Shown here: in pieces, positions 1 through 64,000 of the stretch
Numbering within the stretch: position 1 is the first letter of the stretch
Layout of the letters: each line of letters begins with the position of its first letter
Assembly: GCA_937873695.1 (NCBI GenBank)
Contig: CALMYL010000006.1
Location: 353,185 to 417,184, forward strand
Reading direction: 5' to 3'
DNA: 64,000 nucleotides
Source of the DNA: an uncultured Ignavibacteria bacterium
Lineage (GTDB): Bacteria; Bacteroidota; Ignavibacteria; Tepidaquicellales; OLB5
The notes under the pieces: generated by a model
What the model was told of the DNA's origin: nothing
The model's input: the letters and a program-made list of their open reading frames with translations, nothing else
The model's database searches: none
Position numbers and translations under genes: made by a program

Positions 1-393
1 AGCGAAATTCTGACTGATGTTTGGTTCACAAATGCCAATACAGGATACATTTCATCATGGTCGGGGAAGATACTTAAAACCACAAACGGCGGTATTACTT
101 TTATAGAGCCGATAGGGAGCGAAATTCCGGAAACATTTTCACTTGAACAGAATTATCCAAATCCGTTTAACCCAATAACGAAGTTTAGATTCAGCCTGCC
201 TGTTTCAGGAAATGTTATTTTGAAAATATTTGATATTTCAGGAAGGGAAGTTACAGAACTTGTAAATAAACCAATGCAACCCGGAACTTATGAAGCTGAT
301 TGGGATGCATCTGCATTTTCTAGCGGAGTATATTTTTATGTAATATCATCCGGTGATTTTACACAAACAAGGAAAATGGTGTTAACTAAATAA
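1..393 (+). CDS. T9SS-exported protein, C-terminal fragment
   Basis: The gene starts before the window; 130 codons and the TAA stop are visible. The first part carries a Ycf48/BNR-type motif (KTTNGG) like those in the propeller proteins further along. It is followed by the linker IGSEIPETFSLEQ and a complete type A T9SS sorting domain beginning NYPNPFNP and ending TRKMVLTK. That domain directs secretion through the outer membrane and is normally cleaved or anchored at the surface. The protein is probably a surface or secreted beta-propeller of unknown target. The sorting domain lacks the palindromic insertion seen in the 13.7-24.5 kb genes. Confidence 0.9.
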   Translation, partial: SEILTDVWFTNANTGYISSWSGKILKTTNGGITFIEPIGSEIPETFSLEQNYPNPFNPITKFRFSLPVSGNVILKIFDISGREVTELVNKPMQPGTYEADWDASAFSSGVYFYVISSGDFTQTRKMVLTK

Positions 394-415
394 CCAATAA
401 TAACTTTGTTATTAA

Positions 416-448
416 AAGCCACTCAATTTAGATTGAGTGGCTTTTTTT
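416..448 (+). terminator. Rho-independent terminator
   Basis: A 12-bp stem (AAGCCACTCAAT pairing with ATTGAGTGGCTT) with a TTAG loop is followed by a T run, 23 bp after the stop of the upstream T9SS gene. Confidence 0.9.
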
Positions 449-495
449 GTTAAACTTTCTGCCTTCTGGTTTGTCTTATCAATAACTAATAATTC

Positions 496-501
496 AGGAG
501 G
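496..501 (+). promoter_or_regulatory. Shine-Dalgarno AGGAGG
   Basis: Perfect AGGAGG, 5 nt before the ATG at 507. It fixes the start of the next gene and shows that this organism does use Shine-Dalgarno sequences for some genes. Confidence 0.8.
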
Positions 502-506
502 CAGAA

Positions 507-1760
507 ATGAGATCATTTAAATTCACTGTGATTTCACTTTTTATTGTTTATTCATGCTTAAACACGGTATTTTTTTCGCAGCAGTATCCGCCGGTATACA
601 TGACACTGACTTCGCATAATGAGGATAATTCTCAATGGACTACTTTCAGTTTTTACAAATCCAAAAGGGATCTGCTGGTTCAATTGGCGAATACTGTGCA
701 GTTAAAAGGCGCAGCGTGGAGCTTTCAGTCTGACTGGAAATTCCTTCTGGGTGTTATGATGTTTGATACAGGCAGCGTTGTTGCAAATACAAACGGCAAG
801 AACCTGATCAAATGGATGGTTGAAGATAAAGGTGTATTCTGCGACCCGCACTCTCATGAAGCAAACGGATATAATTATGCTGATGTTGCTTACCTTCATC
901 AGCAGTTAGGCATAACACCTACCAAAGTTGTCGGCGGCTTTCTTTACGATACTGTCATTAACGGGAATAATTGGGAAGAACTGGAAGATGGCCAGTTTGG
1001 CAGAATGTATCCTTCATATTTCTGGCAGCCTGATATTTTATGGGGTGGCGGCACGCCGCTGCATGTCAACGACCCTAACCCGCTTGGGGCATGGAAACCC
1101 AAGAGCATGGCTGATTTTTATTCGCATGATTCAACGAAACATCTTTTACTGCTTGGACATGGATGTGAAAACCATATAGAAGATACTTCCAATATTCATT
1201 ACAATACAGAGATAATCAGGAATTTGATATACCAGCTGAACAGCGGAGCTTTACCGGCAACAGGCTTTTATCCGGCGTTTTCAATCTTCAATGTCGGTGA
1301 CCTCAATTCCGGCAGGGTAATAAAAATTTCGCAATTCATTGATTCAGTGAATTCGCTCACTACAGGAGGAAGGGTTCAGTGGAAGTCATTATCCGAAATC
1401 TACAACATTTGGAATTCATCATTCAATAAAAAGCCGTATTATGTAATGTGCGAAGATATCCCTTTGGCGGTAGAACAGATCAGCACTGAAGTCCCAATTG
1501 GATATTCTTTGCTGCAGAACTATCCAAACCCGTTTAACCCTGTTACAAAATTCAAATTCAGCATTCCCGTTTCGGGGAATGTTGTACTTAAAATATTTGA
1601 CGCAGCCGGCAGGGAAACTGCGGAGCTTATAAATCATTTTTTGCCGGCAGGTATATATGAAGTAGATTGGGATGCTACGTTATTTTCGAGTGGGATTTAT
1701 TTCTATTCGCTTTATGCAAATGATTTTGTTCAGACCCGAAAAATGGTACTTGTAAAGTGA
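507..1760 (+). CDS. T9SS-exported protein with possible deacetylase-like catalytic domain
   Basis: 417 residues. A signal peptide spans about residues 1-25 (hydrophobic FTVISLFIVYSCL). The middle part, about residues 28-320, is not a beta-propeller. It contains an SHNED stretch (36-40) and DPHSHE (113-118), which weakly recall the Asp and His-x-x-His metal sites of NodB-type polysaccharide deacetylases; I cannot confirm that fold. A T9SS sorting domain starts at NYPNPFNP near residue 338 and ends TRKMVLVK. The gene stands alone between two terminators and has an ideal Shine-Dalgarno. It is secreted or surface exposed; a carbohydrate-active role is only a guess. Confidence 0.8.
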   Translation: MRSFKFTVISLFIVYSCLNTVFFSQQYPPVYMTLTSHNEDNSQWTTFSFYKSKRDLLVQLANTVQLKGAAWSFQSDWKFLLGVMMFDTGSVVANTNGKNLIKWMVEDKGVFCDPHSHEANGYNYADVAYLHQQLGITPTKVVGGFLYDTVINGNNWEELEDGQFGRMYPSYFWQPDILWGGGTPLHVNDPNPLGAWKPKSMADFYSHDSTKHLLLLGHGCENHIEDTSNIHYNTEIIRNLIYQLNSGALPATGFYPAFSIFNVGDLNSGRVIKISQFIDSVNSLTTGGRVQWKSLSEIYNIWNSSFNKKPYYVMCEDIPLAVEQISTEVPIGYSLLQNYPNPFNPVTKFKFSIPVSGNVVLKIFDAAGRETAELINHFLPAGIYEVDWDATLFSSGIYFYSLYANDFVQTRKMVLVK

Positions 1761-1783
1761 TTTAGAATCAAGCATTATATAAT

Positions 1784-1815
1784 AGCCACTCACCTAATAT
1801 GAGTGGCTTTTTTAT
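1784..1815 (+). terminator. Rho-independent terminator
   Basis: Stem AGCCACTC / GAGTGGCT with a 9-nt loop, then a T run. It lies 23 bp after the stop of the preceding gene and its stem matches the terminator at 416-448 closely. Confidence 0.85.
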
Positions 1816-1915
1816 TGAATTTAAGCCACTATTGATAACAAAGATTTATACCCTGAAAAAGCTATATGTATCAATAATATAGTTAACTATTTTTAATATG
1901 AAAGGGGGTTTAGAA

Positions 1916-3214
1916 ATGATAAAATTTCTAATTTTTTCAATAGTATTAACTTTTTCCCTTAGCATAAATTCACAAAGCTGGGTTCCGGCAGGAAATGTAA
2001 CCAGTCCCGGTACAAGACCAAGTATTAGTGTGTGCGGAATAAATTCAGCATATATTGCAGACGGAAGTCAAAACGCACCAAAGGTCTTCAGGACAACAAA
2101 TGGCGGTTTAAACTGGCTTACTGTTCCGGTTGGCGGAATTACCAATGAGATTTATTGTGTTTGGGCTATAAACGATAACCTTGCATTTGTTGGTGAAGGT
2201 TATGTAAATGGTAATGCCAATCTTTACAAAACCACAAACGCCGGTGCTAACTGGTCATCAATTTTAACAACAGGCTCAAATAACGGACATTTTACCGGAC
2301 TTGCATTTACCAAGATTAACGGCAATCTTTTTGCTTTGGCAATTGCCGAAAAAGTTTATAGAAGCTCAAATTCCGGCAACAACTGGGTTGAGCTTAGTGC
2401 CGGAGTTACAGGAGTATCAAATGCACAGAACTCTTTGATGATTGTTGATAATGATTTCTACGGCTTTGGTTTAAATAACGGCGCCGCAAGAATACGCCTT
2501 ACTACCAATAATTCCACTTCATGGACAACGCAGCAGATAAGTGTTTCAGGTAATTACACTTCCGCAATTGCATTTCATTCTAATAAATTATACGGGGTGG
2601 CTGCGACATCAACTTCATTACCTATGATATCCAGAACCACAGATGGCGGACAAACATGGAGCAGTGTTAACATTGGAAGCGGCGTTACCGGAACCTGTTA
2701 TTTGGTTTGGGTACCAGCTACGCCTGTTGTATATATTTTAGGAGAGAACGGCGGAATAAAGAGAAGCACTGATAATGGTATTTCATGGGTTACAACCCCT
2801 ACACCCGGAGTAACCAACCTGACACATTTTGATTTCCATCAGCAGGGAATGGTAGTATACGGATATGCAGTTTCATCAAACGGTAATGTAATAAAACTGG
2901 CAGATACACTGAACATTCTGACTGGTATTAATAGTAACAGTAATATCCCCGGCAATTTTTCTCTTGAGCAAAACTATCCAAATCCGTTTAACCCTTCAAC
3001 TTTGATAAAATATTCAGTTGCTGAAAACGTGTCTGTAAGGCTATCGGTATACGATGTTCTGGGAAGGGAAGTGGCTGTACCTGTAAATGAATTCAAAACT
3101 GCCGGCAGCTACGAAGTTTCATTTAATGGTGATAATCTGGGTACAGGTGTTTATTATTACAGGATTGATGCAGGAAGTTTTACGGAAACAAAAAAAATGC
3201 TTATGATCAAATAA
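1916..3214 (+). CDS. T9SS-exported Ycf48/BNR-type beta-propeller protein
   Basis: An upstream in-frame ATG exists at 1898, but the G-rich Shine-Dalgarno at 1901-1908 sits 7 nt before the ATG at 1916, and translation from there gives a clean signal peptide (MIKFLIFSIVLTFSLSINSQ). I therefore use 1916 (432 residues). The body carries about six degenerate repeats of the form R/K-T-T-N/D-x-G-x-x-W (RTTNGGLNW, KTTNAGANW, RTTDGGQTW and others), the mark of Ycf48/sortilin/BNR-like propeller blades. The C-terminus is a T9SS sorting domain (NYPNPFNPSTLIKYSV to TKKMLMIK). It is secreted; ligand unknown. Confidence 0.88.
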   Translation: MIKFLIFSIVLTFSLSINSQSWVPAGNVTSPGTRPSISVCGINSAYIADGSQNAPKVFRTTNGGLNWLTVPVGGITNEIYCVWAINDNLAFVGEGYVNGNANLYKTTNAGANWSSILTTGSNNGHFTGLAFTKINGNLFALAIAEKVYRSSNSGNNWVELSAGVTGVSNAQNSLMIVDNDFYGFGLNNGAARIRLTTNNSTSWTTQQISVSGNYTSAIAFHSNKLYGVAATSTSLPMISRTTDGGQTWSSVNIGSGVTGTCYLVWVPATPVVYILGENGGIKRSTDNGISWVTTPTPGVTNLTHFDFHQQGMVVYGYAVSSNGNVIKLADTLNILTGINSNSNIPGNFSLEQNYPNPFNPSTLIKYSVAENVSVRLSVYDVLGREVAVPVNEFKTAGSYEVSFNGDNLGTGVYYYRIDAGSFTETKKMLMIK

Positions 3215-3248
3215 GAAAACGAATTATAAATATAAAATTTATTCTTTT

Positions 3249-3273
3249 AAAGCGGCTAACAGCCGCTTTTTTT
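3249..3273 (+). terminator. Rho-independent terminator between convergent genes
   Basis: Stem AGCGGCT / AGCCGCT with loop AAC, preceded by an A-containing stretch and followed by seven T. It lies between the plus-strand propeller gene and the minus-strand DUF3667 gene and may serve both. Confidence 0.85.
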
Positions 3274-3287
3274 ATTCAGCGCAGTCT

Positions 3288-4094
3288 CTAAGATGCTCTT
3301 ATCGCACTCAGGAAAATTGTGCCGAATATCCATCCTGTCACAAGGATCCAGTACGAGATTGTCAGGAAGGTACTTACAATTATCGCTTTCCATAATGTTC
3401 TGTGATATACTTTCCTTATAGCCATAAAAAGGTATAATCCCGGAACAAAGTACCACCAGAAAAAAACAAAAGTCTCACCCAGCCCCTGGCAGATAACGCC
3501 AAGTAAAAAACACCACAGGGTAAATGTAAAAAAGTGCAGAGTAAATACAACATGCTCTGAATAAAAATATTTTTTCGGAAGGTAAACTATCTTAAGCATG
3601 AATGAAAATATCAGCATAATGAAAAATATGTAAAGTGTGATATTATCGTTGAACTGGTTGTTGAATTCTTCTGCATAGAGCTCATGTGATTTGCTGCCGG
3701 CATTTTCCTCTTCCAATATGAATTCCTTAAGAAAATTATCATCGCCTCCTTCTGTTACCAATGACTTGTACTGGTCGGGGTCGCCTTTTATCATAATGAA
3801 AAAAAGGATGAATGACGAAAAAAGGAACATTTTTAGCGGCGAAACATATTTTTTATGTCTTCCTGAAACATATTCATGCGTAAGGTAACCGGGTTTTAAA
3901 AACAGGTATTTTATGGATTGAAAAAAGCGGGAATCCCAGGTGAATAATTCCTCAAAAAAATGACCGATAATTGTAAATACCGATTTATCAAATGCGGCTT
4001 TGCCGCTTTGACCGCAATTATCACAATAATTGCCCTTTAGGTCAGCACCGCAATTCTGGCAAATATGCTTAATATTTTCAGTAAGCTCATTCAT
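3288..4094 (-). CDS. DUF3667 family zinc-ribbon membrane protein
   Basis: 268 residues. The N-terminus holds a zinc ribbon with two Cys pairs (CQNC at 12-15, CDNC at 24-27). Next comes the DUF3667 signature around residues 50-85 (FTWDSRFFQSIKYLFLKPGYL, then SGRHKKYVSPLKMF). About five hydrophobic segments follow, at residues 87-105, 150-170, 180-215 and 225-260, so it is an inner-membrane protein. The family is common in Bacteroidota and has no established function. It is a single gene facing the upstream propeller gene and divergent from the next one. Confidence 0.85.
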   Translation of the reverse strand: MNELTENIKHICQNCGADLKGNYCDNCGQSGKAAFDKSVFTIIGHFFEELFTWDSRFFQSIKYLFLKPGYLTHEYVSGRHKKYVSPLKMFLFSSFILFFIMIKGDPDQYKSLVTEGGDDNFLKEFILEEENAGSKSHELYAEEFNNQFNDNITLYIFFIMLIFSFMLKIVYLPKKYFYSEHVVFTLHFFTFTLWCFLLGVICQGLGETFVFFWWYFVPGLYLFMAIRKVYHRTLWKAIIVSTFLTISYWILVTGWIFGTIFLSAIRAS

Positions 4095-4219
4095 TCTGTG
4101 TAAAATACAAAGATAATTACTCTTTAAACACGGAATATTCAGTTGTTAATAATTTCTGAAATTTGCATTGTTTAGAGGGCATTATTTTGTTAAGTTTTAT
4201 TAATTTATTTCACCTTGTT

Positions 4220-6376
4220 ATGAAAAAATTAGTTTTTACTTTTCTGCTTCTATCCATCTCCACATTGAATATTTACGCCCAGCAGGGCTGGTTCTGGCAA
4301 AATCCGCTGCCGCAGGGGAATGCATTAGGAAGAGCATTTGTTTCAGGGAACAATGGATACATAATCGGGCATTTAGGGACTTTTTTGAAAACAACTAACC
4401 TTGGGTTAAACTGGATAACACAATCTAATATTCCATTTTTTGAACTCAAATCGTCACAATTTTTTGATTTGAATAACATTTATTTAGTGACAGATAATTC
4501 GTATCTGATGAAATCTTCAAATGGCGGAATTAACTGGAGCACATTACCAATCTTAACGGGTGAAACACCATACGTAAATTTTATTGATCTTCAAACAGGG
4601 TACGCTTTGACGCATTCTTCCATAAGTAATTATTCCGGTACATGGACCCTATATAAAACTACAAATGCAGGATTTAGCTGGAATTTGAATAAGAATGACA
4701 GTTCAGCTAACGTTTGGAGTTTTCATTTCCCGACATTGCATACAGGATACGCAGTAGGCAGGGTAAATTCACCTTTGAACATGGCAAAGATATTCAAAAC
4801 CACAAATGGCGGAGCAATCTGGGATTCAATTCATACAGGAATAAGAGCAGAAGCAAGAAATGTATATTTTGTGAATGATGAAACAGGTTTCATTAGTACT
4901 TATCATCCCGGATATAAATTGTACAGAACAACAAATGGTTTTCAAAGCTGGGATAGTGTTTATTCTATGAGTAACACTTGTTCTTTCTATTTTATAAACG
5001 AATATACAGGCTATGCTTATGATTCTTATACAAAGATCAAGACAACCAATTCGGGGCTAAACTGGTTTTCTGTTCAGCTGCCAACCAATGGTATTTATTT
5101 TAATGATCTCGGGACAGGTTTTGCAACCGGATATAATGGAGAGATCTTCAGAACTACAAACAATGGGCTGAACTGGAATAATTATACAAGCACAGTATAC
5201 TCAAACGGATTATTGAATGATATTTTTGCAGTCAATGAAAACATCGCTTACATTGCTTGTGATAATGGTAAAATATTAAAGACAACAAACGGAGGATTTA
5301 ACTGGCTTGTTTATACTGATTCTCAAACAGACTTTTTTAACTCAATTCATTTTTTTGATGAAAATACAGGTATAGCGGGTGTATTTCCATTGAATGCTAC
5401 TTCAAGAATAAAGAAAACCACCAATGGAGGAATTAATTGGTATTCAGCCAACATTAGCATGACTGACCAGATAACTGACATAGATTTTCCAGATAATACA
5501 ACAGGTTTTGCGGTATCCAAAGTCGGTTACTTTACACGAAGCACAGACGGAGGGGAATCATGGCAAACACCTGTTTTTATTTCTCCAATTTGGAGCGGGG
5601 ATATTAAATTCATAAATTCTAACACCGGGTTTTGGGTCGGTGAAAACATAATAAGGAAAACCACGAATTCTGGATCTAATTGGTTTGAAACTATATTTGA
5701 TTCTCTTGATGGTTTTAGCTGTATTGACTTTGTGGATTTGAACACAGGATTTGTGACTGCATTTTCTCAGCCAAATGGTAGTTATATGGGTGCTATTCTT
5801 AAAACGACAAATTCCGGGTTGAGCTGGACAAGGAAAGATTTACCAGTTAACCGAATTTATGAGATTAAAATAACAGATAATGAGGTTGTTTATGCAGTTT
5901 GTGATGGTGGTAAAATCCTGAAATCAACAAATATGGGAAACTTATGGAGTGTACATCAATCTTGTTATTCAGGTACTTTATTAACAATGGATTTTACAAA
6001 TTCTTTAACAGGTTACGCAGCTGGTTTGAACGGAACAATCATCAAAACCACAAATGGGGGTGGTGAGCCTATAGGGATTGAACCAATCAGCAATACTATA
6101 CCCAAAGAATTTAAATTATTCCAAAATTATCCAAACCCGTTTAATCCGGTAACTAAAATAAAATTTTCAATTCCCGTGAATTCTCAGTCAGATGCCGTGA
6201 ATATTCATATATACGATGTAACAGGAAGGGAGGTCAGACACTATCCGTTGGGTAATCTGAAAGCCGGTATATATAGTATAGATTTTGACGGAGAAGATTT
6301 GGCAAGCGGGGTATATTTTTATCAATTAGTAACCGGTAGTTTCTTTCAAACCAGGAAAATGGTATTGATAAAATAG
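4220..6376 (+). CDS. Large T9SS-exported Ycf48-type propeller protein
   Basis: I start at the ATG at 4220, because the protein then opens with a normal signal peptide (MKKLVFTFLLLSISTLNIYAQ); the longer frame from 4163 would put 19 odd residues in front. 718 residues. By eye there are about fourteen K/R-T-T-N-x-G-x-x-W repeats spread evenly along the protein, spaced roughly 40-55 residues, which would fit two seven-bladed propellers. The end is a T9SS sorting domain (NYPNPFNPVTKIKFSIP to TRKMVLIK). No clear Shine-Dalgarno. It is closely similar in build to the 702-residue protein at 17168-19276. Secreted or surface bound, target unknown. The 258 bp after its stop are AT-rich and I see no gene or terminator there. 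Confidence 0.88.
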   Translation: MKKLVFTFLLLSISTLNIYAQQGWFWQNPLPQGNALGRAFVSGNNGYIIGHLGTFLKTTNLGLNWITQSNIPFFELKSSQFFDLNNIYLVTDNSYLMKSSNGGINWSTLPILTGETPYVNFIDLQTGYALTHSSISNYSGTWTLYKTTNAGFSWNLNKNDSSANVWSFHFPTLHTGYAVGRVNSPLNMAKIFKTTNGGAIWDSIHTGIRAEARNVYFVNDETGFISTYHPGYKLYRTTNGFQSWDSVYSMSNTCSFYFINEYTGYAYDSYTKIKTTNSGLNWFSVQLPTNGIYFNDLGTGFATGYNGEIFRTTNNGLNWNNYTSTVYSNGLLNDIFAVNENIAYIACDNGKILKTTNGGFNWLVYTDSQTDFFNSIHFFDENTGIAGVFPLNATSRIKKTTNGGINWYSANISMTDQITDIDFPDNTTGFAVSKVGYFTRSTDGGESWQTPVFISPIWSGDIKFINSNTGFWVGENIIRKTTNSGSNWFETIFDSLDGFSCIDFVDLNTGFVTAFSQPNGSYMGAILKTTNSGLSWTRKDLPVNRIYEIKITDNEVVYAVCDGGKILKSTNMGNLWSVHQSCYSGTLLTMDFTNSLTGYAAGLNGTIIKTTNGGGEPIGIEPISNTIPKEFKLFQNYPNPFNPVTKIKFSIPVNSQSDAVNIHIYDVTGREVRHYPLGNLKAGIYSIDFDGEDLASGVYFYQLVTGSFFQTRKMVLIK

Positions 6377-6634
6377 TTGTTTAGTGACATTTTTTTAAAT
6401 TATATATCAGAATTTTTTTAGGTGCCCTTCAAATTGCTCACTTTTCCCAGATATATAGTTTATTTCTCATATTATACCGAACTTATCCCTTTTTTCACAC
6501 CTATAAATTCTTTATAATTGTGCTTACCCAGCCACCAATATATGGTTTTTTCGCCTTTTTTGAAGAAAAAGCCTATTTAAAAAAAATAAGTTTTTAACTG
6601 ATTTTTATTTGAATTAAGTTCTAAATCTATAATT

Positions 6635-7570
6635 ATGTCAATAAAAGTAAGCAATTTAACGAAATACTACGGTGACTATCTGGCCGTTGATAATATTTCG
6701 TTCGAAGCAAAAAAAGGAGAGATCCTTGGATTTCTGGGACCCAACGGTGCCGGTAAATCAACTACCATGAAAATTATCACAACATATTTGCCCCCAACAA
6801 CCGGAACAGTGGAAGTTGACGGCTATGATGTTGAAGATAAATCGCTTGAGGTAAGAAAAAAACTTGGATACCTTCCGGAGCTTAATCCGCTTTACTATGA
6901 TATGAACCCGGTTGATTATCTCGATTTTGTCGCGAAGCTTGACGGCATTCCCGATAACGAGATCAAGAAAAAACGCGAGGAAATGATAAGGGTTTGCGGT
7001 CTTGATTCAGTGCGCAAAAAAGATATCGGAACACTTTCCAAAGGTTTCAAGCAGCGCGTAGGGCTTGCGCAGGCGATGATAAACAATCCTGATGTGCTTA
7101 TACTTGATGAACCTACTTCAGGTCTTGATCCTAACCAGATCATTGAGATCAGGAATCTTATCAAAAAACTTGGCAGGGAAAAAACAGTAGTACTTTCCAC
7201 ACATATCCTTTCAGAAGTTACCGCAACGTGTAACAGGGTAATAATTATTAATAAAGGCAAAATTGTCGCAAACGGCACCCCTGAAGAACTTCAGGCAAGA
7301 TCAAAGGGACAGAGCCTTGTAACGCTTGAAGTTAAGAATAACTGCGATAAGAACGCACTTTCAGGCGCCTTAAAAGAAATACGAAATGTTAACAAGGTTG
7401 AATTTGTTAAGGATAACGGCGATTCATTCCTTTTCAACATTTACGGAGAGCATGGCGCTGACCTGAGGGAAGTAATTTCAAACAAAGTTATGCAGCAGAA
7501 AGCAACTGTACTTTCAATGCAGGCAAAACACTCATCATTAGAAGATATATTCAGGGAGTTAACAAAGTAA
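6635..7570 (+). CDS. gldA: ABC transporter ATP-binding protein, GldA-like
   Basis: 311 residues, the normal length for GldA. Walker A GPNGAGKST at 35-43, signature LSKGFKQR at 134-141, Walker B VLILDEP at 154-160, D-loop SGLD at 162-165 and switch His at 190 are all intact, so it should be an active ATPase. It is the first gene of an operon with an ABC-2 permease, a GldG-like protein and a DUF4340 protein. In Flavobacterium GldA works with GldF and GldG in gliding motility; here the same trio is present, but motility itself cannot be inferred. The ATG has no clear Shine-Dalgarno. A generic NatA/CcmA-type exporter ATPase is the alternative name. Confidence 0.88.
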   Translation: MSIKVSNLTKYYGDYLAVDNISFEAKKGEILGFLGPNGAGKSTTMKIITTYLPPTTGTVEVDGYDVEDKSLEVRKKLGYLPELNPLYYDMNPVDYLDFVAKLDGIPDNEIKKKREEMIRVCGLDSVRKKDIGTLSKGFKQRVGLAQAMINNPDVLILDEPTSGLDPNQIIEIRNLIKKLGREKTVVLSTHILSEVTATCNRVIIINKGKIVANGTPEELQARSKGQSLVTLEVKNNCDKNALSGALKEIRNVNKVEFVKDNGDSFLFNIYGEHGADLREVISNKVMQQKATVLSMQAKHSSLEDIFRELTK

Positions 7571-7574
7571 TACT

Positions 7575-8297
7575 ATGAATACACAGAATATTAAAACAAT
7601 TTTCACAAAAGAGCTTAAATCGTACTTTAATTCTCCTATTGCGTATATAGTTATGATAGTTTTCATGGCTATATCGGGATTTCTGTTCACGATGAGCTTT
7701 TTTCAGATAAATATCGCTTCAATGCGCGAATTCTTCGGAAGCTTCTTTATTCAGCTTGTACTGTTCGTGGTATTTATACCCGCAATAACAATGCGCAGCT
7801 TTTCTGAAGAGAAAAAACAGGGTACACTTGAACTGCTGCTTACCAAACCTATTACCGATATTGAGCTTATCCTGGGTAAGTACCTTTCAGCTCTTACTTT
7901 AATAGTGATCACACTTTCTCCGACTATACTATACTTCATTATCATAAAAATGATCGGTCCTATTGATTTCTGGCCGTTCTTAACCAGTCTTTTGGGTTAT
8001 ATATTGATGAGTGCATTTTTTATAGGTATCGGGGTATTTGTTTCATCGCTCACAGAAAATCAGATAATAGCATTCATAGTTAGTGTGCTTATTTGTCTGT
8101 TTTTCTTCCTGTTCGGCAAGCTGCTTATGGTCTTCCCTTCGTCAGTAGTTTCGTTCTTTGAATACCTGACGACGGATTATCACTTAAGCAATATTTCAAG
8201 AGGTGTCATTGATTCACGGGTACTTATTTATTACTTCTCAATGATATTCTTTACTATTTTTCTTACTAAAGTTTCACTTGAAAGCAGAAAGTGGTAA
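7575..8297 (+). CDS. gldF: ABC-2 type permease, GldF-like
   Basis: 240 residues with about six hydrophobic segments, starting 4 bp after the ATPase gene. The beginning (FTKELKSYFNSPIAYIVMIVF) and the stretch TMRSFSEEKKQGTLELLLTKPI around residues 75-95 are the usual marks of ABC-2 permeases of the GldF/NosY kind. It is expected to form the membrane channel for the GldA-like ATPase. The next gene, a GldG-like protein, follows after 63 bp. The spacing and order match the gldF-gldG arrangement of gliding bacteria; the substrate is unknown. Confidence 0.88.
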   Translation: MNTQNIKTIFTKELKSYFNSPIAYIVMIVFMAISGFLFTMSFFQINIASMREFFGSFFIQLVLFVVFIPAITMRSFSEEKKQGTLELLLTKPITDIELILGKYLSALTLIVITLSPTILYFIIIKMIGPIDFWPFLTSLLGYILMSAFFIGIGVFVSSLTENQIIAFIVSVLICLFFFLFGKLLMVFPSSVVSFFEYLTTDYHLSNISRGVIDSRVLIYYFSMIFFTIFLTKVSLESRKW

Positions 8298-8360
8298 TTG
8301 CCGGAGGCAATGGTATTAACAATCCAATAAAATAAATAAACAGCATTTTAATATACATAT

Positions 8361-10094
8361 ATGGCAGAAGAATTAGAAAATAAAGACGAATTGCAGAATG
8401 AAGAGGAAGTAACAGAAGAATCTTCCGAAGAAATTGTGCAGGATGAAAGGCTTACCAGCAGAAAAAAGAAAACCGAGTCCAAAAGGCGCCAGGCTATAAT
8501 AAGTGTTTTACTTGTTGCCGGAATACTGGTGGTTCTTAATGTTATTGCTGTTAAGGTATTTTTCCGCTGGGATCTTACTCCAAACAAGATATACACACTT
8601 TCTGATGCAAGTAAATCAATAGTATCAAAGCTTGATGACAAGCTTGTTGTTAAGGCGTATTTTACGGATAATTTGCCTGCGCCATACAATAATAACCGCA
8701 GGTATTTGCAGGAATTGCTTGATGATTACCGCAATGCATCTGACGGTAAGATAACATACGAAATTATCAGCCCAAGCGACCAGGAAGAACTTGAAAAAGA
8801 AGCGCAGAAGTACGGCATTCAGCCTGTTCAGGTGCAGACGGTGAAAAATGACAGGGCAGAAGCTTTGAAAGCATACATGGGGCTTGTTATGTTATTTGGC
8901 GGCAAGCAGGAAGCTTTGCCTTTTATAGGAAGCACCGAAAACCTTGAGTATGAAATTACAGGCGTAATTAACCGGCTCACTCAGCCTGAGCTTAAAAAGA
9001 TAGGTATATTAACCGGTAATGGTATGCCCGGCGTTGAGAAAATAAGCAAAGTCAATCAGTATCTTACCAAGTTCTATAATGTTACAAATGTGGATGCTTC
9101 CAAGAACAATCCTATACCGGCAGATATAAAAACTCTTGTTGTATTTTCTCCAAAGGCGCCTCAGCAGCAGCAGCAGCAGATGGGCATGCAGCAGACCCCG
9201 CCTCCGGTAGTACCCGAAAACGTAAAATTTGCTATTGACCAGTTCATCATGAACGGCGGAAAAGTTATTTTTATGATGAGCAGGGTGAATGTTTCTTCGC
9301 AGCAGCAGTTCCAGATAGCGCAGGTTACAAATACGGGACTTGAGGATCTGCTTGAGAGTTATGGCGCGAAGATAAATAATACTATAATTACTGATAAAGA
9401 ATGCGCATTTGTTCAGGTTCCTGTTCAGCAGGGTCCGCTGCAAATGTATACCCAGATACCTTTCCCGTACTATCCCAAGATCGTAAATATAAACCGGGAT
9501 GTGCCTTCTTTTGCCAATATAGGACAGGTGTTCCTTGGTTTTACAAGTGATATCGATTTCAATTTTGCCGGAACTAAAGGTATTAAAGCAATACCGCTGT
9601 TAACCACTTCACCAAAGACCGGAATATCAAATGAATTCGCTATCGTACAGGCATCAGGTCAAATGCTGCCTGATAGTATGTTCAAAACAAAAGATCTGAG
9701 TGTTGGCGCAATTTATGAAGGCGTATTCAAAAGTTTTTATAACGGCAAAACAATTCCCGTTGATACAGCTGCCGGTTCATCGCCTGCTCCAACAACCGTA
9801 AAACCAGAAGGTCCGGGCGGAAAAATAATTGTGCTGGGCAACGGTGATTTTCCGCAGGATGATTTCCGCGGGCCTGATGAAAGTCTTCTGTTCTTTGCTA
9901 ATATGATAGATTATATGAGCGATGATGCGGGGCTTTCTGCCATAAGGATGAAGGACGCAAATCCCAAGCCGCTTGATTCAATTGAAGACAGCACGAAAAC
10001 AATTGTAAAATACGGTATGCTTGCAGGTCCTCCTGTATTGGTTCTGCTTTACGGATTGCTGCGCTGGAGAAAAAAGAAAGCTGCAAAAAGCTGA
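8361..10094 (+). CDS. gldG: GldG-like ABC transporter auxiliary membrane protein
   Basis: 577 residues. An acidic N-terminal tail (1-30) is followed by a basic stretch and a membrane segment at about 44-68. Then comes FRWDLTPNKIYTLSDASKSI, the usual start of the GldG/ABC-2 auxiliary domain. The large periplasmic part ends in a C-terminal membrane segment near 553-568 and a basic tail (RWRKKKAAKS). In the middle (near residues 267-280) a CAG run encodes consecutive glutamines followed by prolines, a low-complexity loop. The partner permease and ATPase lie directly upstream, the DUF4340 gene downstream. Confidence 0.87.
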   Translation: MAEELENKDELQNEEEVTEESSEEIVQDERLTSRKKKTESKRRQAIISVLLVAGILVVLNVIAVKVFFRWDLTPNKIYTLSDASKSIVSKLDDKLVVKAYFTDNLPAPYNNNRRYLQELLDDYRNASDGKITYEIISPSDQEELEKEAQKYGIQPVQVQTVKNDRAEALKAYMGLVMLFGGKQEALPFIGSTENLEYEITGVINRLTQPELKKIGILTGNGMPGVEKISKVNQYLTKFYNVTNVDASKNNPIPADIKTLVVFSPKAPQQQQQQMGMQQTPPPVVPENVKFAIDQFIMNGGKVIFMMSRVNVSSQQQFQIAQVTNTGLEDLLESYGAKINNTIITDKECAFVQVPVQQGPLQMYTQIPFPYYPKIVNINRDVPSFANIGQVFLGFTSDIDFNFAGTKGIKAIPLLTTSPKTGISNEFAIVQASGQMLPDSMFKTKDLSVGAIYEGVFKSFYNGKTIPVDTAAGSSPAPTTVKPEGPGGKIIVLGNGDFPQDDFRGPDESLLFFANMIDYMSDDAGLSAIRMKDANPKPLDSIEDSTKTIVKYGMLAGPPVLVLLYGLLRWRKKKAAKS

Positions 10095-10176
10095 AAAAGC
10101 TGTTAGCAGATGATGACCTGATTAACATGATCGAATTTATTAAGTTAAAAAGTTAAGTTATAACATAAGCAGTATT

Positions 10177-11112
10177 ATGAATAAAACAATTAAAATTTTG
10201 CTCGCAGTGTTTGCGGTACTTATTGCCATCTATTTCCTTTTCTTCAGATCAAGCGAAAAAGTATCTACAGAAAAAATAGACGCGAAGCTGTTCGTGGCGG
10301 ATTCATCAAAGATCGATAAGATCGAAATAGTTAAGAACAGTGAAACTGTTGTACTTGAAAAAGTAAATAACCAGTGGAAACTGACTCAACCAATTGACTA
10401 TCCTGCGGATACATCAAATGTTTACCTGATGCTGAGCGATCTGAAGAATTTTACTCTTGAAAGCGTTGCCTCAGAAAACCCCGTTAAGTTCAACGGGTAT
10501 CTTGATTCGGTTAATAACGCCAGGATCACAACTTACCAGGAAGGTAAACCGCTTGGTACATTCATTCTGGGAAAATCTCAGGCAAATGATAATTCATATA
10601 TCAAAAAACCTGAAGAGAACAGAATACTCCTGGCTTCAAATCTTACGGCGGCTTTGTTCACAAAGACCTCTAAAGATTACAGGAATAAATTTATGTTTTC
10701 TATCCCAACTTATTCTGTAAACAGCGTATCGTTCAAATCAACTGATTCAAATAATGTTGATATGACAGTTACTAAGTCAGGTGAGAACAAGTGGACAATC
10801 GGCGGCGATTCGGTCTCTTCCTCTGTGATGGAAGGATTTCTGAATATACTCGCTAATTTCAATACTGATGATTTCAAAGATACTGTTATGACTACTTTCC
10901 CGGTTCCTGTATATACTATTACTGTCAATACATCTTTGGGTCAGCCAACAGTGATAAATCTGTATAAAGAGCCGCTTACTGACCCCAATGGTGTGCAGGC
11001 TTATATTACACAGGTAAGCGGTAACAACCAGCTTTTCAGGCTGTTTGCTGCGCTTGCAACACAGTTAATGAAAAAAAGATCAGATTTTATACCGCCGGCA
11101 CCAAAGCCCTAG
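10177..11112 (+). CDS. DUF4340 domain protein, GldAFG operon partner
   Basis: 311 residues. A single membrane segment at about 5-24 (IKILLAVFAVLIAIYFLFF) anchors a soluble beta-rich domain. Typical DUF4340 features are the early KIDKIEIVKNSETVVLEKVNNQWKL-like motif (residues about 47-72) and a second copy of a similar fold after residue 185. DUF4340 genes are regularly found after GldG-like genes, as here (82 bp gap), so it is probably an accessory of the same ABC complex, acting outside the inner membrane. Function is not established. It is followed by a strong terminator. Confidence 0.83.
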   Translation: MNKTIKILLAVFAVLIAIYFLFFRSSEKVSTEKIDAKLFVADSSKIDKIEIVKNSETVVLEKVNNQWKLTQPIDYPADTSNVYLMLSDLKNFTLESVASENPVKFNGYLDSVNNARITTYQEGKPLGTFILGKSQANDNSYIKKPEENRILLASNLTAALFTKTSKDYRNKFMFSIPTYSVNSVSFKSTDSNNVDMTVTKSGENKWTIGGDSVSSSVMEGFLNILANFNTDDFKDTVMTTFPVPVYTITVNTSLGQPTVINLYKEPLTDPNGVQAYITQVSGNNQLFRLFAALATQLMKKRSDFIPPAPKP

Positions 11113-11132
11113 AGAATATGATCATGAGTTTT

Positions 11133-11168
11133 AAAAAAAGACCTGCTTTTTTAAGCGGGTCTTTTTTT
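11133..11168 (+). terminator. Bidirectional Rho-independent terminator
   Basis: A-run, stem AGACCTGCTT / AAGCGGGTCT (one G-T pair), short T loop and T-run. It ends the gldA operon and, read from the other strand, the convergent spermidine-synthase-like gene. Confidence 0.9.
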
Positions 11169-11201
11169 GTTAAATATCTTTACATCATAACAAACCAAAT
11201 T

Positions 11202-13634
11202 TTAGGCTTTAGAGCGTGTTAACGATAATAATGCTGCAAATGCAGCCAGGTAACATACAGCACCTGTCCAGTAAGAAGCTGAAATGCCGTAGTTCATTGC
11301 TATTATGATTGAAAGTACTGTTGCAAGTACGCTCATTACTCCGTTTATGCCCCAAAGCCATGGAGTGATACCCGCTGAGCGGCTGCCCGCAAGTTTCATC
11401 CCGGCAGGAAAAGCCATCCCCAAAAATAACCCCATTGGGAATAATGTAAGCACAGATATCAGTACCCGTACTTCAGTTGAATACTCTCTGAAGGCATGAA
11501 TTATGTATGGTGTAAATATCCCGAACAATACTAATACCAGAAGCAGGATCGCAAATCTTATCCTGCTGCCCGAAATAAAATCTGGCTTATCGGCGCCGCT
11601 GAAGTAGCTGCCAATACCGCTTGAAATAAGCATTGTGAAAAGCGCGGCCGCCAGGCTGTATGTGGGGTGCCCAAGAAAAATATTAAGCCTCTGTATCTGC
11701 GATATTTCTATGAGCATAAAACCCAGACCTATTGCTATGAAAAATACAAAAAATCCGGAAGTACCTTTCAGTTTAACTTTTTTAGCGGTGATCTTCAGCG
11801 GAATTACTATACACAAAAATGAGAGCAGTGACATTGTACCTGCAAGCGTAAGCAGTATAAATATAGCTTTGGCATTAAAGCCCATATCCCATGTATTCCA
11901 GAACTGCGTATTCGGCAGGTCAGAGAAATTCATATAATGAAAAAAGAACGGTTTATCATCGCTGGGTGAAGTAATATTAAGCGGGAAATTATTGTTAAGA
12001 TTGCCTCTTAAGTTCTCATTGGTGAGTTTTACAAATATTGAGTCAGCCGCATGCCGGGGAGATATTATATCTTCAAACTCAAAAGTTTTGCAAAGGCTGT
12101 CAACCATGTTAAGATCATTGCTGCTGAAAGGAGACCGGCTGATAAGAAGTGTACCAGTGCCGCTTCTGTCTTCAATTCTTTCCTGCTGCTGGCACTTTAT
12201 CAGCATTACATGGCTGCGTATATCATTTATGCCTGATTCGGTAAGCGCGTCAGCGGTAATATTCATTAGCCTGTAATGCTCAATTGGCTTGGCGCGGTAA
12301 AACCTGGTTACTGTCAGTATGCCGTCAGGCTTGAGTCTGCTGAAGAGCAGCTTCCATGTTTCGGTGGTATATAATGCGTTTTCCGTCAGAACAAATGCTC
12401 CTGAAGCAGCAGCCGACCAGTTATCAATTACAGAGACCTGTATTATATCAAACTTCCTTGCAGTATCCATTCTTTGAATGTAACTGCGGGCTTCATCGCC
12501 AACAAATTCAACATTCGGATATTTATCCAGGTGACCTGTGAAATTCCCGAAATCATCGTTTATCGCACTTATCATATCCTTGTTGATTTCTATGCCAAGG
12601 ATATTCTTTTGACCGAATGCCAATGAAGAGAGGACATCTCGTCCGGCGCCGCTGCCAATTATCATTATATCGCCATGCGGCCTTAAATACTGCGCCAGGT
12701 TTGAGACATCATATTTAAGATGAGAGAGCTCTGAAGTATCTCCGTTAAAGTGCGAAAGCACTGTAGTTGAGTGCGCGTCAATATTCAGCATAAGCTGCCT
12801 TATCTTCCGCGAGCGGTCATACTTATTGCTTAATCCCCAGCCAAAGGGTGTTTCGTATTTGGTTGAGTCGCCATCAATACTAACGCGGCTGAATGAATTC
12901 CACTTTTCATATAATGGTTTTTCGGACCATTCGCCGCGAACCCAGAACAATCTGAGAAGCGGTTCATGTTTCTGCACTAAAATCGTATGAAATACAGCAA
13001 ATACAAGAATTACCAATGAGAAGACTGCAATTCCTTTGCCTAAAGAAGTTTTGATCTCTGAATTTTTTTTGAATGAGTATGCAGCGGCAGCGGAAAATAA
13101 CGCGGTAATGAATACGCCCGTGGGTCCGCCGGAAACATTAAGGACCACAACAACCAGTATGCAGCCCAAAGATGCACCAATAAGATCCGCAGCATAAAGT
13201 TTATTCACTGAGCCGGGAAATCTTGTAAGCAGCAGTGATATACATATTCCGCTGAAGACGAACGGTACTGATATTTCAGCGTAAGTAAAAGCTGTGACTG
13301 CCATACCGAATAATGACATTCCGTGAATGAAGGGAATAAACAAATGGATAAGGAAACTCAGCAGGGTTGCCAGACTAAAATAAAGCGCCTGTTTGGTTAG
13401 TATTGTGTTTATTTTTTCCTGGGGGAATTTATGCGGGAAGATATAAACTATTATTGCGCCTACTGTCATCCCGAACATAGCCAGTGATACAGCCATAAAC
13501 GCAAAATGATAGCCCATTGTAACGCTGAATATTCGGGTTAGCAGAATTTCATACATTAACGTTGAAAGCGCTACCAGAAATATACCTATATAATTGCTGC
13601 GTGATACCGGTGTCTGATTTTGGGCTGAATTCAT
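11202..13634 (-). CDS. Membrane protein with spermidine-synthase-like methyltransferase-fold domain
   Basis: 810 residues. An N-terminal block of about seven membrane segments (residues 15-220) is followed by a soluble Rossmann-type domain: GSGAGRDV (327-334), acidic E349 at the end of strand 2 (LGIEINKD), GDEARSY near 379 and FDIIQVSVID near 395. This layout is that of spermine/spermidine synthases. A second membrane block fills residues about 590-805. Such fusions are widespread in environmental bacteria and annotated as spermine synthase domain membrane proteins; real polyamine synthesis has not been shown for most. The gene begins 76 bp after the end of the six-gene T9SS operon, without an obvious terminator between them, so read-through is possible. 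Confidence 0.82.
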   Translation of the reverse strand: MNSAQNQTPVSRSNYIGIFLVALSTLMYEILLTRIFSVTMGYHFAFMAVSLAMFGMTVGAIIVYIFPHKFPQEKINTILTKQALYFSLATLLSFLIHLFIPFIHGMSLFGMAVTAFTYAEISVPFVFSGICISLLLTRFPGSVNKLYAADLIGASLGCILVVVVLNVSGGPTGVFITALFSAAAAYSFKKNSEIKTSLGKGIAVFSLVILVFAVFHTILVQKHEPLLRLFWVRGEWSEKPLYEKWNSFSRVSIDGDSTKYETPFGWGLSNKYDRSRKIRQLMLNIDAHSTTVLSHFNGDTSELSHLKYDVSNLAQYLRPHGDIMIIGSGAGRDVLSSLAFGQKNILGIEINKDMISAINDDFGNFTGHLDKYPNVEFVGDEARSYIQRMDTARKFDIIQVSVIDNWSAAASGAFVLTENALYTTETWKLLFSRLKPDGILTVTRFYRAKPIEHYRLMNITADALTESGINDIRSHVMLIKCQQQERIEDRSGTGTLLISRSPFSSNDLNMVDSLCKTFEFEDIISPRHAADSIFVKLTNENLRGNLNNNFPLNITSPSDDKPFFFHYMNFSDLPNTQFWNTWDMGFNAKAIFILLTLAGTMSLLSFLCIVIPLKITAKKVKLKGTSGFFVFFIAIGLGFMLIEISQIQRLNIFLGHPTYSLAAALFTMLISSGIGSYFSGADKPDFISGSRIRFAILLLVLVLFGIFTPYIIHAFREYSTEVRVLISVLTLFPMGLFLGMAFPAGMKLAGSRSAGITPWLWGINGVMSVLATVLSIIIAMNYGISASYWTGAVCYLAAFAALLSLTRSKA

Positions 13635-13710
13635 TGAATTTCCATAATTTAAAGCCCAAAATATAACGGAGTTATATCAATTTAAATGTAAAAATTTATG
13701 AAATACCGGC

Positions 13711-15462
13711 TTACTTCAGCACTACCATCTTTTTTGTTTGGGTAAATTCAGTTGTAATTAGCGAATAAAAGTACACTCCGCTTGGGATATTTTCGGCGTT
13801 CCAGTCAATTTCGTAAATGCCGGGCTTGAGATTTTCATTCACCAACACTGCAATTTCTTTGCCGAGTACATCGTAAATTTTAAGGGAGACCCCAAGTTTG
13901 TCTCCCACTGAAAAACCAGTTCTTCGACCTGACAGGGGGAGATTTAGAGGGGGTATTTGAAAACGAATTTTTGTTGCCGGGTTAAACGGATTCGGATAAT
14001 TCTGGAACAGCTCATATTTTTGCGGGATTTCAGTATTTATCGGTTCAATTCCAATTGGCACGCAAGTCCTGAAATCGTTGTAATAATATTTCAGGGCTGA
14101 GTCTGATAACGATAGCAGCGCGCATACATTTTGGAAATTATTACCTCCGTCACGGGTTATCATATAACTCAATACTACAATTTGAGTATCAGCAGAGTTC
14201 ATTGTAACAGGACCGGTACTCATGAAATGCCTGTAATCACCAGCCACGCTGTCATACCAACCGGTTCTCTCACAGGCATTGCCATTATATCTAAAACATG
14301 TTTGCGCCCCGGTTAAATAATTTATATAAGGTTCACTGCAACCGTTAAGACCTCTCATATAATGGTAGGCCGTAATTGCATTATCAGGATCTGAAATACA
14401 ATAGTTTGTGCTTCCCGAAAAGAAGTTGAACGCGGTTAACCCATTCTGCTTGAATCCAATTAAAGTATCGTAAGGTAATTTAGCTGTATCAAAATTATTC
14501 CCCGTAAGTTTCAAAGGACTCTGTAAAAACCTTATCCCTATAGAAGGCGGATTTATACCATAGTCAATATCGTTATTATCAAAATTATAGTGGAATCCCA
14601 TACTACGAACTGTATCGCAACCAATGGCATCATCTTGCGAATCACCTAAATCCGGATCATTTACCATTGTAATAAATGTACTATCCCAAACCAGCGAGCT
14701 TTTATTGATTATGCGATATTTAATAAAATACATATCACGTAGAGGTACACAATTGAAGTTAAATACCATTTGTTGAATTTCTACTCCCAAGGGTAGGGTA
14801 CCTCCCGGAAGGGAAATTTCAGATGAGTGAATATTGTTAGTACAGTTAGTGTAATCCATGAATACCATAAACAGCAGCTCTTCAGGTCTGGCTGTCATCC
14901 CGTTTCCAATTCCCGGCCTGTCGCCATTCCATGCCGGCTGATAGCCGGGTATTCCGTTCACTTCAACATATGGAGCTCCTTTTTGTACGGGCCACGCTGC
15001 CCAGGAATCATAATTGAAAGTATATTGTCTTCCTCCTGCCATTTTGTATCGTGTACCGCCTGAAAACAGGGATTGATCATTTAAATGTACATAATAACCG
15101 CGCCATGATGGATCACTGCAAACAGATGATGGCGGCACCTGACCAATTACGGGAATGTTTCCGGGTGAATAATGTGTATTATAGAATGACGCTGCTAAGC
15201 GAAGTTCACGCTGGGGTCCGACCTTTGCGCCTATATACATACCTGAAGTAAACACTGCAGTTAATCTTTGTGTTGCACCGGCGGGCCAGATAAATCCCGC
15301 TGCGCCACTGGAAAAGGTTACTTTGTCATAATTGAAATATCCATCAGTTCTGAAAACTGCGTTGATGTTGTTGCCCTGCATAAAAATGCTTTGGGCAGGG
15401 GCTAGGCTTTGTGCATTAATGCTTAATGAAAATGCTAGCAAAATCAGAATAAAAGTCTTCAT
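13711..15462 (-). CDS. T9SS cargo paralogue 1 of tandem operon (last gene)
   Basis: 583 residues. Signal peptide 1-18 (MKTFILILLAFSLSINAQ). Residues 19-260 are nearly the same in all five paralogues (SLAPAQSIFMQGNNINAVF at the start). Residues 261-415 are the variable part; it opens with an Asp-rich NDPDLGDSQDDAIGCD (268-283) that looks like a calcium-binding loop. Residues 417-475 are conserved again. The sorting domain starts at 488 (NYPNPFNP) and contains a 23-residue insertion (about 504-526) encoded by inverted-repeat DNA. The start ATG overlaps the previous stop as ATGA. The last 300 bp are identical by eye to those of the gene at 22706-24466. Secreted; function not recognised. Confidence 0.87.
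   Translation of the reverse strand: MKTFILILLAFSLSINAQSLAPAQSIFMQGNNINAVFRTDGYFNYDKVTFSSGAAGFIWPAGATQRLTAVFTSGMYIGAKVGPQRELRLAASFYNTHYSPGNIPVIGQVPPSSVCSDPSWRGYYVHLNDQSLFSGGTRYKMAGGRQYTFNYDSWAAWPVQKGAPYVEVNGIPGYQPAWNGDRPGIGNGMTARPEELLFMVFMDYTNCTNNIHSSEISLPGGTLPLGVEIQQMVFNFNCVPLRDMYFIKYRIINKSSLVWDSTFITMVNDPDLGDSQDDAIGCDTVRSMGFHYNFDNNDIDYGINPPSIGIRFLQSPLKLTGNNFDTAKLPYDTLIGFKQNGLTAFNFFSGSTNYCISDPDNAITAYHYMRGLNGCSEPYINYLTGAQTCFRYNGNACERTGWYDSVAGDYRHFMSTGPVTMNSADTQIVVLSYMITRDGGNNFQNVCALLSLSDSALKYYYNDFRTCVPIGIEPINTEIPQKYELFQNYPNPFNPATKIRFQIPPLNLPLSGRRTGFSVGDKLGVSLKIYDVLGKEIAVLVNENLKPGIYEIDWNAENIPSGVYFYSLITTEFTQTKKMVVLK
13884..13906 (-). repeat. In-frame inverted repeat, type III (copy A)
   Basis: Arms GGGAGAC and GTCTCCC with a 9-nt spacer, part of an about 70-nt inserted segment (to about 13953) that also holds a CTCCCCCTGTCAGG-like stretch. 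It encodes part of residues 504-526 of the sorting domain of paralogue 1. Confidence 0.6.
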
Positions 15463-17171
15463 TTTAATACTACCATCTTTCTTGTTTGGGTAAATTCAGT
15501 TGTAATTAGCGAATAAAAGTACACTCCGCTTGGGATATTTTCGGCGTTCCAGTCGATCTCGTAAATGCCGGGCTTGAGATTTGCATTCACCAGCACGGCA
15601 ATTTCTTTGCCGAGTACGTCGTAAATTCTCATGGAGACGTCCCGCCGGGTCGTCTCTACAAAAGCAGGAATACTGAATTTTAATTTTGTTATGGGGTTAA
15701 ATGGATTCGGGTAATTCTGGAACAGCTCATATTTTTGCGGGATTTCAGTACTTATCGGTTCAATTCCAATTGGCACGCATGTTCTGAAATCGTTGTAATA
15801 ATATTTCAGGGCTGAATCAGATAATGATTGGAGCGCGCATACATTTTGGAAATTATTTCCGCCATCGCGAGATATCATATAGCTTGACATAACAATTTGT
15901 GTATCTCTGGAATTCATAACAAACGGACCAGAGCCAATGAAATTTTTCTTGTCAGCCGGCAAACTATCATACCAACCTGTGCGCTGACAAGCATTTCCGC
16001 TGTAAAGGAATTTTGTCGGATGCCCGGAAACCCAGTTTATCATCTGCCGACCGCATTCATCTAATCCTGTCAGATAGTAGTATGCTGTTGTATCTTTATC
16101 GGGATCACCATGACACAAACCGTTTTTAAATGAATTATGAGTCGTCATTCCGATTTGTTTAAATCCAGAAAGAGTGTCATATGGTAGTTTTGCTGTGTCG
16201 GTATTAACCCCGGTAAAACGCAACGGACTTTGTAATAATCTGATACCAACAGTCGGTGGATTTGTTCCATAATCAGAGTCATCATTATCGAAGTTGTAAA
16301 CAAATCCTAAATCCCTCGCTGTATCACAACCGGTTGCATCATCTCCTGCATTACCAAGATCCGAATCACTGCAAATTCCTATGTAAGTACTATCCCAAAC
16401 CAGTGAACTTTTATTGATAATTCTGTATTTTACAAAATACATATCCCGCAAAGGGAAACAATTAAAATTGAAGACAGTTTGTTGTATCTCTACACCCAAT
16501 GGTCTTGAGCCCCCCGGTAAACTTAACTCACTTGTATGAACTGAATCGGTACAATTAGTGTAATCCATATAAACCATAAACAAGATCTCTTCCGGTCTTG
16601 CTGTCATACCATTGCCGATACCGGGTCTGTCACCATCCCAGGCAGGCTGGTAACCGGGAATTCCGTTGACTTCTACATAAGGGGCGCCTTTTTCTACAGG
16701 CCATGCAGCCCATGAATCGTAATTGAATGTGTATTGCCTTCCTCCTGCCAATTTATTCCTTGTACCGCCTGAAAACAGGGATTGATCATTTAAATGTACA
16801 TAATAACCGCGCCAAGAAGGGTCACTGCAGATAGATGATGGCGGTACCTGCCCTATAACCGGTATATTGCCGGGTGAATAATGTGAATTGTATGTTGATG
16901 CGGCCAGTCTCAGTTCATGCTCAGGTCCGGCTTTCGCGCCAATCCATATACCTGTTGCAAAAATTGCAGTCATTCTTTGAGTAGCTGTTACGGGCCATAT
17001 AAATCCGGCTACACCGCTTGTAAAAGATACCTTATCATAATTAAAATAGCCGTCAGTCCTGAAAACTGCATTAATGTTATTACCCTGCATAAAAATGTTC
17101 TGAACCGGTGCGAGGCTCTGAGAATTAATGCTTGAAGTTAAGAAAAGTAAAACTAATATTAAAGTTTTCAT
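15459..17171 (-). CDS. T9SS cargo paralogue 2 of tandem operon
   Basis: 570 residues, same build as its neighbours: signal peptide about 1-17, conserved N-terminal half, variable centre with CSDSDLGNAGDDATGCD, conserved GPFVMNSRDTQIVMSSYMISRDGG block, linker VPIGIEPISTEIPQKYELF and a T9SS sorting domain. The sorting domain insertion here reads AFVETTRRDVSM and is encoded by a GAGACG-type palindrome (15634-15656). Both ends overlap the neighbours by 4 bp (ATGA), so translation is probably coupled along the operon. The central part differs strongly from the paralogues while the ends match. No enzymatic motif recognised. Confidence 0.87.
   Translation of the reverse strand: MKTLILVLLFLTSSINSQSLAPVQNIFMQGNNINAVFRTDGYFNYDKVSFTSGVAGFIWPVTATQRMTAIFATGIWIGAKAGPEHELRLAASTYNSHYSPGNIPVIGQVPPSSICSDPSWRGYYVHLNDQSLFSGGTRNKLAGGRQYTFNYDSWAAWPVEKGAPYVEVNGIPGYQPAWDGDRPGIGNGMTARPEEILFMVYMDYTNCTDSVHTSELSLPGGSRPLGVEIQQTVFNFNCFPLRDMYFVKYRIINKSSLVWDSTYIGICSDSDLGNAGDDATGCDTARDLGFVYNFDNDDSDYGTNPPTVGIRLLQSPLRFTGVNTDTAKLPYDTLSGFKQIGMTTHNSFKNGLCHGDPDKDTTAYYYLTGLDECGRQMINWVSGHPTKFLYSGNACQRTGWYDSLPADKKNFIGSGPFVMNSRDTQIVMSSYMISRDGGNNFQNVCALQSLSDSALKYYYNDFRTCVPIGIEPISTEIPQKYELFQNYPNPFNPITKLKFSIPAFVETTRRDVSMRIYDVLGKEIAVLVNANLKPGIYEIDWNAENIPSGVYFYSLITTEFTQTRKMVVLK
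15634..15656 (-). repeat. In-frame palindrome, type I (copy A)
   Basis: Arms GAGACGTCCC and GGGTCGTCTC (one mismatch) with a GCC spacer, inside the sorting domain of paralogue 2, 175 bp before its stop. Confidence 0.75.
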
Positions 17172-19276
17172 TTTACTATCACCATCTTTCTGGTTTGTCT
17201 ATAATTATCAGTAAAAAGTGAATAGAAATAAACACCGCTTGTGAAATTCGAAGCATTCCATTCGACTTCGTAAATTCCGGATGTGAGATTTTCGTTAACC
17301 AGCACAGCAATTTCTTTACCGAGTATATCGTAAATCTTCAGTGAGACGACCCGCAGGGTCGTCTCTGCAAAAGAGGGAATACTGAATCTTATTTTTGTTA
17401 CCGGGTTAAACGGGTTTGGATAATTCTGCAAAAGCATAAATCTTTCAGGAATTTCTGCTGAAATCGGGGTTATTCCAATTCCTCCGTTTGTAGTTCTCAT
17501 TATTCCGCCGTTATCACCCACAACCCAGCCGTGGTTTTCATCAATAAAAAATAGCGAACTTACTGAAATTGAATTGCTGTCAGTATTCTGTATACTCCAG
17601 TTCACGCCGCCGTTGGTGGTCTTCCTTATTATGTTGGAGGTGTTTACCCAGCCGGTTTCTGTATTGATAAAATACATATCTCCTCTGTAGCTTCCGCCTG
17701 TAGGGTATGATATCCAGTTTTCACCCATGTTCGTTGATCTCATAAAATTCCCGGCAGCAGAAGTAATGGCAAAACCAGTGACTCCAATAAACTGAATAGT
17801 TTGTGTTGTATTAACCAGAACCCTGTACCAGTTCACTCCTCCGTTTGTTGTTTTAAACATTCCGCTACCGCCTATAAGACCCGTATTTTCGTTGATGAAG
17901 AATAAGTCATTCACATACATATAACTTATTGGAGGGGTTGTTGTGATTGCGGTTTTTACCCAGGAATTTCCTGAATTAGTGGTTTTTATAATAGCACTGG
18001 AATTTCCTGCTGCCCAGCCGGTGTTTGGATTCAGGAAGTGAATAGAATTTATTTGTAATGAATCCCTGTAAACAAGCTGCCAACTGGCGCCCGAGTCCGT
18101 TGTCCTGAAGACGATACCCAAATACCCCTGTGTACCTCCGATATATCCGGTGATGTTGTTTACAAACAGCAGAGAGTTCAATGTATTTTCTGTACCAAGA
18201 TTCCGATAATTCCAGTTAACGCCTCCGCTAGTAGTGGTAAGCAAAACACCGTGAGTACCAACTGCATTACCTGTTGACTGGTTATTAAAAAAAACTGATT
18301 TGAGCCTTTCTTTGGTGAGATATTCTCTGTGTGCAATATCCCAGTCATTTCCATTGTTGAAAGATCTGAAAATTATTCCGCTATCAGAAGCACACCAGAT
18401 CGTATTTGCTTCAGCAATTGAAGCGGAGTAAACAATTGAAGAGAGTCCGTTTGCGTTATTTTGAAACCAGTTATTTCCGCTATTTGTAGTTTTCAGAAAT
18501 GCGAAAGGAGCGCCGAAAATGTATCCTGTGCTGGCCGAACTGAATTCGACAGTATTTTGTATTGAATAATTGGTAAAGTATGGCAGCCAGTTGGTTCCGC
18601 GGTTTGTTGTACGGTAAATAATACTGCCGGTACCCGTAACAATGCATGTTTGATTTCCCCCAAATTTTACGCCTGTAAAAAATCCCGTATAAATATCGTT
18701 AAAAAGATTCCAGTTAGCTCCGCCGTTTGTTGTAAAAAGTATTGTACCCCAGTCGCCACCACAGACCCCAAACTCGCTATCTGCAAATGCTATAGCGTTC
18801 AAATTATTGGCTGTGCCTGAACTTAAACTGACCCAATTATAGCCTGAGTTGGTGGTTTTCTTTATTACTCCTCCATAACCGCAGTACCATCCATTATTGC
18901 GGTCAAGAAAACAGATACTTTTTACATTGGAAACTGTTGTATCTGTCGTGATCCAGCTATTGCCGCTGTTTGAAGTGAAATGAATGTACTTTTCCTCAAA
19001 TACCCAACCCGTATCAATATTAAGGAATTGAAAACAATTCATTGAGTTGTAATTGTTGTGTGAAATTGTATGCTTGATCCAGCTTTGGGCGGCATTTGTT
19101 GTTTTCCTTACGTCATATTGCGTTAAAACCCACCCGGTCTGCTGGTTAAAAAATATGAGATCTTTGAAGTATGGACCGTAAATATACTCGCCTGAATAGA
19201 TTAATTCCCAGCCGCCCTGGGAGAATGTTGCTGTTTGAGATAAAATAAAAAGTAATGTTATAATAGTCTTTTTCAT
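17168..19276 (-). CDS. T9SS-exported Ycf48-type propeller inside the tandem operon
   Basis: 702 residues. Signal peptide 1-19 (MKKTIITLLFILSQTATFS). About fourteen blades marked by T-T-N-x-G-x-x-W repeats (KTTNSGYNW, FTTNGGANW, RTTNRGTNW, KTTNGGVNW and others), again compatible with two seven-bladed propellers. It is unrelated in its body to the five paralogues around it, yet it has the same 4-bp ATGA junctions, and its sorting domain carries the same kind of palindrome insertion (SFAETTLRVVSLK, DNA 17343-17365) and the LGKEIAVLVNENL segment of the paralogues. It may bind or scaffold the neighbouring proteins at the surface; that is inference from position only. Confidence 0.88.
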   Translation of the reverse strand: MKKTIITLLFILSQTATFSQGGWELIYSGEYIYGPYFKDLIFFNQQTGWVLTQYDVRKTTNAAQSWIKHTISHNNYNSMNCFQFLNIDTGWVFEEKYIHFTSNSGNSWITTDTTVSNVKSICFLDRNNGWYCGYGGVIKKTTNSGYNWVSLSSGTANNLNAIAFADSEFGVCGGDWGTILFTTNGGANWNLFNDIYTGFFTGVKFGGNQTCIVTGTGSIIYRTTNRGTNWLPYFTNYSIQNTVEFSSASTGYIFGAPFAFLKTTNSGNNWFQNNANGLSSIVYSASIAEANTIWCASDSGIIFRSFNNGNDWDIAHREYLTKERLKSVFFNNQSTGNAVGTHGVLLTTTSGGVNWNYRNLGTENTLNSLLFVNNITGYIGGTQGYLGIVFRTTDSGASWQLVYRDSLQINSIHFLNPNTGWAAGNSSAIIKTTNSGNSWVKTAITTTPPISYMYVNDLFFINENTGLIGGSGMFKTTNGGVNWYRVLVNTTQTIQFIGVTGFAITSAAGNFMRSTNMGENWISYPTGGSYRGDMYFINTETGWVNTSNIIRKTTNGGVNWSIQNTDSNSISVSSLFFIDENHGWVVGDNGGIMRTTNGGIGITPISAEIPERFMLLQNYPNPFNPVTKIRFSIPSFAETTLRVVSLKIYDILGKEIAVLVNENLTSGIYEVEWNASNFTSGVYFYSLFTDNYRQTRKMVIVK
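17343..17365 (-). repeat. In-frame palindrome, type I (copy B, perfect)
   Basis: Arms GAGACGACCC and GGGTCGTCTC pair over all 10 bp around a GCA spacer. It encodes ETTLRVVS in the sorting domain of the propeller protein, 175 bp before the stop. Confidence 0.8.
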
Positions 19277-20991
19277 TTTAACACCACCATTTTTTTTGTT
19301 TGGGTAAATTCATATGTAATTAGTGAATAAAAATACACGCCGCTTGGAATATTTTCAGCATTCCAGTCAATTTCGTAAATGCCGGGTTTGAGATTTTGGT
19401 TTACCGGCACCGCGATTTCTTTGCCAAGTACATCGTAAATTCTCAGGGAGACGACCCGCCGGGTCGATTCTGCAAAAGCGGGAATACTGAATCTGATTTT
19501 TGTAGCAGGATTAAACGGGTTCGGATAATTCTGGGACAGCTCAAATTTTTGGGGGATATCTGTACTTATCGGCTCAATTCCAATTGGCACGCATGTGCGG
19601 AAATCGTTGTAATAGTACTTTAACGCAGAATCAGATAGCGATTGCAGTGCGCATACATTCTGGAAATTATTACCGCCATCGCGGGTTATCATATAGCTTA
19701 ATACTACAATTTGTGTATCACCGGAGTTCGATTTAAAAGGACCGGAATTCTGAACATATCTTCTTTGACCCTGTACGCTGTCATACCATCCAACTCTTCT
19801 ACAAGCATCTCCGTTAAATCTGTATTTAGATGGTGCACCTGTTACCCAATTAATTAGCTGATTTCCGCACCCATCTAAACCCTGCATGAAACTATAAGCT
19901 CTTACTGCGTTTTCAGGATCACCGGTACATTCATTACCGGCATTCAAGAATTTATTATATGAAGTCATTCCTATTTGTTTATATCCAACTAGGGTATCAT
20001 ATGGTAATTTAGCGGTATCTGAATTACTTCCTGTAAAAACCAATGGGCTTTGAACAAATCTAGTTCCAAATGAAGGAGGATTTGGTCCATAATTTGGATC
20101 TGTATTGTTCATTTTGTACTGAAAACCAAGATCTCTGGTTGAATCACAACCTGCCGGCTCATCTGAAAAGTTTCCAATATCTGGGTCATTAGCAGAAGAA
20201 AAATAAACACTATCCCAGTTTAATGAACTTTTATTGATTACTCTGAATTTTGTGAAATACATATCACGCAATGGAATGCAATTAAAATTGAATACAATTT
20301 GCTGTACTTCTACACCCAAAGGTAATGTCCCTCCCGGAAGACTTAATTCACTTGAATGAATATTATCTGTGCAATTAGTATAATCCATAAACACCATAAA
20401 TAAAATTTCTTCGGGCCTTGCTGTCATTCCGTTGCCAATTCCGGGTCTGTCTCCATTCCAAGCGGGCTGATATCCGGGTATTCCGTTTACTTCAACATAA
20501 GGCGCGCCTTTTTGTACAGGCCACGCTGCCCATGAATCATAATTGAATGTATATTGCCTGCCACCTGCCATTTTATATCGTGTACCGCCCGCAAATAGCG
20601 ATGGGTCAGTAAGCTGAACATAATATCCTCTCCATGATGGGTCACTGCAGACTGATGATGGCGGAACCTGTCCAATAACCGGAATATTGCCCGGTGTATA
20701 GTGTGTATTATAGAATGATGCTGCTAGTCTAAGTTCCCGCTCGGGACCCACCTTTGCGCCTATCCAAATACCTGAAGTAAACACAGCGGTAAGCCTTTGC
20801 GGGGATGTTGCAGGCCAGATGAAACCTGCTTGACCGCTTGAAAAGGTAACTTTATCATAGTTGAAGTAACCGTCAGTTCTGAATACTGCGTTGATGTTGT
20901 TGCCCTGCATAAAAATGCTTTGGGCAGGGGCCAGTGATTGCGAATTTACGTTAATTGAGAAAAACAGAATTAGTAAAGATATCTTTTTCAT
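19273..20991 (-). CDS. T9SS cargo paralogue 3 of tandem operon
   Basis: 572 residues. Signal peptide about 1-17, then the conserved family N-terminus (SLAPAQSIFMQGNNINAVF), block NGMTARPEEILFMVFMDYTNC near 190-208, and a variable central region with ANDPDIGNFSDEPAGCDSTRD. The second conserved block SNSGDTQIVVLSYMITRDGG precedes the linker and sorting domain. The domain insertion reads AFAESTRRVVSLR, encoded by a partly decayed GAGACG palindrome (19448-19470). ATGA overlaps on both sides. The conserved ends and divergent centre fit a family whose central domain determines specificity; target unknown. Confidence 0.87.
   Translation of the reverse strand: MKKISLLILFFSINVNSQSLAPAQSIFMQGNNINAVFRTDGYFNYDKVTFSSGQAGFIWPATSPQRLTAVFTSGIWIGAKVGPERELRLAASFYNTHYTPGNIPVIGQVPPSSVCSDPSWRGYYVQLTDPSLFAGGTRYKMAGGRQYTFNYDSWAAWPVQKGAPYVEVNGIPGYQPAWNGDRPGIGNGMTARPEEILFMVFMDYTNCTDNIHSSELSLPGGTLPLGVEVQQIVFNFNCIPLRDMYFTKFRVINKSSLNWDSVYFSSANDPDIGNFSDEPAGCDSTRDLGFQYKMNNTDPNYGPNPPSFGTRFVQSPLVFTGSNSDTAKLPYDTLVGYKQIGMTSYNKFLNAGNECTGDPENAVRAYSFMQGLDGCGNQLINWVTGAPSKYRFNGDACRRVGWYDSVQGQRRYVQNSGPFKSNSGDTQIVVLSYMITRDGGNNFQNVCALQSLSDSALKYYYNDFRTCVPIGIEPISTDIPQKFELSQNYPNPFNPATKIRFSIPAFAESTRRVVSLRIYDVLGKEIAVPVNQNLKPGIYEIDWNAENIPSGVYFYSLITYEFTQTKKMVVLK
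19448..19470 (-). repeat. In-frame palindrome, type I (copy C, decayed)
   Basis: Arms GAGACGACCC and GGGTCGATTC with two mismatches around GCC. Same position in the sorting domain as copies A and B, 175 bp before the stop of paralogue 3. Confidence 0.7.
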
Positions 20992-22709
20992 TTTAAAACC
21001 ACCATTTTTTTTGTTTGGGTAAATTCTTCTGTAATAAGTGAATAAAAATACACACCGCTTGGAATATTTTCAGCATTCCAGTCGATTTCGTAAATGCCGG
21101 GTTTGAGGTTTTCGTTAACAAGCACAGCAATTTCTTTGCCGAGAACATCGTAAATTTTAAGTAACACACCCCGTCCTTCGGACACCCCTCTCGAGAGGGT
21201 AATATTAAATCTTATTTTTGTTATGGGGTTAAATGGATTCGGGTAATTCTGGAACAGCTCATATTTTTTAGGGATTTCAGTACTTACTGGCTGAATGCCT
21301 ATGGGAATGCATGTTCTGAAATCGTTGTAGTAATACTTCAGGGCAGAATCAGATAGCGACTGAAGCGCGCATACATTCTGGAAATTATTCCCGCCATCGC
21401 GGGTTATCATGTAGCTTAGCACTACAATTTGTGTATCACCGGAGTTCATTGTAACCGGACCCATATTTGAAAACGATCTCTTATCACCCGGCAAGCTGTC
21501 ATACCATCCCGTTCTTGTACAGGAATTCCCTGAAAACCGGAAAGTAGTTTCCTGATTTGTTAACCAGTTTATGATAGGTTCACTGCAGCCCCATTTGCCT
21601 CTCATATAATGATATGCATTTAAAGCATTATCGGGATCACCCTGACATTGATTTTGACCTCCAATAAAACCATTAAATCCTGACATATTGGTTAATTTGT
21701 ACCCAATCAATGTATCATAGGGGAGCTTTACGGTATCAAGATTACTATTAGTATATTTCATCGGTGATTGCAATATTCTAATGCCAAGAGCCGGCGGGTT
21801 AACGCCATAATCATAATCATTATTGTCAAAATTATAAGTAAAACCTAAATTTCTGGATGTATCGCATCCGTAAGCATCGTCACCAGCGTCCCCAACATCA
21901 GGATCGTTTATATTTGTTATGTAGGTACTATCCCATACGGTATTACTTTTGTTAATTATCCTGTATTTAATGAAATACATATCACGCAAAGGGATACAAT
22001 TGAAATTGAATACCAATTGATGAACTTCAACTCCCAAAGGCAAAGTACCGCCAGGAAGATCAATTTCAGATGAATGTATAGTATCCCTGCAGTTAGTGTA
22101 ATCCATAAAAACCATGAAGAGCAGTTCTTCAGGTCTGGCCGTCATTCCATTGCCTATTCCGGGTCTGTCGCCATTCCATGCAGGCTGATAGCCGGGGATT
22201 CCATTGACTTCAACATATGGCGCACCTTTCTGCACAGGCCAGCTTGCCCATGAATCATAATTGAAAGTGAATTGCCTTCCTCCTGTTGTCTTATATCTTG
22301 TGCCGCCCGAATACAGAGAAGGGTCAGTTAGCTGGACATAATAACCCCGCCAGGAAGGATCATCACATACTGAAGATGGCGGAACCTGCCCAATTACCGG
22401 AATATTGCCCGGTGTATAGTGTGAATTAAACATTGAAGCTGAAAGCCTCAATGTTCTTTGAGTACCGGTTTTAGCTCCAATCCACAGTCCCGAAGCGAAT
22501 ACATCGGTTAATCTTTGAGGTGCAGTTACCGGCCATATAAAACCGGCTACACCGGAAGGGAATGTAACTCTATCGTAATTAAAATAGCCGTCAGTTCTGA
22601 AAACTGTGTTAATATTGTTGCCCTGCATAAAAATATTTTGAACAGGTGCAAGACTTTGTGCATTAAGACTTAATGAATATGTAAGTAAAAGCAGAATAAA
22701 TATTTTCAT
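20988..22709 (-). CDS. T9SS cargo paralogue 4 of tandem operon
   Basis: 573 residues, signal peptide 1-17 (MKIFILLLLTYSLSLNA). The N-terminal half is conserved but reads NTVFRTDGYFNYDRVTFPSG, a variant shared with the gene upstream of it. The variable centre carries INDPDVGDAGDDAYGCDTSR. Its sorting domain insertion differs from all others: TLSRGVSEGRGVLLK, encoded by DNA at 21167-21199 made of two hairpins (GTCC-TTC-GGAC and the 14-bp palindrome CCCTCTCGAGAGGG). Junctions with both neighbours are ATGA overlaps. Secreted, function not recognised. Confidence 0.87.
   Translation of the reverse strand: MKIFILLLLTYSLSLNAQSLAPVQNIFMQGNNINTVFRTDGYFNYDRVTFPSGVAGFIWPVTAPQRLTDVFASGLWIGAKTGTQRTLRLSASMFNSHYTPGNIPVIGQVPPSSVCDDPSWRGYYVQLTDPSLYSGGTRYKTTGGRQFTFNYDSWASWPVQKGAPYVEVNGIPGYQPAWNGDRPGIGNGMTARPEELLFMVFMDYTNCRDTIHSSEIDLPGGTLPLGVEVHQLVFNFNCIPLRDMYFIKYRIINKSNTVWDSTYITNINDPDVGDAGDDAYGCDTSRNLGFTYNFDNNDYDYGVNPPALGIRILQSPMKYTNSNLDTVKLPYDTLIGYKLTNMSGFNGFIGGQNQCQGDPDNALNAYHYMRGKWGCSEPIINWLTNQETTFRFSGNSCTRTGWYDSLPGDKRSFSNMGPVTMNSGDTQIVVLSYMITRDGGNNFQNVCALQSLSDSALKYYYNDFRTCIPIGIQPVSTEIPKKYELFQNYPNPFNPITKIRFNITLSRGVSEGRGVLLKIYDVLGKEIAVLVNENLKPGIYEIDWNAENIPSGVYFYSLITEEFTQTKKMVVLK
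21167..21199 (-). repeat. In-frame double-hairpin repeat, type II
   Basis: Contains GTCC-TTC-GGAC (21173-21183) followed by the perfect 14-bp palindrome CCCTCTCGAGAGGG (21186-21199). It sits at the same sorting-domain site as the type I copies, in paralogue 4. Confidence 0.7.
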
Positions 22710-24466
22710 TTCAGCACCACCATCTTTTTTGTTTGGGTAAATTCAGTTGTAATTAGCGAATAAAAGTACACTCCGCTTGGGATATTTTCGGCGTTCCAGT
22801 CAATTTCGTAAATGCCGGGCTTGAGATTTTCATTCACCAACACTGCAATTTCTTTGCCGAGTACATCGTAAATTTTAAGGGAGACCCCAAGTTTGTCTCC
22901 CACTGAAAAACCAGTTCTTCGACCTGACAGGGGGAGATTTAGAGGGGGTATTTGAAAACGAATTTTTGTTGCCGGGTTAAACGGATTCGGATAATTCTGG
23001 AACAGCTCATATTTTTGAGGGATTTCAGTACTTATCGGTTCAATCCCAATTGGCACGCATGTTCTGAAATCGTTGTAATAATATTTCAGGGCTGAATCTG
23101 ATATCGATTGCAGCGCGCAAACATTCTGCAGATTATTGCCGCCATCGCGGGTTATCATGTAGCTTAGCACTACAATTTGTGTATCACCGGAGTTCATTGT
23201 AACCGGACCAGTATTAAATAAACCTCTGGAGTCTCCCTGGCTGCTATCATACCATCCAGTTCGGTTGCATGCGTTACCTGAAAACTTGAAAGAAGTAGGC
23301 TTACCTGTTACAAAATTGTAAAATGTATTTCCACATCCATCTTTGCCCCGCATAAAATTATATGCATATTCAGCTAAATCCGGATCACCCGTGCATTCAT
23401 TACCACCTCCAACAAAATAAGTAAAGCCGGTTAAACCTGTTAATTTAAATCCAATTAAAGTATCATATGGTAATATTGCTGTATCACTATTTAGACCGGT
23501 ATTATTGATTGGACTTTGTACAACTTTCATACCCACAGCAGGTGGATTCATACCATAATCCTGATCGTTATTATCAAAATTGTATTGATAAACCAAATTC
23601 CTAACAGAATCACTTCCAACAGCATCGTCTGATGACTCACCTAAATCGGGATCATTAGCCATTGATATATAAGTACTATCCCAATTCAGAGAACTTCTGT
23701 TAATAATTCTGTACTTAATAAAATACATATCACGCAGGGGAAAACAGTTAAACATAAAATTAATTTGTTGTATTTCTACACCCATAGGTAATGTTCCGCC
23801 GGGAAGAGATAACTCTTGAAAATGCTGAGTATTTGTACAATTTGTGTAATCCATGTAGACAAAGAAGGATAGCTCCTCGGGTCTTGCAGTCATTCCATTG
23901 CCAATTCCCGGTCTGTCACCATCCCAGGCAGGCTGGTAACCCGGTATACCGTTTACTTCAACATACGGCGCGCCTTTTTGTACCGGCCAAGCTGCCCATG
24001 AGTCATAATTGAAAGTGTACTGCCTTCCTCCTGCCATTTTGTATCGTGTACCGCCTGTAAATAGTGTAGGGTCGGTTAGCTGAACATAATAACCGCGCCA
24101 TGAAGGGTCACTGCACACTGATGATGGCGGCACCTGGCCAATTACAGGAATGTTGCCCGGAGAGTAATGTGTATTATAGAATGACGCTGCTAAGCGAAGT
24201 TCACGCTGGGGTCCGACCTTTGCGCCAATCCAAATACCTGAAGTAAACACAGCGGTAAGCCTTTGAGGTGCAGTTGCCGGCCATATAAAACCGGCTACAC
24301 CGGAAGGGAATGTAACTCTATCATAATTAAAATATCCGTCAGTTCTGAAAACTGCATTAATGTTGTTGCCCTGCATGAAAATTGACTGTGCGGGTGCCAG
24401 AGACTGTGATTGGATTATTGACGCTGCTGCCAATAAGAGAATAATAAGATATACGAGGGTTTTCAT
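22706..24466 (-). CDS. T9SS cargo paralogue 5, first gene of the tandem operon
   Basis: 586 residues. Signal peptide 1-20 (MKTLVYLIILLLAAASIIQS). Conserved family N-terminus; variable centre with ANDPDLGESSDDAVGSDSVR, in which the usual Cys of GCD is Ser (VGSD). Second conserved block and linker VPIGIEPISTEIPQKYELF follow, then a sorting domain with the same 23-residue insertion as paralogue 1 (PPLNLPLSGRRTGF and onward). The first gene of the operon, with a promoter-like sequence just upstream. Its last 300 bp match those of paralogue 1, and a shorter stretch near 24170-24230 also matches paralogue 1, so these genes look like a conversion mosaic. Confidence 0.87.
   Translation of the reverse strand: MKTLVYLIILLLAAASIIQSQSLAPAQSIFMQGNNINAVFRTDGYFNYDRVTFPSGVAGFIWPATAPQRLTAVFTSGIWIGAKVGPQRELRLAASFYNTHYSPGNIPVIGQVPPSSVCSDPSWRGYYVQLTDPTLFTGGTRYKMAGGRQYTFNYDSWAAWPVQKGAPYVEVNGIPGYQPAWDGDRPGIGNGMTARPEELSFFVYMDYTNCTNTQHFQELSLPGGTLPMGVEIQQINFMFNCFPLRDMYFIKYRIINRSSLNWDSTYISMANDPDLGESSDDAVGSDSVRNLVYQYNFDNNDQDYGMNPPAVGMKVVQSPINNTGLNSDTAILPYDTLIGFKLTGLTGFTYFVGGGNECTGDPDLAEYAYNFMRGKDGCGNTFYNFVTGKPTSFKFSGNACNRTGWYDSSQGDSRGLFNTGPVTMNSGDTQIVVLSYMITRDGGNNLQNVCALQSISDSALKYYYNDFRTCVPIGIEPISTEIPQKYELFQNYPNPFNPATKIRFQIPPLNLPLSGRRTGFSVGDKLGVSLKIYDVLGKEIAVLVNENLKPGIYEIDWNAENIPSGVYFYSLITTEFTQTKKMVVLK
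22882..22904 (-). repeat. In-frame inverted repeat, type III (copy B)
   Basis: Same sequence as the copy at 13884-13906 (arms GGGAGAC / GTCTCCC) with the same flanking insert, in the sorting domain of paralogue 5. Confidence 0.6.
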
Positions 24467-24479
24467 ATCTTTTTTTTAA

Positions 24480-24508
24480 AACATAGCTAAAAAAACAAGA
24501 ATTGTCAA
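24480..24508 (-). promoter_or_regulatory. Candidate sigma-70-like promoter of the T9SS operon
   Basis: On the minus strand a perfect TTGACA (24503-24508) is followed after exactly 17 bp by TATGTT (24480-24485, four of six consensus bases). The inferred start of transcription would leave a leader of only about 7 nt before the ATG at 24466, and no Shine-Dalgarno is present. The rest of the 24467-24670 gap shows no gene. Confidence 0.35.
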
Positions 24509-24670
24509 TAAACAAATGAGAAATTATTAATTTAAGAGGTCATTGATTCCCGCAGTTGCTCATTAACTAAATGAGGTAATATACATCGAAAATTTTGAGA
24601 AAATATCAGGGAATTCACATTTTTTTGATAGATTTCCCAAAAGGGGCTTTTTCTCTCAAAGACAGAAATT

Positions 24671-26266
24671 CTATTTTTTTCTCACATAGCCAAAGTAATT
24701 CAGCCAAAATGTAACCGTGATGAAAGCCAAAACTGCAATGATTGTTGTAAGCATACTTTTATATACAAACAACTGCAGCAGAATAACAATTGTGCCATAT
24801 ATGAAAGGATAAATAATTGATGTCATTCTTTGCAGGGAATTGATAAGTGTGTTTTCACGGGTGAATGGTAAGCTTCTGCTTAACAGGTTATATATAGAAT
24901 TGTACAAATTAGCCGCAGCGAAAATGAATATTGTATGCAATAATGCCTGGTGCATCGGTATCTTTATTGTAAAAATTATTCCAAGTCCTATACATGCGGG
25001 GATAAGCAGGTACACCACAAAAAACTTCCTGAAGCCGTTTCTGAAATTTCTTTTTGATCTTGTTGGATATGAATCATAAACCCACGAAGCGCCGGAATAA
25101 TTTGTTACCTTAACCCCTATTATGGCAGTGTTTAAAACTACCAGCAAGCTCAGCAAAAGTGAAATATGGAAAACAGGTTTGATATCAAAATAATTTTTAT
25201 CGAACGGCGGGGGCAGCTGATTTGTTATCAGTGCAAATATTCCAAGACCCAATGGAATAATTATCATAGGCAGTATTGCCAGCCTTACGGTTTTATCTTT
25301 GTAATATAATGCGCGTATCAAACCGTATGAAGAGCGCTCAGTGTTATTGCGCAAATATACGTTCTGAATAAGATCACTTATCATTGTGAAGATAAAAAAC
25401 CTCTTTTTCTCCGTTCCGGCAGATGAAATGATCCTTGAGTTCAGGAACTTATCTCTGATGTGCACGTAGTTTTCATCAAGGTACATTTTGAGGCTCAGGT
25501 AACTTAAGATAGTGATCAGCAAAGGCATAATAAGTTTGATTATCAAGCCCGCTTCAAGCAGGTACTGATTGCGCGTTGTTAAAAACGCGAACCATGCAGG
25601 CGGGAAGTAATCAATTACTCCCTTTTGTTGAAGTGAAGCTATGTAACCGTTTACGCTGCTTCCGGGTCTGCCTGTTATGCCAAAAGAAATGAACTGGTAA
25701 GCCATTATCAGCAGCAGTATCATCCCTGCCTGGAATATCATAGTGTATGAACCAATACTTTTTGTCCTGAAAACCTTAAGAGCCATGCTGTACAGCAGTA
25801 TAAGAACATTGGCAGTGAAAAAACAAAGCATCAAAGCTGAAATATAGAAAAGAAGTGCCCGCGGAAATGAACGCAATATAGCATAGTAATAAATACTTCC
25901 CGGCAAAAGCAGCGGTAACGATAATAACAGAAGGTAACGGGTCATCATATACATTTTTGCATTCACAAGAAGTTTCAGGTCAATAGGCATTGCTGCAAGA
26001 ATTTCAGCCTCAGTTTTGCTGGTTATCAGGTTATCAAGCTCAGTAATGATTGTGAAAGCGATAATAAGCGAGTAGAACAAAAATGTTAAGAATGAGAACT
26101 GGAATCCTGTCGGGTCAGCGTTTTGTTTAAGCAGTATCCAGGGTAAAAATACCCCCGGTATGAAATATGAAATATTGAGCAGCAGCATCTTTCTGCCGGA
26201 GCCGGTCTTGCTCCTGGTTTCAAGCTTGAGAAGCAGGCTGCCAAGTATTTTTACTTTATTTATCAA
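24671..26266 (-). CDS. Multi-pass membrane protein, ABC-2 permease-like
   Basis: 531 residues with about ten hydrophobic segments. Around residues 75-125 the pattern is that of ABC-2 permeases: ELDNLITSKTEAEILAAMPI, then LLVNAKMYMMTRYLLLLSLP. There is no ATPase gene next to it, so it may use one encoded elsewhere. The start is TTG at 26266, backed by an AAAAGGGA Shine-Dalgarno 4 nt upstream; no ATG lies nearby. It begins 14 bp after the mltG stop and is the last gene of a three-gene operon (GT-C, mltG, this). Substrate unknown. Confidence 0.75.
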   Translation of the reverse strand: MINKVKILGSLLLKLETRSKTGSGRKMLLLNISYFIPGVFLPWILLKQNADPTGFQFSFLTFLFYSLIIAFTIITELDNLITSKTEAEILAAMPIDLKLLVNAKMYMMTRYLLLLSLPLLLPGSIYYYAILRSFPRALLFYISALMLCFFTANVLILLYSMALKVFRTKSIGSYTMIFQAGMILLLIMAYQFISFGITGRPGSSVNGYIASLQQKGVIDYFPPAWFAFLTTRNQYLLEAGLIIKLIMPLLITILSYLSLKMYLDENYVHIRDKFLNSRIISSAGTEKKRFFIFTMISDLIQNVYLRNNTERSSYGLIRALYYKDKTVRLAILPMIIIPLGLGIFALITNQLPPPFDKNYFDIKPVFHISLLLSLLVVLNTAIIGVKVTNYSGASWVYDSYPTRSKRNFRNGFRKFFVVYLLIPACIGLGIIFTIKIPMHQALLHTIFIFAAANLYNSIYNLLSRSLPFTRENTLINSLQRMTSIIYPFIYGTIVILLQLFVYKSMLTTIIAVLAFITVTFWLNYFGYVRKK

Positions 26267-26280
26267 TTGTTCCCTTTTAA

Positions 26281-27336
26281 TTAAGGCTGTGAGTTCTGTT
26301 TCTTTTCTTCAAGCTCTTTTAAATACTGCTGGTAAAGTGTTATGTTCTTTTTGTGTTCATCGTAACTTACTGCGAACCTGTGTGAACCATCACCTTTTGC
26401 CACGAAATATATATAACTGTTCTCTTCAGGCTCCAGTGCAGCTATTATTGAGCTTAATCCCGGGTTATTTATCGGACCAGGCGGCAAACCCTTATACAAA
26501 TATGTGTTGTATGGCGATTCAATCTTAAGATCACTGTACAACAGCCTGTTTTTAGGCCCCCCGGGTAAAATGTACTGTACTGTCGGATCAGCCTGAAGCT
26601 TCATTCCTTTTTTTATCCTGTTGTAATATACTCCAGAAATAGTTTTTTTCTCAGCTTCATATCTTGTTTCACCTTCAATTATCGATGCCATTGTAATAAG
26701 CTGGTTCAGGGAAAGATCCTTTGCTTTCATTTCTTCGCGCATTTCATGCGTTACCTTTTTGCGGAAAGTCGCTGCCATAAGCGAAATAATTTCTTTTTCG
26801 CGGTTTAAGGAATTGAACTGAAACTGGTATGTATCAGGGAATAAATATCCTTCCAGATCTTTGATTTTATTTTCATCATTAAAGCCCAGCAGTTTTATCA
26901 GGCTGTCGTTCTTAGCTTCTTCAACAAATCTGGCGGAATCAACACCTATCTGCCTCTGAAGAAGTCTTCCCATCTGGCGGATGTTCAGCCCTTCAGGTAT
27001 CGTTACCGTAACCGTTCTGATGATTGTTGGGTCGGTTATTGTACTAAGTACATTCAGGTAAGTCAGCCCGTTGCCGAATTTATATTCGCCGGGTATCAGG
27101 TTATCCTGTTTGCCGAAGATTCTGCCGATTGCAATAAAAACATATTTGTTGTATATGACCTGGCTTTGCTCAAGTTTTTCAGCCACAGTCCTCAGGTTAT
27201 CGCCCTTTGTGATCTTCACCGCAATATCGGTTGATGAATTATTGTATCCACGGTTCAATAATCCCAGCTGCAGCGCAAAGAACACTGCAAAAGAGAATAA
27301 AAAAACTGAAGGATAAATAATTCTGCGTGAATTCAA
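26281..27336 (-). CDS. mltG: Endolytic murein transglycosylase MltG
   Basis: 351 residues, normal for the family. One N-terminal membrane segment (about 8-26) anchors the protein in the inner membrane. A LysM-like subdomain (about 37-100) precedes the YceG catalytic domain. The catalytic glutamate is E221 in ASIIEGET (217-224), followed by LQADPTVQY (247-255) and SPYNTYLYKGLPPGPI, all diagnostic. It cleaves nascent peptidoglycan strands and so sets glycan length. The start is TTG at 27336, 11 bp after the stop of the glycosyltransferase gene; no ATG fits. Confidence 0.93.
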   Translation of the reverse strand: MNSRRIIYPSVFLFSFAVFFALQLGLLNRGYNNSSTDIAVKITKGDNLRTVAEKLEQSQVIYNKYVFIAIGRIFGKQDNLIPGEYKFGNGLTYLNVLSTITDPTIIRTVTVTIPEGLNIRQMGRLLQRQIGVDSARFVEEAKNDSLIKLLGFNDENKIKDLEGYLFPDTYQFQFNSLNREKEIISLMAATFRKKVTHEMREEMKAKDLSLNQLITMASIIEGETRYEAEKKTISGVYYNRIKKGMKLQADPTVQYILPGGPKNRLLYSDLKIESPYNTYLYKGLPPGPINNPGLSSIIAALEPEENSYIYFVAKGDGSHRFAVSYDEHKKNITLYQQYLKELEEKKQNSQP

Positions 27337-27346
27337 TATAGGTTTG

Positions 27347-29350
27347 CTATTTAGAATTAAACTTTTCCGTATTTACTGAATCCATCTTTACAGGATCCAG
27401 TTTGTTGAGCTGGTTTATGACCGCAGTATCCTGCGGATTAATGGCCAGGTATTTATTGAGGACACTGCGCGAATCTTCGGTCTTTTGCTGTATCCTGTAG
27501 AGATTGCTTAGAGAAAGTACTGCATCTTTATAGTCAGGGTACAACTCTATAGCCTTCAGAAGATTTTTTTCCGCTGAAGTGCCGTCGTTTGTAAGTGAGT
27601 TGACGTACGCCATCATAAAATACGTCAAAGAGCTGTTAGGATCCATGGCTGCAAGCTGCTTCAATACATTCATAGCCTGCGGGTACTGCCTGGAGCTTAT
27701 CAGCTGGCTGGCATATTGTATTCCGCTGTTCACTTCAGTGGAAAGCAAATGAGTTTTGCCGGGAATATATTTGTATACCTGCATTATTTCAAAGGCGTTC
27801 TCGCCTGCAGTAAATAGTGCCGGCTGATTTACCACCTGGAACCATTCTTTCAGGAACGCCATGTAGTTTACATTTTGTTTAATTATCTGTTCCTCAACAA
27901 ATCCGGCAAATTCTTTAGTGTTGAGTTTTGAAATGAATTCAGGATTGATCAAACCAACAACATCCACAATTTTCCGATCGGAATAATATGCAATAGCACC
28001 TACATCGTGTGTTGCAATTATGGATCCTTCAGGGGTATTATTCTTCAGCCATTTTGCCGTTTCAACCTGCCTTATATAGATGTGGCGTGACTGATCCTGG
28101 AATATTTTCCTGGTCTTGTAATACTCTGAACTAAAGTAAACAAGCGTTCCCGCTATCAGAATTACATTCAATCCGTTAACAAGTTTACTGTCGCCAATGT
28201 AATTGGCAAACCACCTGAAGAACTCCCTTCCGCCATAGACTGAAAGCAGAATGTAAAACGGGAAGATAGGCATCATGTATCTGCCGAAGCGGTGTGCATA
28301 GGGAAGTTTGTACCAATACATGAAAATCAGCAGCGCAATAAATATAAAAGCCGGAATGAGGGCGTTATATTTAAGTTTGATAGTATCAGAGCCGAGTTTG
28401 ATCACTCCGAACAAAAATGGAATAAAGATCAGCAGGTAAGCTGATTCAGTGAAATATTCCCAAACTTCAACTTTCATGAATTCAGCACGGCTTCGGAATT
28501 CAGCAGAATAATAAGCCAGCTTCGCGCTGTATGTGTTGGGAAGCAGCGAACCTGAAATCAAAAAGTTCATTGCAAAATATGCCCCCACAATGATCCCGAA
28601 AATACCTGCAATTTTATAAAGATCTTTCTTCGCAAAAAGTTCAATTCCCGTATTCTCTTTTGGTGAGCGGTTCTTAAGATAAACCCTGAAGAAATAATCT
28701 GCAGCAATAGCAGCAATGAACGCGAGCGCGTCGGGTCTTGTCCAGAAAGTCAGCCCTAATGTTACTGCAAAACCAATTGCATTCATTTTGCGGTAATAAT
28801 AATAGCTTGCAACCAGCAGGAAAATGTAGAGCGTAGTTTCCATTCCGGTTACCGAAATGAAATTGATCCACTTATCCAGAACCAGCAGCAAAGCTGCACC
28901 TATTGCCAGCCAGTTATCTTTCGGGAAAAATGTACCGCTGAGCCTGTAAAAGTAGAATACTGAGAGAGCAAAAAACAGGATCCCGATAATATAGCTTAGC
29001 CACATTTCATTTTTTGTAACAAAAAATCCTGCCGCAAGTATTATTGTATAAATAGGAGAGGTTGAGCCGGCAGTAACTAGTTCATTTCTGAAATATGAAA
29101 AACTGCCGTACTCTGCCAGGTTTTTCGCGAACTGCAGATGTATCCACGGGTCATCCAGCGGAAAACTGTTGTAGTGGTTTACCGAATATGCATAATGTAC
29201 GTAATAATATGGCAAAACAACTGAAAATATAAGCAGCAGTGCAATTATTAAGAGGCCGGTTGTGTGTGTTAAATTGATATCAAAAGATATATCAACCGTT
29301 TTTTTTTGATTTTTTTGTTGTTTTTCCTGTTTTTTTGAAGGTTTTGCCAT
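27347..29350 (-). CDS. GT-C type membrane glycosyltransferase with C-terminal TPR
   Basis: 667 residues. A Lys/Gln-rich cytoplasmic tail (1-20) leads into about ten membrane segments (30-440). The first outer loop has the acidic pair DD at 66-67 in FPLDDPWIHLQFAKN, the catalytic type of site of GT-C enzymes that use polyprenyl-linked sugars. Residues about 450-530 form a soluble domain, and about 550-655 contain two or three TPR-like units (MNVLKQLAAMDPNSSLTYF, AIELYPDYKDAVLSLSNLY). It is probably involved in glycosylating a surface polymer or protein; acceptor unknown. First gene of the operon with mltG. Confidence 0.82.
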   Translation of the reverse strand: MAKPSKKQEKQQKNQKKTVDISFDINLTHTTGLLIIALLLIFSVVLPYYYVHYAYSVNHYNSFPLDDPWIHLQFAKNLAEYGSFSYFRNELVTAGSTSPIYTIILAAGFFVTKNEMWLSYIIGILFFALSVFYFYRLSGTFFPKDNWLAIGAALLLVLDKWINFISVTGMETTLYIFLLVASYYYYRKMNAIGFAVTLGLTFWTRPDALAFIAAIAADYFFRVYLKNRSPKENTGIELFAKKDLYKIAGIFGIIVGAYFAMNFLISGSLLPNTYSAKLAYYSAEFRSRAEFMKVEVWEYFTESAYLLIFIPFLFGVIKLGSDTIKLKYNALIPAFIFIALLIFMYWYKLPYAHRFGRYMMPIFPFYILLSVYGGREFFRWFANYIGDSKLVNGLNVILIAGTLVYFSSEYYKTRKIFQDQSRHIYIRQVETAKWLKNNTPEGSIIATHDVGAIAYYSDRKIVDVVGLINPEFISKLNTKEFAGFVEEQIIKQNVNYMAFLKEWFQVVNQPALFTAGENAFEIMQVYKYIPGKTHLLSTEVNSGIQYASQLISSRQYPQAMNVLKQLAAMDPNSSLTYFMMAYVNSLTNDGTSAEKNLLKAIELYPDYKDAVLSLSNLYRIQQKTEDSRSVLNKYLAINPQDTAVINQLNKLDPVKMDSVNTEKFNSK

Positions 29351-29521
29351 TTATTGGTCAGTACCGGTTATTTTTTTAGAAAATTGCAGATATGAACTCA
29401 AAAATAGCAATTTTATGCGTGTTATTCAATTTAAATGAGAAATCTTTTAAGAAGTATTGTGATTACAAATAATAGTCAACTGTAATCTAATAAGTACACA
29501 TAAACTAAAGGAGAAAAAAAT

Positions 29522-29866
29522 ATGATACAAAACCACATTATTATGATAGTAAACGCCGTTGTATTGATTGCACTGGGAGTTTACGGATATTTTACATCAG
29601 GAAGTCCGACTGCATTGATAGCTCCTGCAATAGGCGTGATATTATTTGCTCTTTCATTTCCAACTAAGAAAGAAAACAATACCGCGGCTCATATTGCCGT
29701 TGTTTTAACATTGATAGCCTCAATTGCATTTATTGTCATTGGATTCAGAAGAGGCAATGCAATGGTAATCGGGATGGGTGTATTTACGTTTGTTTGTTTT
29801 GATCTTTATGTGCTGAACTTTATCTTAAGAAAAAGACAAAGAGAGTTAAATAAGGCCGGCAAGTAA
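29522..29866 (+). CDS. Small four-helix membrane protein
   Basis: 114 residues with four hydrophobic segments (about 5-23, 30-47, 57-75 and 81-103) and a basic C-terminal tail (RKRQRELNKAGK). A good Shine-Dalgarno (AAAGGAG) precedes the ATG. It stands alone, divergent from the glycosyltransferase operon and ending in its own terminator. I do not recognise the family; the build suggests an uncharacterised inner-membrane protein. Confidence 0.7.
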   Translation: MIQNHIIMIVNAVVLIALGVYGYFTSGSPTALIAPAIGVILFALSFPTKKENNTAAHIAVVLTLIASIAFIVIGFRRGNAMVIGMGVFTFVCFDLYVLNFILRKRQRELNKAGK

Positions 29867-29895
29867 AAACAGAGTCTGATAGTGAGTATGATAAT

Positions 29896-29920
29896 AAAGG
29901 GACATTATGAATGTCCCTTT
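29896..29920 (+). terminator. Bidirectional Rho-independent terminator
   Basis: Perfect 10-bp stem AAAGGGACAT / ATGTCCCTTT with loop TATGA, between two convergent genes. Confidence 0.88.
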
Positions 29921-29945
29921 ATTTATTTATACCAATTGGTAACTG

Positions 29946-31616
29946 TTATTTTAGCAGCGTAAGCTTTTTTGTATCTTTGAAAGCTTTTCCGCTTTGTGTT
30001 TTTGCTTCAAGTATATAAAAATATATCCCGGAACCAAGGCCGGAGGCATTCAGGCTGGTGCTGTATCTGCCGGCAGAGTATTCACTGTTTACAAGTGTCA
30101 ATAATTCTCTTCCAAGCATATCATATAGTTTTAATGTAACAAAGCCCGCTTCTGGGATCGTAAAATTTATCTGTGTTGAAGGATTAAACGGGTTTGGATA
30201 GTTCTGTTCAAGCCGGAATACAGCTGGAGAATTATTGTTACCTATGGCAAGCGGTACATCGTTTGTATCTATGAAAACATTGTAGACTTCTCCGCCATTG
30301 CCAAATGATCTTGCATGGATAGCCTTGCCGCTTGCTATGACGGTACTGCCATCATCTGAAGTATTGCACCAGAAAAATGAACCGGGTGATGAAACCCCGA
30401 ATATGGGTGCGGCTGCGGGGATACTTGTTTTAAAGACAAGAAGGTCACTATTGTTATTTCCCAGATCACCGTAAGTGGATGCTGAAAGTATTTTCCCGTT
30501 CTTAGAAAAAGAAACGCTTGTTACCTGGTCGCCTGTGTTTGGATAGGTCCACACGGCAGTTGAGCTTGAAGTATTGAAGTATTTTATCCTTCCGTCAAAT
30601 CCGCCACCGCTTACAAACACCAGCGTGCCGCAGGCAATTTTTGTTCCGTCATAGCTGATATCAACCGCTGTCATCCAGGAGCCGCCTTCTGCGGCCTGCC
30701 AAAGGAAATTATAAGTGCTTCCGTTCCACTGGTAAACCCTCATTACACCGCTGTAATTTATTGTTGCAATATAATTGCCGTTCCCGCTGATGCCCTGCTG
30801 GAACTGCGTTCCGCTGGTTGCAGAGGGGTTTACTGAACCGGAATATACAAGCTGTCCTGTATAAGTTCTGAATACGTAAAATCCAAGATATGTGTTTACA
30901 ATTACAAGCGAATCATTGCCTGAGATCTTTATACCCTGGATAGTTGCGCCCCCGGTATTGTTTGTCTGCCCAACCCTGTAACGCCATACCCAGTTTGTTG
31001 AATTCCTGTTGAACCCGAAGATCCAGCTTGAGTCGCTTCTTGAAGCGCAGGCAATGATGAAATCTCCCTGGGAAGTTATATCAACCGGTCCCGCTATGCC
31101 TGTATCAGGCAATTGTGTTTCCAGGTTAAAGTTGAATATCGGGGTATTGTTAGCGCGGTTAAAAATATAAATGTTATGGTAACTTCCGTTTACAATAAAA
31201 CCTCCGGAATCAGATATAGCCACATAATTCACAGAAGTGTTGGGATTTGATGAATATTCCCACAAGGGAGTTGCCGAAGTGTTGTTGTACAGGGAAACTC
31301 TTTCTGTATACAGACCCCAGCCGGCTGCCTGGAATAATCCGTTTTCGCTGGAAGCACACCTGTTGCCAATTGCGATCGGATCGCTGCAAATCCATCTGAT
31401 TGTTGAAGCATTAAGCAAGTTACTATGCGGTATCACTTGCGGTGATGAATATATACCATGTGGTGGATTCAGTATTACTGATCTGCTTTGCTGCTGAGCG
31501 CCTGATTGGACAAATTGAGTCTGGATCTGGGGCAGCTCCGGGTTTAATTGCTGGCTGTAGGATGGTGCGGCAGAAAGCACAGATGAAACTACAAACAGAA
31601 GAATTATCTTGTTCAT
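29946..31616 (-). CDS. T9SS-exported WD40/PQQ-like propeller protein
   Basis: 556 residues. Signal peptide 1-21 (MNKIILLFVVSSVLSAAPSYS). The body (about 80-450) shows repeated short patterns such as VNYVAISDSGGFIVNGSYHN, VDITSQGDFIIACA, and VSFSKNGKILSASTYGD, typical of WD40- or PQQ-like blades (hydrophobic-S-x-D/N-G-x). The sorting domain at the end (NYPNPFNPSTQINFTIP to KDTKKLTLLK) has a longer hairpin (EAKTQSGKAFKDTKK) than those in the 13.7-24.5 kb operon and shares it with the next gene. No insertion in the domain. Secreted; function unknown. Confidence 0.85.
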   Translation of the reverse strand: MNKIILLFVVSSVLSAAPSYSQQLNPELPQIQTQFVQSGAQQQSRSVILNPPHGIYSSPQVIPHSNLLNASTIRWICSDPIAIGNRCASSENGLFQAAGWGLYTERVSLYNNTSATPLWEYSSNPNTSVNYVAISDSGGFIVNGSYHNIYIFNRANNTPIFNFNLETQLPDTGIAGPVDITSQGDFIIACASRSDSSWIFGFNRNSTNWVWRYRVGQTNNTGGATIQGIKISGNDSLVIVNTYLGFYVFRTYTGQLVYSGSVNPSATSGTQFQQGISGNGNYIATINYSGVMRVYQWNGSTYNFLWQAAEGGSWMTAVDISYDGTKIACGTLVFVSGGGFDGRIKYFNTSSSTAVWTYPNTGDQVTSVSFSKNGKILSASTYGDLGNNNSDLLVFKTSIPAAAPIFGVSSPGSFFWCNTSDDGSTVIASGKAIHARSFGNGGEVYNVFIDTNDVPLAIGNNNSPAVFRLEQNYPNPFNPSTQINFTIPEAGFVTLKLYDMLGRELLTLVNSEYSAGRYSTSLNASGLGSGIYFYILEAKTQSGKAFKDTKKLTLLK

Positions 31617-31724
31617 AACTGAAATATTAGTTCTCTCAAAAATGTTGTAATAGCAGCTGCATTTTAATATAATTTTAATGTAAAAACAATTTAATACCCA
31701 ATGCAGGTTTCATGGCATAAACAA

Positions 31725-31750
31725 AAAAGGGACTCAATTGAGTCCCTTTT
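31725..31750 (-). terminator. Rho-independent terminator
   Basis: A fully self-complementary 26-bp sequence (AAAAGGGACTCAA and its complement) followed, on the minus strand, by T residues. It lies 24 bp after the stop of the T9SS gene at 31774-32811. Confidence 0.88.
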
Positions 31751-31773
31751 GAAAAAACTAATGATAAAAAAAA

Positions 31774-32811
31774 TTATTTTACAAGGGTAAGTTTCTTGGT
31801 GTCTTTTAAAATATTACCGCTTTCGGTTCTTGCTTCAATGCTGTACAGGTATATTCCTGTGCTTAAGCCATTGGCGTTCATATCAACTGCGTATGTGCCT
31901 GCAGAGAAATTTCTGCTGGCAAGCTCCATAACTTCTTTGCCAAGCATATCGTAAACCTTAAGTGTAACAAAGCTTCTTTCAGGTATTGAGAAATTTATTT
32001 TTGTTGAAGGATTGAACGGGTTCGGATAGTTCTGTGAAAGAGAGAAGTTTTCTGCAACTTCGGTAATTGGCGTAACGCTTACAAGGTTACTCCATGTTTT
32101 GAAAACCCGGATGCCATCAATTAACAATACAGGGGCATTGGAAGCAGTACCCTGTCTTAATGCAACTCTTCTGATATTCGGAGCATCTCCAATTGCCTGT
32201 GTAACCGGACCAACGAGCGGAGCCGGCTCAGTTCCGGGAACTGCACCGGAGAATACAAACAGGCTTACTTCATCATTGCTGGCGCCATCAACAAATGTGT
32301 ACTTTATTACAACCAGGTACGTAGTGCCGTAATTATAAACTGGAGCAGCGTATACAATCGGATTTGTTGCCTTTGCAATACCTAACCTGAAACCTCCTGT
32401 AGTATCCTTAGCATAAAACCTGCCTGTGTAATTACTTGTTGAATTATCCGGAAGAAGGGCGAAGAAATAATCTCCTGTTGCTGCAGTTGAATCAACTCTA
32501 AGCATAAAAGATACATATACATTTCCGGTTGAGTCACCAGTGCCTGAAAATTGTTTGTAAGCATCCTGGCCTGTACGCTGTACCCGCGCCGAGTTTCCGA
32601 TACCCGAGAGCGCGTAACCTGAATATGTTAAACCGGGTGTAGCTACAGAAAGTACGTTTGTGCTTCCGCCGCTGAATGAAACCCAGCCGTGTGCACCAAG
32701 CGAATCGCCGGCGGGGTAATCAAAATTCTCTGTCATTAAGATCTGTCCTGATGCCTTCTCAGCTATTACCAGTGACAAAAAAGCCACTATAAGAAGTAAT
32801 GTTCTTCTCAT
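31774..32811 (-). CDS. T9SS-exported lectin/laminin-G-like protein
   Basis: 345 residues. Signal peptide 1-22 (MRRTLLLIVAFLSLVIAEKASG). The mature part begins LMTENFDYPAGDSLGAHGW, a frequent opening of T9SS proteins with a concanavalin-like jelly roll; strands such as GNVYVSFMLRVD and VLLIDGIRVFKTW fit that fold. It ends in a sorting domain (NYPNPFNPSTKINFSIP to KDTKKLTLVK). An AAAGGAG Shine-Dalgarno sits before the ATG. It is a single gene between a terminator and its own leader. Probably a surface protein that binds carbohydrate or matrix; inference only. Confidence 0.82.
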   Translation of the reverse strand: MRRTLLLIVAFLSLVIAEKASGQILMTENFDYPAGDSLGAHGWVSFSGGSTNVLSVATPGLTYSGYALSGIGNSARVQRTGQDAYKQFSGTGDSTGNVYVSFMLRVDSTAATGDYFFALLPDNSTSNYTGRFYAKDTTGGFRLGIAKATNPIVYAAPVYNYGTTYLVVIKYTFVDGASNDEVSLFVFSGAVPGTEPAPLVGPVTQAIGDAPNIRRVALRQGTASNAPVLLIDGIRVFKTWSNLVSVTPITEVAENFSLSQNYPNPFNPSTKINFSIPERSFVTLKVYDMLGKEVMELASRNFSAGTYAVDMNANGLSTGIYLYSIEARTESGNILKDTKKLTLVK

Positions 32812-32988
32812 GAATTCATCTCCTTTAATAATAAGATATTTGTTTATTGATTATACAAATATAAGGATTTTAGGATTAATTAACCGTGAGGAAATTGTTA
32901 GGAATAGATTGAGAAAAGTATTGAAAATGCTCCAAAAAGCGGGTTTTTTATACTGTAAATGAGTGATAAGGACATATTTGTTAATAAG

Positions 32989-35900
32989 TTAACGGTTAAT
33001 TGATCGTATCTTTTCAAGATACTTCTGGATCAATATTTCATAATCTTCGGTATAATTCTCCTTCTGAAGTTCAAGCGCATCCTGGTTGATTCCATTGATA
33101 ATATTCGGTTTTGATATCACTATCTCTGGTGGAGAGGACCTGTCGAAGTTTTTCCCGGGGCGTGATTCACGCTTCTGTTCAAAATCCTTTTCACGGGTCG
33201 ATAGCTGGAAATCAAGCATACGCGAGAGAATTTTTTCCTGGCGTTTTTTGGTTTCAGGGGTAACATTGTTTTCCTGCAGGTCCTTAATTATTTCCTGCAT
33301 ATCTTTCTGCACCTGGTCTAAATTTCCAAGCAGTTTTTTACCTTCAGACTCCTGCTGTTTTTTGAACTCCTCATTAAGCTGGTTTACTCCGTCTTTTATC
33401 TGCTGCTGCTCCATTGCAAGTCTTTGCATCTGCGCCATCTGTTCCTGCGAAAGTTTGCCCTGGTTGCCGTTGGGGCTCATTCCCTGCATCTGGTTATTCA
33501 ACTGCTGCTGTTTGGCTATCATTTGCTGAAGTTGCTCAAGCAATTGCTGCAGGCCCATGCCCGGTTTTTTACCGTTACCCGGTTTTCCGTTCTGGCACAT
33601 CTGCGCCATTTTTTCTGCGGCTTTATCAAGTGATTCCTTGGCATTACCCTGTGATTTATTCGCGTTCTTGCCGTCTTTTTTGCTTAACTGGTCAGATGCT
33701 TTCTGCATTTCGTTAAATGCATCACCCAGATTTTTGCTCATCATCGGGCTCATTCCCATCTGCTGGGCCATACTCATCATTTCTTCGGTCAGATTCGAAA
33801 GCTCATTCTGCAGTTTATCCTGCTGCATTTTGTTATCCTGGAAATCTTTTGGATCAGTGCTCTTATCAAAATTCTCAGATTCATCCATCAGTTCCTGCTG
33901 CTTCTTTGACATTTCTTTCAGCCTGTCAAGGAACTCCTGCATCTTTTCCATCATCTTGCTGCTTTCTTTATCCATCATGCTTTGCAGCATATCCTGCATC
34001 TGCTGGTTAAGGTCGTTCAGGTCCTTTGATATCTCTTCCTGCTGCTTTTGTGACTGATCTTTATTACCCTGCTCAAGGTTCTGCTTGGAGTTCTGCATTT
34101 TCTGCTCCAGCATCTTTTTCATTATTTCCTCAAGCATCTTCTGCATTTCCTTTGACATCTGCTGATCGCCGGATTTCTTGAAGTTCTCTGAAAGCTCCTT
34201 CATCTGTTTCTGGAAATCCTGCATGTTGTTCTTCACATCTTCCTGCTTTTTTGACTGGTCATTCAGCGCGTTCTTATCATTCTTATCGGTTGCTTTGGTT
34301 TCTTCCTTTAGGGCATCCTGTTTTTTTGTGATATCATCAAGCTTCTGGGTCAGCTCTCCCATTTTCTGCTCATTCATTATTTTATTGAGCAGTTCCATGG
34401 TTTTTTCAAGCGACTTCTTAAAATTCTCTTCATCAAACTTAAAGTTCTTCATCGCTTCTTTAAGCTGGTCCTTATTCATGTTTTTCATTGCATCCTGCAG
34501 CTTCTTCAGCGCGTCGCGCAGTTCCTTTGAATCGATCTTCTGAAACATTTTCTGCAGTTCCATATACTTATCAAGTGTCTCCTTCGAGAGCTGGCTGTTC
34601 TGCTGAAGTTCCTTCATCAGCTCTTCCATCTTCTGCTGTGTTGTGTTCAGGCTGTTCTGAATGTTCTCCAGCTTCTGCTGCATTTCCTCGTTCTTCTTCG
34701 GGTCGTTCAGCCCCATTTCCTCAGGGTTCTTTTCCATCTTATCCTTAAGCTCATCAAGCTCCTGCTTCAGCTCCATCGCGTCTTCCATGGCTGATTTCAT
34801 TGAGCTCTCAATTTCTTCCTTGGTCTTTTCGGTCTTTTTAAACAACGATTCCAGTGAAGGATATATCAGCCGTCTCACTTCGCTGCGGGACATTTTAGGT
34901 CCGCTGAAACCATCGTTATCATATACTTCAACAAAATACTCAACTACATCTTCAGAGCCCAAATTGAGTGATGATAAATTCCATACATACGGTACTTCAA
35001 GTCCTGTTGCATCAGTATTTTTTACGGGAATATCACTATAGCGGTAATCTTTATCTGTAGGTCCGAATTTTGAGCTTACGGTCTTATAACCAATACGCAT
35101 TTTGGTGAACCCAAAATCATCCGTTACCCGTGATCTTACAAGCAGCTCCCGCTTACCCTGAACATTCAGGTCGTTGTTATCAGGCTCTAATATAGAAATA
35201 ACAGGGAACTGGTCAGGGAATACCCTTAATGTAAATTCTTTCGGATTAGTTGCGGAAAGTTCCTTACCGTTAAAATCTTTAATTACGTTTACGCTGAAAG
35301 TACCGTTTGATACTGCTACAAATGAACCGCGTGCGGTTTTACCGGTAATTTCCATTGTAACAGGAGCGGTTGCGCCGGCAAATTGTATAATGGAGCGGCT
35401 TAAGTCATCGCTTGCATCAACTTCTACATATATAGTGCTCCCCGCAATTGTTGTGATTTCATTGCCATCAATTGTTCGTGATGGCAGCTTGGTGTATGCA
35501 GGTGGATAAACGGTAATCTTAACACTCTTTATAACCGGCCTGTTTGTAATGGTTACTGTGTAAGTGCTGCTTTTTACCCCTCTGTATTCAAACCAGTATA
35601 TTGTTTGTGAATTGATATTCTTGATAGTGGTCTTAAATTCGTTGGTACCTGCTGCCTGTATCTTCTCTTCGTTTTCTGATATTTCAATTCCGTCATTTGT
35701 AACTTCCTTTGTGTGGAATGTAATTTCCTCTGTGGTGTAGTTCGGGTCATGGAATTTTATCAACGCGGTTACTTCAAGGCTTTCACCTTTGGAGATTTCT
35801 ACATTGCCCGGCTTAATATCAAAGGCTATGCCAAGCGAGTTATCCACAAACGTAAAATTATAATTCACTATTCTGTTTGCCGCCGCCAAAAAAGTATTCG

Positions 35901-36441
35901 GGAAGGTAAACAATAAAGCGTTAAATAATATCAGTGCTGATACGAATAAAATTACCAGCCTGTTATTTTTTTTGAATGTTACTGAATTTTTAAAATCAAT
36001 TGAGCGGGTGTTTTCATTAAAACGGTTTATTGTTTCTGCGGCAAGGTCGTTAGAAAAAATATGATCAGCCCTGTTTGTATATGTATAAAGCTGAATGGCA
36101 TTCAGCAGGTTATCTTTAATTTCAGGGTACGAGCTGCCAATTTTTTTTGCGTACCGCGAAATACTATCATTTGCATTTAGCTTACCGATTTTACTGAAGA
36201 AACTCAGCAGTATCATTCCCGCAGTTGCAGCGAATGCTGAAATGAATCCGAAAAATATGATTTTACGAAGTGTGGTTGAGAGTTCGAAAATCGCTTCAAG
36301 GGAAATAAATACAAATGCCAGCATAAGGAAAGCAGTGAGCATCAATAATGCATGACGCATAGCGGTAAAAAGCAGGTCCTTTTTGCCGGTGTCAGATATC
36401 CTGGTTATAAAACTGCGGTACGTAAGCTCTAAACTGCTCAT
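32989..36441 (-). CDS. DUF4175 family giant membrane protein with long coiled coil
   Basis: 1150 residues. Membrane segments at about 30-50, 58-80 and 155-178. Residues about 190-540 are a beta-rich extracytoplasmic region with Ig-like segments (KSVKITVYPPAYTKLPSRTI). From about 545 to 1080 it is an uninterrupted Gln/Met/Lys/Glu-rich coiled coil (patterns such as MQEFLDRLKEMSKKQQELMDE), with a Gly/Pro break near 975 (GKPGNGKKPG). The architecture is that of DUF4175 proteins of Bacteroidota. No partner genes are adjacent. Function unknown; a structural role in the envelope is plausible. The composition creates long open frames on the opposite strand, which I do not regard as genes. Confidence 0.85.
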   Translation of the reverse strand: MSSLELTYRSFITRISDTGKKDLLFTAMRHALLMLTAFLMLAFVFISLEAIFELSTTLRKIIFFGFISAFAATAGMILLSFFSKIGKLNANDSISRYAKKIGSSYPEIKDNLLNAIQLYTYTNRADHIFSNDLAAETINRFNENTRSIDFKNSVTFKKNNRLVILFVSALILFNALLFTFPNTFLAAANRIVNYNFTFVDNSLGIAFDIKPGNVEISKGESLEVTALIKFHDPNYTTEEITFHTKEVTNDGIEISENEEKIQAAGTNEFKTTIKNINSQTIYWFEYRGVKSSTYTVTITNRPVIKSVKITVYPPAYTKLPSRTIDGNEITTIAGSTIYVEVDASDDLSRSIIQFAGATAPVTMEITGKTARGSFVAVSNGTFSVNVIKDFNGKELSATNPKEFTLRVFPDQFPVISILEPDNNDLNVQGKRELLVRSRVTDDFGFTKMRIGYKTVSSKFGPTDKDYRYSDIPVKNTDATGLEVPYVWNLSSLNLGSEDVVEYFVEVYDNDGFSGPKMSRSEVRRLIYPSLESLFKKTEKTKEEIESSMKSAMEDAMELKQELDELKDKMEKNPEEMGLNDPKKNEEMQQKLENIQNSLNTTQQKMEELMKELQQNSQLSKETLDKYMELQKMFQKIDSKELRDALKKLQDAMKNMNKDQLKEAMKNFKFDEENFKKSLEKTMELLNKIMNEQKMGELTQKLDDITKKQDALKEETKATDKNDKNALNDQSKKQEDVKNNMQDFQKQMKELSENFKKSGDQQMSKEMQKMLEEIMKKMLEQKMQNSKQNLEQGNKDQSQKQQEEISKDLNDLNQQMQDMLQSMMDKESSKMMEKMQEFLDRLKEMSKKQQELMDESENFDKSTDPKDFQDNKMQQDKLQNELSNLTEEMMSMAQQMGMSPMMSKNLGDAFNEMQKASDQLSKKDGKNANKSQGNAKESLDKAAEKMAQMCQNGKPGNGKKPGMGLQQLLEQLQQMIAKQQQLNNQMQGMSPNGNQGKLSQEQMAQMQRLAMEQQQIKDGVNQLNEEFKKQQESEGKKLLGNLDQVQKDMQEIIKDLQENNVTPETKKRQEKILSRMLDFQLSTREKDFEQKRESRPGKNFDRSSPPEIVISKPNIINGINQDALELQKENYTEDYEILIQKYLEKIRSINR

Positions 36442-36613
36442 AATGTTATGTTTAGAGGGCGTGTTATTTGCGGTTTATTGATGGTTTCTTACCTTTTAAA
36501 GCCTAATTATGCTAATATTGTTCCCAAAATGCAAGATAAATTATACAGGCTGAAAATCAGCATTTAATATCATATCTGGTTTGATTTGTTGAAGAAATGT
36601 TATTATATTAAAA

Positions 36614-36627
36614 GTGGGAATTCCCAC
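36614..36627. promoter_or_regulatory. Candidate toxin-antitoxin operator palindrome
   Basis: Perfect 14-bp palindrome GTGGGAATTCCCAC, 18 bp before the antitoxin ATG at 36646. Autoregulation by the antitoxin is usual for such operons. Confidence 0.5.
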
Positions 36628-36645
36628 AAAATTATAATTGAAACA

Positions 36646-36906
36646 ATGGCACTGAAAGTAATAAAAAAATATACTACCAAGCTTGATTCAAAGAAAAGAA
36701 TGACAATAAAGGGGCCAGGTTATGAATATTACCAGGTGAATATTTTTGATGATGGTAATATTTTACTTGAGCCTAAAGTTTTGGTGGATGCGCACGAGGT
36801 TTCTGTGAACACACTCAATATGATGGATAAATCTATCAGGAACATGAAAAAAGGTAATGTTTCAAAACCTGTTGATTTCAAAAAGTACTTATCTGTAAAG
36901 GATTAA
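36646..36906 (+). CDS. Antitoxin-like protein, AbrB/MazE-type
   Basis: 86 residues from the ATG at 36646. A longer frame exists from 36586, but it would read through the palindrome at 36614-36627, so I use the inner ATG. The N-terminal half (KYTTKLDSKKRMTIKGPGYEYY, continuing to GNILLEPKVLV) follows the swapped-hairpin AbrB/SpoVT pattern. The C-terminal part is polar and helical (MDKSIRNMKKGNVSKPVDF), as expected for the toxin-binding tail. The toxin-like gene follows after 25 bp. A DNA-binding antitoxin is the likely role. Confidence 0.7.
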   Translation: MALKVIKKYTTKLDSKKRMTIKGPGYEYYQVNIFDDGNILLEPKVLVDAHEVSVNTLNMMDKSIRNMKKGNVSKPVDFKKYLSVKD

Positions 36907-36931
36907 GTGACTTTTAAACTTTGAAATATTA

Positions 36932-37294
36932 ATGGGTGTTCCGGAAATGGAAAATATTTGAAAAAGTCTCACAGCACTTGCGGAAAAAGATCAGCTGAAA
37001 GGGAATGATAAGAAGTTGTTCAGACTGATAGTTAAATCATTAAATTATCTTTCGCAAAATCCAAAACACAACAGCCTTAATTCTCACGAAATATTTCCTC
37101 TTTCACAAAGATATGGAATAAGAGTGTGGCAATCGTATCTTGAAAACAGGACACCTTCGGCAGGCAGGATTTATTGGGTTTATGGACCCGGGAAAAACCA
37201 AATTACAATTATCGGCCTGGAACCGCATCCTGAAGACAGAAAAAGTAAGGGGTATGAAAAGATTGTGTTATCTGCATTGCCAAGACAAAACTGA
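36932..37294 (+). pseudogene. Toxin-like gene (RelE/ParE-type) broken by TGA
   Basis: Reading from the ATG at 36932 gives MGVPEMENI, then TGA at 36959-36961, then KKSLTALAEKDQLKGNDKKL and onward to the end at 37294, all in one frame. The later part (HEIFPLSQRYGIRVWQSYL, GRIYWVYGPGKNQITIIGL) is a well-formed RelE/ParE-fold toxin of about 120 residues. In comparable proteins I recall a tryptophan near this place, so TGG to TGA is the simplest explanation. TGA is a normal stop in this window, so recoding is unlikely. Only a TTG at 37016 could start downstream, which would lose the first helix. It follows its antitoxin in the usual order. Confidence 0.65.
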
Positions 37295-37453
37295 AATAAT
37301 ACGCTTCACAAACCCATTCTGTTCGTATTCAGCCCCCAAGTTTGTCGCATTTACACAACTACAATACTATGTTTATTGACGAGATTTGTATCGAAACAAA
37401 ACCAATACAAAAAATGTTACTAAAGTACAATTAGCTGCAGAAGGTAAAATAAT

Positions 37454-38032
37454 ATGAGAAAAGTAATTGTCTTTTCAATGATCACTTTAGATGGAGTTAT
37501 GCAGGCTCCGGGCGGACCCAAGGAAGATGCTTCTGGCGGATTCAAATTTGGCGGCTGGGTTGCACCCTATGGTGATAAAGTTTATGGCAGGATAGTAAAA
37601 GAAGAACTGAAACCCGCAGAATATCTTCTGGGAAGAAAAACATTTGAGATCTGGGAACCATACTGGCCCTTGCATGCTGACTTCTGGCCGGGCATTAACA
37701 ATGGCACCAAATACGTTTTATCCAAAACGAGAAAAAAATCAGATTGGAAGAATTCAGTTTTTATCAAGAGTACTGCAGATATTAAAAAGCTCAAAAGATC
37801 TAAAGGTCCTGATCTTCATGTTTGGGGGAGCGGTAAGCTTATTCAATTGCTGTTAAAAAATGATCTGGTCGATGAGCTTCGACTTAAAATTCACCCTTTA
37901 ACTTTAGGGAAAGGAAAAAAGCTGTTTGAAAGCGGTACGGTTCCCGCTGCATTTAAATTAGTTAAGAGTACTATTACAACAACCGGAGTTATTATAGCTT
38001 ATTACAAGCGGGTTGGAAAAGTTAAGGGTTAA
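37454..38032 (+). CDS. Dihydrofolate-reductase-fold protein (RibD C-terminal type)
   Basis: 192 residues. The start RKVIVFSMITLDGVMQAPGG and the later stretches AEYLLGRKTFEIW (about 57-69), KYVLSKT and LHVWGSGKLIQLLLKNDLVDEL (about 121-142) are the standard blocks of the dihydrofolate reductase-like family related to RibD/YyaP. These bind NAD(P)H through the Gly-Ser-Gly segment. Substrate is not known; such proteins are often annotated only by fold. Single gene, no close partner. Confidence 0.87.
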   Translation: MRKVIVFSMITLDGVMQAPGGPKEDASGGFKFGGWVAPYGDKVYGRIVKEELKPAEYLLGRKTFEIWEPYWPLHADFWPGINNGTKYVLSKTRKKSDWKNSVFIKSTADIKKLKRSKGPDLHVWGSGKLIQLLLKNDLVDELRLKIHPLTLGKGKKLFESGTVPAAFKLVKSTITTTGVIIAYYKRVGKVKG

Positions 38033-38123
38033 TTCAGGTATTTAAGGAGATATTGGCAAATGTGTTTTGTTGAGTCTCTAAAGACTAATCCATCTGTCTG
38101 TGCTCTCTGTGTTGAAAGTGATT

Positions 38124-38804
38124 CTAATTATTCAGCACATACACAATAATATTCGTGCCCATCTTAAAAGATTCTTCACGCTTTTCCGGGGGATCTTCGT
38201 GTTCGCGGGGTTCTGCCCACCCATCGGATATATTTGTCTCGTAGGTATAATACACACACAGCCTGCCGTTTAGGTAATAGCCAAAACCCTGTGGCGGCTT
38301 GCCGTCGTGTTCATGTATTTTCGGGAGTCCGTTGGGAAAGCTGAATTGCGAACTGTAGATTTTGTGGTCAAATGGCAGCTCCTGCATTTTCTGGTCAGGG
38401 AAGACTTTTTCCATTTCACGCCTGAAGGCTTTATCCATGCCGTAATCATCATCGGCGTATAAAAATCCGCCGCGCTCAAGATATTGCCTTAAGCGTTTTA
38501 CTTCTGAATCGGTGAATGAAATATTGCCGTGTCCTGTAATTAATATGAAAGGGAAATTGAAAATATCATCAGAATTAATATCCACTGAGTAGAATTTAGA
38601 TTCATCAACATCTATCACCGTATTTTTCTTCAGGTAATCCATCATATTAACTTCTGCAGAAGGGTCGTTGTACCAGTCGCCCCCGCCGGAATATTTAAGC
38701 CGCACAATCTTAAATGATGAAGACAGCTTGTTTATTCCATCGTTTTGTGAGTAAAAAGTTGATGTAACAAAGAAGGCTAAAATTATGAGGAAGATTTTTT
38801 TCAT
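38124..38804 (-). CDS. DUF4159 domain exported protein
   Basis: 226 residues. Signal peptide 1-19 (MKKIFLIILAFFVTSTFYS). The rest is a single DUF4159 domain: KIVRLKYSGGGDWYNDPSA at about 32-50, FPFILITGHGNISF near 84-97, and LERGGFLYADDDYGMDKAF near 109-127. The latter two resemble the glutamine-amidotransferase-like fold of this family. Secreted or periplasmic. In other bacteria DUF4159 genes accompany MoxR/BatA clusters; none is present here. Function unknown. Confidence 0.85.
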   Translation of the reverse strand: MKKIFLIILAFFVTSTFYSQNDGINKLSSSFKIVRLKYSGGGDWYNDPSAEVNMMDYLKKNTVIDVDESKFYSVDINSDDIFNFPFILITGHGNISFTDSEVKRLRQYLERGGFLYADDDYGMDKAFRREMEKVFPDQKMQELPFDHKIYSSQFSFPNGLPKIHEHDGKPPQGFGYYLNGRLCVYYTYETNISDGWAEPREHEDPPEKREESFKMGTNIIVYVLNN

Positions 38805-38837
38805 ATTAGAATTAAAAATGATGCAGATGAATTTACA

Positions 38838-38999
38838 TTAGCTTTGATTAATTGAATGTGGAACATTCGAATCGATTTCATTTTCAGTATCATTCAGCAG
38901 TCCATCAGCAATAGTAGTTTCGAAATCTTTTATCAAATCAGAGTCTTCCAGACTTCTTCTCTTATATCCTTCGATCATCTGTTGTTCAAGTTCATTCAT
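38838..38999 (-). CDS. Small acidic protein, antitoxin-tail-like
   Basis: A 53-residue frame: begins MNELEQQMIEGYKRRSLEDS and ends in SNVPHSINQS. The first 35 residues (Met-Ile-Glu-Gly-Tyr, later Lys-Asp-Phe-Glu) recall the C-terminal helix of MazE/CopG-type antitoxins, but there is no DNA-binding part and no toxin gene beside it. It could be a remnant or a free small protein. No clear Shine-Dalgarno. Confidence 0.35.
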   Translation of the reverse strand: MNELEQQMIEGYKRRSLEDSDLIKDFETTIADGLLNDTENEIDSNVPHSINQS

Positions 39000-39038
39000 A
39001 TCAAACACTAAATAATTTTGAAAAGTTCAATATTCAAG

Positions 39039-39058
39039 ATTCCTGCCTTCGCAGGAAT
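39039..39058. repeat. Intergenic palindrome, dispersed-repeat type
   Basis: Arms ATTCCTGC and GCAGGAAT with a CTTC spacer. The sequence type (ATTCCTGCGAAGGCAGGAAT on the other strand) is of the kind scattered in many bacterial genomes. No T run follows on either side, so it is a poor terminator. Confidence 0.5.
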
Positions 39059-39073
39059 GACAAAGTTAAATAC

Positions 39074-39592
39074 TCAATCTATCTTTTTCATTCTAACAGC
39101 AGAGCGCGATAAAAAATGCCCGCCGGCTTCGCCCCATGAATAATTGTAGCTCAAATCATTGTCATCCCATAACTCAATTGTTATTTCCTCGCGGAAGATA
39201 TTGTTATCTTCAGGGTCGCCATAACCGAAAATAAACAGGCTGTGCTTCGATGAAACCTGCCTGTATCTTCTAAGATCAAACCTCGCCATTGTGCCTATAT
39301 TATTGTTTAGCGTCCATAATGTTAACCTGTTTTCGTTATCATTGCATATAATTGTATACTCTTCGTTATATAAAACAGTATCTTCGTTATAAAGACTTGT
39401 ATCTTTGTTGAATTCCGTGCCCTCCATTCCGATAGCTTTATATCTGAATGAAACACCCTTGTGATTTACCACAGATTTCACTTCAAGTATTCCTTTGAAT
39501 TCTTTTTTTTCGTGGTTAATGCCAATTCCAACATATTTGCCTTCGCGTTTTGTAAGCAGCTCCAGCAGGTTAATTTTTTTACCTTTTGACAC
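39074..39592 (-). CDS. Hypothetical protein, beta-rich
   Basis: 172 residues, start GTG at 39592, immediately after the stop of the acetyltransferase gene (TAA-GTG), so it is probably translated with it. I do not recognise a family. The sequence is beta-strand rich (KYVGIGINHEKKEFKGILEV, VSFRYKAIGMEGTEFNKD, ENRLTLWTLNNNIGTMARF) and has no signal peptide or membrane segment. A tandem of near-repeats occurs at SLYNEDTVLYNEE (about 66-78). A lipocalin-like or DUF1579-like barrel is possible but unproven. Confidence 0.65.
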   Translation of the reverse strand: MSKGKKINLLELLTKREGKYVGIGINHEKKEFKGILEVKSVVNHKGVSFRYKAIGMEGTEFNKDTSLYNEDTVLYNEEYTIICNDNENRLTLWTLNNNIGTMARFDLRRYRQVSSKHSLFIFGYGDPEDNNIFREEITIELWDDNDLSYNYSWGEAGGHFLSRSAVRMKKID

Positions 39593-40183
39593 TTATTTAA
39601 TTTTCTCTAATTGAATTTGTTCCCATTCTTTTCTAAGCAGACTGTAGAGCTTAAGATCGTGATACTCGCTTTTTGCAAAGAGCCTCTTTCTCAAGATCCC
39701 TTCATAGCTAAGTCCGCATTTTAACATTACCCTTTCAGAGGCGGTATTGGCAAGTTTGCATGTTGCTTCAACGCGGTTCAGCCTTAGTCTTTCAAAGCCA
39801 AATCTGATCACTTCTTCAAATGCTTCTGTGGTGTAACCTTTGTTCCAGAAATCTTTTGATAATGCGTAACCAACTTCTCCGAACCCGTTGGGCAGTGACC
39901 AAACATGATAACCGATAGTACCTATCAGTTTGCCGAGCTCCTTATGTATTATGCCCCATGGACTGGGTATCCCATCCTGGTATTGCTGTGTAATAAACCT
40001 TAAATAATGCATTGAGTCCGAAATATTTCTGTGGTATTCCCATGTAACATGCTCTGCTACTTCAGGCACAGATGCGTAAGCAAAAACATCCCCCGCATCA
40101 CGCATCGAAAGTTTCCGCAGTCTAAGCCTGTGGGTTTCCAGGATCGGAAGGTTCTTGAATATGTCGTAAGCTCTTTCTGTCAT
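39593..40183 (-). CDS. GNAT acetyltransferase, RimJ/RimL type
   Basis: 196 residues. Typical RimJ/RimL-like order: LETHRLRLRKLSMRDAGDVF (about 14-33), IIHKELGKLIGTIGYHVW (near 99-116), EVGYALSKDFWNKGYTTEA (acetyl-CoA binding loop, with W-N-K-G-Y-T in place of the usual Q/R-x-x-G-x-G/A), and NRVEATCKLANTASERVMLKCG. It probably acetylates an amino group of a small molecule or a protein N-terminus. The hypothetical gene at 39074-39592 follows without a gap. Confidence 0.88.
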   Translation of the reverse strand: MTERAYDIFKNLPILETHRLRLRKLSMRDAGDVFAYASVPEVAEHVTWEYHRNISDSMHYLRFITQQYQDGIPSPWGIIHKELGKLIGTIGYHVWSLPNGFGEVGYALSKDFWNKGYTTEAFEEVIRFGFERLRLNRVEATCKLANTASERVMLKCGLSYEGILRKRLFAKSEYHDLKLYSLLRKEWEQIQLEKIK

Positions 40184-40352
40184 TATTATCTTATGCAGAA
40201 AGCAAATTTATCTTTAAATGATTTCATATAATAGGAAATTAGGGTTACTTAAATATAATCATATATTTTAATAATAATTTAACCGTTACTTATTGATTGT
40301 TTGGATTGTTATTTGAAACAGATATGAGTAATTTTGACTTTAATACACAAAA

Positions 40353-41078
40353 ATGGCTGAAAACTACATAAAAATAAAACAAATTTACGAAGGTAAAGCA
40401 AAAAAGCTTTATACATTAAAAGGGCACAAAAACCTGTTATTGCAGGAATTCAAAGATGATGCCACTGCTTTTAACGCTTTGAAAAAAGGAAAGATATTAA
40501 ACAAAGGAATAATAAATTGTGAAATGACAACATTCCTTTTTACTTACCTAAGGAAAAAAGGAATCAGAAATCATTTTGTAAAGCAGGTTTCTGCAAACGA
40601 AATGATAATAGACCGCCTGAAGATTGTACCGATTGAAGTTGTTGTAAGAAATATCGCGGCAGGCAGTCTGCTTAAGAAAACAAATTTCAAAGAAGGGCAC
40701 CAGCTTGCAAAACCGATCGTTGAGTTCTATTACAAAGATGACTCACTTGGTGACCCGATGATAAGCAACTCACACGCGCTTGCGATGAAAATTGCCAGTG
40801 AAAAAGATCTGAAGACACTGAAACAAATGGCTGAGAAGATCAATTCAATACTTAAGCCATTCTTTTTGAAGAGGGGATTAAAGCTTGTTGATTTTAAACT
40901 TGAGTTCGGCAAAGATAAATCAGGCAGGATCATGCTGGGCGATGAAATAACACCCGATACATGCAGACTGTGGGATAAAAAGACCAACAAAAAGCTTGAT
41001 AAAGACCGCTTCAGGTTTGATCTTGGGGGAGTTAACGAAGCATACGCTGAAGTAAGAAAACGTATTTTAGGAAAGTAA
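40353..41078 (+). CDS. purC: Phosphoribosylaminoimidazole-succinocarboxamide synthase
   Basis: 241 residues, the normal short bacterial PurC length. IYEGKAKKLY at about 11-20 is the nucleotide-binding start; FKDDATAFN (about 33-41), EVVVRNIAAGSLLKKT (about 95-110), and LVDFKLEFG plus LGDEITPDTCRLWD (about 180-215) are the signature blocks. It joins CAIR and aspartate with ATP in purine synthesis. It is transcribed with psd and pssA (gaps of 17 and 0 bp), an unusual mix of purine and phospholipid synthesis. Confidence 0.97.
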   Translation: MAENYIKIKQIYEGKAKKLYTLKGHKNLLLQEFKDDATAFNALKKGKILNKGIINCEMTTFLFTYLRKKGIRNHFVKQVSANEMIIDRLKIVPIEVVVRNIAAGSLLKKTNFKEGHQLAKPIVEFYYKDDSLGDPMISNSHALAMKIASEKDLKTLKQMAEKINSILKPFFLKRGLKLVDFKLEFGKDKSGRIMLGDEITPDTCRLWDKKTNKKLDKDRFRFDLGGVNEAYAEVRKRILGK

Positions 41079-41095
41079 ACAGGTTCAGTTAAGAT

Positions 41096-41755
41096 TTGAG
41101 ACTTACTATATATGGCAGAAGTACTGTAATTAAAGCGCTTGTTATAACTTTAGCGCTTGATCTTGCAGCGCTTTTAGTGCCAAATGAAATTGCCAAACTT
41201 GTATTGCTGGTAATTTCGATAATTTTCATTTCATTCACGCTTTATTTTTTCCGCGACCCTGTAAGGCAGATACCGGAAAACCTGAAAAGCGGCGATGTAC
41301 TTTCACCTGCTGACGGGAAAGTGATGATGATTGAGGAAGTTCAGGAAAGTGAGTTCATAAAGGGTCCAGCTAAAGTTATAGGGATTTTTCTATCTCCTCT
41401 TAATGTTCACGTTAACAGGGTGCCAATATCCGGCACAGTGAAATTTTACCAGTATATAAAAGGTGAATTTATAGCCGCCTATGACCATGCTTCTGCAGAT
41501 AAGAATGAAAGAACAGTAATTGGTATTGAAGGCGAACGGTTCAAGGTGCTTTTTAAACAGATCACAGGTTTTGTAGCAAGGCGTATTGTTTGTGAATTAA
41601 GAGTTGGCGATAAAGTTAAGATCGGCGAAAAATTCGGGATGATAAAATTCGGTTCAAGAACTGATGTTATCATGCCAATAAATGCGAATATAAAAGTGAG
41701 TGTTAACCAGAAAGTAACGGGCGGTATCACACTTCTTGCGGAGGTTCCTGAATAA
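41096..41755 (+). CDS. psd: Phosphatidylserine decarboxylase, short type
   Basis: 219 residues. Start TTG at 41096: an in-frame TAA lies just upstream and no ATG is available near it. Two N-terminal membrane segments (about 12-28 and 33-51) precede FFRDPVRQIP. Conserved blocks are LSPADGKVM (69-77), GIFLSPLNVHVNRVP (96-110) and the self-cleavage site FGSRTD (185-190), where S187 should become the pyruvoyl group. The short form without the long N-terminal extension is the type common in Bacteroidota. It makes phosphatidylethanolamine from the product of the next gene, pssA. Confidence 0.94.
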   Translation: MRLTIYGRSTVIKALVITLALDLAALLVPNEIAKLVLLVISIIFISFTLYFFRDPVRQIPENLKSGDVLSPADGKVMMIEEVQESEFIKGPAKVIGIFLSPLNVHVNRVPISGTVKFYQYIKGEFIAAYDHASADKNERTVIGIEGERFKVLFKQITGFVARRIVCELRVGDKVKIGEKFGMIKFGSRTDVIMPINANIKVSVNQKVTGGITLLAEVPE

Positions 41756-42529
41756 GTGAAGAACCGCATGGGATTCATACCAAGCTTATTCACAGTGCTG
41801 AACCTGTTCTGCGGGTTTATGTCAATTATTCACGCTGACGCACTGAATTTTGAACAGGCCGCTTTGTTTATACTCTATGCCGGTTTGTTTGATATGTTTG
41901 ATGGTGTGGTCGCAAGGTTTACCGGCACTTCCTCAAAATTCGGGGTAGAGCTTGACTCTCTGGCTGACCTGGTTTCATTTGGTGTTGCTCCTTCGTTTAT
42001 TTTGTACAAAGTATATTTCTTTTCGCTTGATGGAATTGGCATAGCGCTATCAGCGCTGATAATGATATTCGGCGCGTTACGCCTTGCGAGATTCAACGCC
42101 CAGCTTGTTGGATTTGATAAAAATTATTTCAGCGGCGTACCTGTACCAATTCCCGCTGTTACGGTTTCATCATTTATTCTGTATTACTACAACCTGAATT
42201 TTAACTCACATGTAAGTGAGATTTTTATATACTGTATTGCGATTGTACTGCCGCTGCTTATGGTAAGTAAATTTAAGTACGATACCACTCCAAAGTTCAA
42301 TAAACGCGAAGTTAAAGAGCACCCGGTTAAGACTATCATTGTGATACTTTCTGTTATTTTGATTATTGCAACGAAAGGGGAAGGACTCTTCGCATTTTGC
42401 CTGTTCTACATAAGTACGGGGATATTCCGCAGCACCAAAAACCAGGTGCGTAAATTTTTTTTCAGCAAAAAGGTGAGCAGTGATGAAGCTGATGCTGATG
42501 AAAACCTGAAGTTGAAGGAATCGAATTAG
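41756..42529 (+). CDS. pssA: CDP-diacylglycerol-serine O-phosphatidyltransferase
   Basis: 257 residues, start GTG directly after the TAA of psd. The CDP-alcohol phosphotransferase motif is exact: D46, D49-G50, A53-R54, G63, D67 and D71 (DxxDGxxARx8GxxxDxxxD). About six membrane segments follow. It makes phosphatidylserine, which Psd then decarboxylates; the two genes are adjacent and probably translated together. The charged C-terminal tail (EADADENLKLKESN) is longer than usual. Confidence 0.95.
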   Translation: MKNRMGFIPSLFTVLNLFCGFMSIIHADALNFEQAALFILYAGLFDMFDGVVARFTGTSSKFGVELDSLADLVSFGVAPSFILYKVYFFSLDGIGIALSALIMIFGALRLARFNAQLVGFDKNYFSGVPVPIPAVTVSSFILYYYNLNFNSHVSEIFIYCIAIVLPLLMVSKFKYDTTPKFNKREVKEHPVKTIIVILSVILIIATKGEGLFAFCLFYISTGIFRSTKNQVRKFFFSKKVSSDEADADENLKLKESN

Positions 42530-42531
42530 TT

Positions 42532-43683
42532 TTAAACGATTATCTCTTTTAATCCCTTTATTAAACTTTCAATATCTGCTTCTGTATTAAATCTGCCAAA
42601 TGATATCCTTATGGATGACCGGGCAGTACTATCATCATATCCGATGGCTTTAAGTACATGTGATGGCTGTACTGAGCCTGATGTGCAGGCTGAGCCTGAT
42701 GATACCATGATTCCTTTCATATCCAGCTTTATCAGCAATGTATCCGGATCGATCGTTCTAGTTTTGGGATCAAATGAAATACTTACTATGTTTGGAAGGA
42801 ACACACCATCCTCTTTCACAGAATTAACAATAATCTTATTGCTGAAATGAGAGTTTAATTCAGCCAATAGCTTATTTCTCAGTCCGGATGCTTTCTCAAA
42901 ATCAGAGTTCATCTCGGCTTTCAGTAATTCGATGGCTTTCTTAAATCCTGCAATACCCGGAATGTTTTCCGTCCCGCCGCGTCTGTCACGCTCCTGCCTG
43001 CCGCCATGCATGAATTTATCTATAGGGGAATCTTTCTTAATATATAACACTCCTAAACCTTTGGGTCCGTATATTTTATGCCCTGAAAATGACGCGAAAT
43101 TAACTCCGCTTTCTGCTATGCTGAACTTAACTTTTCCTAATGACTGTACCATATCACTATGAAGCATAATACCGGTATCTTTAAGCAATCCCGCAATTGA
43201 TGAAATATTGTTTATTACACCAAGCTCATTATTTGAGTGCATCACAGAAATTAAAAAAGTACTATCGGTTATTGATTCTTTTAATTCGTTCAGGTCAATT
43301 TCGCCATGTTTGTTGGTTTTAAGATAAGTAACATTAAAGCCGAACCTTGTTTTGAGATACTCAACTGTATCTATTACTGCAGAATGTTCAATTACAGTAG
43401 TGATAATATGATCTTTTTTCCCAAGGTTATAAAATGCTGAACCTTTTATGGCAAAATTGTTCGCCTCGGTTCCCCCTGAAGTGAAATATATCTCTGATGA
43501 CCGTGCTCCTATGAATTCAGCGAACTCATCACGGGTATCTTCAAGCATTACCTTGGCTTTCCTGCCGGCTTCATGCACGGATGAAGGATTCCCGTAATTT
43601 TTTCCAAGCCAGAGGAGCATAGCTTCCTTGACCCTGGGATCAATTGGTGTAGTTGCGGCATTATCTAAATATATCAGGCTCAT
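42532..43683 (-). CDS. Cysteine desulfurase, NifS/IscS type
   Basis: I start at the ATG at 43683, giving MSLIYLDNAATTPIDP, the classical start; a TTG at 43692 is possible. 383 residues. PLP lysine K203 in SFSGHKIYGPKG, active cysteine C333 in SSGSACTSGSVQPSHVL, H100 in IEHSAV and the FTSGGTEANN loop are all present. The loop around Cys is of the IscS/NifS class I type. It supplies sulfur for Fe-S clusters or thio-tRNA; no isc/suf partner is next to it. Convergent with pssA (2-bp gap). Confidence 0.93.
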   Translation of the reverse strand: MSLIYLDNAATTPIDPRVKEAMLLWLGKNYGNPSSVHEAGRKAKVMLEDTRDEFAEFIGARSSEIYFTSGGTEANNFAIKGSAFYNLGKKDHIITTVIEHSAVIDTVEYLKTRFGFNVTYLKTNKHGEIDLNELKESITDSTFLISVMHSNNELGVINNISSIAGLLKDTGIMLHSDMVQSLGKVKFSIAESGVNFASFSGHKIYGPKGLGVLYIKKDSPIDKFMHGGRQERDRRGGTENIPGIAGFKKAIELLKAEMNSDFEKASGLRNKLLAELNSHFSNKIIVNSVKEDGVFLPNIVSISFDPKTRTIDPDTLLIKLDMKGIMVSSGSACTSGSVQPSHVLKAIGYDDSTARSSIRISFGRFNTEADIESLIKGLKEIIV

Positions 43684-43793
43684 AAGCAGCAAAGTTACCT
43701 GAAAATTCGGGGTTGTTCAATTCACTTTATTGTATTGTAATACTTACTATCAACATAGCACAAAAAAATATTTTCAGCTATCTTTGCTATACA

Positions 43794-44828
43794 ATGTATA
43801 AAAAAATTATCAGGCCGCTTTTATTTGACTACGACCCCGAAAAAGTTCATAATTTCACAATAAACAGGCTTTCCGGTTCATTATTCCCTTCAATTTTGAA
43901 GATGTTTTTAGGTTTTGAAGATAAGAAACTTGAGACTAAAGTTGGCAGGCTAATTTTCCGCAATCCTATTGGACTTGCCGCCGGAATGGATAAAAACGCT
44001 ACTGCGCTTGCCGGATGGGACGCAATGGGCTTTGGGTTTGCTGAAGCAGGCACGGTAACTCCGTTACCGCAGGATGGTAATCCCAAACCAAGGATGTTCC
44101 GCCTGCCGGAATACGGCGCGGTCATAAACAGGCTTGGATTCAATAATGCTGGAGCAGATGAGTTTGAAAAAAACCTCGAGGCTTCAAAGGAAAAAATAAG
44201 AAAAGATTTCATTGTAGGCGTAAACATCGGGAAGAATAAACATACAGAGCTTGATGATGCTTACCAGGATTATAAATTCTCGTTTGAGAAGTGTTTTGAG
44301 ACCGCTGATTATTTTACAATAAATGTCAGCTCACCCAACACAGAAGGATTACGTCAGCTTCAGCAGAAAAAATTTCTTGATGAAATCTTAAAGCATCTTC
44401 AGCAGCTGAATAATGAACTTGATACAACATATTCAGATACGGCAAAGGATATTTACCTGAAAATAGCCCCTGACCTTACAGAAACGGAGCTAGATGATAT
44501 AATTCAGGTATCAATTGATAATAATATTACCGGGCTCATAGCTACAAATACAACCATCTCGCGGGATACACTGCCTGAAGGGAAATATGAAAGCGGGGGA
44601 CTTAGCGGTAAACCGCTTGAACCTATTGCTAATTCAGTAATAAAATATGTGATGGAAAAAGCTGACGGCAAACTAGTTGTAATTGCCTGCGGGGGGATAT
44701 CAACTTACGATGATGTAAAGGAAAAAATGGATCTTGGCGCATCACTTGTGCAGGTGTATACAGGGCTGATATATGAGGGACCGGGAATGATAAAGAAAAT
44801 TAAGCAGAAACTTAAATCAAACTTATAG
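43794..44828 (+). CDS. pyrD: Dihydroorotate dehydrogenase (quinone), class 2
   Basis: The ATG at 43794 is preferred, because the frame upstream from 43713 gives 27 residues without family character. 344 residues. N-terminal helices (MYKKIIRPLLFDYDPEKVHNF) are those of class 2 enzymes, which bind the membrane and quinone. NPIGLAAGMDKNA (57-69), GFGFAEAGTVTP (79-90), INVSSPNTEGLRQLQ (176-190, with the class 2 catalytic Ser) and IGLIATNTT, GGLSGKPL complete the FMN site. It oxidises dihydroorotate in pyrimidine synthesis. The foreign-looking nuclease-NACHT gene begins 7 bp after its stop. Confidence 0.94.
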   Translation: MYKKIIRPLLFDYDPEKVHNFTINRLSGSLFPSILKMFLGFEDKKLETKVGRLIFRNPIGLAAGMDKNATALAGWDAMGFGFAEAGTVTPLPQDGNPKPRMFRLPEYGAVINRLGFNNAGADEFEKNLEASKEKIRKDFIVGVNIGKNKHTELDDAYQDYKFSFEKCFETADYFTINVSSPNTEGLRQLQQKKFLDEILKHLQQLNNELDTTYSDTAKDIYLKIAPDLTETELDDIIQVSIDNNITGLIATNTTISRDTLPEGKYESGGLSGKPLEPIANSVIKYVMEKADGKLVVIACGGISTYDDVKEKMDLGASLVQVYTGLIYEGPGMIKKIKQKLKSNL

Positions 44829-44835
44829 TACACTT

Positions 44836-47235
44836 ATGCATGATTCATTAAAAGATACAATTTCGGCTTTAAAAGAAAAAGAGCTCACATTAGAAATTTT
44901 GATTCCGTTAGTGGAAAAGTTACATCCTGGTAGAACTGAGTATACTCACTCTACTATGGAAGCAGGAAGAGATATTGTTTCATTCGGGAAAGATTATTTA
45001 GGTAGGCAACATATTCTATGCATTCAGGCTAAGGCTATAAGAATTTCTTATGGGGCATCTTCATTTCAAGAAGTTGTCAATGCAGCTCAATTTGCAAAAA
45101 ACGAAGGAGTAACTTCACAAGATGGGAATATTATTCTCCCCGATGAAGTTTGGATAATCACCTCTCAAGTATTCCCTGAACCGCAAAGAAAACTTGTAGC
45201 AAATAATTTGAAAGAATTAAATAATAAGGGCATAAAATTGATAGCTTTAGATGAACTATGTCCACTTATTATTCAACATATACCAGATATTGCTACAAAA
45301 TTGTCAAAATATACAGATTCTTCTGTTACTCAATTAATCTCCGCGTTTTCTAAACATAGTGATAGTCGTGCATTTGGTTTTGCTATTGACAGACTTCTTG
45401 AAGATTTTTATATACCTGTGACATTCGCACCACATGCTAAATATGCGAACCTATTGTTAGAAGGTAGTATAGTAATAGATGCTGAATTAAAAAAGGAGTA
45501 TCATTTAAGCCTAAAAACTCTAATGCCAAATGATGAAATTAATGAAAAAACATCAAGTATATATAAAAAAATTTTAGAAATCATAAACAAGAAACTATGC
45601 ACGTTTAGCGTTAATAAACAGACAATAGAAATTAAGCATACTTTATTTGCAAATGATAATTATAACAAATATGAAATTATAGACTATAAAAATACTTTCA
45701 AAAAGATACAAGTACTGGAGCAAGAATTAAAAGCTAAGAACAAACTTACAAAAAAGGATAAAGAAGAAAAGGAATTAAAGCTTAAGCATTTAAATTATGA
45801 ATTGAATAACTATTACTTTAATATTACTATTGATTTTGATTTAGTAACACAAATTGCGTTGCTAAAAAGACAAACTAAAGCAGCCATTAATACTTGTCCA
45901 AAAGTTTTAGGACAACACATAGACAAATTTATTGAAACTTATGGTAAAATAACTTTCTCAAATTCTTTTGTCAAATACTTATTAAATGAATTCGATGAGA
46001 TAAAAGTAAAAGAAAAGTATTATGAAGAAGAAATAATTAGAATCAGGGTACCAGAACCGATTAGAGTTTTAGAATTGTCCGATTTTATTTTGATAGAAGG
46101 TCCACCTGGAAGTGGAAAAACCACTTTTTTAAAAGTGTTAGCTATGAATGTATTAGATAATGGTGGTAAAATTCTATACGTGCCTTGTGGTTCTATCCCA
46201 ATTGCATATGCTAAAAAGAGCTTAGATTTTATAATTAGAAAATGCGAAATGGGGAGAATTGGTGATAAATGGAAAAATGAGGATTCAATTTTGATTCTGG
46301 ATGGTTTAGATGAAGCACCCTTTGATTTGGCAGATTTAATATTGAATAATCACCATAAGTACAAAAAAATATTTGCTTCTGCACGTACTGCATACAGTAC
46401 CAAAGTGAGGGATGAAGCTTTTAATATTGGTTTAGCGATGTTTAAGGCAAAAGAGAGAGACAAATATTTTGAAAGATGGTTTTTCGATAATGAAAAGGCG
46501 CTAAAAGATGTAAAACAATTAATAAAAAAGTATGAAGACATTGATTACCATACTAGATTGCCATTAATCGCAACTTTAACTGCTTCTTTGATAGAGAATG
46601 GTTATGAACCAACTACAAGGTCTGAAATATACAACTATAGACTTGATTTGCTACTTTCTAAATGGGATAGATCGCGTGGGGTAGAAAGAAACAGAATTGA
46701 TAATCCTAAAGCTAAGAGAATGTTTCTTATGACTTTAGCTTTCAATGTACATAATTCGATAAATAGAAGGAGGTATTTTACGTTAGACGATGTAAGAATT
46801 GCATATGAACAAGCATTAGGCAATTGGGGCTATGAACACGATTACCAACTATTTTTGGATGACCTCATAGTTGGAAGTGGAATAATATTTGAAGAGCAAG
46901 CAAAAATATATTCTTTTGGGCATCTTTCATTTCAAGAGCATTTAGCGGGTGAATATCTAAATTTTCACAATTTCAATAATTCAAAAATCAAGGATTTATT
47001 ACTTCTTGAATGGTGGAGAGAACCGTTATTATTTTATGCTTCTGCTATTGGTGATATTACTAAGTTGGTGCAGTATATATCACAAGATGAAAATTTTTTT
47101 AATTTTTCTGAAATACTGAATCAAATGGCGGTTTATGCGCCATATACTAATCCAGGTGTAATAGAAATTGTGAAAGAATCAATTATTTTAGTTGATGAAG
47201 AAAGAATTCAAGAAGAAAATAGTAATTCAGTTTAA
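44836..47235 (+). CDS. Nuclease-NACHT STAND ATPase, candidate anti-phage protein
   Basis: 799 residues. The N-terminus (about 20-110) is a PD-(D/E)xK nuclease-like domain of Mrr type: EAGRDIVSF (42-50; E42, D46) and CIQAKA (62-67; Q64, K66). Residues about 150-400 are a linker, with a coiled-coil-like stretch near 295-325. The NACHT ATPase has Walker A GPPGSGKT (422-429), Walker B LILDGLDE (486-493), the sensor ASARTAYS and the winged-helix signature FGHLSFQEHLAGEYL (694-708). Only about 90 residues follow, so there is no LRR or TPR sensor. The gene is visibly AT-richer than pyrD before it. Architecture matches bacterial NLR-like/Avs defence proteins; the trigger is unknown. Confidence 0.85.
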   Translation: MHDSLKDTISALKEKELTLEILIPLVEKLHPGRTEYTHSTMEAGRDIVSFGKDYLGRQHILCIQAKAIRISYGASSFQEVVNAAQFAKNEGVTSQDGNIILPDEVWIITSQVFPEPQRKLVANNLKELNNKGIKLIALDELCPLIIQHIPDIATKLSKYTDSSVTQLISAFSKHSDSRAFGFAIDRLLEDFYIPVTFAPHAKYANLLLEGSIVIDAELKKEYHLSLKTLMPNDEINEKTSSIYKKILEIINKKLCTFSVNKQTIEIKHTLFANDNYNKYEIIDYKNTFKKIQVLEQELKAKNKLTKKDKEEKELKLKHLNYELNNYYFNITIDFDLVTQIALLKRQTKAAINTCPKVLGQHIDKFIETYGKITFSNSFVKYLLNEFDEIKVKEKYYEEEIIRIRVPEPIRVLELSDFILIEGPPGSGKTTFLKVLAMNVLDNGGKILYVPCGSIPIAYAKKSLDFIIRKCEMGRIGDKWKNEDSILILDGLDEAPFDLADLILNNHHKYKKIFASARTAYSTKVRDEAFNIGLAMFKAKERDKYFERWFFDNEKALKDVKQLIKKYEDIDYHTRLPLIATLTASLIENGYEPTTRSEIYNYRLDLLLSKWDRSRGVERNRIDNPKAKRMFLMTLAFNVHNSINRRRYFTLDDVRIAYEQALGNWGYEHDYQLFLDDLIVGSGIIFEEQAKIYSFGHLSFQEHLAGEYLNFHNFNNSKIKDLLLLEWWREPLLFYASAIGDITKLVQYISQDENFFNFSEILNQMAVYAPYTNPGVIEIVKESIILVDEERIQEENSNSV

Positions 47236-47782
47236 AATAATTGCGACTCAAGAATATCTTGTAAAGCATAAAGTATCCTTGTTTTCTTTCCTTTCTTCTG
47301 GTTATTGGCCTTTCCATAGCGTACCAAAAATTCCCATAGAAAAACTGGAAAAGCAGTATGCCGAAGGTTATTTTAATAGCGAAAGTAACAAAACATTCCT
47401 GATATTGAATGAAGTCGGATCGATTATCGGTGTAATTAGATTGTTCGATCTCGGCTCAGGAAAGGATGACGATGAAACACCGCTATTTGATATCAAAATT
47501 AAAGAAGAATACCGCGGTAAAGGCATTGGCAAGCAGGCTTTAAGCTGGCTGACTGATCTTGTATTTACAAACTATCCTAATAAACTGAGATTTGAAGCCA
47601 CAACAAGAGTTGATAATATTGCTATGCGGAAAGTTTTTGAGTATTGCGGTTTTGTGAAGGAAGCCCATTATCGCCAGGCATGGCCGGATGCTGAAGGGAA
47701 CAGATACGATTGTACCGGTTATGCAATTTTACGAAGTGACTGGCTGAATAAAACCAAAACACCCGTTAAGTTTGAACTTTAG
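47195..47782 (+). CDS. GNAT acetyltransferase
   Basis: 195 residues from the ATG at 47195; the first 41 bp overlap the end of the nuclease-NACHT gene in another frame. No later ATG fits, since the first conserved piece (ATQEYLVKHKVSLFSFLSSGYWPF) starts soon after. KNGxG-type acetyl-CoA loop: EEYRGKGIGKQAL (about 108-120). Then FEATTRVDNIAMRKVFEYCGF (about 137-157), typical of RimJ-like enzymes. The N-terminus looks replaced or shortened by the neighbouring gene, so its expression may depend on translation of that gene. Confidence 0.83.
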   Translation: MKKEFKKKIVIQFKIIATQEYLVKHKVSLFSFLSSGYWPFHSVPKIPIEKLEKQYAEGYFNSESNKTFLILNEVGSIIGVIRLFDLGSGKDDDETPLFDIKIKEEYRGKGIGKQALSWLTDLVFTNYPNKLRFEATTRVDNIAMRKVFEYCGFVKEAHYRQAWPDAEGNRYDCTGYAILRSDWLNKTKTPVKFEL

Positions 47783-47911
47783 CAATTGATCCTGTAATTT
47801 CTTAGATCTTCCCGTTTAATCTTCTGAATATCACTAAAATATATTGAGTAAAAGTGAAAAAAATGCTGCTTTGTTAGGCAGATTTTGAAACATGTATTAT
47901 GTTAATTGTAC

Positions 47912-48289
47912 TTACTCATGCATCTTCAGCCAGGCAATCGCATCTTCTCTGTTGTAAAAGATCCTGACATTATACCCTCTGTTCAGACATGCGTTTTCAT
48001 AGAATTTTATATTCTTCTCAATAAACTTGTTCTCCGGCAGGATCAGGGCCTCGGAAGTTCTGTTATCTATTCCCATTTTTTCAAACATATTGATGGAATC
48101 ATATACGTTCAGTATTGAAGGGGTTACGGTCATTTCCCGGAGGTCTGTTAAAACCAGCAGACACTTTTTCCGGGAGTTGAATTCTATGAACTCAGCTATC
48201 GCTCTGCGGAATTCCTCATCTGAAACAACCCCCGAGTATGTTACCTCTATTCTATCGGGGTTAGTTGCTGTGTTTATTTTAAAAGGCAT
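47912..48289 (-). CDS. STAS/SpoIIAA-like domain protein
   Basis: 125 residues, no signal peptide. Pattern: strand RIEVTYSGVVSDEEFRRAIAEF (about 13-34), strand KKCLLVLTDLREMTV (about 41-55), helix, strand, and a final SSxxDAIAWL-like helix (REDAIAWLKMHE). This is the SpoIIAA/STAS-like fold found in many bacteria as a single-domain protein. No phosphorylatable Ser at the usual place is obvious. It probably acts as a protein-binding module; partner unknown. Confidence 0.68.
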   Translation of the reverse strand: MPFKINTATNPDRIEVTYSGVVSDEEFRRAIAEFIEFNSRKKCLLVLTDLREMTVTPSILNVYDSINMFEKMGIDNRTSEALILPENKFIEKNIKFYENACLNRGYNVRIFYNREDAIAWLKMHE

Positions 48290-48310
48290 TATTGTTTTAT
48301 CTAAGGCTTT

Positions 48311-48673
48311 TCAGATCTTAGCCGGGTTAATTTTTGTAAAGTTATTTTTAATATCACCTGTATTTATTGTACCTGCAGGTTCAAACAGCATTACAGATAC
48401 TTCTTCTGTTGCCAAAGGGCAGTGTTCTACACCTTTTGGAATAATAATGAATTCGTTTTCATTTATATCGATATCACCATCACGCAGTTTCATCGTGAAC
48501 CTGCCTTTAACTACATAAAACATCTCATCTTCATTTTCATGTTTATGCCATGTAAACTCACCTTTAAACCTGACAAGCTTTATATGCTGACCGTTCAGTT
48601 CACCCGCAATTATAGGATCCCAATGCTGTTTGATCAGATCCAGTTTTTCATTAACTGATACCTTATTTATCAT
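48311..48673 (-). CDS. Cupin domain protein
   Basis: 120 residues, single cupin. Motif 1: H43, H45, E50 and G57 (WHKHENEDEMFYVVKG). Motif 2: P79, G81 and H84 (IPKGVEHCP). The metal-binding set is complete. Small mononuclear cupins of this type often lack a known substrate. It starts by ATGA overlap with the end of the acetyltransferase gene upstream, so the two should be translated together. Confidence 0.88.
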   Translation of the reverse strand: MINKVSVNEKLDLIKQHWDPIIAGELNGQHIKLVRFKGEFTWHKHENEDEMFYVVKGRFTMKLRDGDIDINENEFIIIPKGVEHCPLATEEVSVMLFEPAGTINTGDIKNNFTKINPAKI

Positions 48674-49194
48674 TGATCAACAAGCTCCATTCTATAAAGA
48701 AAAAGTTCTTCCGGGTCACCGGGTATATTTATTTTTTTGTCAAATTTCATCCCCAGTTTTTCCAGAAGTTTTATTGAAGTAACATTTGATGGCATGGTAA
48801 TTGCAGCAAGCGTTTTTATTTTCAGTTTGTTTTTTGCATAACTTATTACTGCCTCTGATGACTCAAATGCGTACCCATTATTTTCATATTGCGGCAGCAA
48901 TGCAAATCCAATATCAATATCATCCAGACCATCCCGTTTAACCAATCCGCACATACCTGTCTTTTCTCCGGTAGATTTCAATTCAACCAGATAAAATCCA
49001 AAACCTGATTCGCGGTAACTTTTCTGAAGCTTAGCTTCAATATAGTTCACAGCATCATCAATAGTAGCTATAGAACGGCTGCCGATGTTTTTCAGCCAGC
49101 CGGGTGAATTGAGAAGTTCAAAGATCAATTCTCCGTCTGTGGAATTGAATTCCCTTAATTTTAAACGTTCGGTTTCAATAATGTAAGTGTTCAT
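48670..49194 (-). CDS. GNAT acetyltransferase, RimJ/RimL type
   Basis: 174 residues. IIETERLKLREFNSTDGELIF (about 4-24), NIGSRSIATIDDAVNYIEA (about 36-54), GLDDIDIGFALLPQYENNGYAFESSEAV (about 88-115, the acetyl-CoA loop with Q/E-N-N-G-Y-A) and NVTSIKLLEKLGMKFDKKI fit the RimJ/RimL group. It overlaps the cupin gene by 4 bp. Substrate not predictable. Confidence 0.88.
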   Translation of the reverse strand: MNTYIIETERLKLREFNSTDGELIFELLNSPGWLKNIGSRSIATIDDAVNYIEAKLQKSYRESGFGFYLVELKSTGEKTGMCGLVKRDGLDDIDIGFALLPQYENNGYAFESSEAVISYAKNKLKIKTLAAITMPSNVTSIKLLEKLGMKFDKKINIPGDPEELFLYRMELVDQ

Positions 49195-49222
49195 ATATTA
49201 CAGGTTAACTGCTATTAACTTT

Positions 49223-49561
49223 TCAAAACTTCAGAACTTTTGCCTTATCTTTCAGCAGTTTTTTTGCATCTTTCCAATCCGGAAGAGTTTCTGAAGTATA
49301 TGTATATGTCCTGACTTCAGTGGCAAGTTCACGCGTGCGTTTCATTGCAGCGGAGTGTTCGCCGCTGCGCGCAAATCTCTTCAGATCACCCTCGCTTTGC
49401 CAGGCCGAAAGTGTGAAATGTTCATACCCAAAGCCCGTATTCTTCATCTTAATAAAACCGCTTTCAGATGCAGCCTGTTTCTGGATCCTGTATCCAAACA
49501 GGCTTAACCTGAAAAAGTACCATACACTTCTGAGTTTTATTGAAGTTACGGTTATTACCAC
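49223..49561 (-). CDS. Antibiotic-biosynthesis-monooxygenase-like (DUF3291-type) protein
   Basis: 112 residues. VTSIKLRSVWYFFRLSLFGYRI at the start and FEHFTLSAWQSEGDLKRFARSGEHSAAMKR-type core (YEHFTLSAWQSEGDLKRFAR, about 46-65) match the dimeric alpha/beta-barrel (ABM) superfamily. Basic C-terminal tail (KDAKKLLKDKAKVLKF). Probably heme or small-aromatic binding, but no function is established. 15 bp after the nuclease-like gene upstream. Confidence 0.65.
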   Translation of the reverse strand: MVITVTSIKLRSVWYFFRLSLFGYRIQKQAASESGFIKMKNTGFGYEHFTLSAWQSEGDLKRFARSGEHSAAMKRTRELATEVRTYTYTSETLPDWKDAKKLLKDKAKVLKF

Positions 49562-49576
49562 CTTTAGAGATTTGGT

Positions 49577-50149
49577 TTATTTTACACTGATCATAAAATA
49601 CCTGTACTCATCACCCTTGGCATCATGGATAATTTCCCATTTCGCTTTGTAGGTCCCGGCAAGTTCAATCGGGCCTCCGTGTATGAGAAAAGGCTGGATC
49701 TCATCTTTAGTAACTGAACGAAGGTTAACGGAATCGCCGGCAAACAGCTTGTATATTCCGCCGTTTATTGATTCCCAGATATTCTTTCGTTTTGTAATGA
49801 ATACTTCAGTGCATGTATCATATCCCTGACCCTTCAGCTGTTCAAGGAATTTGAGATCCTGAATTACACGGTAAAGATCTACGTGACTGGCATTTTCATC
49901 TTTCGGCATTTTGAGTTCAATTACATGCTTCTGAACACCGCTTTCTATAATGAAAATATCAGCTTCCTTGTTTGCAAGCTTAGGTATAGGATTAAACATA
50001 CGTGATACTGGGTAATCAAGTTTTACGTTCAGCTCAGGGTAGTATTTCTTGAGGAAAATACCAAGTTCATGCCTAAAACCTGATTCATTGTACAGTTCAA
50101 AAGGGGATTGTGAAAAATATTTAAAGAAATGCTGAATAATTTCCTTCAT
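49577..50149 (-). CDS. PD-(D/E)xK nuclease-fold protein, orphan
   Basis: 190 residues. Around residues 59-82 the sequence KEADIFIIESGVQKHVIELKMPK shows D64-(x)13-E78-x-K80, the catalytic pattern of PD-(D/E)xK nucleases, preceded by an acidic-aromatic helix region (ESGFRHELGIFLKKYY, about 23-38). No DNA-binding or ATPase partner is adjacent, and no modification enzyme. It may act on damaged or foreign nucleic acid; that is inference from the fold only. The product family is not one I can name. Confidence 0.6.
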   Translation of the reverse strand: MKEIIQHFFKYFSQSPFELYNESGFRHELGIFLKKYYPELNVKLDYPVSRMFNPIPKLANKEADIFIIESGVQKHVIELKMPKDENASHVDLYRVIQDLKFLEQLKGQGYDTCTEVFITKRKNIWESINGGIYKLFAGDSVNLRSVTKDEIQPFLIHGGPIELAGTYKAKWEIIHDAKGDEYRYFMISVK

Positions 50150-50328
50150 GATAATTGACCTTATAGTATTAATTCGTTAAAAATAGAATATGCACATATT
50201 ATCGGTAAGTCGGTGCAAATATACCAATTTTAATCAATTTTTTTTCTATATAAATTTTTACACTTTTCTGAACCGTAAAATCACTAAATTGCAGCTGAAA
50301 GCGCATTTTTGGTAGTTAGTGCGGACTA

Positions 50329-50838
50329 CTAATACCTTTGTTTGATAATTTGCATGTGATGAATCGGGTGCCCGACTACAATGAAACCAATGGCTCTTGC
50401 GGTAATTGGATGAGACTGAGTTCTTGCTGCGAATTTTGATTCATTATCGCCTAAATTCTCAAAAAATACTTCAGATGAGGCCCTTAAAGCGCTGAATTCC
50501 TCCAGAATACCTGACAGGGTGCGGCCGGTTACATCAGCATTTGCAGCATACAGGTTTTCATCCATATTACACAGAATTATTTTATCATCACGTCTTGCAG
50601 CGGCAAGTGCACGGTACATCATAACACGTTCGGTATCGGTTATGTGCATAAGAATATCCTTAATGCTCCATTTGTCTTCAGCATATCTATAGTTGTGTTT
50701 GTCTTCGGGAATACTTCGGAAAAAATTAACAATCTCTGCGGTGTTTTCCTTAAGTACATGCATGTATTCACCTTCAGGCACCAAAGAGATGTACCTGCTG
50801 AAATATGGATTATATTCTTCCGGTTCCGGTTTCTGCAT
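50329..50838 (-). CDS. DinB family protein
   Basis: 169 residues. Four-helix-bundle DinB/YfiT type with the metal ligands: H65 in ILMHITDTE (62-70) and the C-terminal HPIHHMQII (157-165). The central N-terminal part has the W-S-I-K-D-I-L-x-H motif. Such proteins bind a divalent metal; some are thiol-dependent transferases. It follows the small acetyltransferase gene after 4 bp. Confidence 0.87.
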   Translation of the reverse strand: MQKPEPEEYNPYFSRYISLVPEGEYMHVLKENTAEIVNFFRSIPEDKHNYRYAEDKWSIKDILMHITDTERVMMYRALAAARRDDKIILCNMDENLYAANADVTGRTLSGILEEFSALRASSEVFFENLGDNESKFAARTQSHPITARAIGFIVVGHPIHHMQIIKQRY

Positions 50839-50842
50839 TGAT

Positions 50843-51151
50843 CTATTTTAGCCTTACATCATCAGCAAGAATTCTCTTCCACTCCGGGTGACGGGTAAGA
50901 TACTTGCCTACAAATGGACATAGGGGAATCAGTTTCAGACCTCTTTTTTCAACTTCTTCCAATGCGAGCTCTACAATAATTGAGCCAATTCCTCTGCCCT
51001 CTAGTTCTGAGGGTACTTCTGTGTGAGTCAGGAATATTTTACTCGCCATGATCATATATTCTATTCTTGCTGTGTGACCTTCGATAACCAATTCAAACTG
51101 TTTGCGTTCCTGATTATCTTTAAGAATGTAATTCTTATTTTCTTCGCTCAT
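50843..51151 (-). CDS. YjdJ-type small GNAT acetyltransferase
   Basis: 102 residues. The one-domain COG2388 form: IEYMIMASKIFLTHTEVPSELEGRGIGSIIVELALE at about 30-65 (E-G-R-G-I-G acetyl-CoA loop at 52-57) and LIPLCPFVGKYLTRHPEW at about 77-94, in which the C-P-F motif is the family mark. Function in bacteria is unclear. First gene of a pair with the DinB gene. Confidence 0.9.
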   Translation of the reverse strand: MSEENKNYILKDNQERKQFELVIEGHTARIEYMIMASKIFLTHTEVPSELEGRGIGSIIVELALEEVEKRGLKLIPLCPFVGKYLTRHPEWKRILADDVRLK

Positions 51152-51272
51152 TAATTTTAAGGCAAAATCAAATTATAAGTATAAATTTTCAAGTTATAAT
51201 GCTGTGTATAAAAAAACTGCCGCAGTTTTTCACAATGGCAGTTTAAATTTATATCAATTGTACAGTTGCGTG

Positions 51273-51749
51273 TTAAGACTGAAGCGATTCAAGATAATCC
51301 CGCATTCTTGCCAAATGCTGAATCGCACCTTCGTAAGCTCCGTATTCTTCAACAACCTTCGTAAGCATCTCTTCGGTTTCCATTATCATATGCATCGTTA
51401 TCACAGTTTTGCCGTTGTCTTCTTCAAAAGTGACCTCCGCTCGGAATCTTATTGGTTCAACACCTTCATCATCTGAATGCCTGTATACAAGTTTAGCAGG
51501 GCGGCTGATTTCTGTAAAAATGATCTTGTTCGGGTAGTCTCTGCCGTCGGGTCCGTGCATGGTGAAAAGCCATAAACCTTCAGGTTTAAGCTCAAACTGT
51601 TTGCTTGTAGTTGTGAAACCATCCGGTCCCCACCACTTTTCCAGGTGTTCCCTGATTGTCCATACATCAAACACCAGTTCGCGGGGTGCATTTACAACCC
51701 GTGAAAATATCATTTCCTTTTCGGTTTTTAAATTTTGTTCTGCTTTCAT
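51273..51749 (-). CDS. SRPBCC (AHSA1-like) protein
   Basis: 158 residues. FSRVVNAPRELVFDVWTIREHLEKWWGPDGF at about 13-43 is the AHSA1 opening; GTFTVVDIEGRPKIVY-like segment appears as YPNKIIFTEISRPAKLVYRH (about 74-93), and TVITMHMIME follows. The helix-grip fold binds a hydrophobic ligand. Last gene of a five-gene group with DoxX, a second SRPBCC, an NTF2-like protein and an ArsR regulator. Confidence 0.88.
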   Translation of the reverse strand: MKAEQNLKTEKEMIFSRVVNAPRELVFDVWTIREHLEKWWGPDGFTTTSKQFELKPEGLWLFTMHGPDGRDYPNKIIFTEISRPAKLVYRHSDDEGVEPIRFRAEVTFEEDNGKTVITMHMIMETEEMLTKVVEEYGAYEGAIQHLARMRDYLESLQS

Positions 51750-51757
51750 ATTGAATG

Positions 51758-52204
51758 TTAGTTAATGGATGAAGTGATTTGTTTATTTTTTCTGAAAAGA
51801 ATGTTATCAAGGCTGTACCTGCCGGCGCCAATGAATACCAGGCCCATGAATACACCGAATAGTTCCATAGGGTGTACCGCAACATGCCAGGGATCCATCA
51901 TGGATAAGTGAGTTACAAACGCCATAAGCATTGTAAATGCCATTAATGCCGCGGCCATACGTGTAAATAGGCCGAGCAGTAAAAAGATGCCGCCAAAAAA
52001 TTCACTTGCCGAAGCAAGGAATCCCCAGAAAACATAGCCGAAGTTTATTTTTATATTAGACATCGCGCTGCCGACCATCTGCCACATTTCAGGTCCGCCT
52101 TCTATTTTCATAATTCCGTAAACAAAAACGAATGGTATGCCGATACCTATTCTGATAAACAGGATTCCCGCATCAGAGTATTTTTGAAAAAAGTTCTTTA
52201 TCAT
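51758..52204 (-). CDS. DoxX family membrane protein
   Basis: 148 residues with four membrane segments (about 12-32, 50-73, 78-98 and 110-130). The DoxX pattern is visible in ILFIRIGIGIPFVFVYGIMKIEGGPEMW (about 15-41) and SEFFGGIFLLLGLFTRMAAALMAFTMLMA. DoxX proteins are linked to thiosulfate or redox-related processes. It lies between two SRPBCC genes, 8 and 11 bp away, in the ArsR-led operon. Confidence 0.88.
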   Translation of the reverse strand: MIKNFFQKYSDAGILFIRIGIGIPFVFVYGIMKIEGGPEMWQMVGSAMSNIKINFGYVFWGFLASASEFFGGIFLLLGLFTRMAAALMAFTMLMAFVTHLSMMDPWHVAVHPMELFGVFMGLVFIGAGRYSLDNILFRKNKQITSSIN

Positions 52205-52215
52205 GATTCCTGAGC

Positions 52216-52698
52216 TTAATGATTAATTTTCTTAAAACTTTCTTCCATTTTATCAATAGAAGTATTCCAGCCTATATTCGCACCGGTCTTTAGTTCGCCT
52301 TCAGGTAATCCTTTGTGAATTATCGTCATTTCGGTTTTCCCGTTTGTTTCTTTTATAAGTACTGTTACCAGCATTTCCATGGGAATACCTTTCATCCCGT
52401 ATACTTCAGAAGAAATAACATTACTTTTCTCATCCGCAAAACAGTCAGTAAAAACTATTTTTTCATACGGAATAATTTCTTTGTAAACACCCGTAGCCCA
52501 AATTTTATTGCCTTTATCATCCATCATACTTGCAAGCCACTTGCCGCCTACTTTAAAATCTATAGTGCAGTCCGGGCAGGAGAATTCTTTTGGTCCCCAC
52601 CACTGTTTAAAGTGTTCCTCATCGCTCCATGCATGCCAAACCTGTTCTTTGGTTGCATTAAAGTTTCTCACTATCTTTAGTTCATCCCGGTTATTCAT
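52216..52698 (-). CDS. SRPBCC (AHSA1-like) protein
   Basis: 160 residues, a second AHSA1-like domain: VRNFNATKEQVWHAWSDEEHFKQWWGPKEF at about 10-39, followed by GGKWLASMMDDKGNKIWATGVYKEI (about 51-75) and VTVLIKETNGKTEMTIIHKGLPEG. Ligand-binding helix-grip fold. These proteins are very often encoded next to ArsR-type repressors, as here, and are probably expressed when the repressor leaves its site. Confidence 0.9.
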   Translation of the reverse strand: MNNRDELKIVRNFNATKEQVWHAWSDEEHFKQWWGPKEFSCPDCTIDFKVGGKWLASMMDDKGNKIWATGVYKEIIPYEKIVFTDCFADEKSNVISSEVYGMKGIPMEMLVTVLIKETNGKTEMTIIHKGLPEGELKTGANIGWNTSIDKMEESFKKINH

Positions 52699-52726
52699 AT
52701 CAATTATGTTGTTAGTTTAATAAAAA

Positions 52727-53074
52727 TTATTTTATATCTGTTAAGTATGAGCGCATTTCTTTGATCTTTCCGCTTTCAAGCCTGTAGATATCAAAAAACC
52801 TGCATGAAAAATCGCTGCCATCTTTCTTTTTGCTCTTAACGCTTCCTTCAACTGCAACAAGGTCACCCTCTTCAAGCTCGTTTGTAACTGTAATTACAGG
52901 CAGACCGGAAAAAGCATCATTATGAATTTCCTTCCGAAAGGCATCGATGCCTTTGTGTGAAAAAAATCCGGGACATTCCCAGGTAACATCATCAGCAACA
53001 TATTTTAGTATCGCTTCAGTATCACCGGAGTTAAATCCTTCATTCACTTTTCTTATGATCTCTTTATTTGTCAT
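52727..53074 (-). CDS. SnoaL/NTF2-like protein
   Basis: 115 residues. The NTF2-like pattern: VNEGFNSGDTEAILKYVADDVTWECPG (about 9-35), then GLPVITVTNELEEGDLVAVEGSVK (about 56-79) and FFDIYRLESGKIKEMRSYLTD at the end. Its ATG follows the ArsR stop directly (TAA-ATG), with an AGGAG Shine-Dalgarno inside the ArsR gene end, so the two are co-translated. Ligand unknown. Confidence 0.87.
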   Translation of the reverse strand: MTNKEIIRKVNEGFNSGDTEAILKYVADDVTWECPGFFSHKGIDAFRKEIHNDAFSGLPVITVTNELEEGDLVAVEGSVKSKKKDGSDFSCRFFDIYRLESGKIKEMRSYLTDIK

Positions 53075-53407
53075 TTATTTCTCCTTCTGCCTTTGCGGTG
53101 TTTGCAATTTTTCAAGGTATGCTTCAAGTGAATCAAGTTTCCTGTTCCACAATTTGCGGTACTGCTCAACCCAGTCTGAAACTGCTTCAAGTTTTTCCAT
53201 TTTCGCGTGGCAGAATCTCTCGCGGCCTGCCTGTTTTATTTCAACAAGGCCCGCTTCCCGTAAGATCTTTAAATGTTTATATACTGCAGCGCGCGTGATT
53301 TCAAAATGCCCTGATACTGCATTTACGTTCAATGACCGGTACGCTATCATACCCAGTATTTCGCGCCTGGTCGGATCGGCAATTGCCTGGAATACATCTC
53401 TTTGCAT
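53075..53407 (-). CDS. ArsR family winged-helix repressor
   Basis: 110 residues. Clear ArsR winged helix: MQRDVFQAIADPTRREILGM (1-20), NVNAVSGHFEITRAAVYKHLKILREAGLVEIKQAGRERFCHAKM (about 28-71). No Cys pair of the metal-sensing kind is seen in the alpha-3 helix, so a metal sensor is unlikely; the partner genes suggest a small-molecule or stress signal. First gene of the operon of NTF2-like, SRPBCC, DoxX, SRPBCC proteins. Inverted repeats lie right upstream. Confidence 0.92.
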   Translation of the reverse strand: MQRDVFQAIADPTRREILGMIAYRSLNVNAVSGHFEITRAAVYKHLKILREAGLVEIKQAGRERFCHAKMEKLEAVSDWVEQYRKLWNRKLDSLEAYLEKLQTPQRQKEK

Positions 53408-53429
53408 AATAAAGTGAATTAATTAATAT

Positions 53430-53471
53430 GAAACCTTATGGTTGCAAATATACATGAAACCTTTTGGTTTC
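53430..53471. promoter_or_regulatory. Candidate ArsR operators (two inverted repeats)
   Basis: GAAACC-TTTT-GGTTTC (53456-53471, perfect 6-bp arms) and the weaker GAAACC-TTAT-GGTTGC (53430-53445) stand 26 bp apart, directly upstream of the ArsR start at 53407. This placement fits repressor binding over the promoter. The remaining bases up to 53617 show nothing. Confidence 0.5.
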
Positions 53472-53617
53472 GCAATGGTAATCCAAAAAGAAATGTTGTT
53501 ACAAATTGATTTTTAATAATTTACAAAAATGGATTTTAAAAAATTATTTGTAAAGGAAAACTGCAGATTGAAAAGTGAAATACATGAATAGTTTTAAACA
53601 ATATGATTCATAGTCTG

Positions 53618-54169
53618 CTAATTTTTTCTTTGCTGCAATTCTTTGAGTATCACTTCAATTCTATCTGCCAGTGATTCAGGTGATTCGTTTTCAACTTTAT
53701 CCAGTTTATTTAATTCATTCTCCAGTTTATCCATCATTTCATTAAGGAAATTGAATTTTTCCAATAACAAAGCTTCATCAGAAGTATCCCAATATGCACC
53801 TTCATCAATTACTCTTAAATTACCCATGAATTTCTTTTTCAAGTATCGCAGAAGTTTAATTATTGTGACGTGAATCTCGATAGGAGCAAACTGGGTTTTA
53901 ATACTTACATGTGAATAATCATTTTCTAACAGGTCATCATGAAAAAGTACGACGATATTTTTCAACTCACCATTTACATCAAAAATAAAACTAAGGCTCT
54001 CGGATTTTGAATGCGGTTTAATTACAATACCTGAAATACCCTTTTTTTTATCGTTGATGAGTTCATATTTCCATTCAAGTTCTTTTGCTATTTCCGTCAA
54101 TTCATTTGAAGCAGTTTTGATCTGCTCCTTATCATCAAGTTTTCCAAGGTAATGAATAGTAATTCCCAT
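53618..54169 (-). CDS. Hypothetical protein with coiled-coil tail
   Basis: 183 residues, no signal peptide or membrane segment. The front (MGITIHYLGKLDDKEQIKTA) and the strand ESLSFIFDVNGELKNIVVLF, then SHVSIKTQFAPIEIHVTIIKLLRYLKKKF (about 86-114), suggest an alpha/beta domain. The end (residues about 130-180) is a coiled-coil-like helix rich in Glu and Leu. I do not recognise the family. It overlaps the HIT gene by one base pair step (TAATG), so the two are probably one functional pair. Confidence 0.6.
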   Translation of the reverse strand: MGITIHYLGKLDDKEQIKTASNELTEIAKELEWKYELINDKKKGISGIVIKPHSKSESLSFIFDVNGELKNIVVLFHDDLLENDYSHVSIKTQFAPIEIHVTIIKLLRYLKKKFMGNLRVIDEGAYWDTSDEALLLEKFNFLNEMMDKLENELNKLDKVENESPESLADRIEVILKELQQRKN

Positions 54170-54615
54170 TATTTTTTCATTTCAAGTTTTAATTTGCTGC
54201 AAAGCTGAACTATCTTCTCTTTGCTAACGGAGCTGCTTTCAGATACTTTTAAATACATAAATGATCGTGAGCTTGAGTATATCTCATCAAAAGCGCGGGT
54301 TTTTGGTATTATATGAAAATGAATATGTTTGAACCCTTTACCTTCAGAAAAACAGCAAAGATATTCTTTCTTCGGTCTTAAAAGTTTCCTGATACATTTC
54401 ATGAGTGAATAATTTATTTCACCCAGCTCATTCCATTCATCCTTTGTCAGATCATGAAGAGCTTCGGAGTGACGCTTAAGCACAATAACAAGCCATCCAA
54501 GCAGACCCGTAGGATAGGCATGCTCAACCACCCAATAGGAACCATTGTAGATCTGCACACCCGGACTTATTCTCCTTTCACCATTATTGGAAAGGCATGA
54601 TAAACATTTGGCCAT
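54169..54615 (-). CDS. HIT family hydrolase
   Basis: 148 residues from the ATG at 54615; a longer frame to 54672 would add 19 residues without family character. The HIT triad HIHFHI (97-102) is intact, with the nucleophilic His at 99. An N-terminal CLSC (4-7) resembles the zinc knuckle of many HIT proteins. These enzymes hydrolyse dinucleoside polyphosphates or aminoacyl-AMP. It ends with TAATG into the hypothetical gene. Confidence 0.85.
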   Translation of the reverse strand: MAKCLSCLSNNGERRISPGVQIYNGSYWVVEHAYPTGLLGWLVIVLKRHSEALHDLTKDEWNELGEINYSLMKCIRKLLRPKKEYLCCFSEGKGFKHIHFHIIPKTRAFDEIYSSSRSFMYLKVSESSSVSKEKIVQLCSKLKLEMKK

Positions 54616-54714
54616 TTTTTGAATTTCGAATTCTGTTTTGCATAAGGATAAGATCATAAACATCATTATCATAAAGGGTGCTTAATAATTTTATGTTTAC
54701 ATTTTCGGTGTAAA

Positions 54715-54743
54715 TATAGTTATCGCAATAATGTATAACTATA
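54715..54743. repeat. AT-rich inverted repeat upstream of the HIT gene
   Basis: Arms TATAGTTAT and ATAACTATA, perfect over 9 bp, with an 11-nt spacer. It lies between the HIT start and the VOC stop and may be an operator or a chance AT-rich repeat. Confidence 0.3.
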
Positions 54744-54776
54744 TAATATACAATACCGCAAAACAAAGGAGTGGTT

Positions 54777-55163
54777 TTAGAAACTTTCTGTTTCAATTAC
54801 GCTTAATATGTTACCCGCTGGATCAGTAAACCATGCAATATCCGGACCGTTACCACGCATGACCCCTTTATGATCGGTCTTAATTGTTTCATTATCATAT
54901 TTCAAAAAGGTAATGCCTTTTTCTGTAAGTTCATCAACTGCTTCATCAATATTACTCACTGGAAAGTTAAGTATCGTAAACTCAGCAGGCACATGATTTG
55001 GCTTAGGATATACAATAACTGTGCTGCCACTGGCAATTATCAGGTTCAAAGTTCCCATTTCGCCATCTTTGACCTTCATTCCAAGAATGCCGGCATAGAA
55101 CTCCTTTGTTTTGGAAATATCATTGACTGAAAAACCGCTGAATGCATTGTTTGGTTTGAACAT
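54777..55163 (-). CDS. VOC family (glyoxalase-like) protein
   Basis: 128 residues, one vicinal-oxygen-chelate unit: AFSGFSVNDISKTKEFYAGILGMKV (about 7-31) and FPVSNIDEAVDELTEKGITFL (about 67-87), then DIAWFTDPAGNILSVIE near the end, with the metal-ligand Glu. Two such units form a dimer. Substrate unknown. Its start codon lies inside an inverted repeat that also brackets the Shine-Dalgarno. Confidence 0.9.
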   Translation of the reverse strand: MFKPNNAFSGFSVNDISKTKEFYAGILGMKVKDGEMGTLNLIIASGSTVIVYPKPNHVPAEFTILNFPVSNIDEAVDELTEKGITFLKYDNETIKTDHKGVMRGNGPDIAWFTDPAGNILSVIETESF

Positions 55164-55198
55164 GTTAAATTCCTTTCTGTTTTATTATAATTTAACAT
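55162..55198 (-). promoter_or_regulatory. Start-codon hairpin of the VOC gene
   Basis: On the minus strand ATGTTAAATT and AATTTAACAT (10-bp perfect arms) enclose 17 nt that end in the AGAAAGG Shine-Dalgarno, and the second arm contains the first two bases of the start ATG. Confidence 0.35.
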
Positions 55199-55240
55199 CA
55201 TTCTCTGCCCTGCGGGTTCTGTTGATGTAAAAAAATGTTT

Positions 55241-56143
55241 CTAACCCGGAAGCAATTCAGTTATCAAACCGGCAAACAATTCTGCCGCAGGCGGATACTT
55301 GCGGAGCCATAAAGCAGGCTCAAATACTTCCAGCTCACCCAGCGAGAGCTTCCCTGAGTTATCCCGCATAACATCAACCCTTGCGTAAACTATCCCCGGT
55401 TTAGCTTTTTCTACCACCAGCTGCGCAAAATTTATTTCTTCCTGTGAAGGATGGTACCCGTGTATAGTACCTCCGAAATTTTCCTGTACCCTGAAATCAC
55501 CGGTTTTTCCTTTTTTTAGAATTGCATGTGTGAACTTACCGCCAAATACCATATACGATACCTCGCCTTCATTCAATATGCTATTTTGATATTCCTGCAC
55601 CAGCATAGACTTATCTTTTACCAGCTCCGCAAATAACGCTTCGTGTTCAGCTATATTTGTACTGTTCATTCTGTATGTATGCCATGCGCCGCCTGATATT
55701 GCGGGCTTTAAAATAAACTCATCCCAATTAAGCTCCGCGGTTATTTCTGTAAGCTGACGCTTATCGCCCGGTTCAATAAAAACGGTTGGGGGAATATTAA
55801 TTCCCGCACTTTCAAGCTCAAGCATGTAATGCTTATCGATGTTCCAGTTTATAATTTCCGCTGAATTGATAAACTTTGTTACCTTACTAGTCTTTTCAAA
55901 CCAGGGCGCAAATTCATCGTAGCGGTTGAAGTAATCCCACGGCGTACGAAACACAACACATTTTGTCTCAGCCCAGTCAAATTTTGGGTTATCCCAATTC
56001 GTACGGGTTACAGTAAGCCCGCGCTTTTCAAGCGCGATTGTCAGCAGCCTGTCTTCTTCAAGTATTATTTCAGCGAATTCATCACCTTCAGCTGCAGATA
56101 AAAAATCTCTTGAGGTCAGCAGCGTTACATCAAATTTTGGCAT
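55241..56143 (-). CDS. ATP-grasp ligase-like protein
   Basis: 300 residues. ATP-grasp type: NWNIDKHYMLELESAGINIPPTVF (about 99-122), EFILKPAISGGAWHTYRM (about 141-158) and VYARVDVMRDNSGKLSLGELEVFEP (about 252-276, metal-binding D/E-x-E). It is like the RimK/glutathione-synthetase-related family and would join a carboxylate with an amine. It overlaps the DoxX-like gene upstream by 14 bp. Substrate unknown. Confidence 0.83.
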   Translation of the reverse strand: MPKFDVTLLTSRDFLSAAEGDEFAEIILEEDRLLTIALEKRGLTVTRTNWDNPKFDWAETKCVVFRTPWDYFNRYDEFAPWFEKTSKVTKFINSAEIINWNIDKHYMLELESAGINIPPTVFIEPGDKRQLTEITAELNWDEFILKPAISGGAWHTYRMNSTNIAEHEALFAELVKDKSMLVQEYQNSILNEGEVSYMVFGGKFTHAILKKGKTGDFRVQENFGGTIHGYHPSQEEINFAQLVVEKAKPGIVYARVDVMRDNSGKLSLGELEVFEPALWLRKYPPAAELFAGLITELLPG

Positions 56144-56756
56144 TAAGTGTTTTTTTATATTTGTAGAGTCCTGTTATCAATCCGGCGATGCCGATCGCAA
56201 AACATACAGCTGCCCAAAGAAAAATATTATAACCTGAAACACCGGCTCTGTAAACTGCAGTGAAGAGGAAAAGGGCAAGACCCGTAATTTCCCAAATGCG
56301 CATATTCTCAAATCGGTTTGGCTGCGGGATCACGGGGGTTTTATTCACAAGGATTTTTAGTTCGTCCCAATCCCATAATACAAGCAGTATGTTTGCAATC
56401 AGCATTAAGCCGGTTATTACGGGAGTGCCCCTGAAGTCATACGAAAGGGTTATCACAAATACATTAGCTACAATGGGAAGGAACATAAGCGCACCAAGCT
56501 TCGCGTAGCGCTGCGTCATAAGCAGCAGACCCGCTATTAACTGTCCTAGCCCCATTACTTTCCACCACAACCCGGATTGGTACAGCGTTTCAAACATATG
56601 CCATGCGGAATTTATTGGCTCATTGATGCCATCAATTGTAGTGAAACGTTTACCCTGTATTTTAACAACACTCGCAAACACAAATGCTGCTCCGATAAGA
56701 TAGCGGGTATAAATAATGAATAGCTGAGGGAGTATTTTGTTTCTTAAATTATTCAT
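56130..56756 (-). CDS. DoxX-like membrane protein
   Basis: 208 residues with about six hydrophobic segments. Residues about 15-40 (YTRYLIGAAFVFASVVKIQGKRF), 63-80 (LWWKVMGLGQLIAGLLLM) and the later ITGLMLIANILLVLWDWDELK fit the DoxX/MauE-like group. The C-terminal third adds three further segments. It overlaps the ATP-grasp gene (14 bp) and the hypothetical gene upstream (8 bp), so the three form one operon. Function unknown. Confidence 0.75.
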   Translation of the reverse strand: MNNLRNKILPQLFIIYTRYLIGAAFVFASVVKIQGKRFTTIDGINEPINSAWHMFETLYQSGLWWKVMGLGQLIAGLLLMTQRYAKLGALMFLPIVANVFVITLSYDFRGTPVITGLMLIANILLVLWDWDELKILVNKTPVIPQPNRFENMRIWEITGLALFLFTAVYRAGVSGYNIFLWAAVCFAIGIAGLITGLYKYKKTLNAKI

Positions 56757-57558
56757 CTGTTATCTCAACTGAACTCACTTCCATGTATTCAGCATCAACT
56801 TTATTGAAACATAAGTTAATTATATAAATCTCTGATCCGCTTCTGTTTCCTGTATTGTAATTTATCAGAAGTTCAATTTGTGCTTTCAGATCTGCTACGT
56901 TGATATTTTTAAATGTTATCTTTGTTTCTTCAATGCCATCCGGAAACAATTTAAACAAATTTTCAGCAAATTCATCTTTGCTATAGCTGACATTATTTAG
57001 CATAATGTTTTCCTTTGCTGACCATAATAATGCTTGTTCCTTGTCTTTGTTCCTCAATCCCCAAATAAAATAATCAGTGCAATCCTTAATGTTAAGTTTT
57101 GGATTTGGATGAAATTCCTCATATATAAAATTTGTGTTCATTCCCGGGACATTCATGAAATCCGTTTCATGCTCCATTAACTCTTCAGTCAGGAATATAT
57201 AAAAATCTTCAGGACTAACGTCATCTTTTTCTATAATTCCAATATTATAATTATGTTCAGCATATTTATTCAGGATCATTTCAATTTCTCCTTCTATTGC
57301 TGCCGGATCAATTTCTTCAATTTTCCTGAAAACCGGATTCCCGAGTATATCTCTGATCTTTTTTCTTTCAGCCTTTTCCCATTGTTCCTCAAATTGCTGA
57401 ACGTAATTCAGGAAGTTATTCATTACCTCAGGCGGTGCGTCTTCTGAACCACCTGAACCCAACATCCCGTATTTTTCTTCCAGTTCCTTTTGTATCTTCT
57501 TGTTCTTTTCATTAAGATAATAATTCTTTGAATCTTCAGAGTAATTTTTGGGTGACAT
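56749..57558 (-). CDS. Hypothetical protein with NTF2-like tail
   Basis: 269 residues, no signal peptide. A charged helical front (residues 1-60, SEDSKNYYLNEKNKKIQKEL), a middle part with DDVSPEDFYIFLTEELMEHETDF (about 114-136) and a final part (about 165-265) that resembles an NTF2-like cone: ALLWSAKENIMLNNVSYSKDEF, and LFPDGIEETKITFKNINVADL. Family not recognised. First gene of the operon with the DoxX-like and ATP-grasp genes. Confidence 0.55.
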   Translation of the reverse strand: MSPKNYSEDSKNYYLNEKNKKIQKELEEKYGMLGSGGSEDAPPEVMNNFLNYVQQFEEQWEKAERKKIRDILGNPVFRKIEEIDPAAIEGEIEMILNKYAEHNYNIGIIEKDDVSPEDFYIFLTEELMEHETDFMNVPGMNTNFIYEEFHPNPKLNIKDCTDYFIWGLRNKDKEQALLWSAKENIMLNNVSYSKDEFAENLFKLFPDGIEETKITFKNINVADLKAQIELLINYNTGNRSGSEIYIINLCFNKVDAEYMEVSSVEITDE

Positions 57559-57637
57559 AGCCTTTTTATTCAGTTTATTAAAGAGAATACATATTTATAA
57601 ATAACGAATTAACAATAATATATATGGAATATCTTGA

Positions 57638-57681
57638 TTTTACTCATTAGAATTAGTAATTTTACTCATTAGAACTAGTAA
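57638..57681 (+). repeat. Two tandem 22-bp repeats before the DUF4143 gene
   Basis: Two adjacent copies (57638-57659 and 57660-57681) of a 22-bp unit starting TTTTACTCATTAGAA and ending TAGTAA, with one mismatch. Each has TTACT at one end and AGTAA at the other, so each is also a short inverted repeat. They end 15 bp before the ATG at 57697. Confidence 0.7.
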
Positions 57682-57696
57682 AAATAGTAAATTGTC

Positions 57697-58884
57697 ATGT
57701 TTGAAAGAAAACAGCTTAAAATATTAAGAAATCGGATAGAAGAAAAGACAAATCATATTCAGATTTTATCCGGTACAAGACAGGTAGGCAAAACCACTCT
57801 TGTTGAACAATTGCTGCAATATATTGATTATCCATATCAATTCACAACTGCGGATAATGTACTTTCAGGTGATTCAAACTGGATCTCCGCACAATGGGAG
57901 TCTGCCCGGATCAAATTAAATTCAACAGGTGCAAAATCTGTTCTTTTGATAATTGATGAAGTGCAAAAAATTGATAAATGGAGTGAGGCTGTTAAAAAGC
58001 TTTGGGATGAAGACAGAAGAAATTATACAAATATAAAGGTGATATTGCTGGGTTCATCTGCATTATTAATAGATAAAGGTTTAACTGAATCTTTAACTGG
58101 AAGATTTGAAATAATTTTCCTTCCGCACTGGGATTACAATGAAATGCATGACGCATTCGGGTTTAATGAAGACCAGTACCTCTATTTCGGAAGTTATCCG
58201 GGTTCCGCCGGTCTTATCCATGATGAAAAGAGATGGAAGGACTACATATTGAATTCAATTATTGAAACAACAATATCAAAAGATATTGTAATGCTGACAA
58301 ACATCAAAAAACCGGCATTACTTAAAAATCTTTTTGAAGTCAGTTGTATGTATTCATCTCAAATTCTTTCCTACACTAAGATAATAGGCAATCTGAGCGA
58401 TAAAGGGAATACGATCACTCTGGCGCAATACCAGTTTCTTCTTGATAAGATTTGGTTTACTTCAGGTCTGCAAAAATATTCAGGTTCTAAAATATCACTA
58501 AGAAATTCAATACCCAAATGGAATGTTTATAATAATGCATTTTTTAATGTTTATTCAAATTTAATTCATAATGATTGTGAACCGGGTAGTGCAATTTACG
58601 GCAGGTTGGTTGAATCAGCTATCGGGAGTTACCTGCTTAATCAATGCAGGATTAATAATATCAGTTTATATTACTGGCGTGAAGGAAACAATGAAGTCGA
58701 TTTTATATTGAAGAAAGGCAGTAAATTAATCTCTTTAGAAGTTAAATCAGGCACAATGAAAAATAATAATGGACAATTACTATTTGCGAATAGATTTAAG
58801 ACTTTTAAAACAATTGTTGTAAGTAACGATACTATAAGCTGGAAAGAATTTATTAAACTGGATATTAACGGATTATTTGACTAA
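57697..58884 (+). CDS. AAA ATPase with DUF4143 domain
   Basis: 395 residues. AAA_14 ATPase: Walker [10 protein letters not shown] (26-34), Walker B LLIIDEVQ (83-90), LGSSALLI (about 118-125, sensor) and [15 protein letters not shown]. The C-terminal DUF4143 domain ends with a nuclease-like D335, E348-x-K350 ([16 protein letters not shown]). Such proteins are common, often autonomously mobile or associated with toxin-antitoxin loci, and of unknown role. The tandem repeats in front are likely its own control site. Ends 4 bp before the YyaL-like start. Confidence 0.87.
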
Positions 58885-58888
58885 AACT

Positions 58889-60988
58889 ATGCCTAAACCA
58901 AACAAACTAATTAACGAAAAATCGCCGTACCTCATTCAGCATGCTTATAATCCCGTGGAGTGGTACCCGTGGGGCGATGAAGCTTTCCAAAAAGCCAAAG
59001 ATGAAGACAAACCGATATTTCTATCCATAGGATACTCAACCTGCTACTGGTGCCATGTAATGGAGCGCGAAGTGTTCGAGAACGAATCCATTGCCAAAGA
59101 AATGAACAGGATGTATGTGAATATTAAGGTTGATAGGGAAGAGCGCCCCGATGTTGACCGTGTATATATGTCAGCCCTGCAGGCTATGACGGGCTCCGGC
59201 GGCTGGCCAATGAGCATGTTTTTAACTCCGGACCTAAAGCCATTCTATGGCGCTACATATGTGCCGCCTAAAACAAAATACGGCCTGCCCGGATTTGAAG
59301 AGCTTATCACTCAGCTGTATGAAGCGTGGCATAGCCGCCGCGATGAAGTGCTTGAATCAGGAAATAAGATTATTGATCATATCCGCGAAGCTTCGCAGAA
59401 TATAACTGCGGCAGGCGAGCTGAGTAAAGAAATGCTTTTAAAAGGCGCTCAGCAGTTCAAAAATGGTTTTGATGATGAGTACGGCGGATTTGGTGAATCG
59501 CCAAAATTCCCAAGACCGCCCGGGATTAATTTTCTGCTGAGAGCATATTACAGGTTTGAAGACTCCGAATCGCTGCAAATTGTTATACGCACACTGCTGC
59601 AAATGGCAAAAGGGGGAATGTATGACCATCTGGGCGGGGGATTCCATAGGTACAGTGTTGACCGCTATTGGCGAGTGCCGCATTTTGAAAAAATGCTGTA
59701 TGACCAGGCGCAATTAGCCGTAAATTATCTTGAAGCGTACCAGATTACCGGCGATAAATATTTTGGTGATATAACCCGTGATGTGCTTGCTTATGTTGGC
59801 AGGGTAATGACGGATGCAGATGGCGGATTTTATTCCGCAGAAGATGCTGAGTCAGTGATTGACCCCGCTGAGCCGCATGAAAAAGAAGAAGGCGCTTTTT
59901 ATGTTTGGAGCAAAAGCGAAATTGATACATTACTTGGTGATGATGCCGAAATATTTAATTACTTCTATGGTGTGAATTCTCACGGCAATGCACCGCAGGG
60001 CAGTGACCCGCACAGCGTGTTTGTTGAAAAAAATATATTATACAAAGCGCACTCAATAAGCGAAACATCAAATAAGTTTGAGCGCTCAACAGATGAAATA
60101 AATAATTTGCTTGAAGATTCAAAAAAAATATTATTTGACTCCCGCGAAAAACGGCCGCAGCCGCATAAGGATGATAAGATTCTTACTTCTTGGAACGGTC
60201 TAATGATATCAGCATTTGCGAAAGCTTACGGAGTGTTTAATGAACCTGTATATCTTGAAAAGGCACAGAAGGCTGCTGATTTTATTCTGGGAAATTTATA
60301 TAATTCCGCTGAAAAGAAATTGCTTCATCGCTGGCGCGATGGTGAAGCAAAGATTGACGCCACACTTGAAGATTTTTCATTCTTTTCGCAGGGATTAATC
60401 GATCTTTATGAAGCATCATTTGATGAAAAGTATCTTAAACTTGCGGTTGAACTTACTGAAGTAATGATTAATGATTTTTATGATGACGCTGAAGGCGGAT
60501 TTTTTGATACATCCGGCAAGGATAAGAGCATACTGGTTAGAACAAAGGAAGATTATGATTCAGCGGAACCAACCGGCAACGCAGTTGCCATAAATAATCT
60601 GCTAAGGCTTTCAGCCTTAACGGGTAACACCGGCTGGTACGATATGGCGTATAAATCAGTGCTTGCATTCAGCGGTAAGCTTAAAAAAATGCCGTATGCC
60701 ATGCCGCAAATGCTTGTTGCGCTTGATTCATTACTGCATAAGCCTAAGCAGATAATTATTGCCGGCGGCGATGATGAAACCGCCTATAGAATGCTTCGCG
60801 AAGTTCAGACGCGCTTCATGCCCGATAAAGTTGTTGTAAAAATTGATCCGAATGATTTGGCAAACAGCATTACATTTGCCTCAAAAGTTGTGCAAAGCTC
60901 CGCTGAAACGACGGCTTACGTTTGTGAAAACTTTGCATGCAGGCTGCCTGTTAAGACTCTGGAGGAATTTATAGAACTGCTTGATTGA
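58889..60988 (+). CDS. YyaL-type thioredoxin-domain protein (DUF255)
   Basis: 699 residues from the ATG at 58889; a TTG at 58877 would overlap the ATPase gene but adds nothing conserved. N-terminal thioredoxin-like domain with NPVEWYPWG (21-29), the active pair STCYWCH (C52, C55) and [10 protein letters not shown] (about 79-88). The rest is an alpha/alpha-barrel like that of glycoside hydrolases or epimerases (residues about 180-560; [34 protein letters not shown]). The family is widespread, human homologue SPATA20. Substrate unknown. Followed by a CYTH gene after 6 bp. Confidence 0.94.
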
Positions 60989-60994
60989 CCTATT

Positions 60995-61501
60995 ATGAAG
61001 AACCTTGAATTGAAAGTAAAATGTGTAGACCACAAAGCAGCACTTCGTGCCGTGAAACTGCTGAAAGCCAGGGATATGGGAACACTGAATCAGCGGGATG
61101 TTTATTTTAATATTTCTCCCGGCAGGCTTAAGTTAAGATCAATTAATGATTCAGTTCATCAGTTAATTTATTACAAACGGGCAAACAGAGCAGCGGCAAA
61201 GTTCAGCAACTATTACATTTCTGAGATAATACACCCAAAACGGGTTGAACATATTTTAAAGGAAATTTACGGTATCAAAGTAATTGTATCAAAAAGAAGA
61301 AAATTGTATTTGTGGCAAAATGTAAGAATACACATTGACTCGGTGAAAGAACTGGGAAAGTATTTGGAATTTGAAATTTTATGCAGAACTGCGATTCAGC
61401 AAAAAAGATCAGCTGAAATAATGAAATACCTGAAAAAGATATTCAACATTAAAAACTCAGAGATACTAAGTTCATCGTACTCTGATATGATGAAAATTTA
61501 A
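60995..61501 (+). CDS. CYTH domain protein
   Basis: 168 residues. CYTH order: NLELKVKC (3-10, ExK form of the ExExK motif), GRLKLRSI (about 43-50), LIYYKRANR (about 57-65), then KRRKLYLWQNVRIHIDSVKELGKYLEFEIL (about 100-129). The alternating charged residues line a tunnel that binds triphosphate. It could be a triphosphatase or a class IV adenylate cyclase-like protein. Adjacent to the YyaL-like gene. Confidence 0.88.
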   Translation: MKNLELKVKCVDHKAALRAVKLLKARDMGTLNQRDVYFNISPGRLKLRSINDSVHQLIYYKRANRAAAKFSNYYISEIIHPKRVEHILKEIYGIKVIVSKRRKLYLWQNVRIHIDSVKELGKYLEFEILCRTAIQQKRSAEIMKYLKKIFNIKNSEILSSSYSDMMKI

Positions 61502-61519
61502 AATGAAAGGAGTTCAATT

Positions 61520-61834
61520 ATGTACCTTTGTCAATGGTCACTTGATATTCAGTTCGGAAAACTCGGCGAAGCGCTTGGCATAATTAAGCAATGGGGCGCT
61601 GAAAAGATGCGGAGCTCGGGTTTCTCAAAAGCTTCCGCCTGCAGAGTATATACAGGATACATCGGTGAATCCGCCGCGCATATAGTTGATGAATATGTAT
61701 TTGCTTCGATGGATGAATTTGAAAAGGCGCTTTCGGATATGTCTAAACCTCAGTTCAGGCAATTTGCTGAGCAGATGGCAAATGTAATTATACCGGGCTC
61801 TCAAAAATGGCAAATATTCAAAATAGTATCGTAA
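61520..61834 (+). CDS. Small alpha/beta-barrel (NIPSNAP/ABM-like) protein
   Basis: 104 residues with an AAAGGAG Shine-Dalgarno 8 nt before the ATG. Order strand-helix-strand: LCQWSLDIQFGKLGEALGII (3-22), VYTGYIGESAAHIVDEYVFASMDEFEKALSD, then IIPGSQKWQIFKIV. This is the dimeric alpha/beta-barrel pattern. No catalytic residue is clear. Family name uncertain. Confidence 0.6.
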   Translation: MYLCQWSLDIQFGKLGEALGIIKQWGAEKMRSSGFSKASACRVYTGYIGESAAHIVDEYVFASMDEFEKALSDMSKPQFRQFAEQMANVIIPGSQKWQIFKIVS

Positions 61835-61922
61835 TGTAGTAGCCTTTACGTACTACCGTAAAATAGCTAATTTAGTTATGGTATGTGTTTACCCCAAATA
61901 GCATATTCGTTGGGGGTGAAAT

Positions 61923-62390
61923 ATGAGAACTATAACAACCATATTTATTCTTTTTCTTGCGGTATTTATTTCGTGTGATGGCCCGGTTGATCCCGGCAGG
62001 TCAGGGGATAAGCTAACCGGCTATGTAACACATTACGATTCTATCCTCTATATGTCCGGAGGGTATTATTCGGTATCATTATACAATGCCGATAGCGTTA
62101 ATCCGTTCAACCGCGTTCCGGTAAGAACAGATTCGCTGAATTTAAAAACCAGGGACTGGTTATATGAAACTCCATTTTCAATGGAAGGAATTCCCTCAGG
62201 CAGATATTATCTTGCAGCAACGTGGTCCAGTTATCCCAGAGATCCAAACGAAATTCCGATAGTACTTGGAACACTTGGCTGTGATACTGCCATGAATTGT
62301 ACGAATTATAAACTGCTGGTGTATCCCAACTACGAAGGAAAATTCAGGAATATTACTGCGTGGACAAATCCGGCGAAAAGACTGAACTGA
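61923..62390 (+). CDS. Lipoprotein with Ig-like domain
   Basis: 155 residues. Lipoprotein signal ILFLAVFISC with Cys 18 as the lipidated residue. The mature part contains a SGRYYLAATWSSYPRDP strand pair (about 97-113) and resembles a carboxypeptidase-regulatory/Ig-like beta sandwich. Cys near 120 and 125 (GCDTAMNC) could pair. Good G-rich Shine-Dalgarno. Ends at a strong terminator. Surface or periplasmic, function unknown. Confidence 0.75.
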   Translation: MRTITTIFILFLAVFISCDGPVDPGRSGDKLTGYVTHYDSILYMSGGYYSVSLYNADSVNPFNRVPVRTDSLNLKTRDWLYETPFSMEGIPSGRYYLAATWSSYPRDPNEIPIVLGTLGCDTAMNCTNYKLLVYPNYEGKFRNITAWTNPAKRLN

Positions 62391-62406
62391 GCAGGCTGAA
62401 TTTTGC

Positions 62407-62436
62407 AAAAAAGGCGGATCTTTGATCCGCCTTTTT
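62407..62436 (+). terminator. Bidirectional Rho-independent terminator
   Basis: Stem AAAAAGGCGGATC / GATCCGCCTTTTT with loop TTT, between the lipoprotein gene and the convergent cupin gene. Confidence 0.92.
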
Positions 62437-62523
62437 GTTTATCAGTTATAATGTGAACGACTTAATATATTCTCAATTACCTGAAATTCTATATTTGCTG
62501 TATTTCTTTTTTTCTTTATAGTT

Positions 62524-62895
62524 TTATACTTCCCTGTGAACTTTTTCAGCAGTAAATGCAGGCATACACACAGAAATGTATTCTACCGGTTCACTGAAGG
62601 GATTAGAGTACTTTACCCTTGTGCCTTTTGTTACACAGATTGCCTGATTCTTTTCCAATACAATATTACTTCCGTCAATTTCGAAATGCTTCTTCCCTTT
62701 TATTATGTAAGTTATCTCGTCAAATTCAGGTGTTTGGAATGGTTCGCTCCATCCCGGTGGAGCTATCATATGGGCGAAACTCATTTCACCACCGGCTGTG
62801 TTTAAACTTGCCAGCCCGAAAAATTCTTCTATCAGTTTATTATCAGCTGCCGGTACAACAAAGGGCTTTTTCTGAATTATGTAATTCCGCTTCAT
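62524..62895 (-). CDS. Cupin-like protein without the usual His ligands
   Basis: 123 residues. The cupin order is there (TPEFDEITYIIKGKKHFEIDG at about 55-75; NIVLEKNQAICVTKGTRVKYSN at about 77-98), but the His-x-His positions are replaced (Q54, E57) and motif 2 has T92 instead of His. It may be metal-free. Its 53-bp start overlaps the end of the histidine kinase gene, which suggests linked regulation. Confidence 0.78.
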   Translation of the reverse strand: MKRNYIIQKKPFVVPAADNKLIEEFFGLASLNTAGGEMSFAHMIAPPGWSEPFQTPEFDEITYIIKGKKHFEIDGSNIVLEKNQAICVTKGTRVKYSNPFSEPVEYISVCMPAFTAEKVHREV

Positions 62896-64000
62896 TGGTT
62901 TTTTTTAATTTAATTGTGAACTTTGATCCTTTTTGCTCAATGGAGCTGAGCATGATTTCCGCGCCCAAGAGATCACACAGTTTCTTGACAATAGAAAGTC
63001 CTAGACCGGTTGAGTGTTCGTTGCCGGTAGGTTTTGCGCTTAGTTTGGCAAAATTTGAATAAAGCCTTTTCCTGTCACTCTCAGAAAATCCGGGCCCCTC
63101 ATCTTCAATTTCGAATAGATCATACCCAACGTTATTAAAACAGCGAAGGTAAATACGGGATCCCGGTGGTGAGAATTTAATGGAATTGGAAAGCAGGTTT
63201 TCAAGCACCTGGTACAGAATTTCCATATCGGTCACCAGTTTCATTCCGCCGCATGTACATTCACTGATTATTTCAATATCTTTTTTGACAGCATTTATTC
63301 TCGCATTTTTCATAAGCTTTTCTGAGAGCTCTGTGGAAACGAATGAAGAGATATTAAGTGGAATGCTCCCGCTTTCTATAGCTCTGTAATCCAGCAGTCT
63401 GTTGATCAGGTTCAGCATCCTGCCTGATTGCTCTTTGATATTGTTCTCCATCTCGTCCCGGAACCCGGTATCTTCTTTTTCCTGCCGTATCAGCTTTAAT
63501 GATGAAAGTATGCTTTGCAGCGGGTTCTTCAGGTCATGAGCAAGTATCCCCATCAGGCTGTTCTTTTCTTCGTGCATGGTTTTTAACTCGTCATTAAGAG
63601 CATTAACGCTCAACAATGCTTTTTTCAGATTTGTATTATTCTCTTTTTCGATCTCAATTTGTTTTTTAATCGAAGCCGATTCATTTTCCAGGTCTATTTG
63701 TTCGATCTTCAGTTTTATATCATCTTCCAGATGCTTAACGTGCTCTTTATACAGCACAGGATAAAGTTCTGTGATCTTCTCCTTGTTTCCGGTTATTTTG
63801 TATGTTTCTATCATATTTTGCAGTGCTGCAAATCGGATCGTACGGTCACCTTTGTCTTTAACCACATCCAGCGTTTTCTGAAAGTACTCCAGGGCTTCGC
63901 TGTATTTACCATTTTCAAATCTAATTCTGCCAAGCTGTCTTAATCCCAGCGCTTCAAATTCATGATAGTTGTTTTCACGGCATATCTCTATCTGTCTTAA
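62843..64000 (-). CDS. TPR-containing sensor histidine kinase, partial
   Basis: The gene continues past the window end: the frame is open to position 64000. Visible parts: a TPR-like unit (NGKYSEALEYFQKTLDVVKD), a coiled coil with the phosphorylation site LMGILAHDLKNPLQSIL (His codon at 63536-63538), the N box NLLSNSIKFSP, G1 box FEIEDEGPGFS and G2 box STGLGLSIVKKL. All ATP-binding boxes are complete, so it should be active. The C-terminal end overlaps the cupin gene start. The upstream part likely holds more TPR units and no membrane anchor is visible yet. Confidence 0.93.
   Translation of the reverse strand, partial: LRQIEICRENNYHEFEALGLRQLGRIRFENGKYSEALEYFQKTLDVVKDKGDRTIRFAALQNMIETYKITGNKEKITELYPVLYKEHVKHLEDDIKLKIEQIDLENESASIKKQIEIEKENNTNLKKALLSVNALNDELKTMHEEKNSLMGILAHDLKNPLQSILSSLKLIRQEKEDTGFRDEMENNIKEQSGRMLNLINRLLDYRAIESGSIPLNISSFVSTELSEKLMKNARINAVKKDIEIISECTCGGMKLVTDMEILYQVLENLLSNSIKFSPPGSRIYLRCFNNVGYDLFEIEDEGPGFSESDRKRLYSNFAKLSAKPTGNEHSTGLGLSIVKKLCDLLGAEIMLSSIEQKGSKFTIKLKKTNEAELHNSEKALCCTGS

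Follow-up and report, generated by a model that had tools for sequence, protein, structure and literature searches.

An ATGA-coupled array of type IX secretion cargo genes in Ignavibacteria: probably a set of reshuffled surface modules rather than a complex of constant composition

Why would a bacterium string together genes for secreted surface proteins so tightly that each overlaps the next by four bases? This question is raised by positions 13711-24466 of the window (the whole stretch of 64,000 nt analysed here), which according to the ORF listing and profile searches hold six minus-strand genes in a row. Each of their products ends in a type IX sorting domain; five genes are paralogues (type A) and one encodes a YCF48-type propeller (type P). 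The array starts with A1 (22706..24466), which encodes an A-type exported protein of 586 aa as judged by its ORF, profiles, and a structure model and carries a long signal sequence resembling that of the first gene in most other arrays. It continues with the A-type genes A2 (20988..22709; 573 aa), whose ATGA start lies within the end of A1, and A3 (19273..20991; 572 aa), also ATGA-coupled, followed by P4 (17168..19276; 702 aa), a YCF48/BNR beta-propeller with a T9SS sorting domain that is ATGA-coupled on both sides. The last two genes are again of A type, the ATGA-coupled A5 (15459..17171; 570 aa) and A6 (13711..15462; 583 aa), which closes the array with a TAA stop codon. The other A-type paralogues share 77-81% protein identity with A6, and P4 matches PF14870 (E 1e-33) and PF18962 (6.9e-10). 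Both the coordinates of the six genes and their division into five paralogues and one propeller agree with a preliminary description of this DNA. No RNA families or tRNAs were found within the window.

The same description had identified all six proteins as cargo of the type IX secretion system, and they indeed pass the cut-offs of both PF18962 (27 bits) and TIGR04183 (23 bits) in 6/6 cases. The genome also encodes T9SS machinery with PorU at 922 bits and SprA at 916 bits (joined), both above cut-off, which supports the assignment as T9SS cargo. By eye, the N-terminus looks hydrophobic in all six proteins, a possible Sec signal.

As originally reported, a 4-base ATGA overlap is found at 5/5 junctions, both in the ORF list and on reading the junctions themselves, and the downstream ATG is in frame. 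The same in-frame ATGA is present at 35 of the 37 junctions that could be read in the 10 genomes with the array (in G008, where the ORF caller gave false gaps of -94, the frame was read at the stop codon). Of the two exceptions, one coincides with a single-base frameshift within a run of A (G009) and the other falls in a broken draft contig (G003). Outside the array, a -4 overlap joins 1 of 107 same-strand neighbour pairs in the window and nine stretches of its own genome, as counted with a simple ORF caller. Five ATGA junctions in succession are far above this background, though the junctions of the array are not independent because its modules are copies of one another. A genome-wide habit of T9SS genes was rejected as the source of these overlaps, since 0/27 neighbouring same-strand T9SS-T9SS pairs outside the window, taken from nine own-genome stretches picked for dense sorting domains, overlap in this way. 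In other species, -4 overlaps couple translation, as stated in the consulted part of a published study (PMC10666635).

The proposal that the six genes form a single operon is supported at the sequence level by a conserved putative promoter that precedes gene 1 only. This region (24467..24533, minus strand) comprises the conserved block AATTAATAATTTC...TTGACA (24532-24503), a -10-like TATGTT (24485-24480; TTGACA-17-TATGTT), an A-rich stretch, and the ATG at 24466. In an alignment of nine upstream stretches, six genomes have nearly the same block, G008 and G012 a recognisable version, and G010 a weak one; the block has one perfect match genome-wide. Scans for promoters and terminators gave counts at chance level, and we used the conserved block alone. 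Downstream of the array, an 810-aa membrane protein with a weak spermine-synthase-like domain (11202..13634, minus strand) has its own promoter-like block between 13635 and 13710, which is retained in G004, a genome lacking the array at this site. The upstream neighbour (24671..26188, minus strand) is a 505-aa membrane protein with no Pfam match; in genomes without the array, its gene lies directly next to that of the 810-aa protein.

Is this set of genes constant among relatives? A search for the array and its copy number, which the preliminary description had proposed, located it in 10 of 13 genomes of the genus, among which the upstream flank protein shares 65-97% identity; in G006, the contigs break within a flank gene. 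Since other assemblies have the array at the corresponding position, we rejected an assembly artefact. The array is contained in full on a single contig at four loci, where the modules run AAAPAA, APAPA, AAAPPA, and APAPAAA, with 6, 5, 6, and 7 modules, A:P ratios of 5:1, 3:2, 4:2, and 5:2, and differing order, all of these being differences between species and not within one population. An empty site is seen in two genomes of the genus (97% and 64% complete) and in two of the family; the flank genes are separated there by 93 (G004), 80 (G007), 48 (G013), and 23 bases (G014).

The preliminary description had taken the array to be a set made in fixed ratio, perhaps a surface complex; in such a complex, ATGA coupling would have been selected for the stoichiometry of the subunits. 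The coupling itself stood up across the genus and has been retained across deep divergence. A second, divergent A/P array of G007 also has ATGA at 3/4 junctions, and the consulted part of the study cited above (PMC10666635) reports that in E. coli and H. volcanii -4 overlaps are enriched between genes whose products are subunits of one heteromeric complex. In addition, propeller, A, and sorting domain are fused into one protein in six relatives, which makes it plausible that A and propeller are partners, and every array module other than A is a propeller. The fixed set and ratio, however, did not hold up: module numbers, A:P ratio, and order vary by genome, the constant subunit set of a heteromeric complex was not found at the four whole loci, two genomes of the genus lack the array at this site, and the propeller modules of the arrays come from several deeply diverged lineages. 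We therefore consider a fixed complex unlikely, and the array, with its other gene numbers and orders in relatives, resembles rather a kit from which surface proteins are reshuffled.

How such shuffling might work is suggested by the different histories of the two ends of the genes. In trees of 24 complete A genes from 6 genomes (truncated genes dropped), the exported domains are not grouped by genome (15 label changes compared to 16.0 after shuffling, as low in 72/200), whereas the sorting domains are (8 compared to 16.1, as low in 0/200). Larger sets comprised 44 rows of at least 470 aa, excluding one 1096-aa relative and two propeller fusions and with the G003 row trimmed to its A part, and 55 A and P genes whose sorting domain could be excised. 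Within the window, the synonymous difference pS (from complete A genes only, like dN/dS below) is 0.64-0.74 at residues 19-420 and 0.43 in the sorting domain, where A1 and A6 differ by as little as 0.04; cross-genome pairs of one lineage have values of 0.50-0.76 in 7/9 cases and 0.35 and 0.37 in the other two. The longest shared tract spans 294 columns of A1 and A6, i.e., their last ca. 294 bases are nearly identical and the tract extends almost to the junction, and it is together with an A2/A1 tract the most prominent in a run test based on shuffling of the polymorphic sites, which takes no account of rates that vary along the gene. Some sorting domains retain lineage signal (A1 and A6 of G000 with A1 of G011), and some propeller ends group with their own orthologues. 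From these patterns, we infer that the 3' ends are homogenised via gene conversion, with the ATGA junction carried along.

Our main reading, to which we assign a probability of roughly 60%, is that the six genes are one operon acting as an array of interchangeable modules that recombine, are translationally coupled, and act at the surface, perhaps in glycan binding. Each module would consist of a signal sequence, an exported domain, a T9SS sorting domain, and the ATGA with which the following module begins. Homologous recombination between near-identical ends may duplicate, delete, and reorder modules, while gene conversion at the 3' end would renew the sorting signal together with the start of the gene that follows, and each copy would thereby inherit the coupling. 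Termination-reinitiation would pass translation from gene to gene and all members would therefore be exported together, with amounts that probably fall along the message. More speculatively, the locus might serve as a modular expression platform on which diverged lectin-like supersandwiches and propellers are shuffled into a lineage-specific surface set, with neither single-gene promoters nor a dedicated invertase or recombinase. Because each homogenised tract of the sorting signal has the next start codon at its very end, an exported domain that recombination places between two of these ends could be translated, exported, and anchored at once.

The A1/A6 conversion tract reaching almost to the junction could also mean that ATGA coupling has no function and is a mere footprint of module multiplication. 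Tandem A-type genes from a different family of this order (L101) lie 18-126 bases apart and are still retained, and coupling is therefore not required for the A family as such. Without selection, however, some loose junctions would be expected at 65-97% flank identity and near-saturated synonymous sites, but the sole two exceptions are the frameshift and the broken contig described above, so that we regard a functionless footprint as possible but doubtful.

What the modules may display at the surface can be approached through the A-type exported domain, which is present in 53/59 relatives searched. A model of A aligns with the N-terminal part of TxGH116 (Z 18.3, rmsd 4.0, 283 residues) and a model of the whole protein with cellodextrin phosphorylase (Z 18.7, rmsd 3.5, 263 residues), and at moderate model confidence (mean pLDDT 62 and 67, with precursor residues ~98-220 poorly predicted) the predicted fold of the domain is a beta-supersandwich similar to the N-terminal one of GH116/GH94 enzymes. 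In GH116/GH94/GH65-type enzymes, the beta-supersandwich is an N-terminal domain that is followed by an (alpha/alpha)6 catalytic barrel. The predicted fold of A resembles this domain including the following helix (Z ~18 over 260-285 residues), but the protein proceeds to a T9SS sorting domain instead: no barrel is seen, as the predicted domain ends at helix 445-464 and the sorting domain begins at ~489, and sequence similarity to these enzymes is not detectable. The A proteins have no GH Pfam match, and sequence searches against solved structures gave nothing useful for them. We tentatively propose that A is a barrel-less supersandwich serving as a surface-attached carbohydrate-binding or scaffolding module with a varying middle and the propeller as its partner, bearing in mind that likeness of fold does not in itself demonstrate sugar binding.

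Alternatively, tandem copies might simply raise the amount of one protein, with all of them functionally alike. Conservation is strong at residues 19-255 and 421-583 and dN/dS is low from residue 19 onward (0.05-0.18), as expected for such a dosage array, which would however predict young, near-identical copies. Instead, the copies are old, since even within one genome their synonymous sites are almost saturated except at the 3' end, their lineages are common to several species, and the middle region (residues 256-420) differs at ~29% of non-synonymous sites, making a dosage function quite improbable. Hypervariation of loops in this middle region was not supported (mean entropy of 1.11 in coil versus 1.36 in strand/helix), and with a dN/dS of 0.18 at saturated dS neither positive nor, more broadly, diversifying selection is demonstrated there.

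Many genes of T9SS organisms among the Ignavibacteria encode exported proteins without known role, and at least 150 sorting domains were scored in this analysis. The array offers a compact and testable case, with a natural series of loci carrying 4-7 modules, an empty site, and a measurable coupling junction, and the ties of the widespread A domain to the propeller via fusions provide a concrete hypothesis for the role of these abundant proteins.

The preliminary description knew of no comparable system, which is too strong. In Flavobacterium psychrophilum, a tandem cluster of leucine-rich-repeat (LRR) T9SS cargo genes occupies a 21-kb region with 16-23 ORFs depending on the strain (PMC8400371), and these genes carry TIGR04183 labels (PMC5682007). 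Like our array, this cluster consists, as far as the consulted parts of these reports describe it, of consecutive paralogues with TIGR04183 domains and varies in copy number, in that case between isolates and at a locus repetitive for short reads. The exported domain there is LRR, whereas our modules gave no leucine-rich-repeat match and carry a propeller or predicted supersandwich instead; the variation lies within one species there and was compared only between species here; and the consulted parts of the descriptions mention neither ATGA coupling nor propeller modules nor a lineage conflict between domain and sorting signal. In the literature searched, we found no published description of total ATGA coupling, propeller mixing, and homogenised 3' ends. 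With operons coupled by -4 overlaps, the array shares ATGA at each junction and a single putative promoter, but its members are paralogues varying in number and order rather than fixed subunits. Porphyromonas gingivalis, likewise a T9SS organism, diversifies its surface proteins by domain rearrangement and allelic exchange with gene conversion as a proposed source of variants, according to the consulted part of a published study (PMC5266723); exchange is described there at single loci, whereas here it would act on a coupled multi-gene array.

The array consists of six consecutive minus-strand open reading frames, in order of transcription A1 (22706-24466), A2 (20988-22709), A3 (19273-20991), P4 (17168-19276), A5 (15459-17171), and A6 (13711-15462), and we confirmed all five of the 4-base ATGA stop/start overlaps that the preliminary description had placed between them, each of them in frame. 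All six genes carry a type IX secretion system (T9SS) sorting domain above curated cut-offs; P4 is a YCF48/BNR propeller, whereas the only part of the five A proteins with a Pfam match is the sorting region. The host genome (G000; 3.78 Mb in 30 contigs) encodes both the PorU sortase and the SprA channel, and at least 150 sorting domains were scored in it. Across nine other G000 stretches picked for dense sorting domains and analyzed with a simple ORF caller, a 4-base overlap was found at none of 27 same-strand pairs of neighboring T9SS cargo genes and, with the window included and the array excluded, at only one of the 80 remaining same-strand pairs. Clustered T9SS cargo genes are frequent in G000, but coupled clusters are not. 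The same genome holds (L045:1894-16809; G000:C17:45894-60809) nine T9SS cargo genes in tandem that are uncoupled, with gaps of 13 to 291 bases. Elsewhere in the window, homologs of gldA, gldF, and gldG lie near the array on the opposite strand (6635-10094; TIGR03522, TIGR03518, and TIGR03521 matches, all under curated cut-offs) in a neighborhood that is the same in several relatives, and a run of small minus-strand genes at 48670-52698 encodes a GNAT acetyltransferase, a DinB-like protein, a DoxX-like protein, and two AHSA1-domain proteins.

We searched 59 relatives with a profile built from the five A exported domains and detected members in 53, though outside the genus mostly as the second half of the domain only. 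Named genomes related to G000 are MAGs from the Ignavibacteria, for example Chlorobi bacterium OLB5, which NCBI assigns to the order Candidatus Tepidaquicellales. The array itself is present in 10 of the 13 genomes of the genus with varying module number and order, and is missing from G004 and G007; the contigs of G006 break within the flank gene. Four arrays are whole on a single contig (AAAPAA in the window, APAPA in G002, AAAPPA in G009, and APAPAAA in G011), all between genes for a 505-aa membrane protein upstream and an 810-aa membrane protein downstream. In five further genomes (G001, G005, G008, G010, and G012), the contigs break within the array yet link it to at least one flank gene, and the array contig of G003 is joined to neither. 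At the empty site, the flank genes are 93 (G004) and 80 (G007) bases apart with nothing between them, and 48 (G013) and 23 (G014) bases apart in two genomes of the same family. Counting every array contig, ATGA overlaps in frame occur at 35 of the 37 junctions; the two others, the first junction of G009 and one on the broken contig of G003, may be sequencing errors. In G009, the reading frame of gene 1 is lost at a run of A close to the end of the gene (L037:6310-6350), which uncouples the next gene and may reflect either such an error or real slippage. The window array is real, well conserved, and unusual, and it is probably one operon.

Related genes also occur at other sites. G007, which lacks the main array, has a second, divergent array (L100:3631-12190; G007:C125) that reads APAAA in the direction of transcription, with ATGA overlaps at three of four junctions and a spacing of +4 at the fourth, and G028 carries five A-type genes in tandem, 18 to 126 bases apart. 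A 1093-aa protein with an N-terminal A domain and a weakly PorZ-like C-terminus (L050:9920-13201; G000:C8) is single-copy in most genomes of the genus, adjoins a TonB-dependent receptor, a PorV/PorQ-family protein, and a GWxTD protein, and may be a housekeeping form of the family.

Separate trees of the exported and sorting domains of 24 complete A genes from six genomes are in conflict. Exported domains are not grouped by genome (15 label changes versus a shuffled mean of 16.0; 72 of 200 shuffles gave a count as low) and form lineages common to several genomes, such as window A5 with one gene each from G002, G005, G009, and G011; only the three genes of G012 cluster. Sorting domains, in contrast, are grouped by genome (eight label changes versus 16.1; none of 200 as low), and bigger sets of 44 and 55 rows agree. 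Among the window A genes, synonymous difference (pS) is near saturation over residues 19-420 (0.64 to 0.74) and 0.43 in the sorting domain, falling to 0.04 between A1 and A6; for nine cross-genome pairs of one lineage, sorting-domain pS is 0.50 to 0.76 in seven and 0.35 to 0.37 in two. A run test found a tract of 294 columns shared by A1 and A6 and shorter ones for A2/A1, A6/A5, and A3/A1. This tree conflict, the low sorting-domain pS, and the shared tracts point to gene conversion acting mainly at the 3' ends of the array genes. Because the next start codon lies within the last four bases of the 3' end, conversion and unequal crossing-over could carry the ATGA junction along, which would explain complete coupling without five independent origins.

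Alignment of nine stretches upstream of gene 1 (that of G010 being weak) revealed a block of ca. 65 bases up to the start codon, near-identical in six genomes and recognizable in two more, with no conservation further upstream. The block contains a putative promoter, TTGACA-17-TATGTT, 13 bases ahead of the ATG, and its upstream half has a single mismatch-free occurrence in the whole G000 genome. Since the 810-aa gene has a separate conserved block that is kept in array-less G004, the array is an insert with one predicted promoter of its own.

Sequence searches of A against solved structures gave no useful match. AlphaFold2 models of A1 (30-row alignment; mean pLDDT 61.8, with ten-residue blocks over 241-460 mostly at 71 to 92) and of the exported domain alone (mean pLDDT 67.4, pTM 0.77) both match the N-terminal beta-supersandwich region of GH116, GH94, and GH65-type enzymes, including cellodextrin phosphorylase (Z 18.7, rmsd 3.5, 263 residues) and TxGH116 (Z 18.3, rmsd 4.0, 283 residues). 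In each structure search, nothing but carbohydrate-active enzymes appears among the best 50 rows, and almost all of them are of these kinds. In such enzymes the catalytic barrel comes after a helix that follows the sandwich; A is predicted to share sandwich and helix (445-464) but not the barrel, and our guess, made from the fold, is that it might bind sugar. Variation between copies peaks at residues 256-420 (dN 0.37 versus about 0.1 in most other parts) and is not confined to predicted loops there.

All non-A modules of the arrays are propellers (six by Pfam, the rest by a P4 profile), and they fall into several diverged lineages, suggesting that the propeller slot is either refilled or old. 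With 94 PF14870 matches in G000, the presence of a propeller alone is weak evidence. Stronger evidence comes from a scan of the called ORFs (250 aa or longer) of sampled loci, which turned up six distinct single-chain proteins that combine a propeller with an A domain and a sorting domain, in G007, G008, G011, G025, G028, and G037. The earlier proposal of a surface complex made in fixed ratio gains partial support from these fusions, but the fixed ratio itself is not supported.

A literature search covering few subscription journals found no publication that combines T9SS with translational coupling. The locus is best read as a coupled array whose exported modules recombine. The nearest kind, judging from the literature compared (PMC8400371, PMC10666635, PMC5682007, PMC5808330, and PMC5266723), are tandem T9SS cargo arrays such as the LRR arrays of F. 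psychrophilum, of which the window array is, on the best reading, a variant that is itself new.

Follow-up and report, generated by a model that had tools for sequence, protein, structure and literature searches.

A RAYT-linked, REP-like palindrome in turns of T9SS sorting domains in an Ignavibacteria genus

The window (the whole 64-kb stretch of DNA that was analysed) holds a minus-strand array of T9SS genes with palindromic inserts in their sorting domains. For the three genes with R1 palindromes, the host domain was identified as the C-terminal Por_Secre_tail sorting domain (PF18962/TIGR04183), and the tested window genes scored above the cut-off. Loop a denotes the turn between strands 1 and 2 of this domain, and loop b the turn between its last two strands. 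The features are as follows.

13711..24466, minus strand: six consecutive overlapping T9SS genes, with a loop-a palindromic insert in each (R4, R1, R1, R1, R2, R4)
13891..13952, minus strand: gene 13711-15462, loop a: R4 insert; CCCCCTCTAAATCTCCCCC..., peptide PLNLPLSGRRTGFSVGDKLG
15634..15660, minus strand: gene 15459-17171, loop a of the sorting domain: R1 insert; 27 nt including the TGTA foot, peptide VETTRRDVS
17343..17369, minus strand: YCF48-like T9SS protein 17168-19276, loop a: R1 insert; arms perfect, foot decayed to TGCA, peptide AETTLRVVS
19448..19474, minus strand: gene 19273-20991, loop a: R1 insert; 2 arm mismatches, foot TGCA, peptide AESTRRVVS
21163..21200, minus strand: gene 20988-22709, loop a: R2 insert; CCCCTCTCGAGAGGGGTG, small hairpin and GGGGTGTGTT, first base decayed, peptide TLSRGVSEGRGVL
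22886..22947, minus strand: gene 22706-24466, loop a: R4 insert

The R1-bearing genes (15459-17171, 17168-19276 and 19273-20991, all minus strand) carry palindromes of 10+3+10 nt at 15634-15656, 17343-17365 and 19448-19470, with 9/10, 10/10 and 8/10 arm pairs, respectively, bearing out the range from perfect to decayed copies described in an earlier note on this DNA. The in-frame position that the note had given, between sorting-domain strands 1 and 2, was confirmed for all three, with 175 bp between each start and the low end of the stop codon. The arms at 15634..15660 are a hybrid of the A and T types described below. Across the window, 6 R1 arm matches were found against 1.07 expected, a number reached by 0 of 100 shuffles. 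The note had also described the window's remaining sorting domains as free of the insert, which held for R1, but three array neighbours that it had missed (13711-15462, 20988-22709 and 22706-24466) all carry loop-a inserts, of two other palindromic kinds.

R1 is a unit of 27 nt, TGTAGAGACGACCC-NNN-GGGTCGTCTC, or TGTA-GAGACGACCC-NNN-GGGTCGTCTC with the foot spelled out, this length being adopted because oriented copies share TGTA immediately 5' of the arms. Pyrimidines are favoured before TGTA, and no clear motif was found after the hairpin among the oriented copies. In non-coding copies the TGTA foot precedes GAGACG; across 66 of these, GTA-G was found before the arms, with the preceding T at 91% and the middle T at 95% (G and A were used in orienting the copies, by which the two T positions are not fully fixed). 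Arms of three types (A, T and C) occur, and 38 of 40 coding copies kept the variable arm pair complementary, with three pair types. Judged by its sequence features (GTAG foot, palindrome of 20–40 nt, dispersed and mainly intergenic copies, link to a RAYT), R1 belongs to the GTAG superfamily of REP elements. No Rfam family matched the palindrome at gathering scores.

The genome that contains the window (3.78 Mb, 30 contigs) was searched for R1 at ≤3 mismatches, giving 16 places, and 0 in a reversed control. Seven places lie in sorting domains (the three window copies in loop a, one reverse-oriented copy in loop a and three in loop b), eight are non-coding, and the remaining one is within a transposase gene; two further decayed loop-b copies adjoin one of the loop-b places. 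The arm sequence therefore recurs in both coding and intergenic DNA outside the three genes first noticed. Homologous domains in the three genes would fit a chance pattern, or an ordinary loop shared by protein ancestry, but the 16 copies against none in the control, the occurrence in both orientations and above all the intergenic copies, which refute it, leave this explanation a practically negligible chance.

The transposase gene (G000:C8:413434-413967) lies between ribD-like and ribE-like genes, named by eye from their translations, and encodes a 178-aa Y1 transposase (TnpA_REP, HUH/Y1). One R1 copy is in frame between the HUH motif (MPNHFHGII) and the SIGSIIGQFK helix, and a second lies just upstream of the gene. 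The protein matched the NCBIfam REP-associated tyrosine transposase (RAYT) NF047646 with an E value of 2.7e-17 and 63 bits (curated cut-off 80 bits), and PF01797 with 18.3 bits (cut-off 23 bits), scores that were probably lowered by the in-frame insert; the HUH motif and the catalytic tyrosine region (YIHYNP) are both legible in the translation. The same layout, with R1 in frame between HuH and Y, is present in G005, G009 and G010. R1 was looked for directly beside the eight best Y1_Tnp matches and was not found there; the R1-linked RAYT is absent from the Pfam Y1_Tnp matches and was detected through its internal palindrome. RAYT relatives in other genomes have their own, different hairpins around the gene and often also within it. 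In two of these (L209 in G030:C91, L214 in G020:C240), the internal loop is expanded into tandem peptides (VETPNVVETPNVV... and GNQTGNVIAPGNQTG...), which apparently derive from repeated in-frame hairpins. As far as sequence can indicate, R1 is probably copied around by the RAYT of its own genome. The earlier note had likened the palindromes to those of Rickettsia, a comparison that was not borne out: a Rickettsia-type element without a transposase would likewise be in frame in proteins, but the GTAG foot, the linked RAYT with internal copies, the length of 27 nt and the Bacteroidota host make this extremely improbable.

R1 was found in 13/13 genomes of the genus (Ignavibacteria), with 1 to 34 copies each. 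For 97 copies, comprising the listed places of five genomes and the RAYT loci, 63 were outside any ORF, while loop a accounted for 25, loop b for 5, RAYT genes for 4 and other genes for 0 (two copies cut by contig ends, first listed as "other ORF", were counted as loop a). Both orientations occur at loop a (VETTRRVVS and ETTHRVVST), and the reverse orientation at loop b. One non-coding region (L238, G002:C6:394500-403500) contains about ten T-type copies, part of them in a regular tandem array with paired copies 53 nt apart and a period of about 240 nt. A scan of 395 sampled Bacteroidota genomes for R1 behind ATTCC (loop a), with variable spacing and with the own and sister genomes as positive controls, detected it in this genus only, save for one copy outside sorting domains. 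R1-like palindromes were found across many phyla among the matches listed. Two of the contigs concerned encode proteins with in-frame R1-type palindromes: an argininosuccinate lyase of an Anaerolineae (L121, Prado100 contig, 3-1355, minus strand), with two shortly after GKLHTGRSRNDQ, and a P-type cation ATPase of a Peregrinibacteria (L119, 6489-8000, minus strand), with one just before FLGLIGMIDPPRPE.

R2, the second element of the array, consists of ATT-CCCCTCTYGAGAGGGGTG, a small hairpin of highly variable sequence and GGGGTGTGTT, and was also present in 13/13 genomes of the genus. Of its 82 copies, 45 were outside any ORF and 34 occupied loop a, the other 3 belonging to a single further T9SS protein family; loop a thus holds 34/37 coding copies. 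In R2 (as at L342 in G002, L364 in G008 and others), a conserved frame of CCCCTCT..AGAGGGG followed by GGGGTGTGTT encloses a central hairpin of near-arbitrary sequence in which pairing is kept. The three copies outside sorting domains (L280, L290 and L355, in sister genomes) lie near residue 500, in the middle of a T9SS protein (SNKLIPLSRGVTAEGSRGVYV), the sole other coding R2 site seen in the genus. R4 occupies the identical point of loop a; as a family it is weakly defined, because a reversed control gives equally many matches. In loop b, two tandem sorting domains of G002 (L229, G002:C6:364600-367600) contain yet another repeat, CCTTCGACAGGCTCAGG, with the peptide SPSTGSGRGF.

The sorting-domain loop is a hot spot for multiple elements, two to three unrelated hairpins. 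Loops a and b make up about 0.3–0.6% of coding DNA by a crude estimate, and the probability that five origins (R1 forward in a, R1 reverse in a, R1 in b, R2 and R4) should all fall there was calculated as about 2e-5 or less, on our own assumptions that the origins were independent and that in-frame elements are tolerated in only 5% of coding DNA. This placement is not accounted for by tolerance alone: no other protein of the genus was found with an in-frame R1, yet other phyla have such proteins.

The array itself records inheritance and conversion. The sorting domains of genes 13711-15462 and 22706-24466 are 99–100% identical, including R4, while their cargo DNA is 75% identical, the mark of gene conversion of the sorting domain. 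R1 is also present in the counterparts of the YCF48-like gene 17168-19276 in G005, G002 and G008, so this copy is probably old. Inheritance and conversion account for at least part of the window set, which did not arise by three independent landings. Elements also differ between orthologs: gene 15459-17171 (~15462-17198) carries R1, and its counterpart in G002, with cargo 83% identical, carries R2 in the same loop.

In a tree calculated from 150 sorting domains with the loop left out, labels changed 14 times for R1 (24.5 when shuffled) and 19 times for R2 (32 when shuffled); counting only branches with SH-aLRT ≥ 80, the minimum number of state changes was 13 for R1 and 14 for R2, falling to 6 and 8 at ≥ 90. 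The tree argues for repeated gain, loss or exchange, yet also for inheritance, because shuffled labels need more changes (about 24 and 32). Among 22 forward loop-a copies, third-position identity was 0.88 inside R1 and 0.51 in the flanks; in the 105 most divergent loop-a pairs it was 0.89 inside R1 against 0.41 in the flanks, where it is saturated. These values bear on a history in which each element was inserted once or twice long ago and later spread solely by sorting-domain duplication and gene conversion. Such a history would agree with the nearly identical boundaries of all forward loop-a R1 copies, with the whole-domain conversion in the array and with the excess of label changes on shuffling, but it is hard to reconcile with conserved R1 third positions beside saturated flanks, with A-, T- and C-type arms all present and still paired, with R1 in both orientations and in two loops, and with at least 13–14 state changes for each element at SH-aLRT ≥ 80 (6–8 at ≥ 90); we regard it as unlikely.

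Conservation of the hairpin could also reflect selection, either for useful loop variation or for a DNA or RNA structure close to the 3' end, in which case the loops would in effect be a programmed variable site. The arms are conserved beyond the codon level and complementary where they vary, two to three unrelated hairpins share one loop, and orthologs hold different elements, all of which selection could produce. Most sorting domains, however, are free of inserts (83/150, in a sample enriched for inserts), two of the three window R1 copies have decayed to 8–9/10 pairs, and recent mobility accounts equally well for the high conservation, so that this explanation appears very doubtful.

Sorting domains with and without R1 were aligned, as the earlier note had proposed, and differed by exactly five residues at both loops. 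Since R1 encodes nine residues, the net gain of five implies that a native 4-codon turn was replaced; a clean 27-nt insertion was considered and rejected on the same alignment, at loops a and b alike. For R2, a filled and an empty site were compared in a pair with cargo 87% identical, reading ATTCC, TCAGGTGGAA, TT when empty and ATTCC, R2, TT when filled. At loop b, the R1 foot TACA is matched by native TTTACAGAA. From the ATTCC and TT flanks and from this agreement, native bases beside the inserts match the elements' own ends. In an AlphaFold model (mean pLDDT 77.5), strands 24-31 and 40-47 flank loop a, and strands 79-86 and 91-98 flank loop b; both insert sites are thus predicted to be hairpin turns, the end of the R1 peptide (RVVS) opening the next strand.

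We consider it probable that R1 is a RAYT-mobilised GTAG REP that survives in replaceable turns of sorting domains and is then inherited, converted and exchanged. The RAYT at G000:C8:413434-413967 and its relatives would mobilise R1, and new copies would land mostly between genes. In-frame copies would persist where the peptide V-E-T-T-R-R-V-V-S can stand in for a beta-hairpin turn, neutrality or tolerance acting as the main filter, and the loop-a and loop-b turns of the very numerous T9SS sorting domains would be such sites. There, R1 would swap in for the native 4-codon turn, adjoining native bases that match the element ends, and established inserts would be inherited, converted among tandem paralogs together with the whole sorting domain, or replaced by R2 or R4. 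The idea of a mobile palindrome tolerated in a loop, as first put forward, is upheld by the coding and intergenic copies and the linked RAYT; to it are added the partly shared history of the window copies and the replacement of the native turn. Target matching at conserved ATTCC or TTTACA codons, or a benefit from loop variation, are possibilities that may add to this, the end motifs perhaps setting a target preference. Their strong form, in which sorting-domain turns are a true landing site to which short homology of the ends (ATTCC for loop a, TTTACA for loop b) directs several unrelated mobile hairpins, with loop variation that is useful to the cell or at least actively recycled, seems to us quite unlikely.

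A single domain, of which each genome has well over a hundred copies, is thus a hot spot common to two to three hairpin elements. The filled and empty sites across the genus form a natural experiment on the insertion context of a RAYT-linked element, on replacement versus mere lengthening of host sequence, and on whether the tags of secreted proteins tolerate or exploit inserts. Odd recurring peptides of T9SS proteins (VETTRRVVS, PLSRGVSEGRGV) are explained as mobile DNA. REP elements are supposed to be extragenic. Tiny mobile hairpins are also known as the small dispersed repeats of Cyanobacteria, which are 21–27 nt long and resemble R1 in this respect.

Rickettsia palindromic elements (RPE) are in-frame palindromes in functional proteins (as cited in Di Nocera et al. 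2013, PMC3733652), a property shared with R1; that paper places RPE-4 and RPE-6 in the CGTC class, for which it reports no RAYT link. R1 was set apart from them by host phylum and RAYT link. Subclass 2.4 of TnpA_REP (Quentin et al. 2018, PMC6006769) is reported from Cyanobacteria, Bacteroidetes and various phyla, has an in-frame REP within the transposase gene, placed between HuH and Y, and carries the motifs NH[IFV]H, WQ and YIxNNP. The RAYT described here has NHFH, WQ and the internal REP in common with it, and YIHYNP instead of YIxNNP; the sections consulted of that paper make no mention of T9SS sorting domains. In-frame REPs (PMC3733652) and REPs inside RAYT genes (PMC6006769) are already known. 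No report of REPs in T9SS sorting domains was found in the open literature (subscription papers lay mostly outside the scope of the search), and on this basis the sorting-domain hot spot appears to be new. Among the closest known systems is that of PMC3733652, where GTAG-superfamily REPs have a GTAG foot and a palindrome of 20–40 bp, are mostly intergenic, form a REPtron with their RAYT, and are in some cases in frame in genes, with loops suggested as tolerated sites. R1 resembles them in its foot, palindrome size, intergenic majority, REPtron layout (a RAYT gene flanked by its own REP) and in-frame copies. The intragenic REPs of that study are scattered over unrelated proteins, with DNA repair genes standing out, whereas the coding copies of R1 are nearly all in two turns of one domain family, which they share with unrelated palindromes.

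Follow-up and report, generated by a model that had tools for sequence, protein, structure and literature searches.

What kind of protein joins an Mrr-like nuclease to a NACHT ATPase with no repeat sensor behind it, and where such a protein would sense its trigger, are the questions raised by a gene in a window of 64,000 nucleotides, the whole stretch of DNA analysed here, from an uncultured Ignavibacteria bacterium (assembly GCA_937873695.1, contig CALMYL010000006.1). The gene occupies one reading frame of 813 codons from stop to stop, without internal stop, and its product has four parts: nuclease (residues 1-165), middle region (166-408), NACHT and winged helix (409-710), and tail (711-799). 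The observation of an intact nuclease-NACHT gene with a short tail is confirmed. Neither PADLOC nor NCBIfam gave a specific model for the 799-aa protein, and an AlphaFold model of its full length has a mean pLDDT of 63.9. The features of the locus are as follows.

43713..44828, + strand: pyrD (dihydroorotate dehydrogenase), left flank (Pfam DHO_dh, 1e-79)
44836..47235, + strand: nuclease-NACHT gene, 799 aa (one ORF, ATG start)
44836..45330, + strand: PD-(D/E)XK (Mrr-like) nuclease domain, residues 1-165 (Mrr_cat, alignment, fold)
44959-44961, + strand: nuclease residue E42 (alignment)
44971-44973, + strand: nuclease residue D46 (alignment)
45025-45027, + strand: nuclease residue Q64 (read in sequence)
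45031-45033, + strand: nuclease residue K66 (alignment)
45331..46059, + strand: middle region or "linker", residues 166-408, candidate for a sensing or regulatory role (no known domain)
46060..46965, + strand: NACHT-winged-helix module, residues 409-710 (Pfam, Foldseek, invariant residues)
46099-46125, + strand: P-loop, G422-T430, with K428 at 46117-46119
46297-46314, + strand: Walker B, LDGLDE, residues 488-493 (motif)
46915-46938, + strand: FGHLSFQE, residues 694-701 (motif)
46966..47232, + strand: short tail of helices, residues 711-799 (NCH1, SNaCT and repeat domains not found)
47195..47782, + strand: GNAT acetyltransferase, right flank (Pfam Acetyltransf_1, 1.8e-11)

The ATPase is the most readily recognised part of the protein. 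Pfam NACHT matched residues 417-550 with an E-value of 1.5e-7 and 31.9 bits, above the curated cut-off of 26.7, and a Foldseek search with the full model returned the NACHT regions of NLRP3, NOD2 and NLRC4 as the best PDB matches (best E 9e-14). The protein has intact P-loop, Walker B and FGHLSFQE motifs, in common with distant NACHT proteins. The Pfam score, the leading Foldseek matches and the invariant motifs thus place the protein among NACHT ATPases, and the first-pass annotation, which had proposed a complete NACHT ATPase, was correct on this point. H696 of FGHLSFQE aligns with residue 506 of two enterobacterial nuclease-NACHT proteins, L073 (E. kobei) and L111 (E. coli).

The N-terminus alone scored against Mrr_cat at an E-value of 0.0083 and 16.7 bits, below the Pfam cut-off of 21. 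E42, G44, D46 and K66 (E42-x-G-x-D46 plus K66) are invariant across 11 aligned nuclease domains, among them those of L073, L060, L098 and L099, which pass the Mrr_cat cut-off. The acidic residue and (E/Q)-x-K signature of PD-(D/E)XK nucleases is present as D46 and Q64-x-K66, at the positions first annotated; D46 and K66 are invariant, but Q64 is not conserved, as position 64 is Q in the window protein and V in all three of its same-layout relatives in the 11-domain alignment. Putative nuclease activity across the same-layout lineage is unsure for this reason. A model of the isolated domain (pLDDT 68.5) gave no restriction-enzyme or other match at E<=0.001 with Foldseek alone. A second look with VIA-align, which covered only the 1000 chains ranked highest by Foldseek, placed AF1548 (Z 10.0, rmsd 2.7, 110 aligned) and AspBHI (Z 10.0) at the top, with further matches to MspJI (Z 9.1), FokI (8.8), Shedu (8.1) and the Avs4 nuclease (7.2), and on this alignment the domain has the PD-(D/E)XK core fold. 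The Z values lie close together across many PD-(D/E)XK enzymes and hence do not indicate a mode of action. The invariant residues, the restriction-type fold and the alignment of D46 with D48 of both L073 and L111 raise confidence in the nuclease domain. Fusion of a nuclease to NACHT, as claimed previously, is therefore borne out by Pfam, the invariant residues and structural alignment, and the N-terminal domain may be expected to cleave DNA by analogy with the defence proteins bNACHT25 and bNACHT32. The same type of nuclease domain, with a Q-A-K motif like that of the window protein, also occurs without NACHT in a stand-alone protein (L099 2241-3101, genome G168).

Between nuclease and NACHT lie ~245 residues (about 166-408), in agreement with a first estimate of ~250. 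Pfam searches with the middle regions of three members, like a search of PDB profiles, gave chance-level matches only, and the pLDDT of the region in the AlphaFold model is mostly below 50. It is also the part least conserved between the relatives L022 and L027, with 22% identity compared to 42% in the nuclease, 39% in NACHT and 30% in the tail; such low conservation fits a loose spacer as well as it does a sensor under pressure. Relocation of the helical NCH1 domain to the middle of the protein was considered and rejected, as profile comparison of the region with NCH1-type tails gave a probability of 0.2% and an E-value of 0.39. A weak middle-region match in another genome (G013) was also rejected, since it falls in an unrelated frame resembling a SerB/SerA-type gene.

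From F694 of FGHLSFQE to the end of the protein there are 106 residues. Pieces of the tail matched zero Pfam families, with no NCH1, SNaCT or repeat family among them; the same Pfam library detects NCH1 in L073 at 6.5e-37, alongside Mrr_cat and NACHT. In the model the tail consists of helices to about residue 767, and residues 770-799 have pLDDT below 50. The first-pass annotation had described a protein with no repeat sensor and with almost nothing after the winged helix: the former holds, and the tail is indeed short, but the latter was slightly overstated given the 106 residues that follow F694.

A scan of genome contigs using the window protein and L022 gave 47 loci, of which 34 were processed (L026 was read separately). 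Three proteins share the layout of the window protein. L022 (WP_155326374.1, 831 aa, annotated as a hypothetical protein only) is encoded on a Desulfosarcina ovata plasmid and aligns with the window protein from end to end at 26% identity; L027 (819 aa), from Blastocatellia, shows 23% identity over the full alignment; and L026 (5977-8545), from Terriglobia, is split into two frames near product residue 290, where real decay and assembly error cannot be told apart. Profile searches of 395 genomes of the phylum and 391 of the class found a full-length match in the bacterium's own genome only. These searches also returned the nuclease-NACHT proteins L096, L123 and L125, in which the P-loop lies near residue 236 and the motif is followed by about 260 residues. 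L060 from Hymenobacter, one of the contig-scan loci, carries the nuclease but has bNACHT25-like proportions. A NACHT protein in genome G268, with a different start and end, was rejected as a member of the same-layout family.

To compare proportions, 25 proteins were chosen, of which 24 possess the motifs; L114, which lacks them, was dropped here and from the phylogenetic tree. The tail from FxHxSFQE is 101-141 residues long in the four members (101 in L022 and 126 in L027) versus 195-458 in 20 other NACHT proteins, and the P-loop starts at residue 410-448 in the three unsplit members versus 220-253 in L073, L111, L060 and L096. A short tail also occurs outside the lineage: L035, a NACHT protein from a cyanobacterium whose N-terminus is of another kind, has 93 residues from the motif to its end, and the other frames showed no continuation. 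L040 and L072 are also short-tailed; the former runs into a contig end and the latter is a fragment. On a tree of the NACHT domains, with hand-chosen rows, weak deep forks and several long branches, including that of the window protein, the four same-layout proteins form one branch (90/89) apart from the bNACHT25-like L073, L111, L060 and L096 (84/87). The four proteins constitute a small, scattered lineage with its own layout, in which the middle region is long and the tail shortened. A literature search, which is no proof of absence, brought no account of this layout to notice. The layout adds a nuclease-NACHT family that is found across distant phyla and has no specific PADLOC or NCBIfam model.

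As to carriage by viruses, three scans of IMG/VR gave no relative. From a phage collection only two records, both of Vibrio phages, were obtained, and the one read is of SNaCT11 type: a NACHT gene (L023 12520-14310) near the record end of a small Vibrio phage (Vinavirales, 14.8 kb), annotated as bNACHT01-like. The match in the other Vibrio phage record is similar.

The window gene begins 7 nt after the pyrD stop codon. pyrD is present in 13/13 genomes of the genus. A search of 14 other genomes of the family, 12 of them congeners, found the nuclease-NACHT gene in none. The GNAT gene directly follows pyrD, leaving an empty site, in six of the 12 congeners (L004-L008, L013); in L014 it lies farther from pyrD, and in the other five congeners it was not seen in the stretch fetched. 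In the close relatives L004-L007, GNAT starts 4-8 nt past the pyrD stop, and in L008 and L013 the two genes appear to overlap. The nuclease-NACHT stop codon coincides with the position matching the ancestral GNAT start (about 47234), and the first ATG of GNAT (47195) is now within the 3' end of the nuclease-NACHT gene. Compared by eye with the empty sites, the junction has no evident duplicated bases or scar. The nuclease-NACHT gene also has the lowest GC (0.303; window mean 0.392, sd 0.032) and the lowest GC3 (0.215) of the 49 ORFs of at least 150 aa in the window; pyrD rows of L008 and L013, which were in the wrong frame, were left out of this composition analysis. These comparisons confirm the scarless placement between pyrD and the acetyltransferase and the AT-richness relative to neighbouring genes that had been noticed from the sequence, and the absence from 14 related genomes, the empty junction in 6/12 congeners and the GC minimum support recent arrival of the gene in this genome. 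As a side effect of the insertion, GNAT has lost its ancestral start codon, and reading from the ATG at 47195 adds 13 N-terminal residues.

Other NACHT genes were encountered in these genomes. The bacterium's own genome (contig C8 of G000, L097 1360-4325) has a second NACHT gene (635 aa) after a PcnB/CCA-like nucleotidyltransferase gene, and the pair sits between gyrA and threonine aldolase, two genes that stand next to each other in the 8 congeners used for comparison. The gyrA-aldolase spacer holds other inserts in at least two congeners (a short MNT-like nucleotidyltransferase frame in L106, identified by eye, and another frame in L103) and therefore looks like a hotspot. A 1068-aa NACHT protein in genome G582 (L122 3700-6906), whose gene follows a valyl-tRNA-synthetase-like gene and one for a small protein, ends in many nearly identical tandem repeats (unit DRAIDSLIALTKD...) that look like recently multiplied repeats in a sensor.

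The same-layout genes differ in their neighbourhoods. On its circular plasmid, the Desulfosarcina gene (L022) lies 2.0 kb from a PDC-S28 helicase gene (4.5e-250) and about 9.3 kb from genes for E1-E2 (2.8e-188) and JAB (2.9e-53) proteins, which stand beside a nucleotidyltransferase gene; the nucleotidyltransferase is known from annotation, and E1-E2 and JAB from scanning. E1-E2, JAB and the nucleotidyltransferase together presumably make up a type II CBASS. The island around L022 (L093-L095, NZ_AP021877.1) also holds genes for a UvrD helicase, a PD-(D/E)XK protein and a metallophosphoesterase. In Blastocatellia, 22 nt separate the start of the gene (L027) from a PDC-S71 gene upstream (9.8e-150); the PDC-S71 protein (L027 2973-4763) has a possible nuclease-like motif by eye (DEWADYIAVD...HCKHG), and a two-gene unit is possible there. 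No PADLOC match was found among seven scanned neighbours of the Terriglobia gene (L026), and the window contains no defence island, as PADLOC matched only a cysteine desulfurase resembling DndA/SspA among 10 neighbours scanned. Defence-gene surroundings therefore occur in two of the three same-layout relatives, and neither at the Terriglobia copy nor at the window gene. No conserved partner gene is common to the neighbours read beside the window gene, L022, L027 and L026, and this speaks, if only mildly, against a neighbouring gene for an obligate partner. A separate 190-aa protein in the window (49577-50149, minus strand) has a possible D-x(n)-E-L-K nuclease-like motif by eye (EADIFIIE...HVIELK), no PADLOC match and only a weak Pfam match to Maf. 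The neighbourhoods of the relatives and homology to bNACHT25/32 make the defence role suggested in the first-pass annotation likely.

The reading that we favour, with fairly good confidence, is that the gene encodes a single-gene anti-phage effector of the bNACHT (bacterial NLR-related) kind, in a lineage of its own and with an abortive nuclease. The protein is related to the NLR immune receptors of animals and joins a DNA-cutting domain to a NACHT switch, probably to stop phage infection. The evidence consists of the intact gene, the NACHT motifs, the nuclease fold with its conserved acidic residue and lysine, a layout that recurs in four distant genomes (in two of which defence genes lie nearby), and the recent arrival; activity, trigger and sensor position are inferred. 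In the resting state, the NACHT module would be bound to ADP and the nuclease held idle. Either a product of the phage or some host process that infection disturbs would release the hold, upon which NACHT would exchange nucleotide and oligomerise, bringing the nuclease domains together to cut phage and host DNA and stopping infection at the cost of the cell. DNA cutting on activation, the abortive outcome and the need for D46 are suggested by the behaviour of bNACHT25/32.

With the nuclease and switch kept, most of the tail gone and a long region in the middle, the layout allows the question of where sensing sits to be put directly. The strongest alternative, to which we give somewhat less than even weight, is the same defence protein with the middle region as a spacer or oligomerisation arm, and with sensing either in the short tail of helices or by an indirect route that involves a host protein. 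Conservation of the middle region is poor and AlphaFold gives it no confident fold, as would be the case for a loose spacer; a tail of 101-141 residues is retained in all four members; and bNACHT25 is itself triggered indirectly and requires the chaperone DnaJ (PMC12169576). However, 245 residues, present in distant members too, are long for a mere tether, when the P-loop of bNACHT25-type proteins lies near residue 220-250. A tentative reading, which we regard as distinctly less than even, is that of a separate NLR-like lineage with a moved sensor, where the trigger is read between nuclease and NACHT and only a stub is left of the C-terminal sensor. Any part of the middle region in sensing is a guess: the linker is a possible sensor, and indirect triggering by way of a host factor, as with bNACHT25 and DnaJ, is about as likely. 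A moved sensor, if true, would break the order of effector, NTPase switch and C-terminal sensor in which STAND immune proteins are described (PMC12169576).

We consider it improbable that the protein is a restriction enzyme dependent on modification or phage DNA, whose trigger would be DNA itself and whose NACHT module would serve as oligomeriser or NTPase motor. Among the best structural matches of the nuclease domain are AspBHI (Z 10.0) and MspJI (9.1), both modification-dependent, as is Mrr, but similar Z values are obtained across many PD-(D/E)XK enzymes, and Pfam showed no DNA-reading domain in the middle region or tail. To our knowledge, NACHT is a switch and not a known DNA motor. Little credence is due to a non-defence STAND regulator, tied for example to the neighbouring pyrimidine gene. 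STAND ATPases such as MalT regulate transcription, and the gene, starting 7 nt after pyrD, likely shares its transcript; however, it is absent at the pyrD site in relatives, a nuclease is present, Pfam reveals no DNA-binding activator domain, and two of the three same-layout relatives lie with defence genes and not with pyrD. Very improbable is a decayed, inactive nuclease-NACHT gene that has lost its C-terminal sensor: although the tail lacks about 140 residues relative to bNACHT25-like proteins, GNAT follows at once and L035 illustrates that short tails can arise separately, the frame has no stops or frameshifts, the catalytic and NACHT motifs are all kept, and three distant relatives have the same short tail.

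The anti-phage effector of bNACHT kind that we favour can be set against several known systems. Its N-terminal fold resembles the Avs4 nuclease (8dgf residues 2-176, Z 7.2, rmsd 3.7, 130 aligned), at a Z tied with many other PD-(D/E)XK enzymes. The domains of Avs4 we take to be Mrr-STAND-TPR. Unlike Avs, the window protein has no long C-terminal TPR sensor, with 106 residues from motif to end and no repeat family. A profile check against Avs families, suggested by the first-pass annotation, was made with PADLOC and gave no Avs match at E<=1, so that Avs membership was rejected; the window protein is not an Avs protein. Avs had been the yardstick of that annotation, a choice not borne out by the PADLOC result or by the repeat-free nuclease-NACHT proteins described in PMC12169576. 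Members of bNACHT clade 14, such as bNACHT02 and bNACHT12, carry SNaCT and no recognised effector domain (PMC12169576). Like them, the window protein has NACHT and no repeats; unlike them, it gave no SNaCT match, the match of SNaCT11 in L023 (3.7e-48) serving as positive control. With L022 and L027 it shares the order and proportions of the parts along the whole length and a short tail after the motif, differing from both in having Q, not V, at position 64.

The nearest characterised proteins are bNACHT25 and bNACHT32 of clade 6. These phage-defence proteins without repeats consist of a PD-(D/E)XK domain, NACHT and a helical NCH1; the substitution D48A abolishes both DNA degradation and defence, and H506L renders bNACHT25 active without phage (PMC12169576). 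L073 and L111 appear to belong with bNACHT32/25, judging from residue numbering (D at 48) and from accessions adjacent to that of bNACHT32, as L073 adjoins genes whose accession numbers neighbour it. By alignment with L073 and L111, D46 and H696 of the window protein correspond to D48 and H506. The window protein further shares with bNACHT25/32 an N-terminal PD-(D/E)XK domain with E-x-G-x-D and lysine, NACHT, the FxHxSF motif and the lack of a repeat sensor. It differs in having no NCH1 and 106 versus about 250 residues after FxHxSFQE, and from bNACHT25-type proteins in having its P-loop at residue 422 versus about 220-250 and, on a tree whose deep forks are weak, in occupying a separate branch of NACHT domains. 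In clade 6 the PD-(D/E)XK domain stands shortly before NACHT; the window protein has the nuclease, but ~245 residues intervene. A nuclease-NACHT protein without repeats is thus of a kind already known from bNACHT25/32, and it is therefore not the missing repeats that surprise, but the altered proportions.
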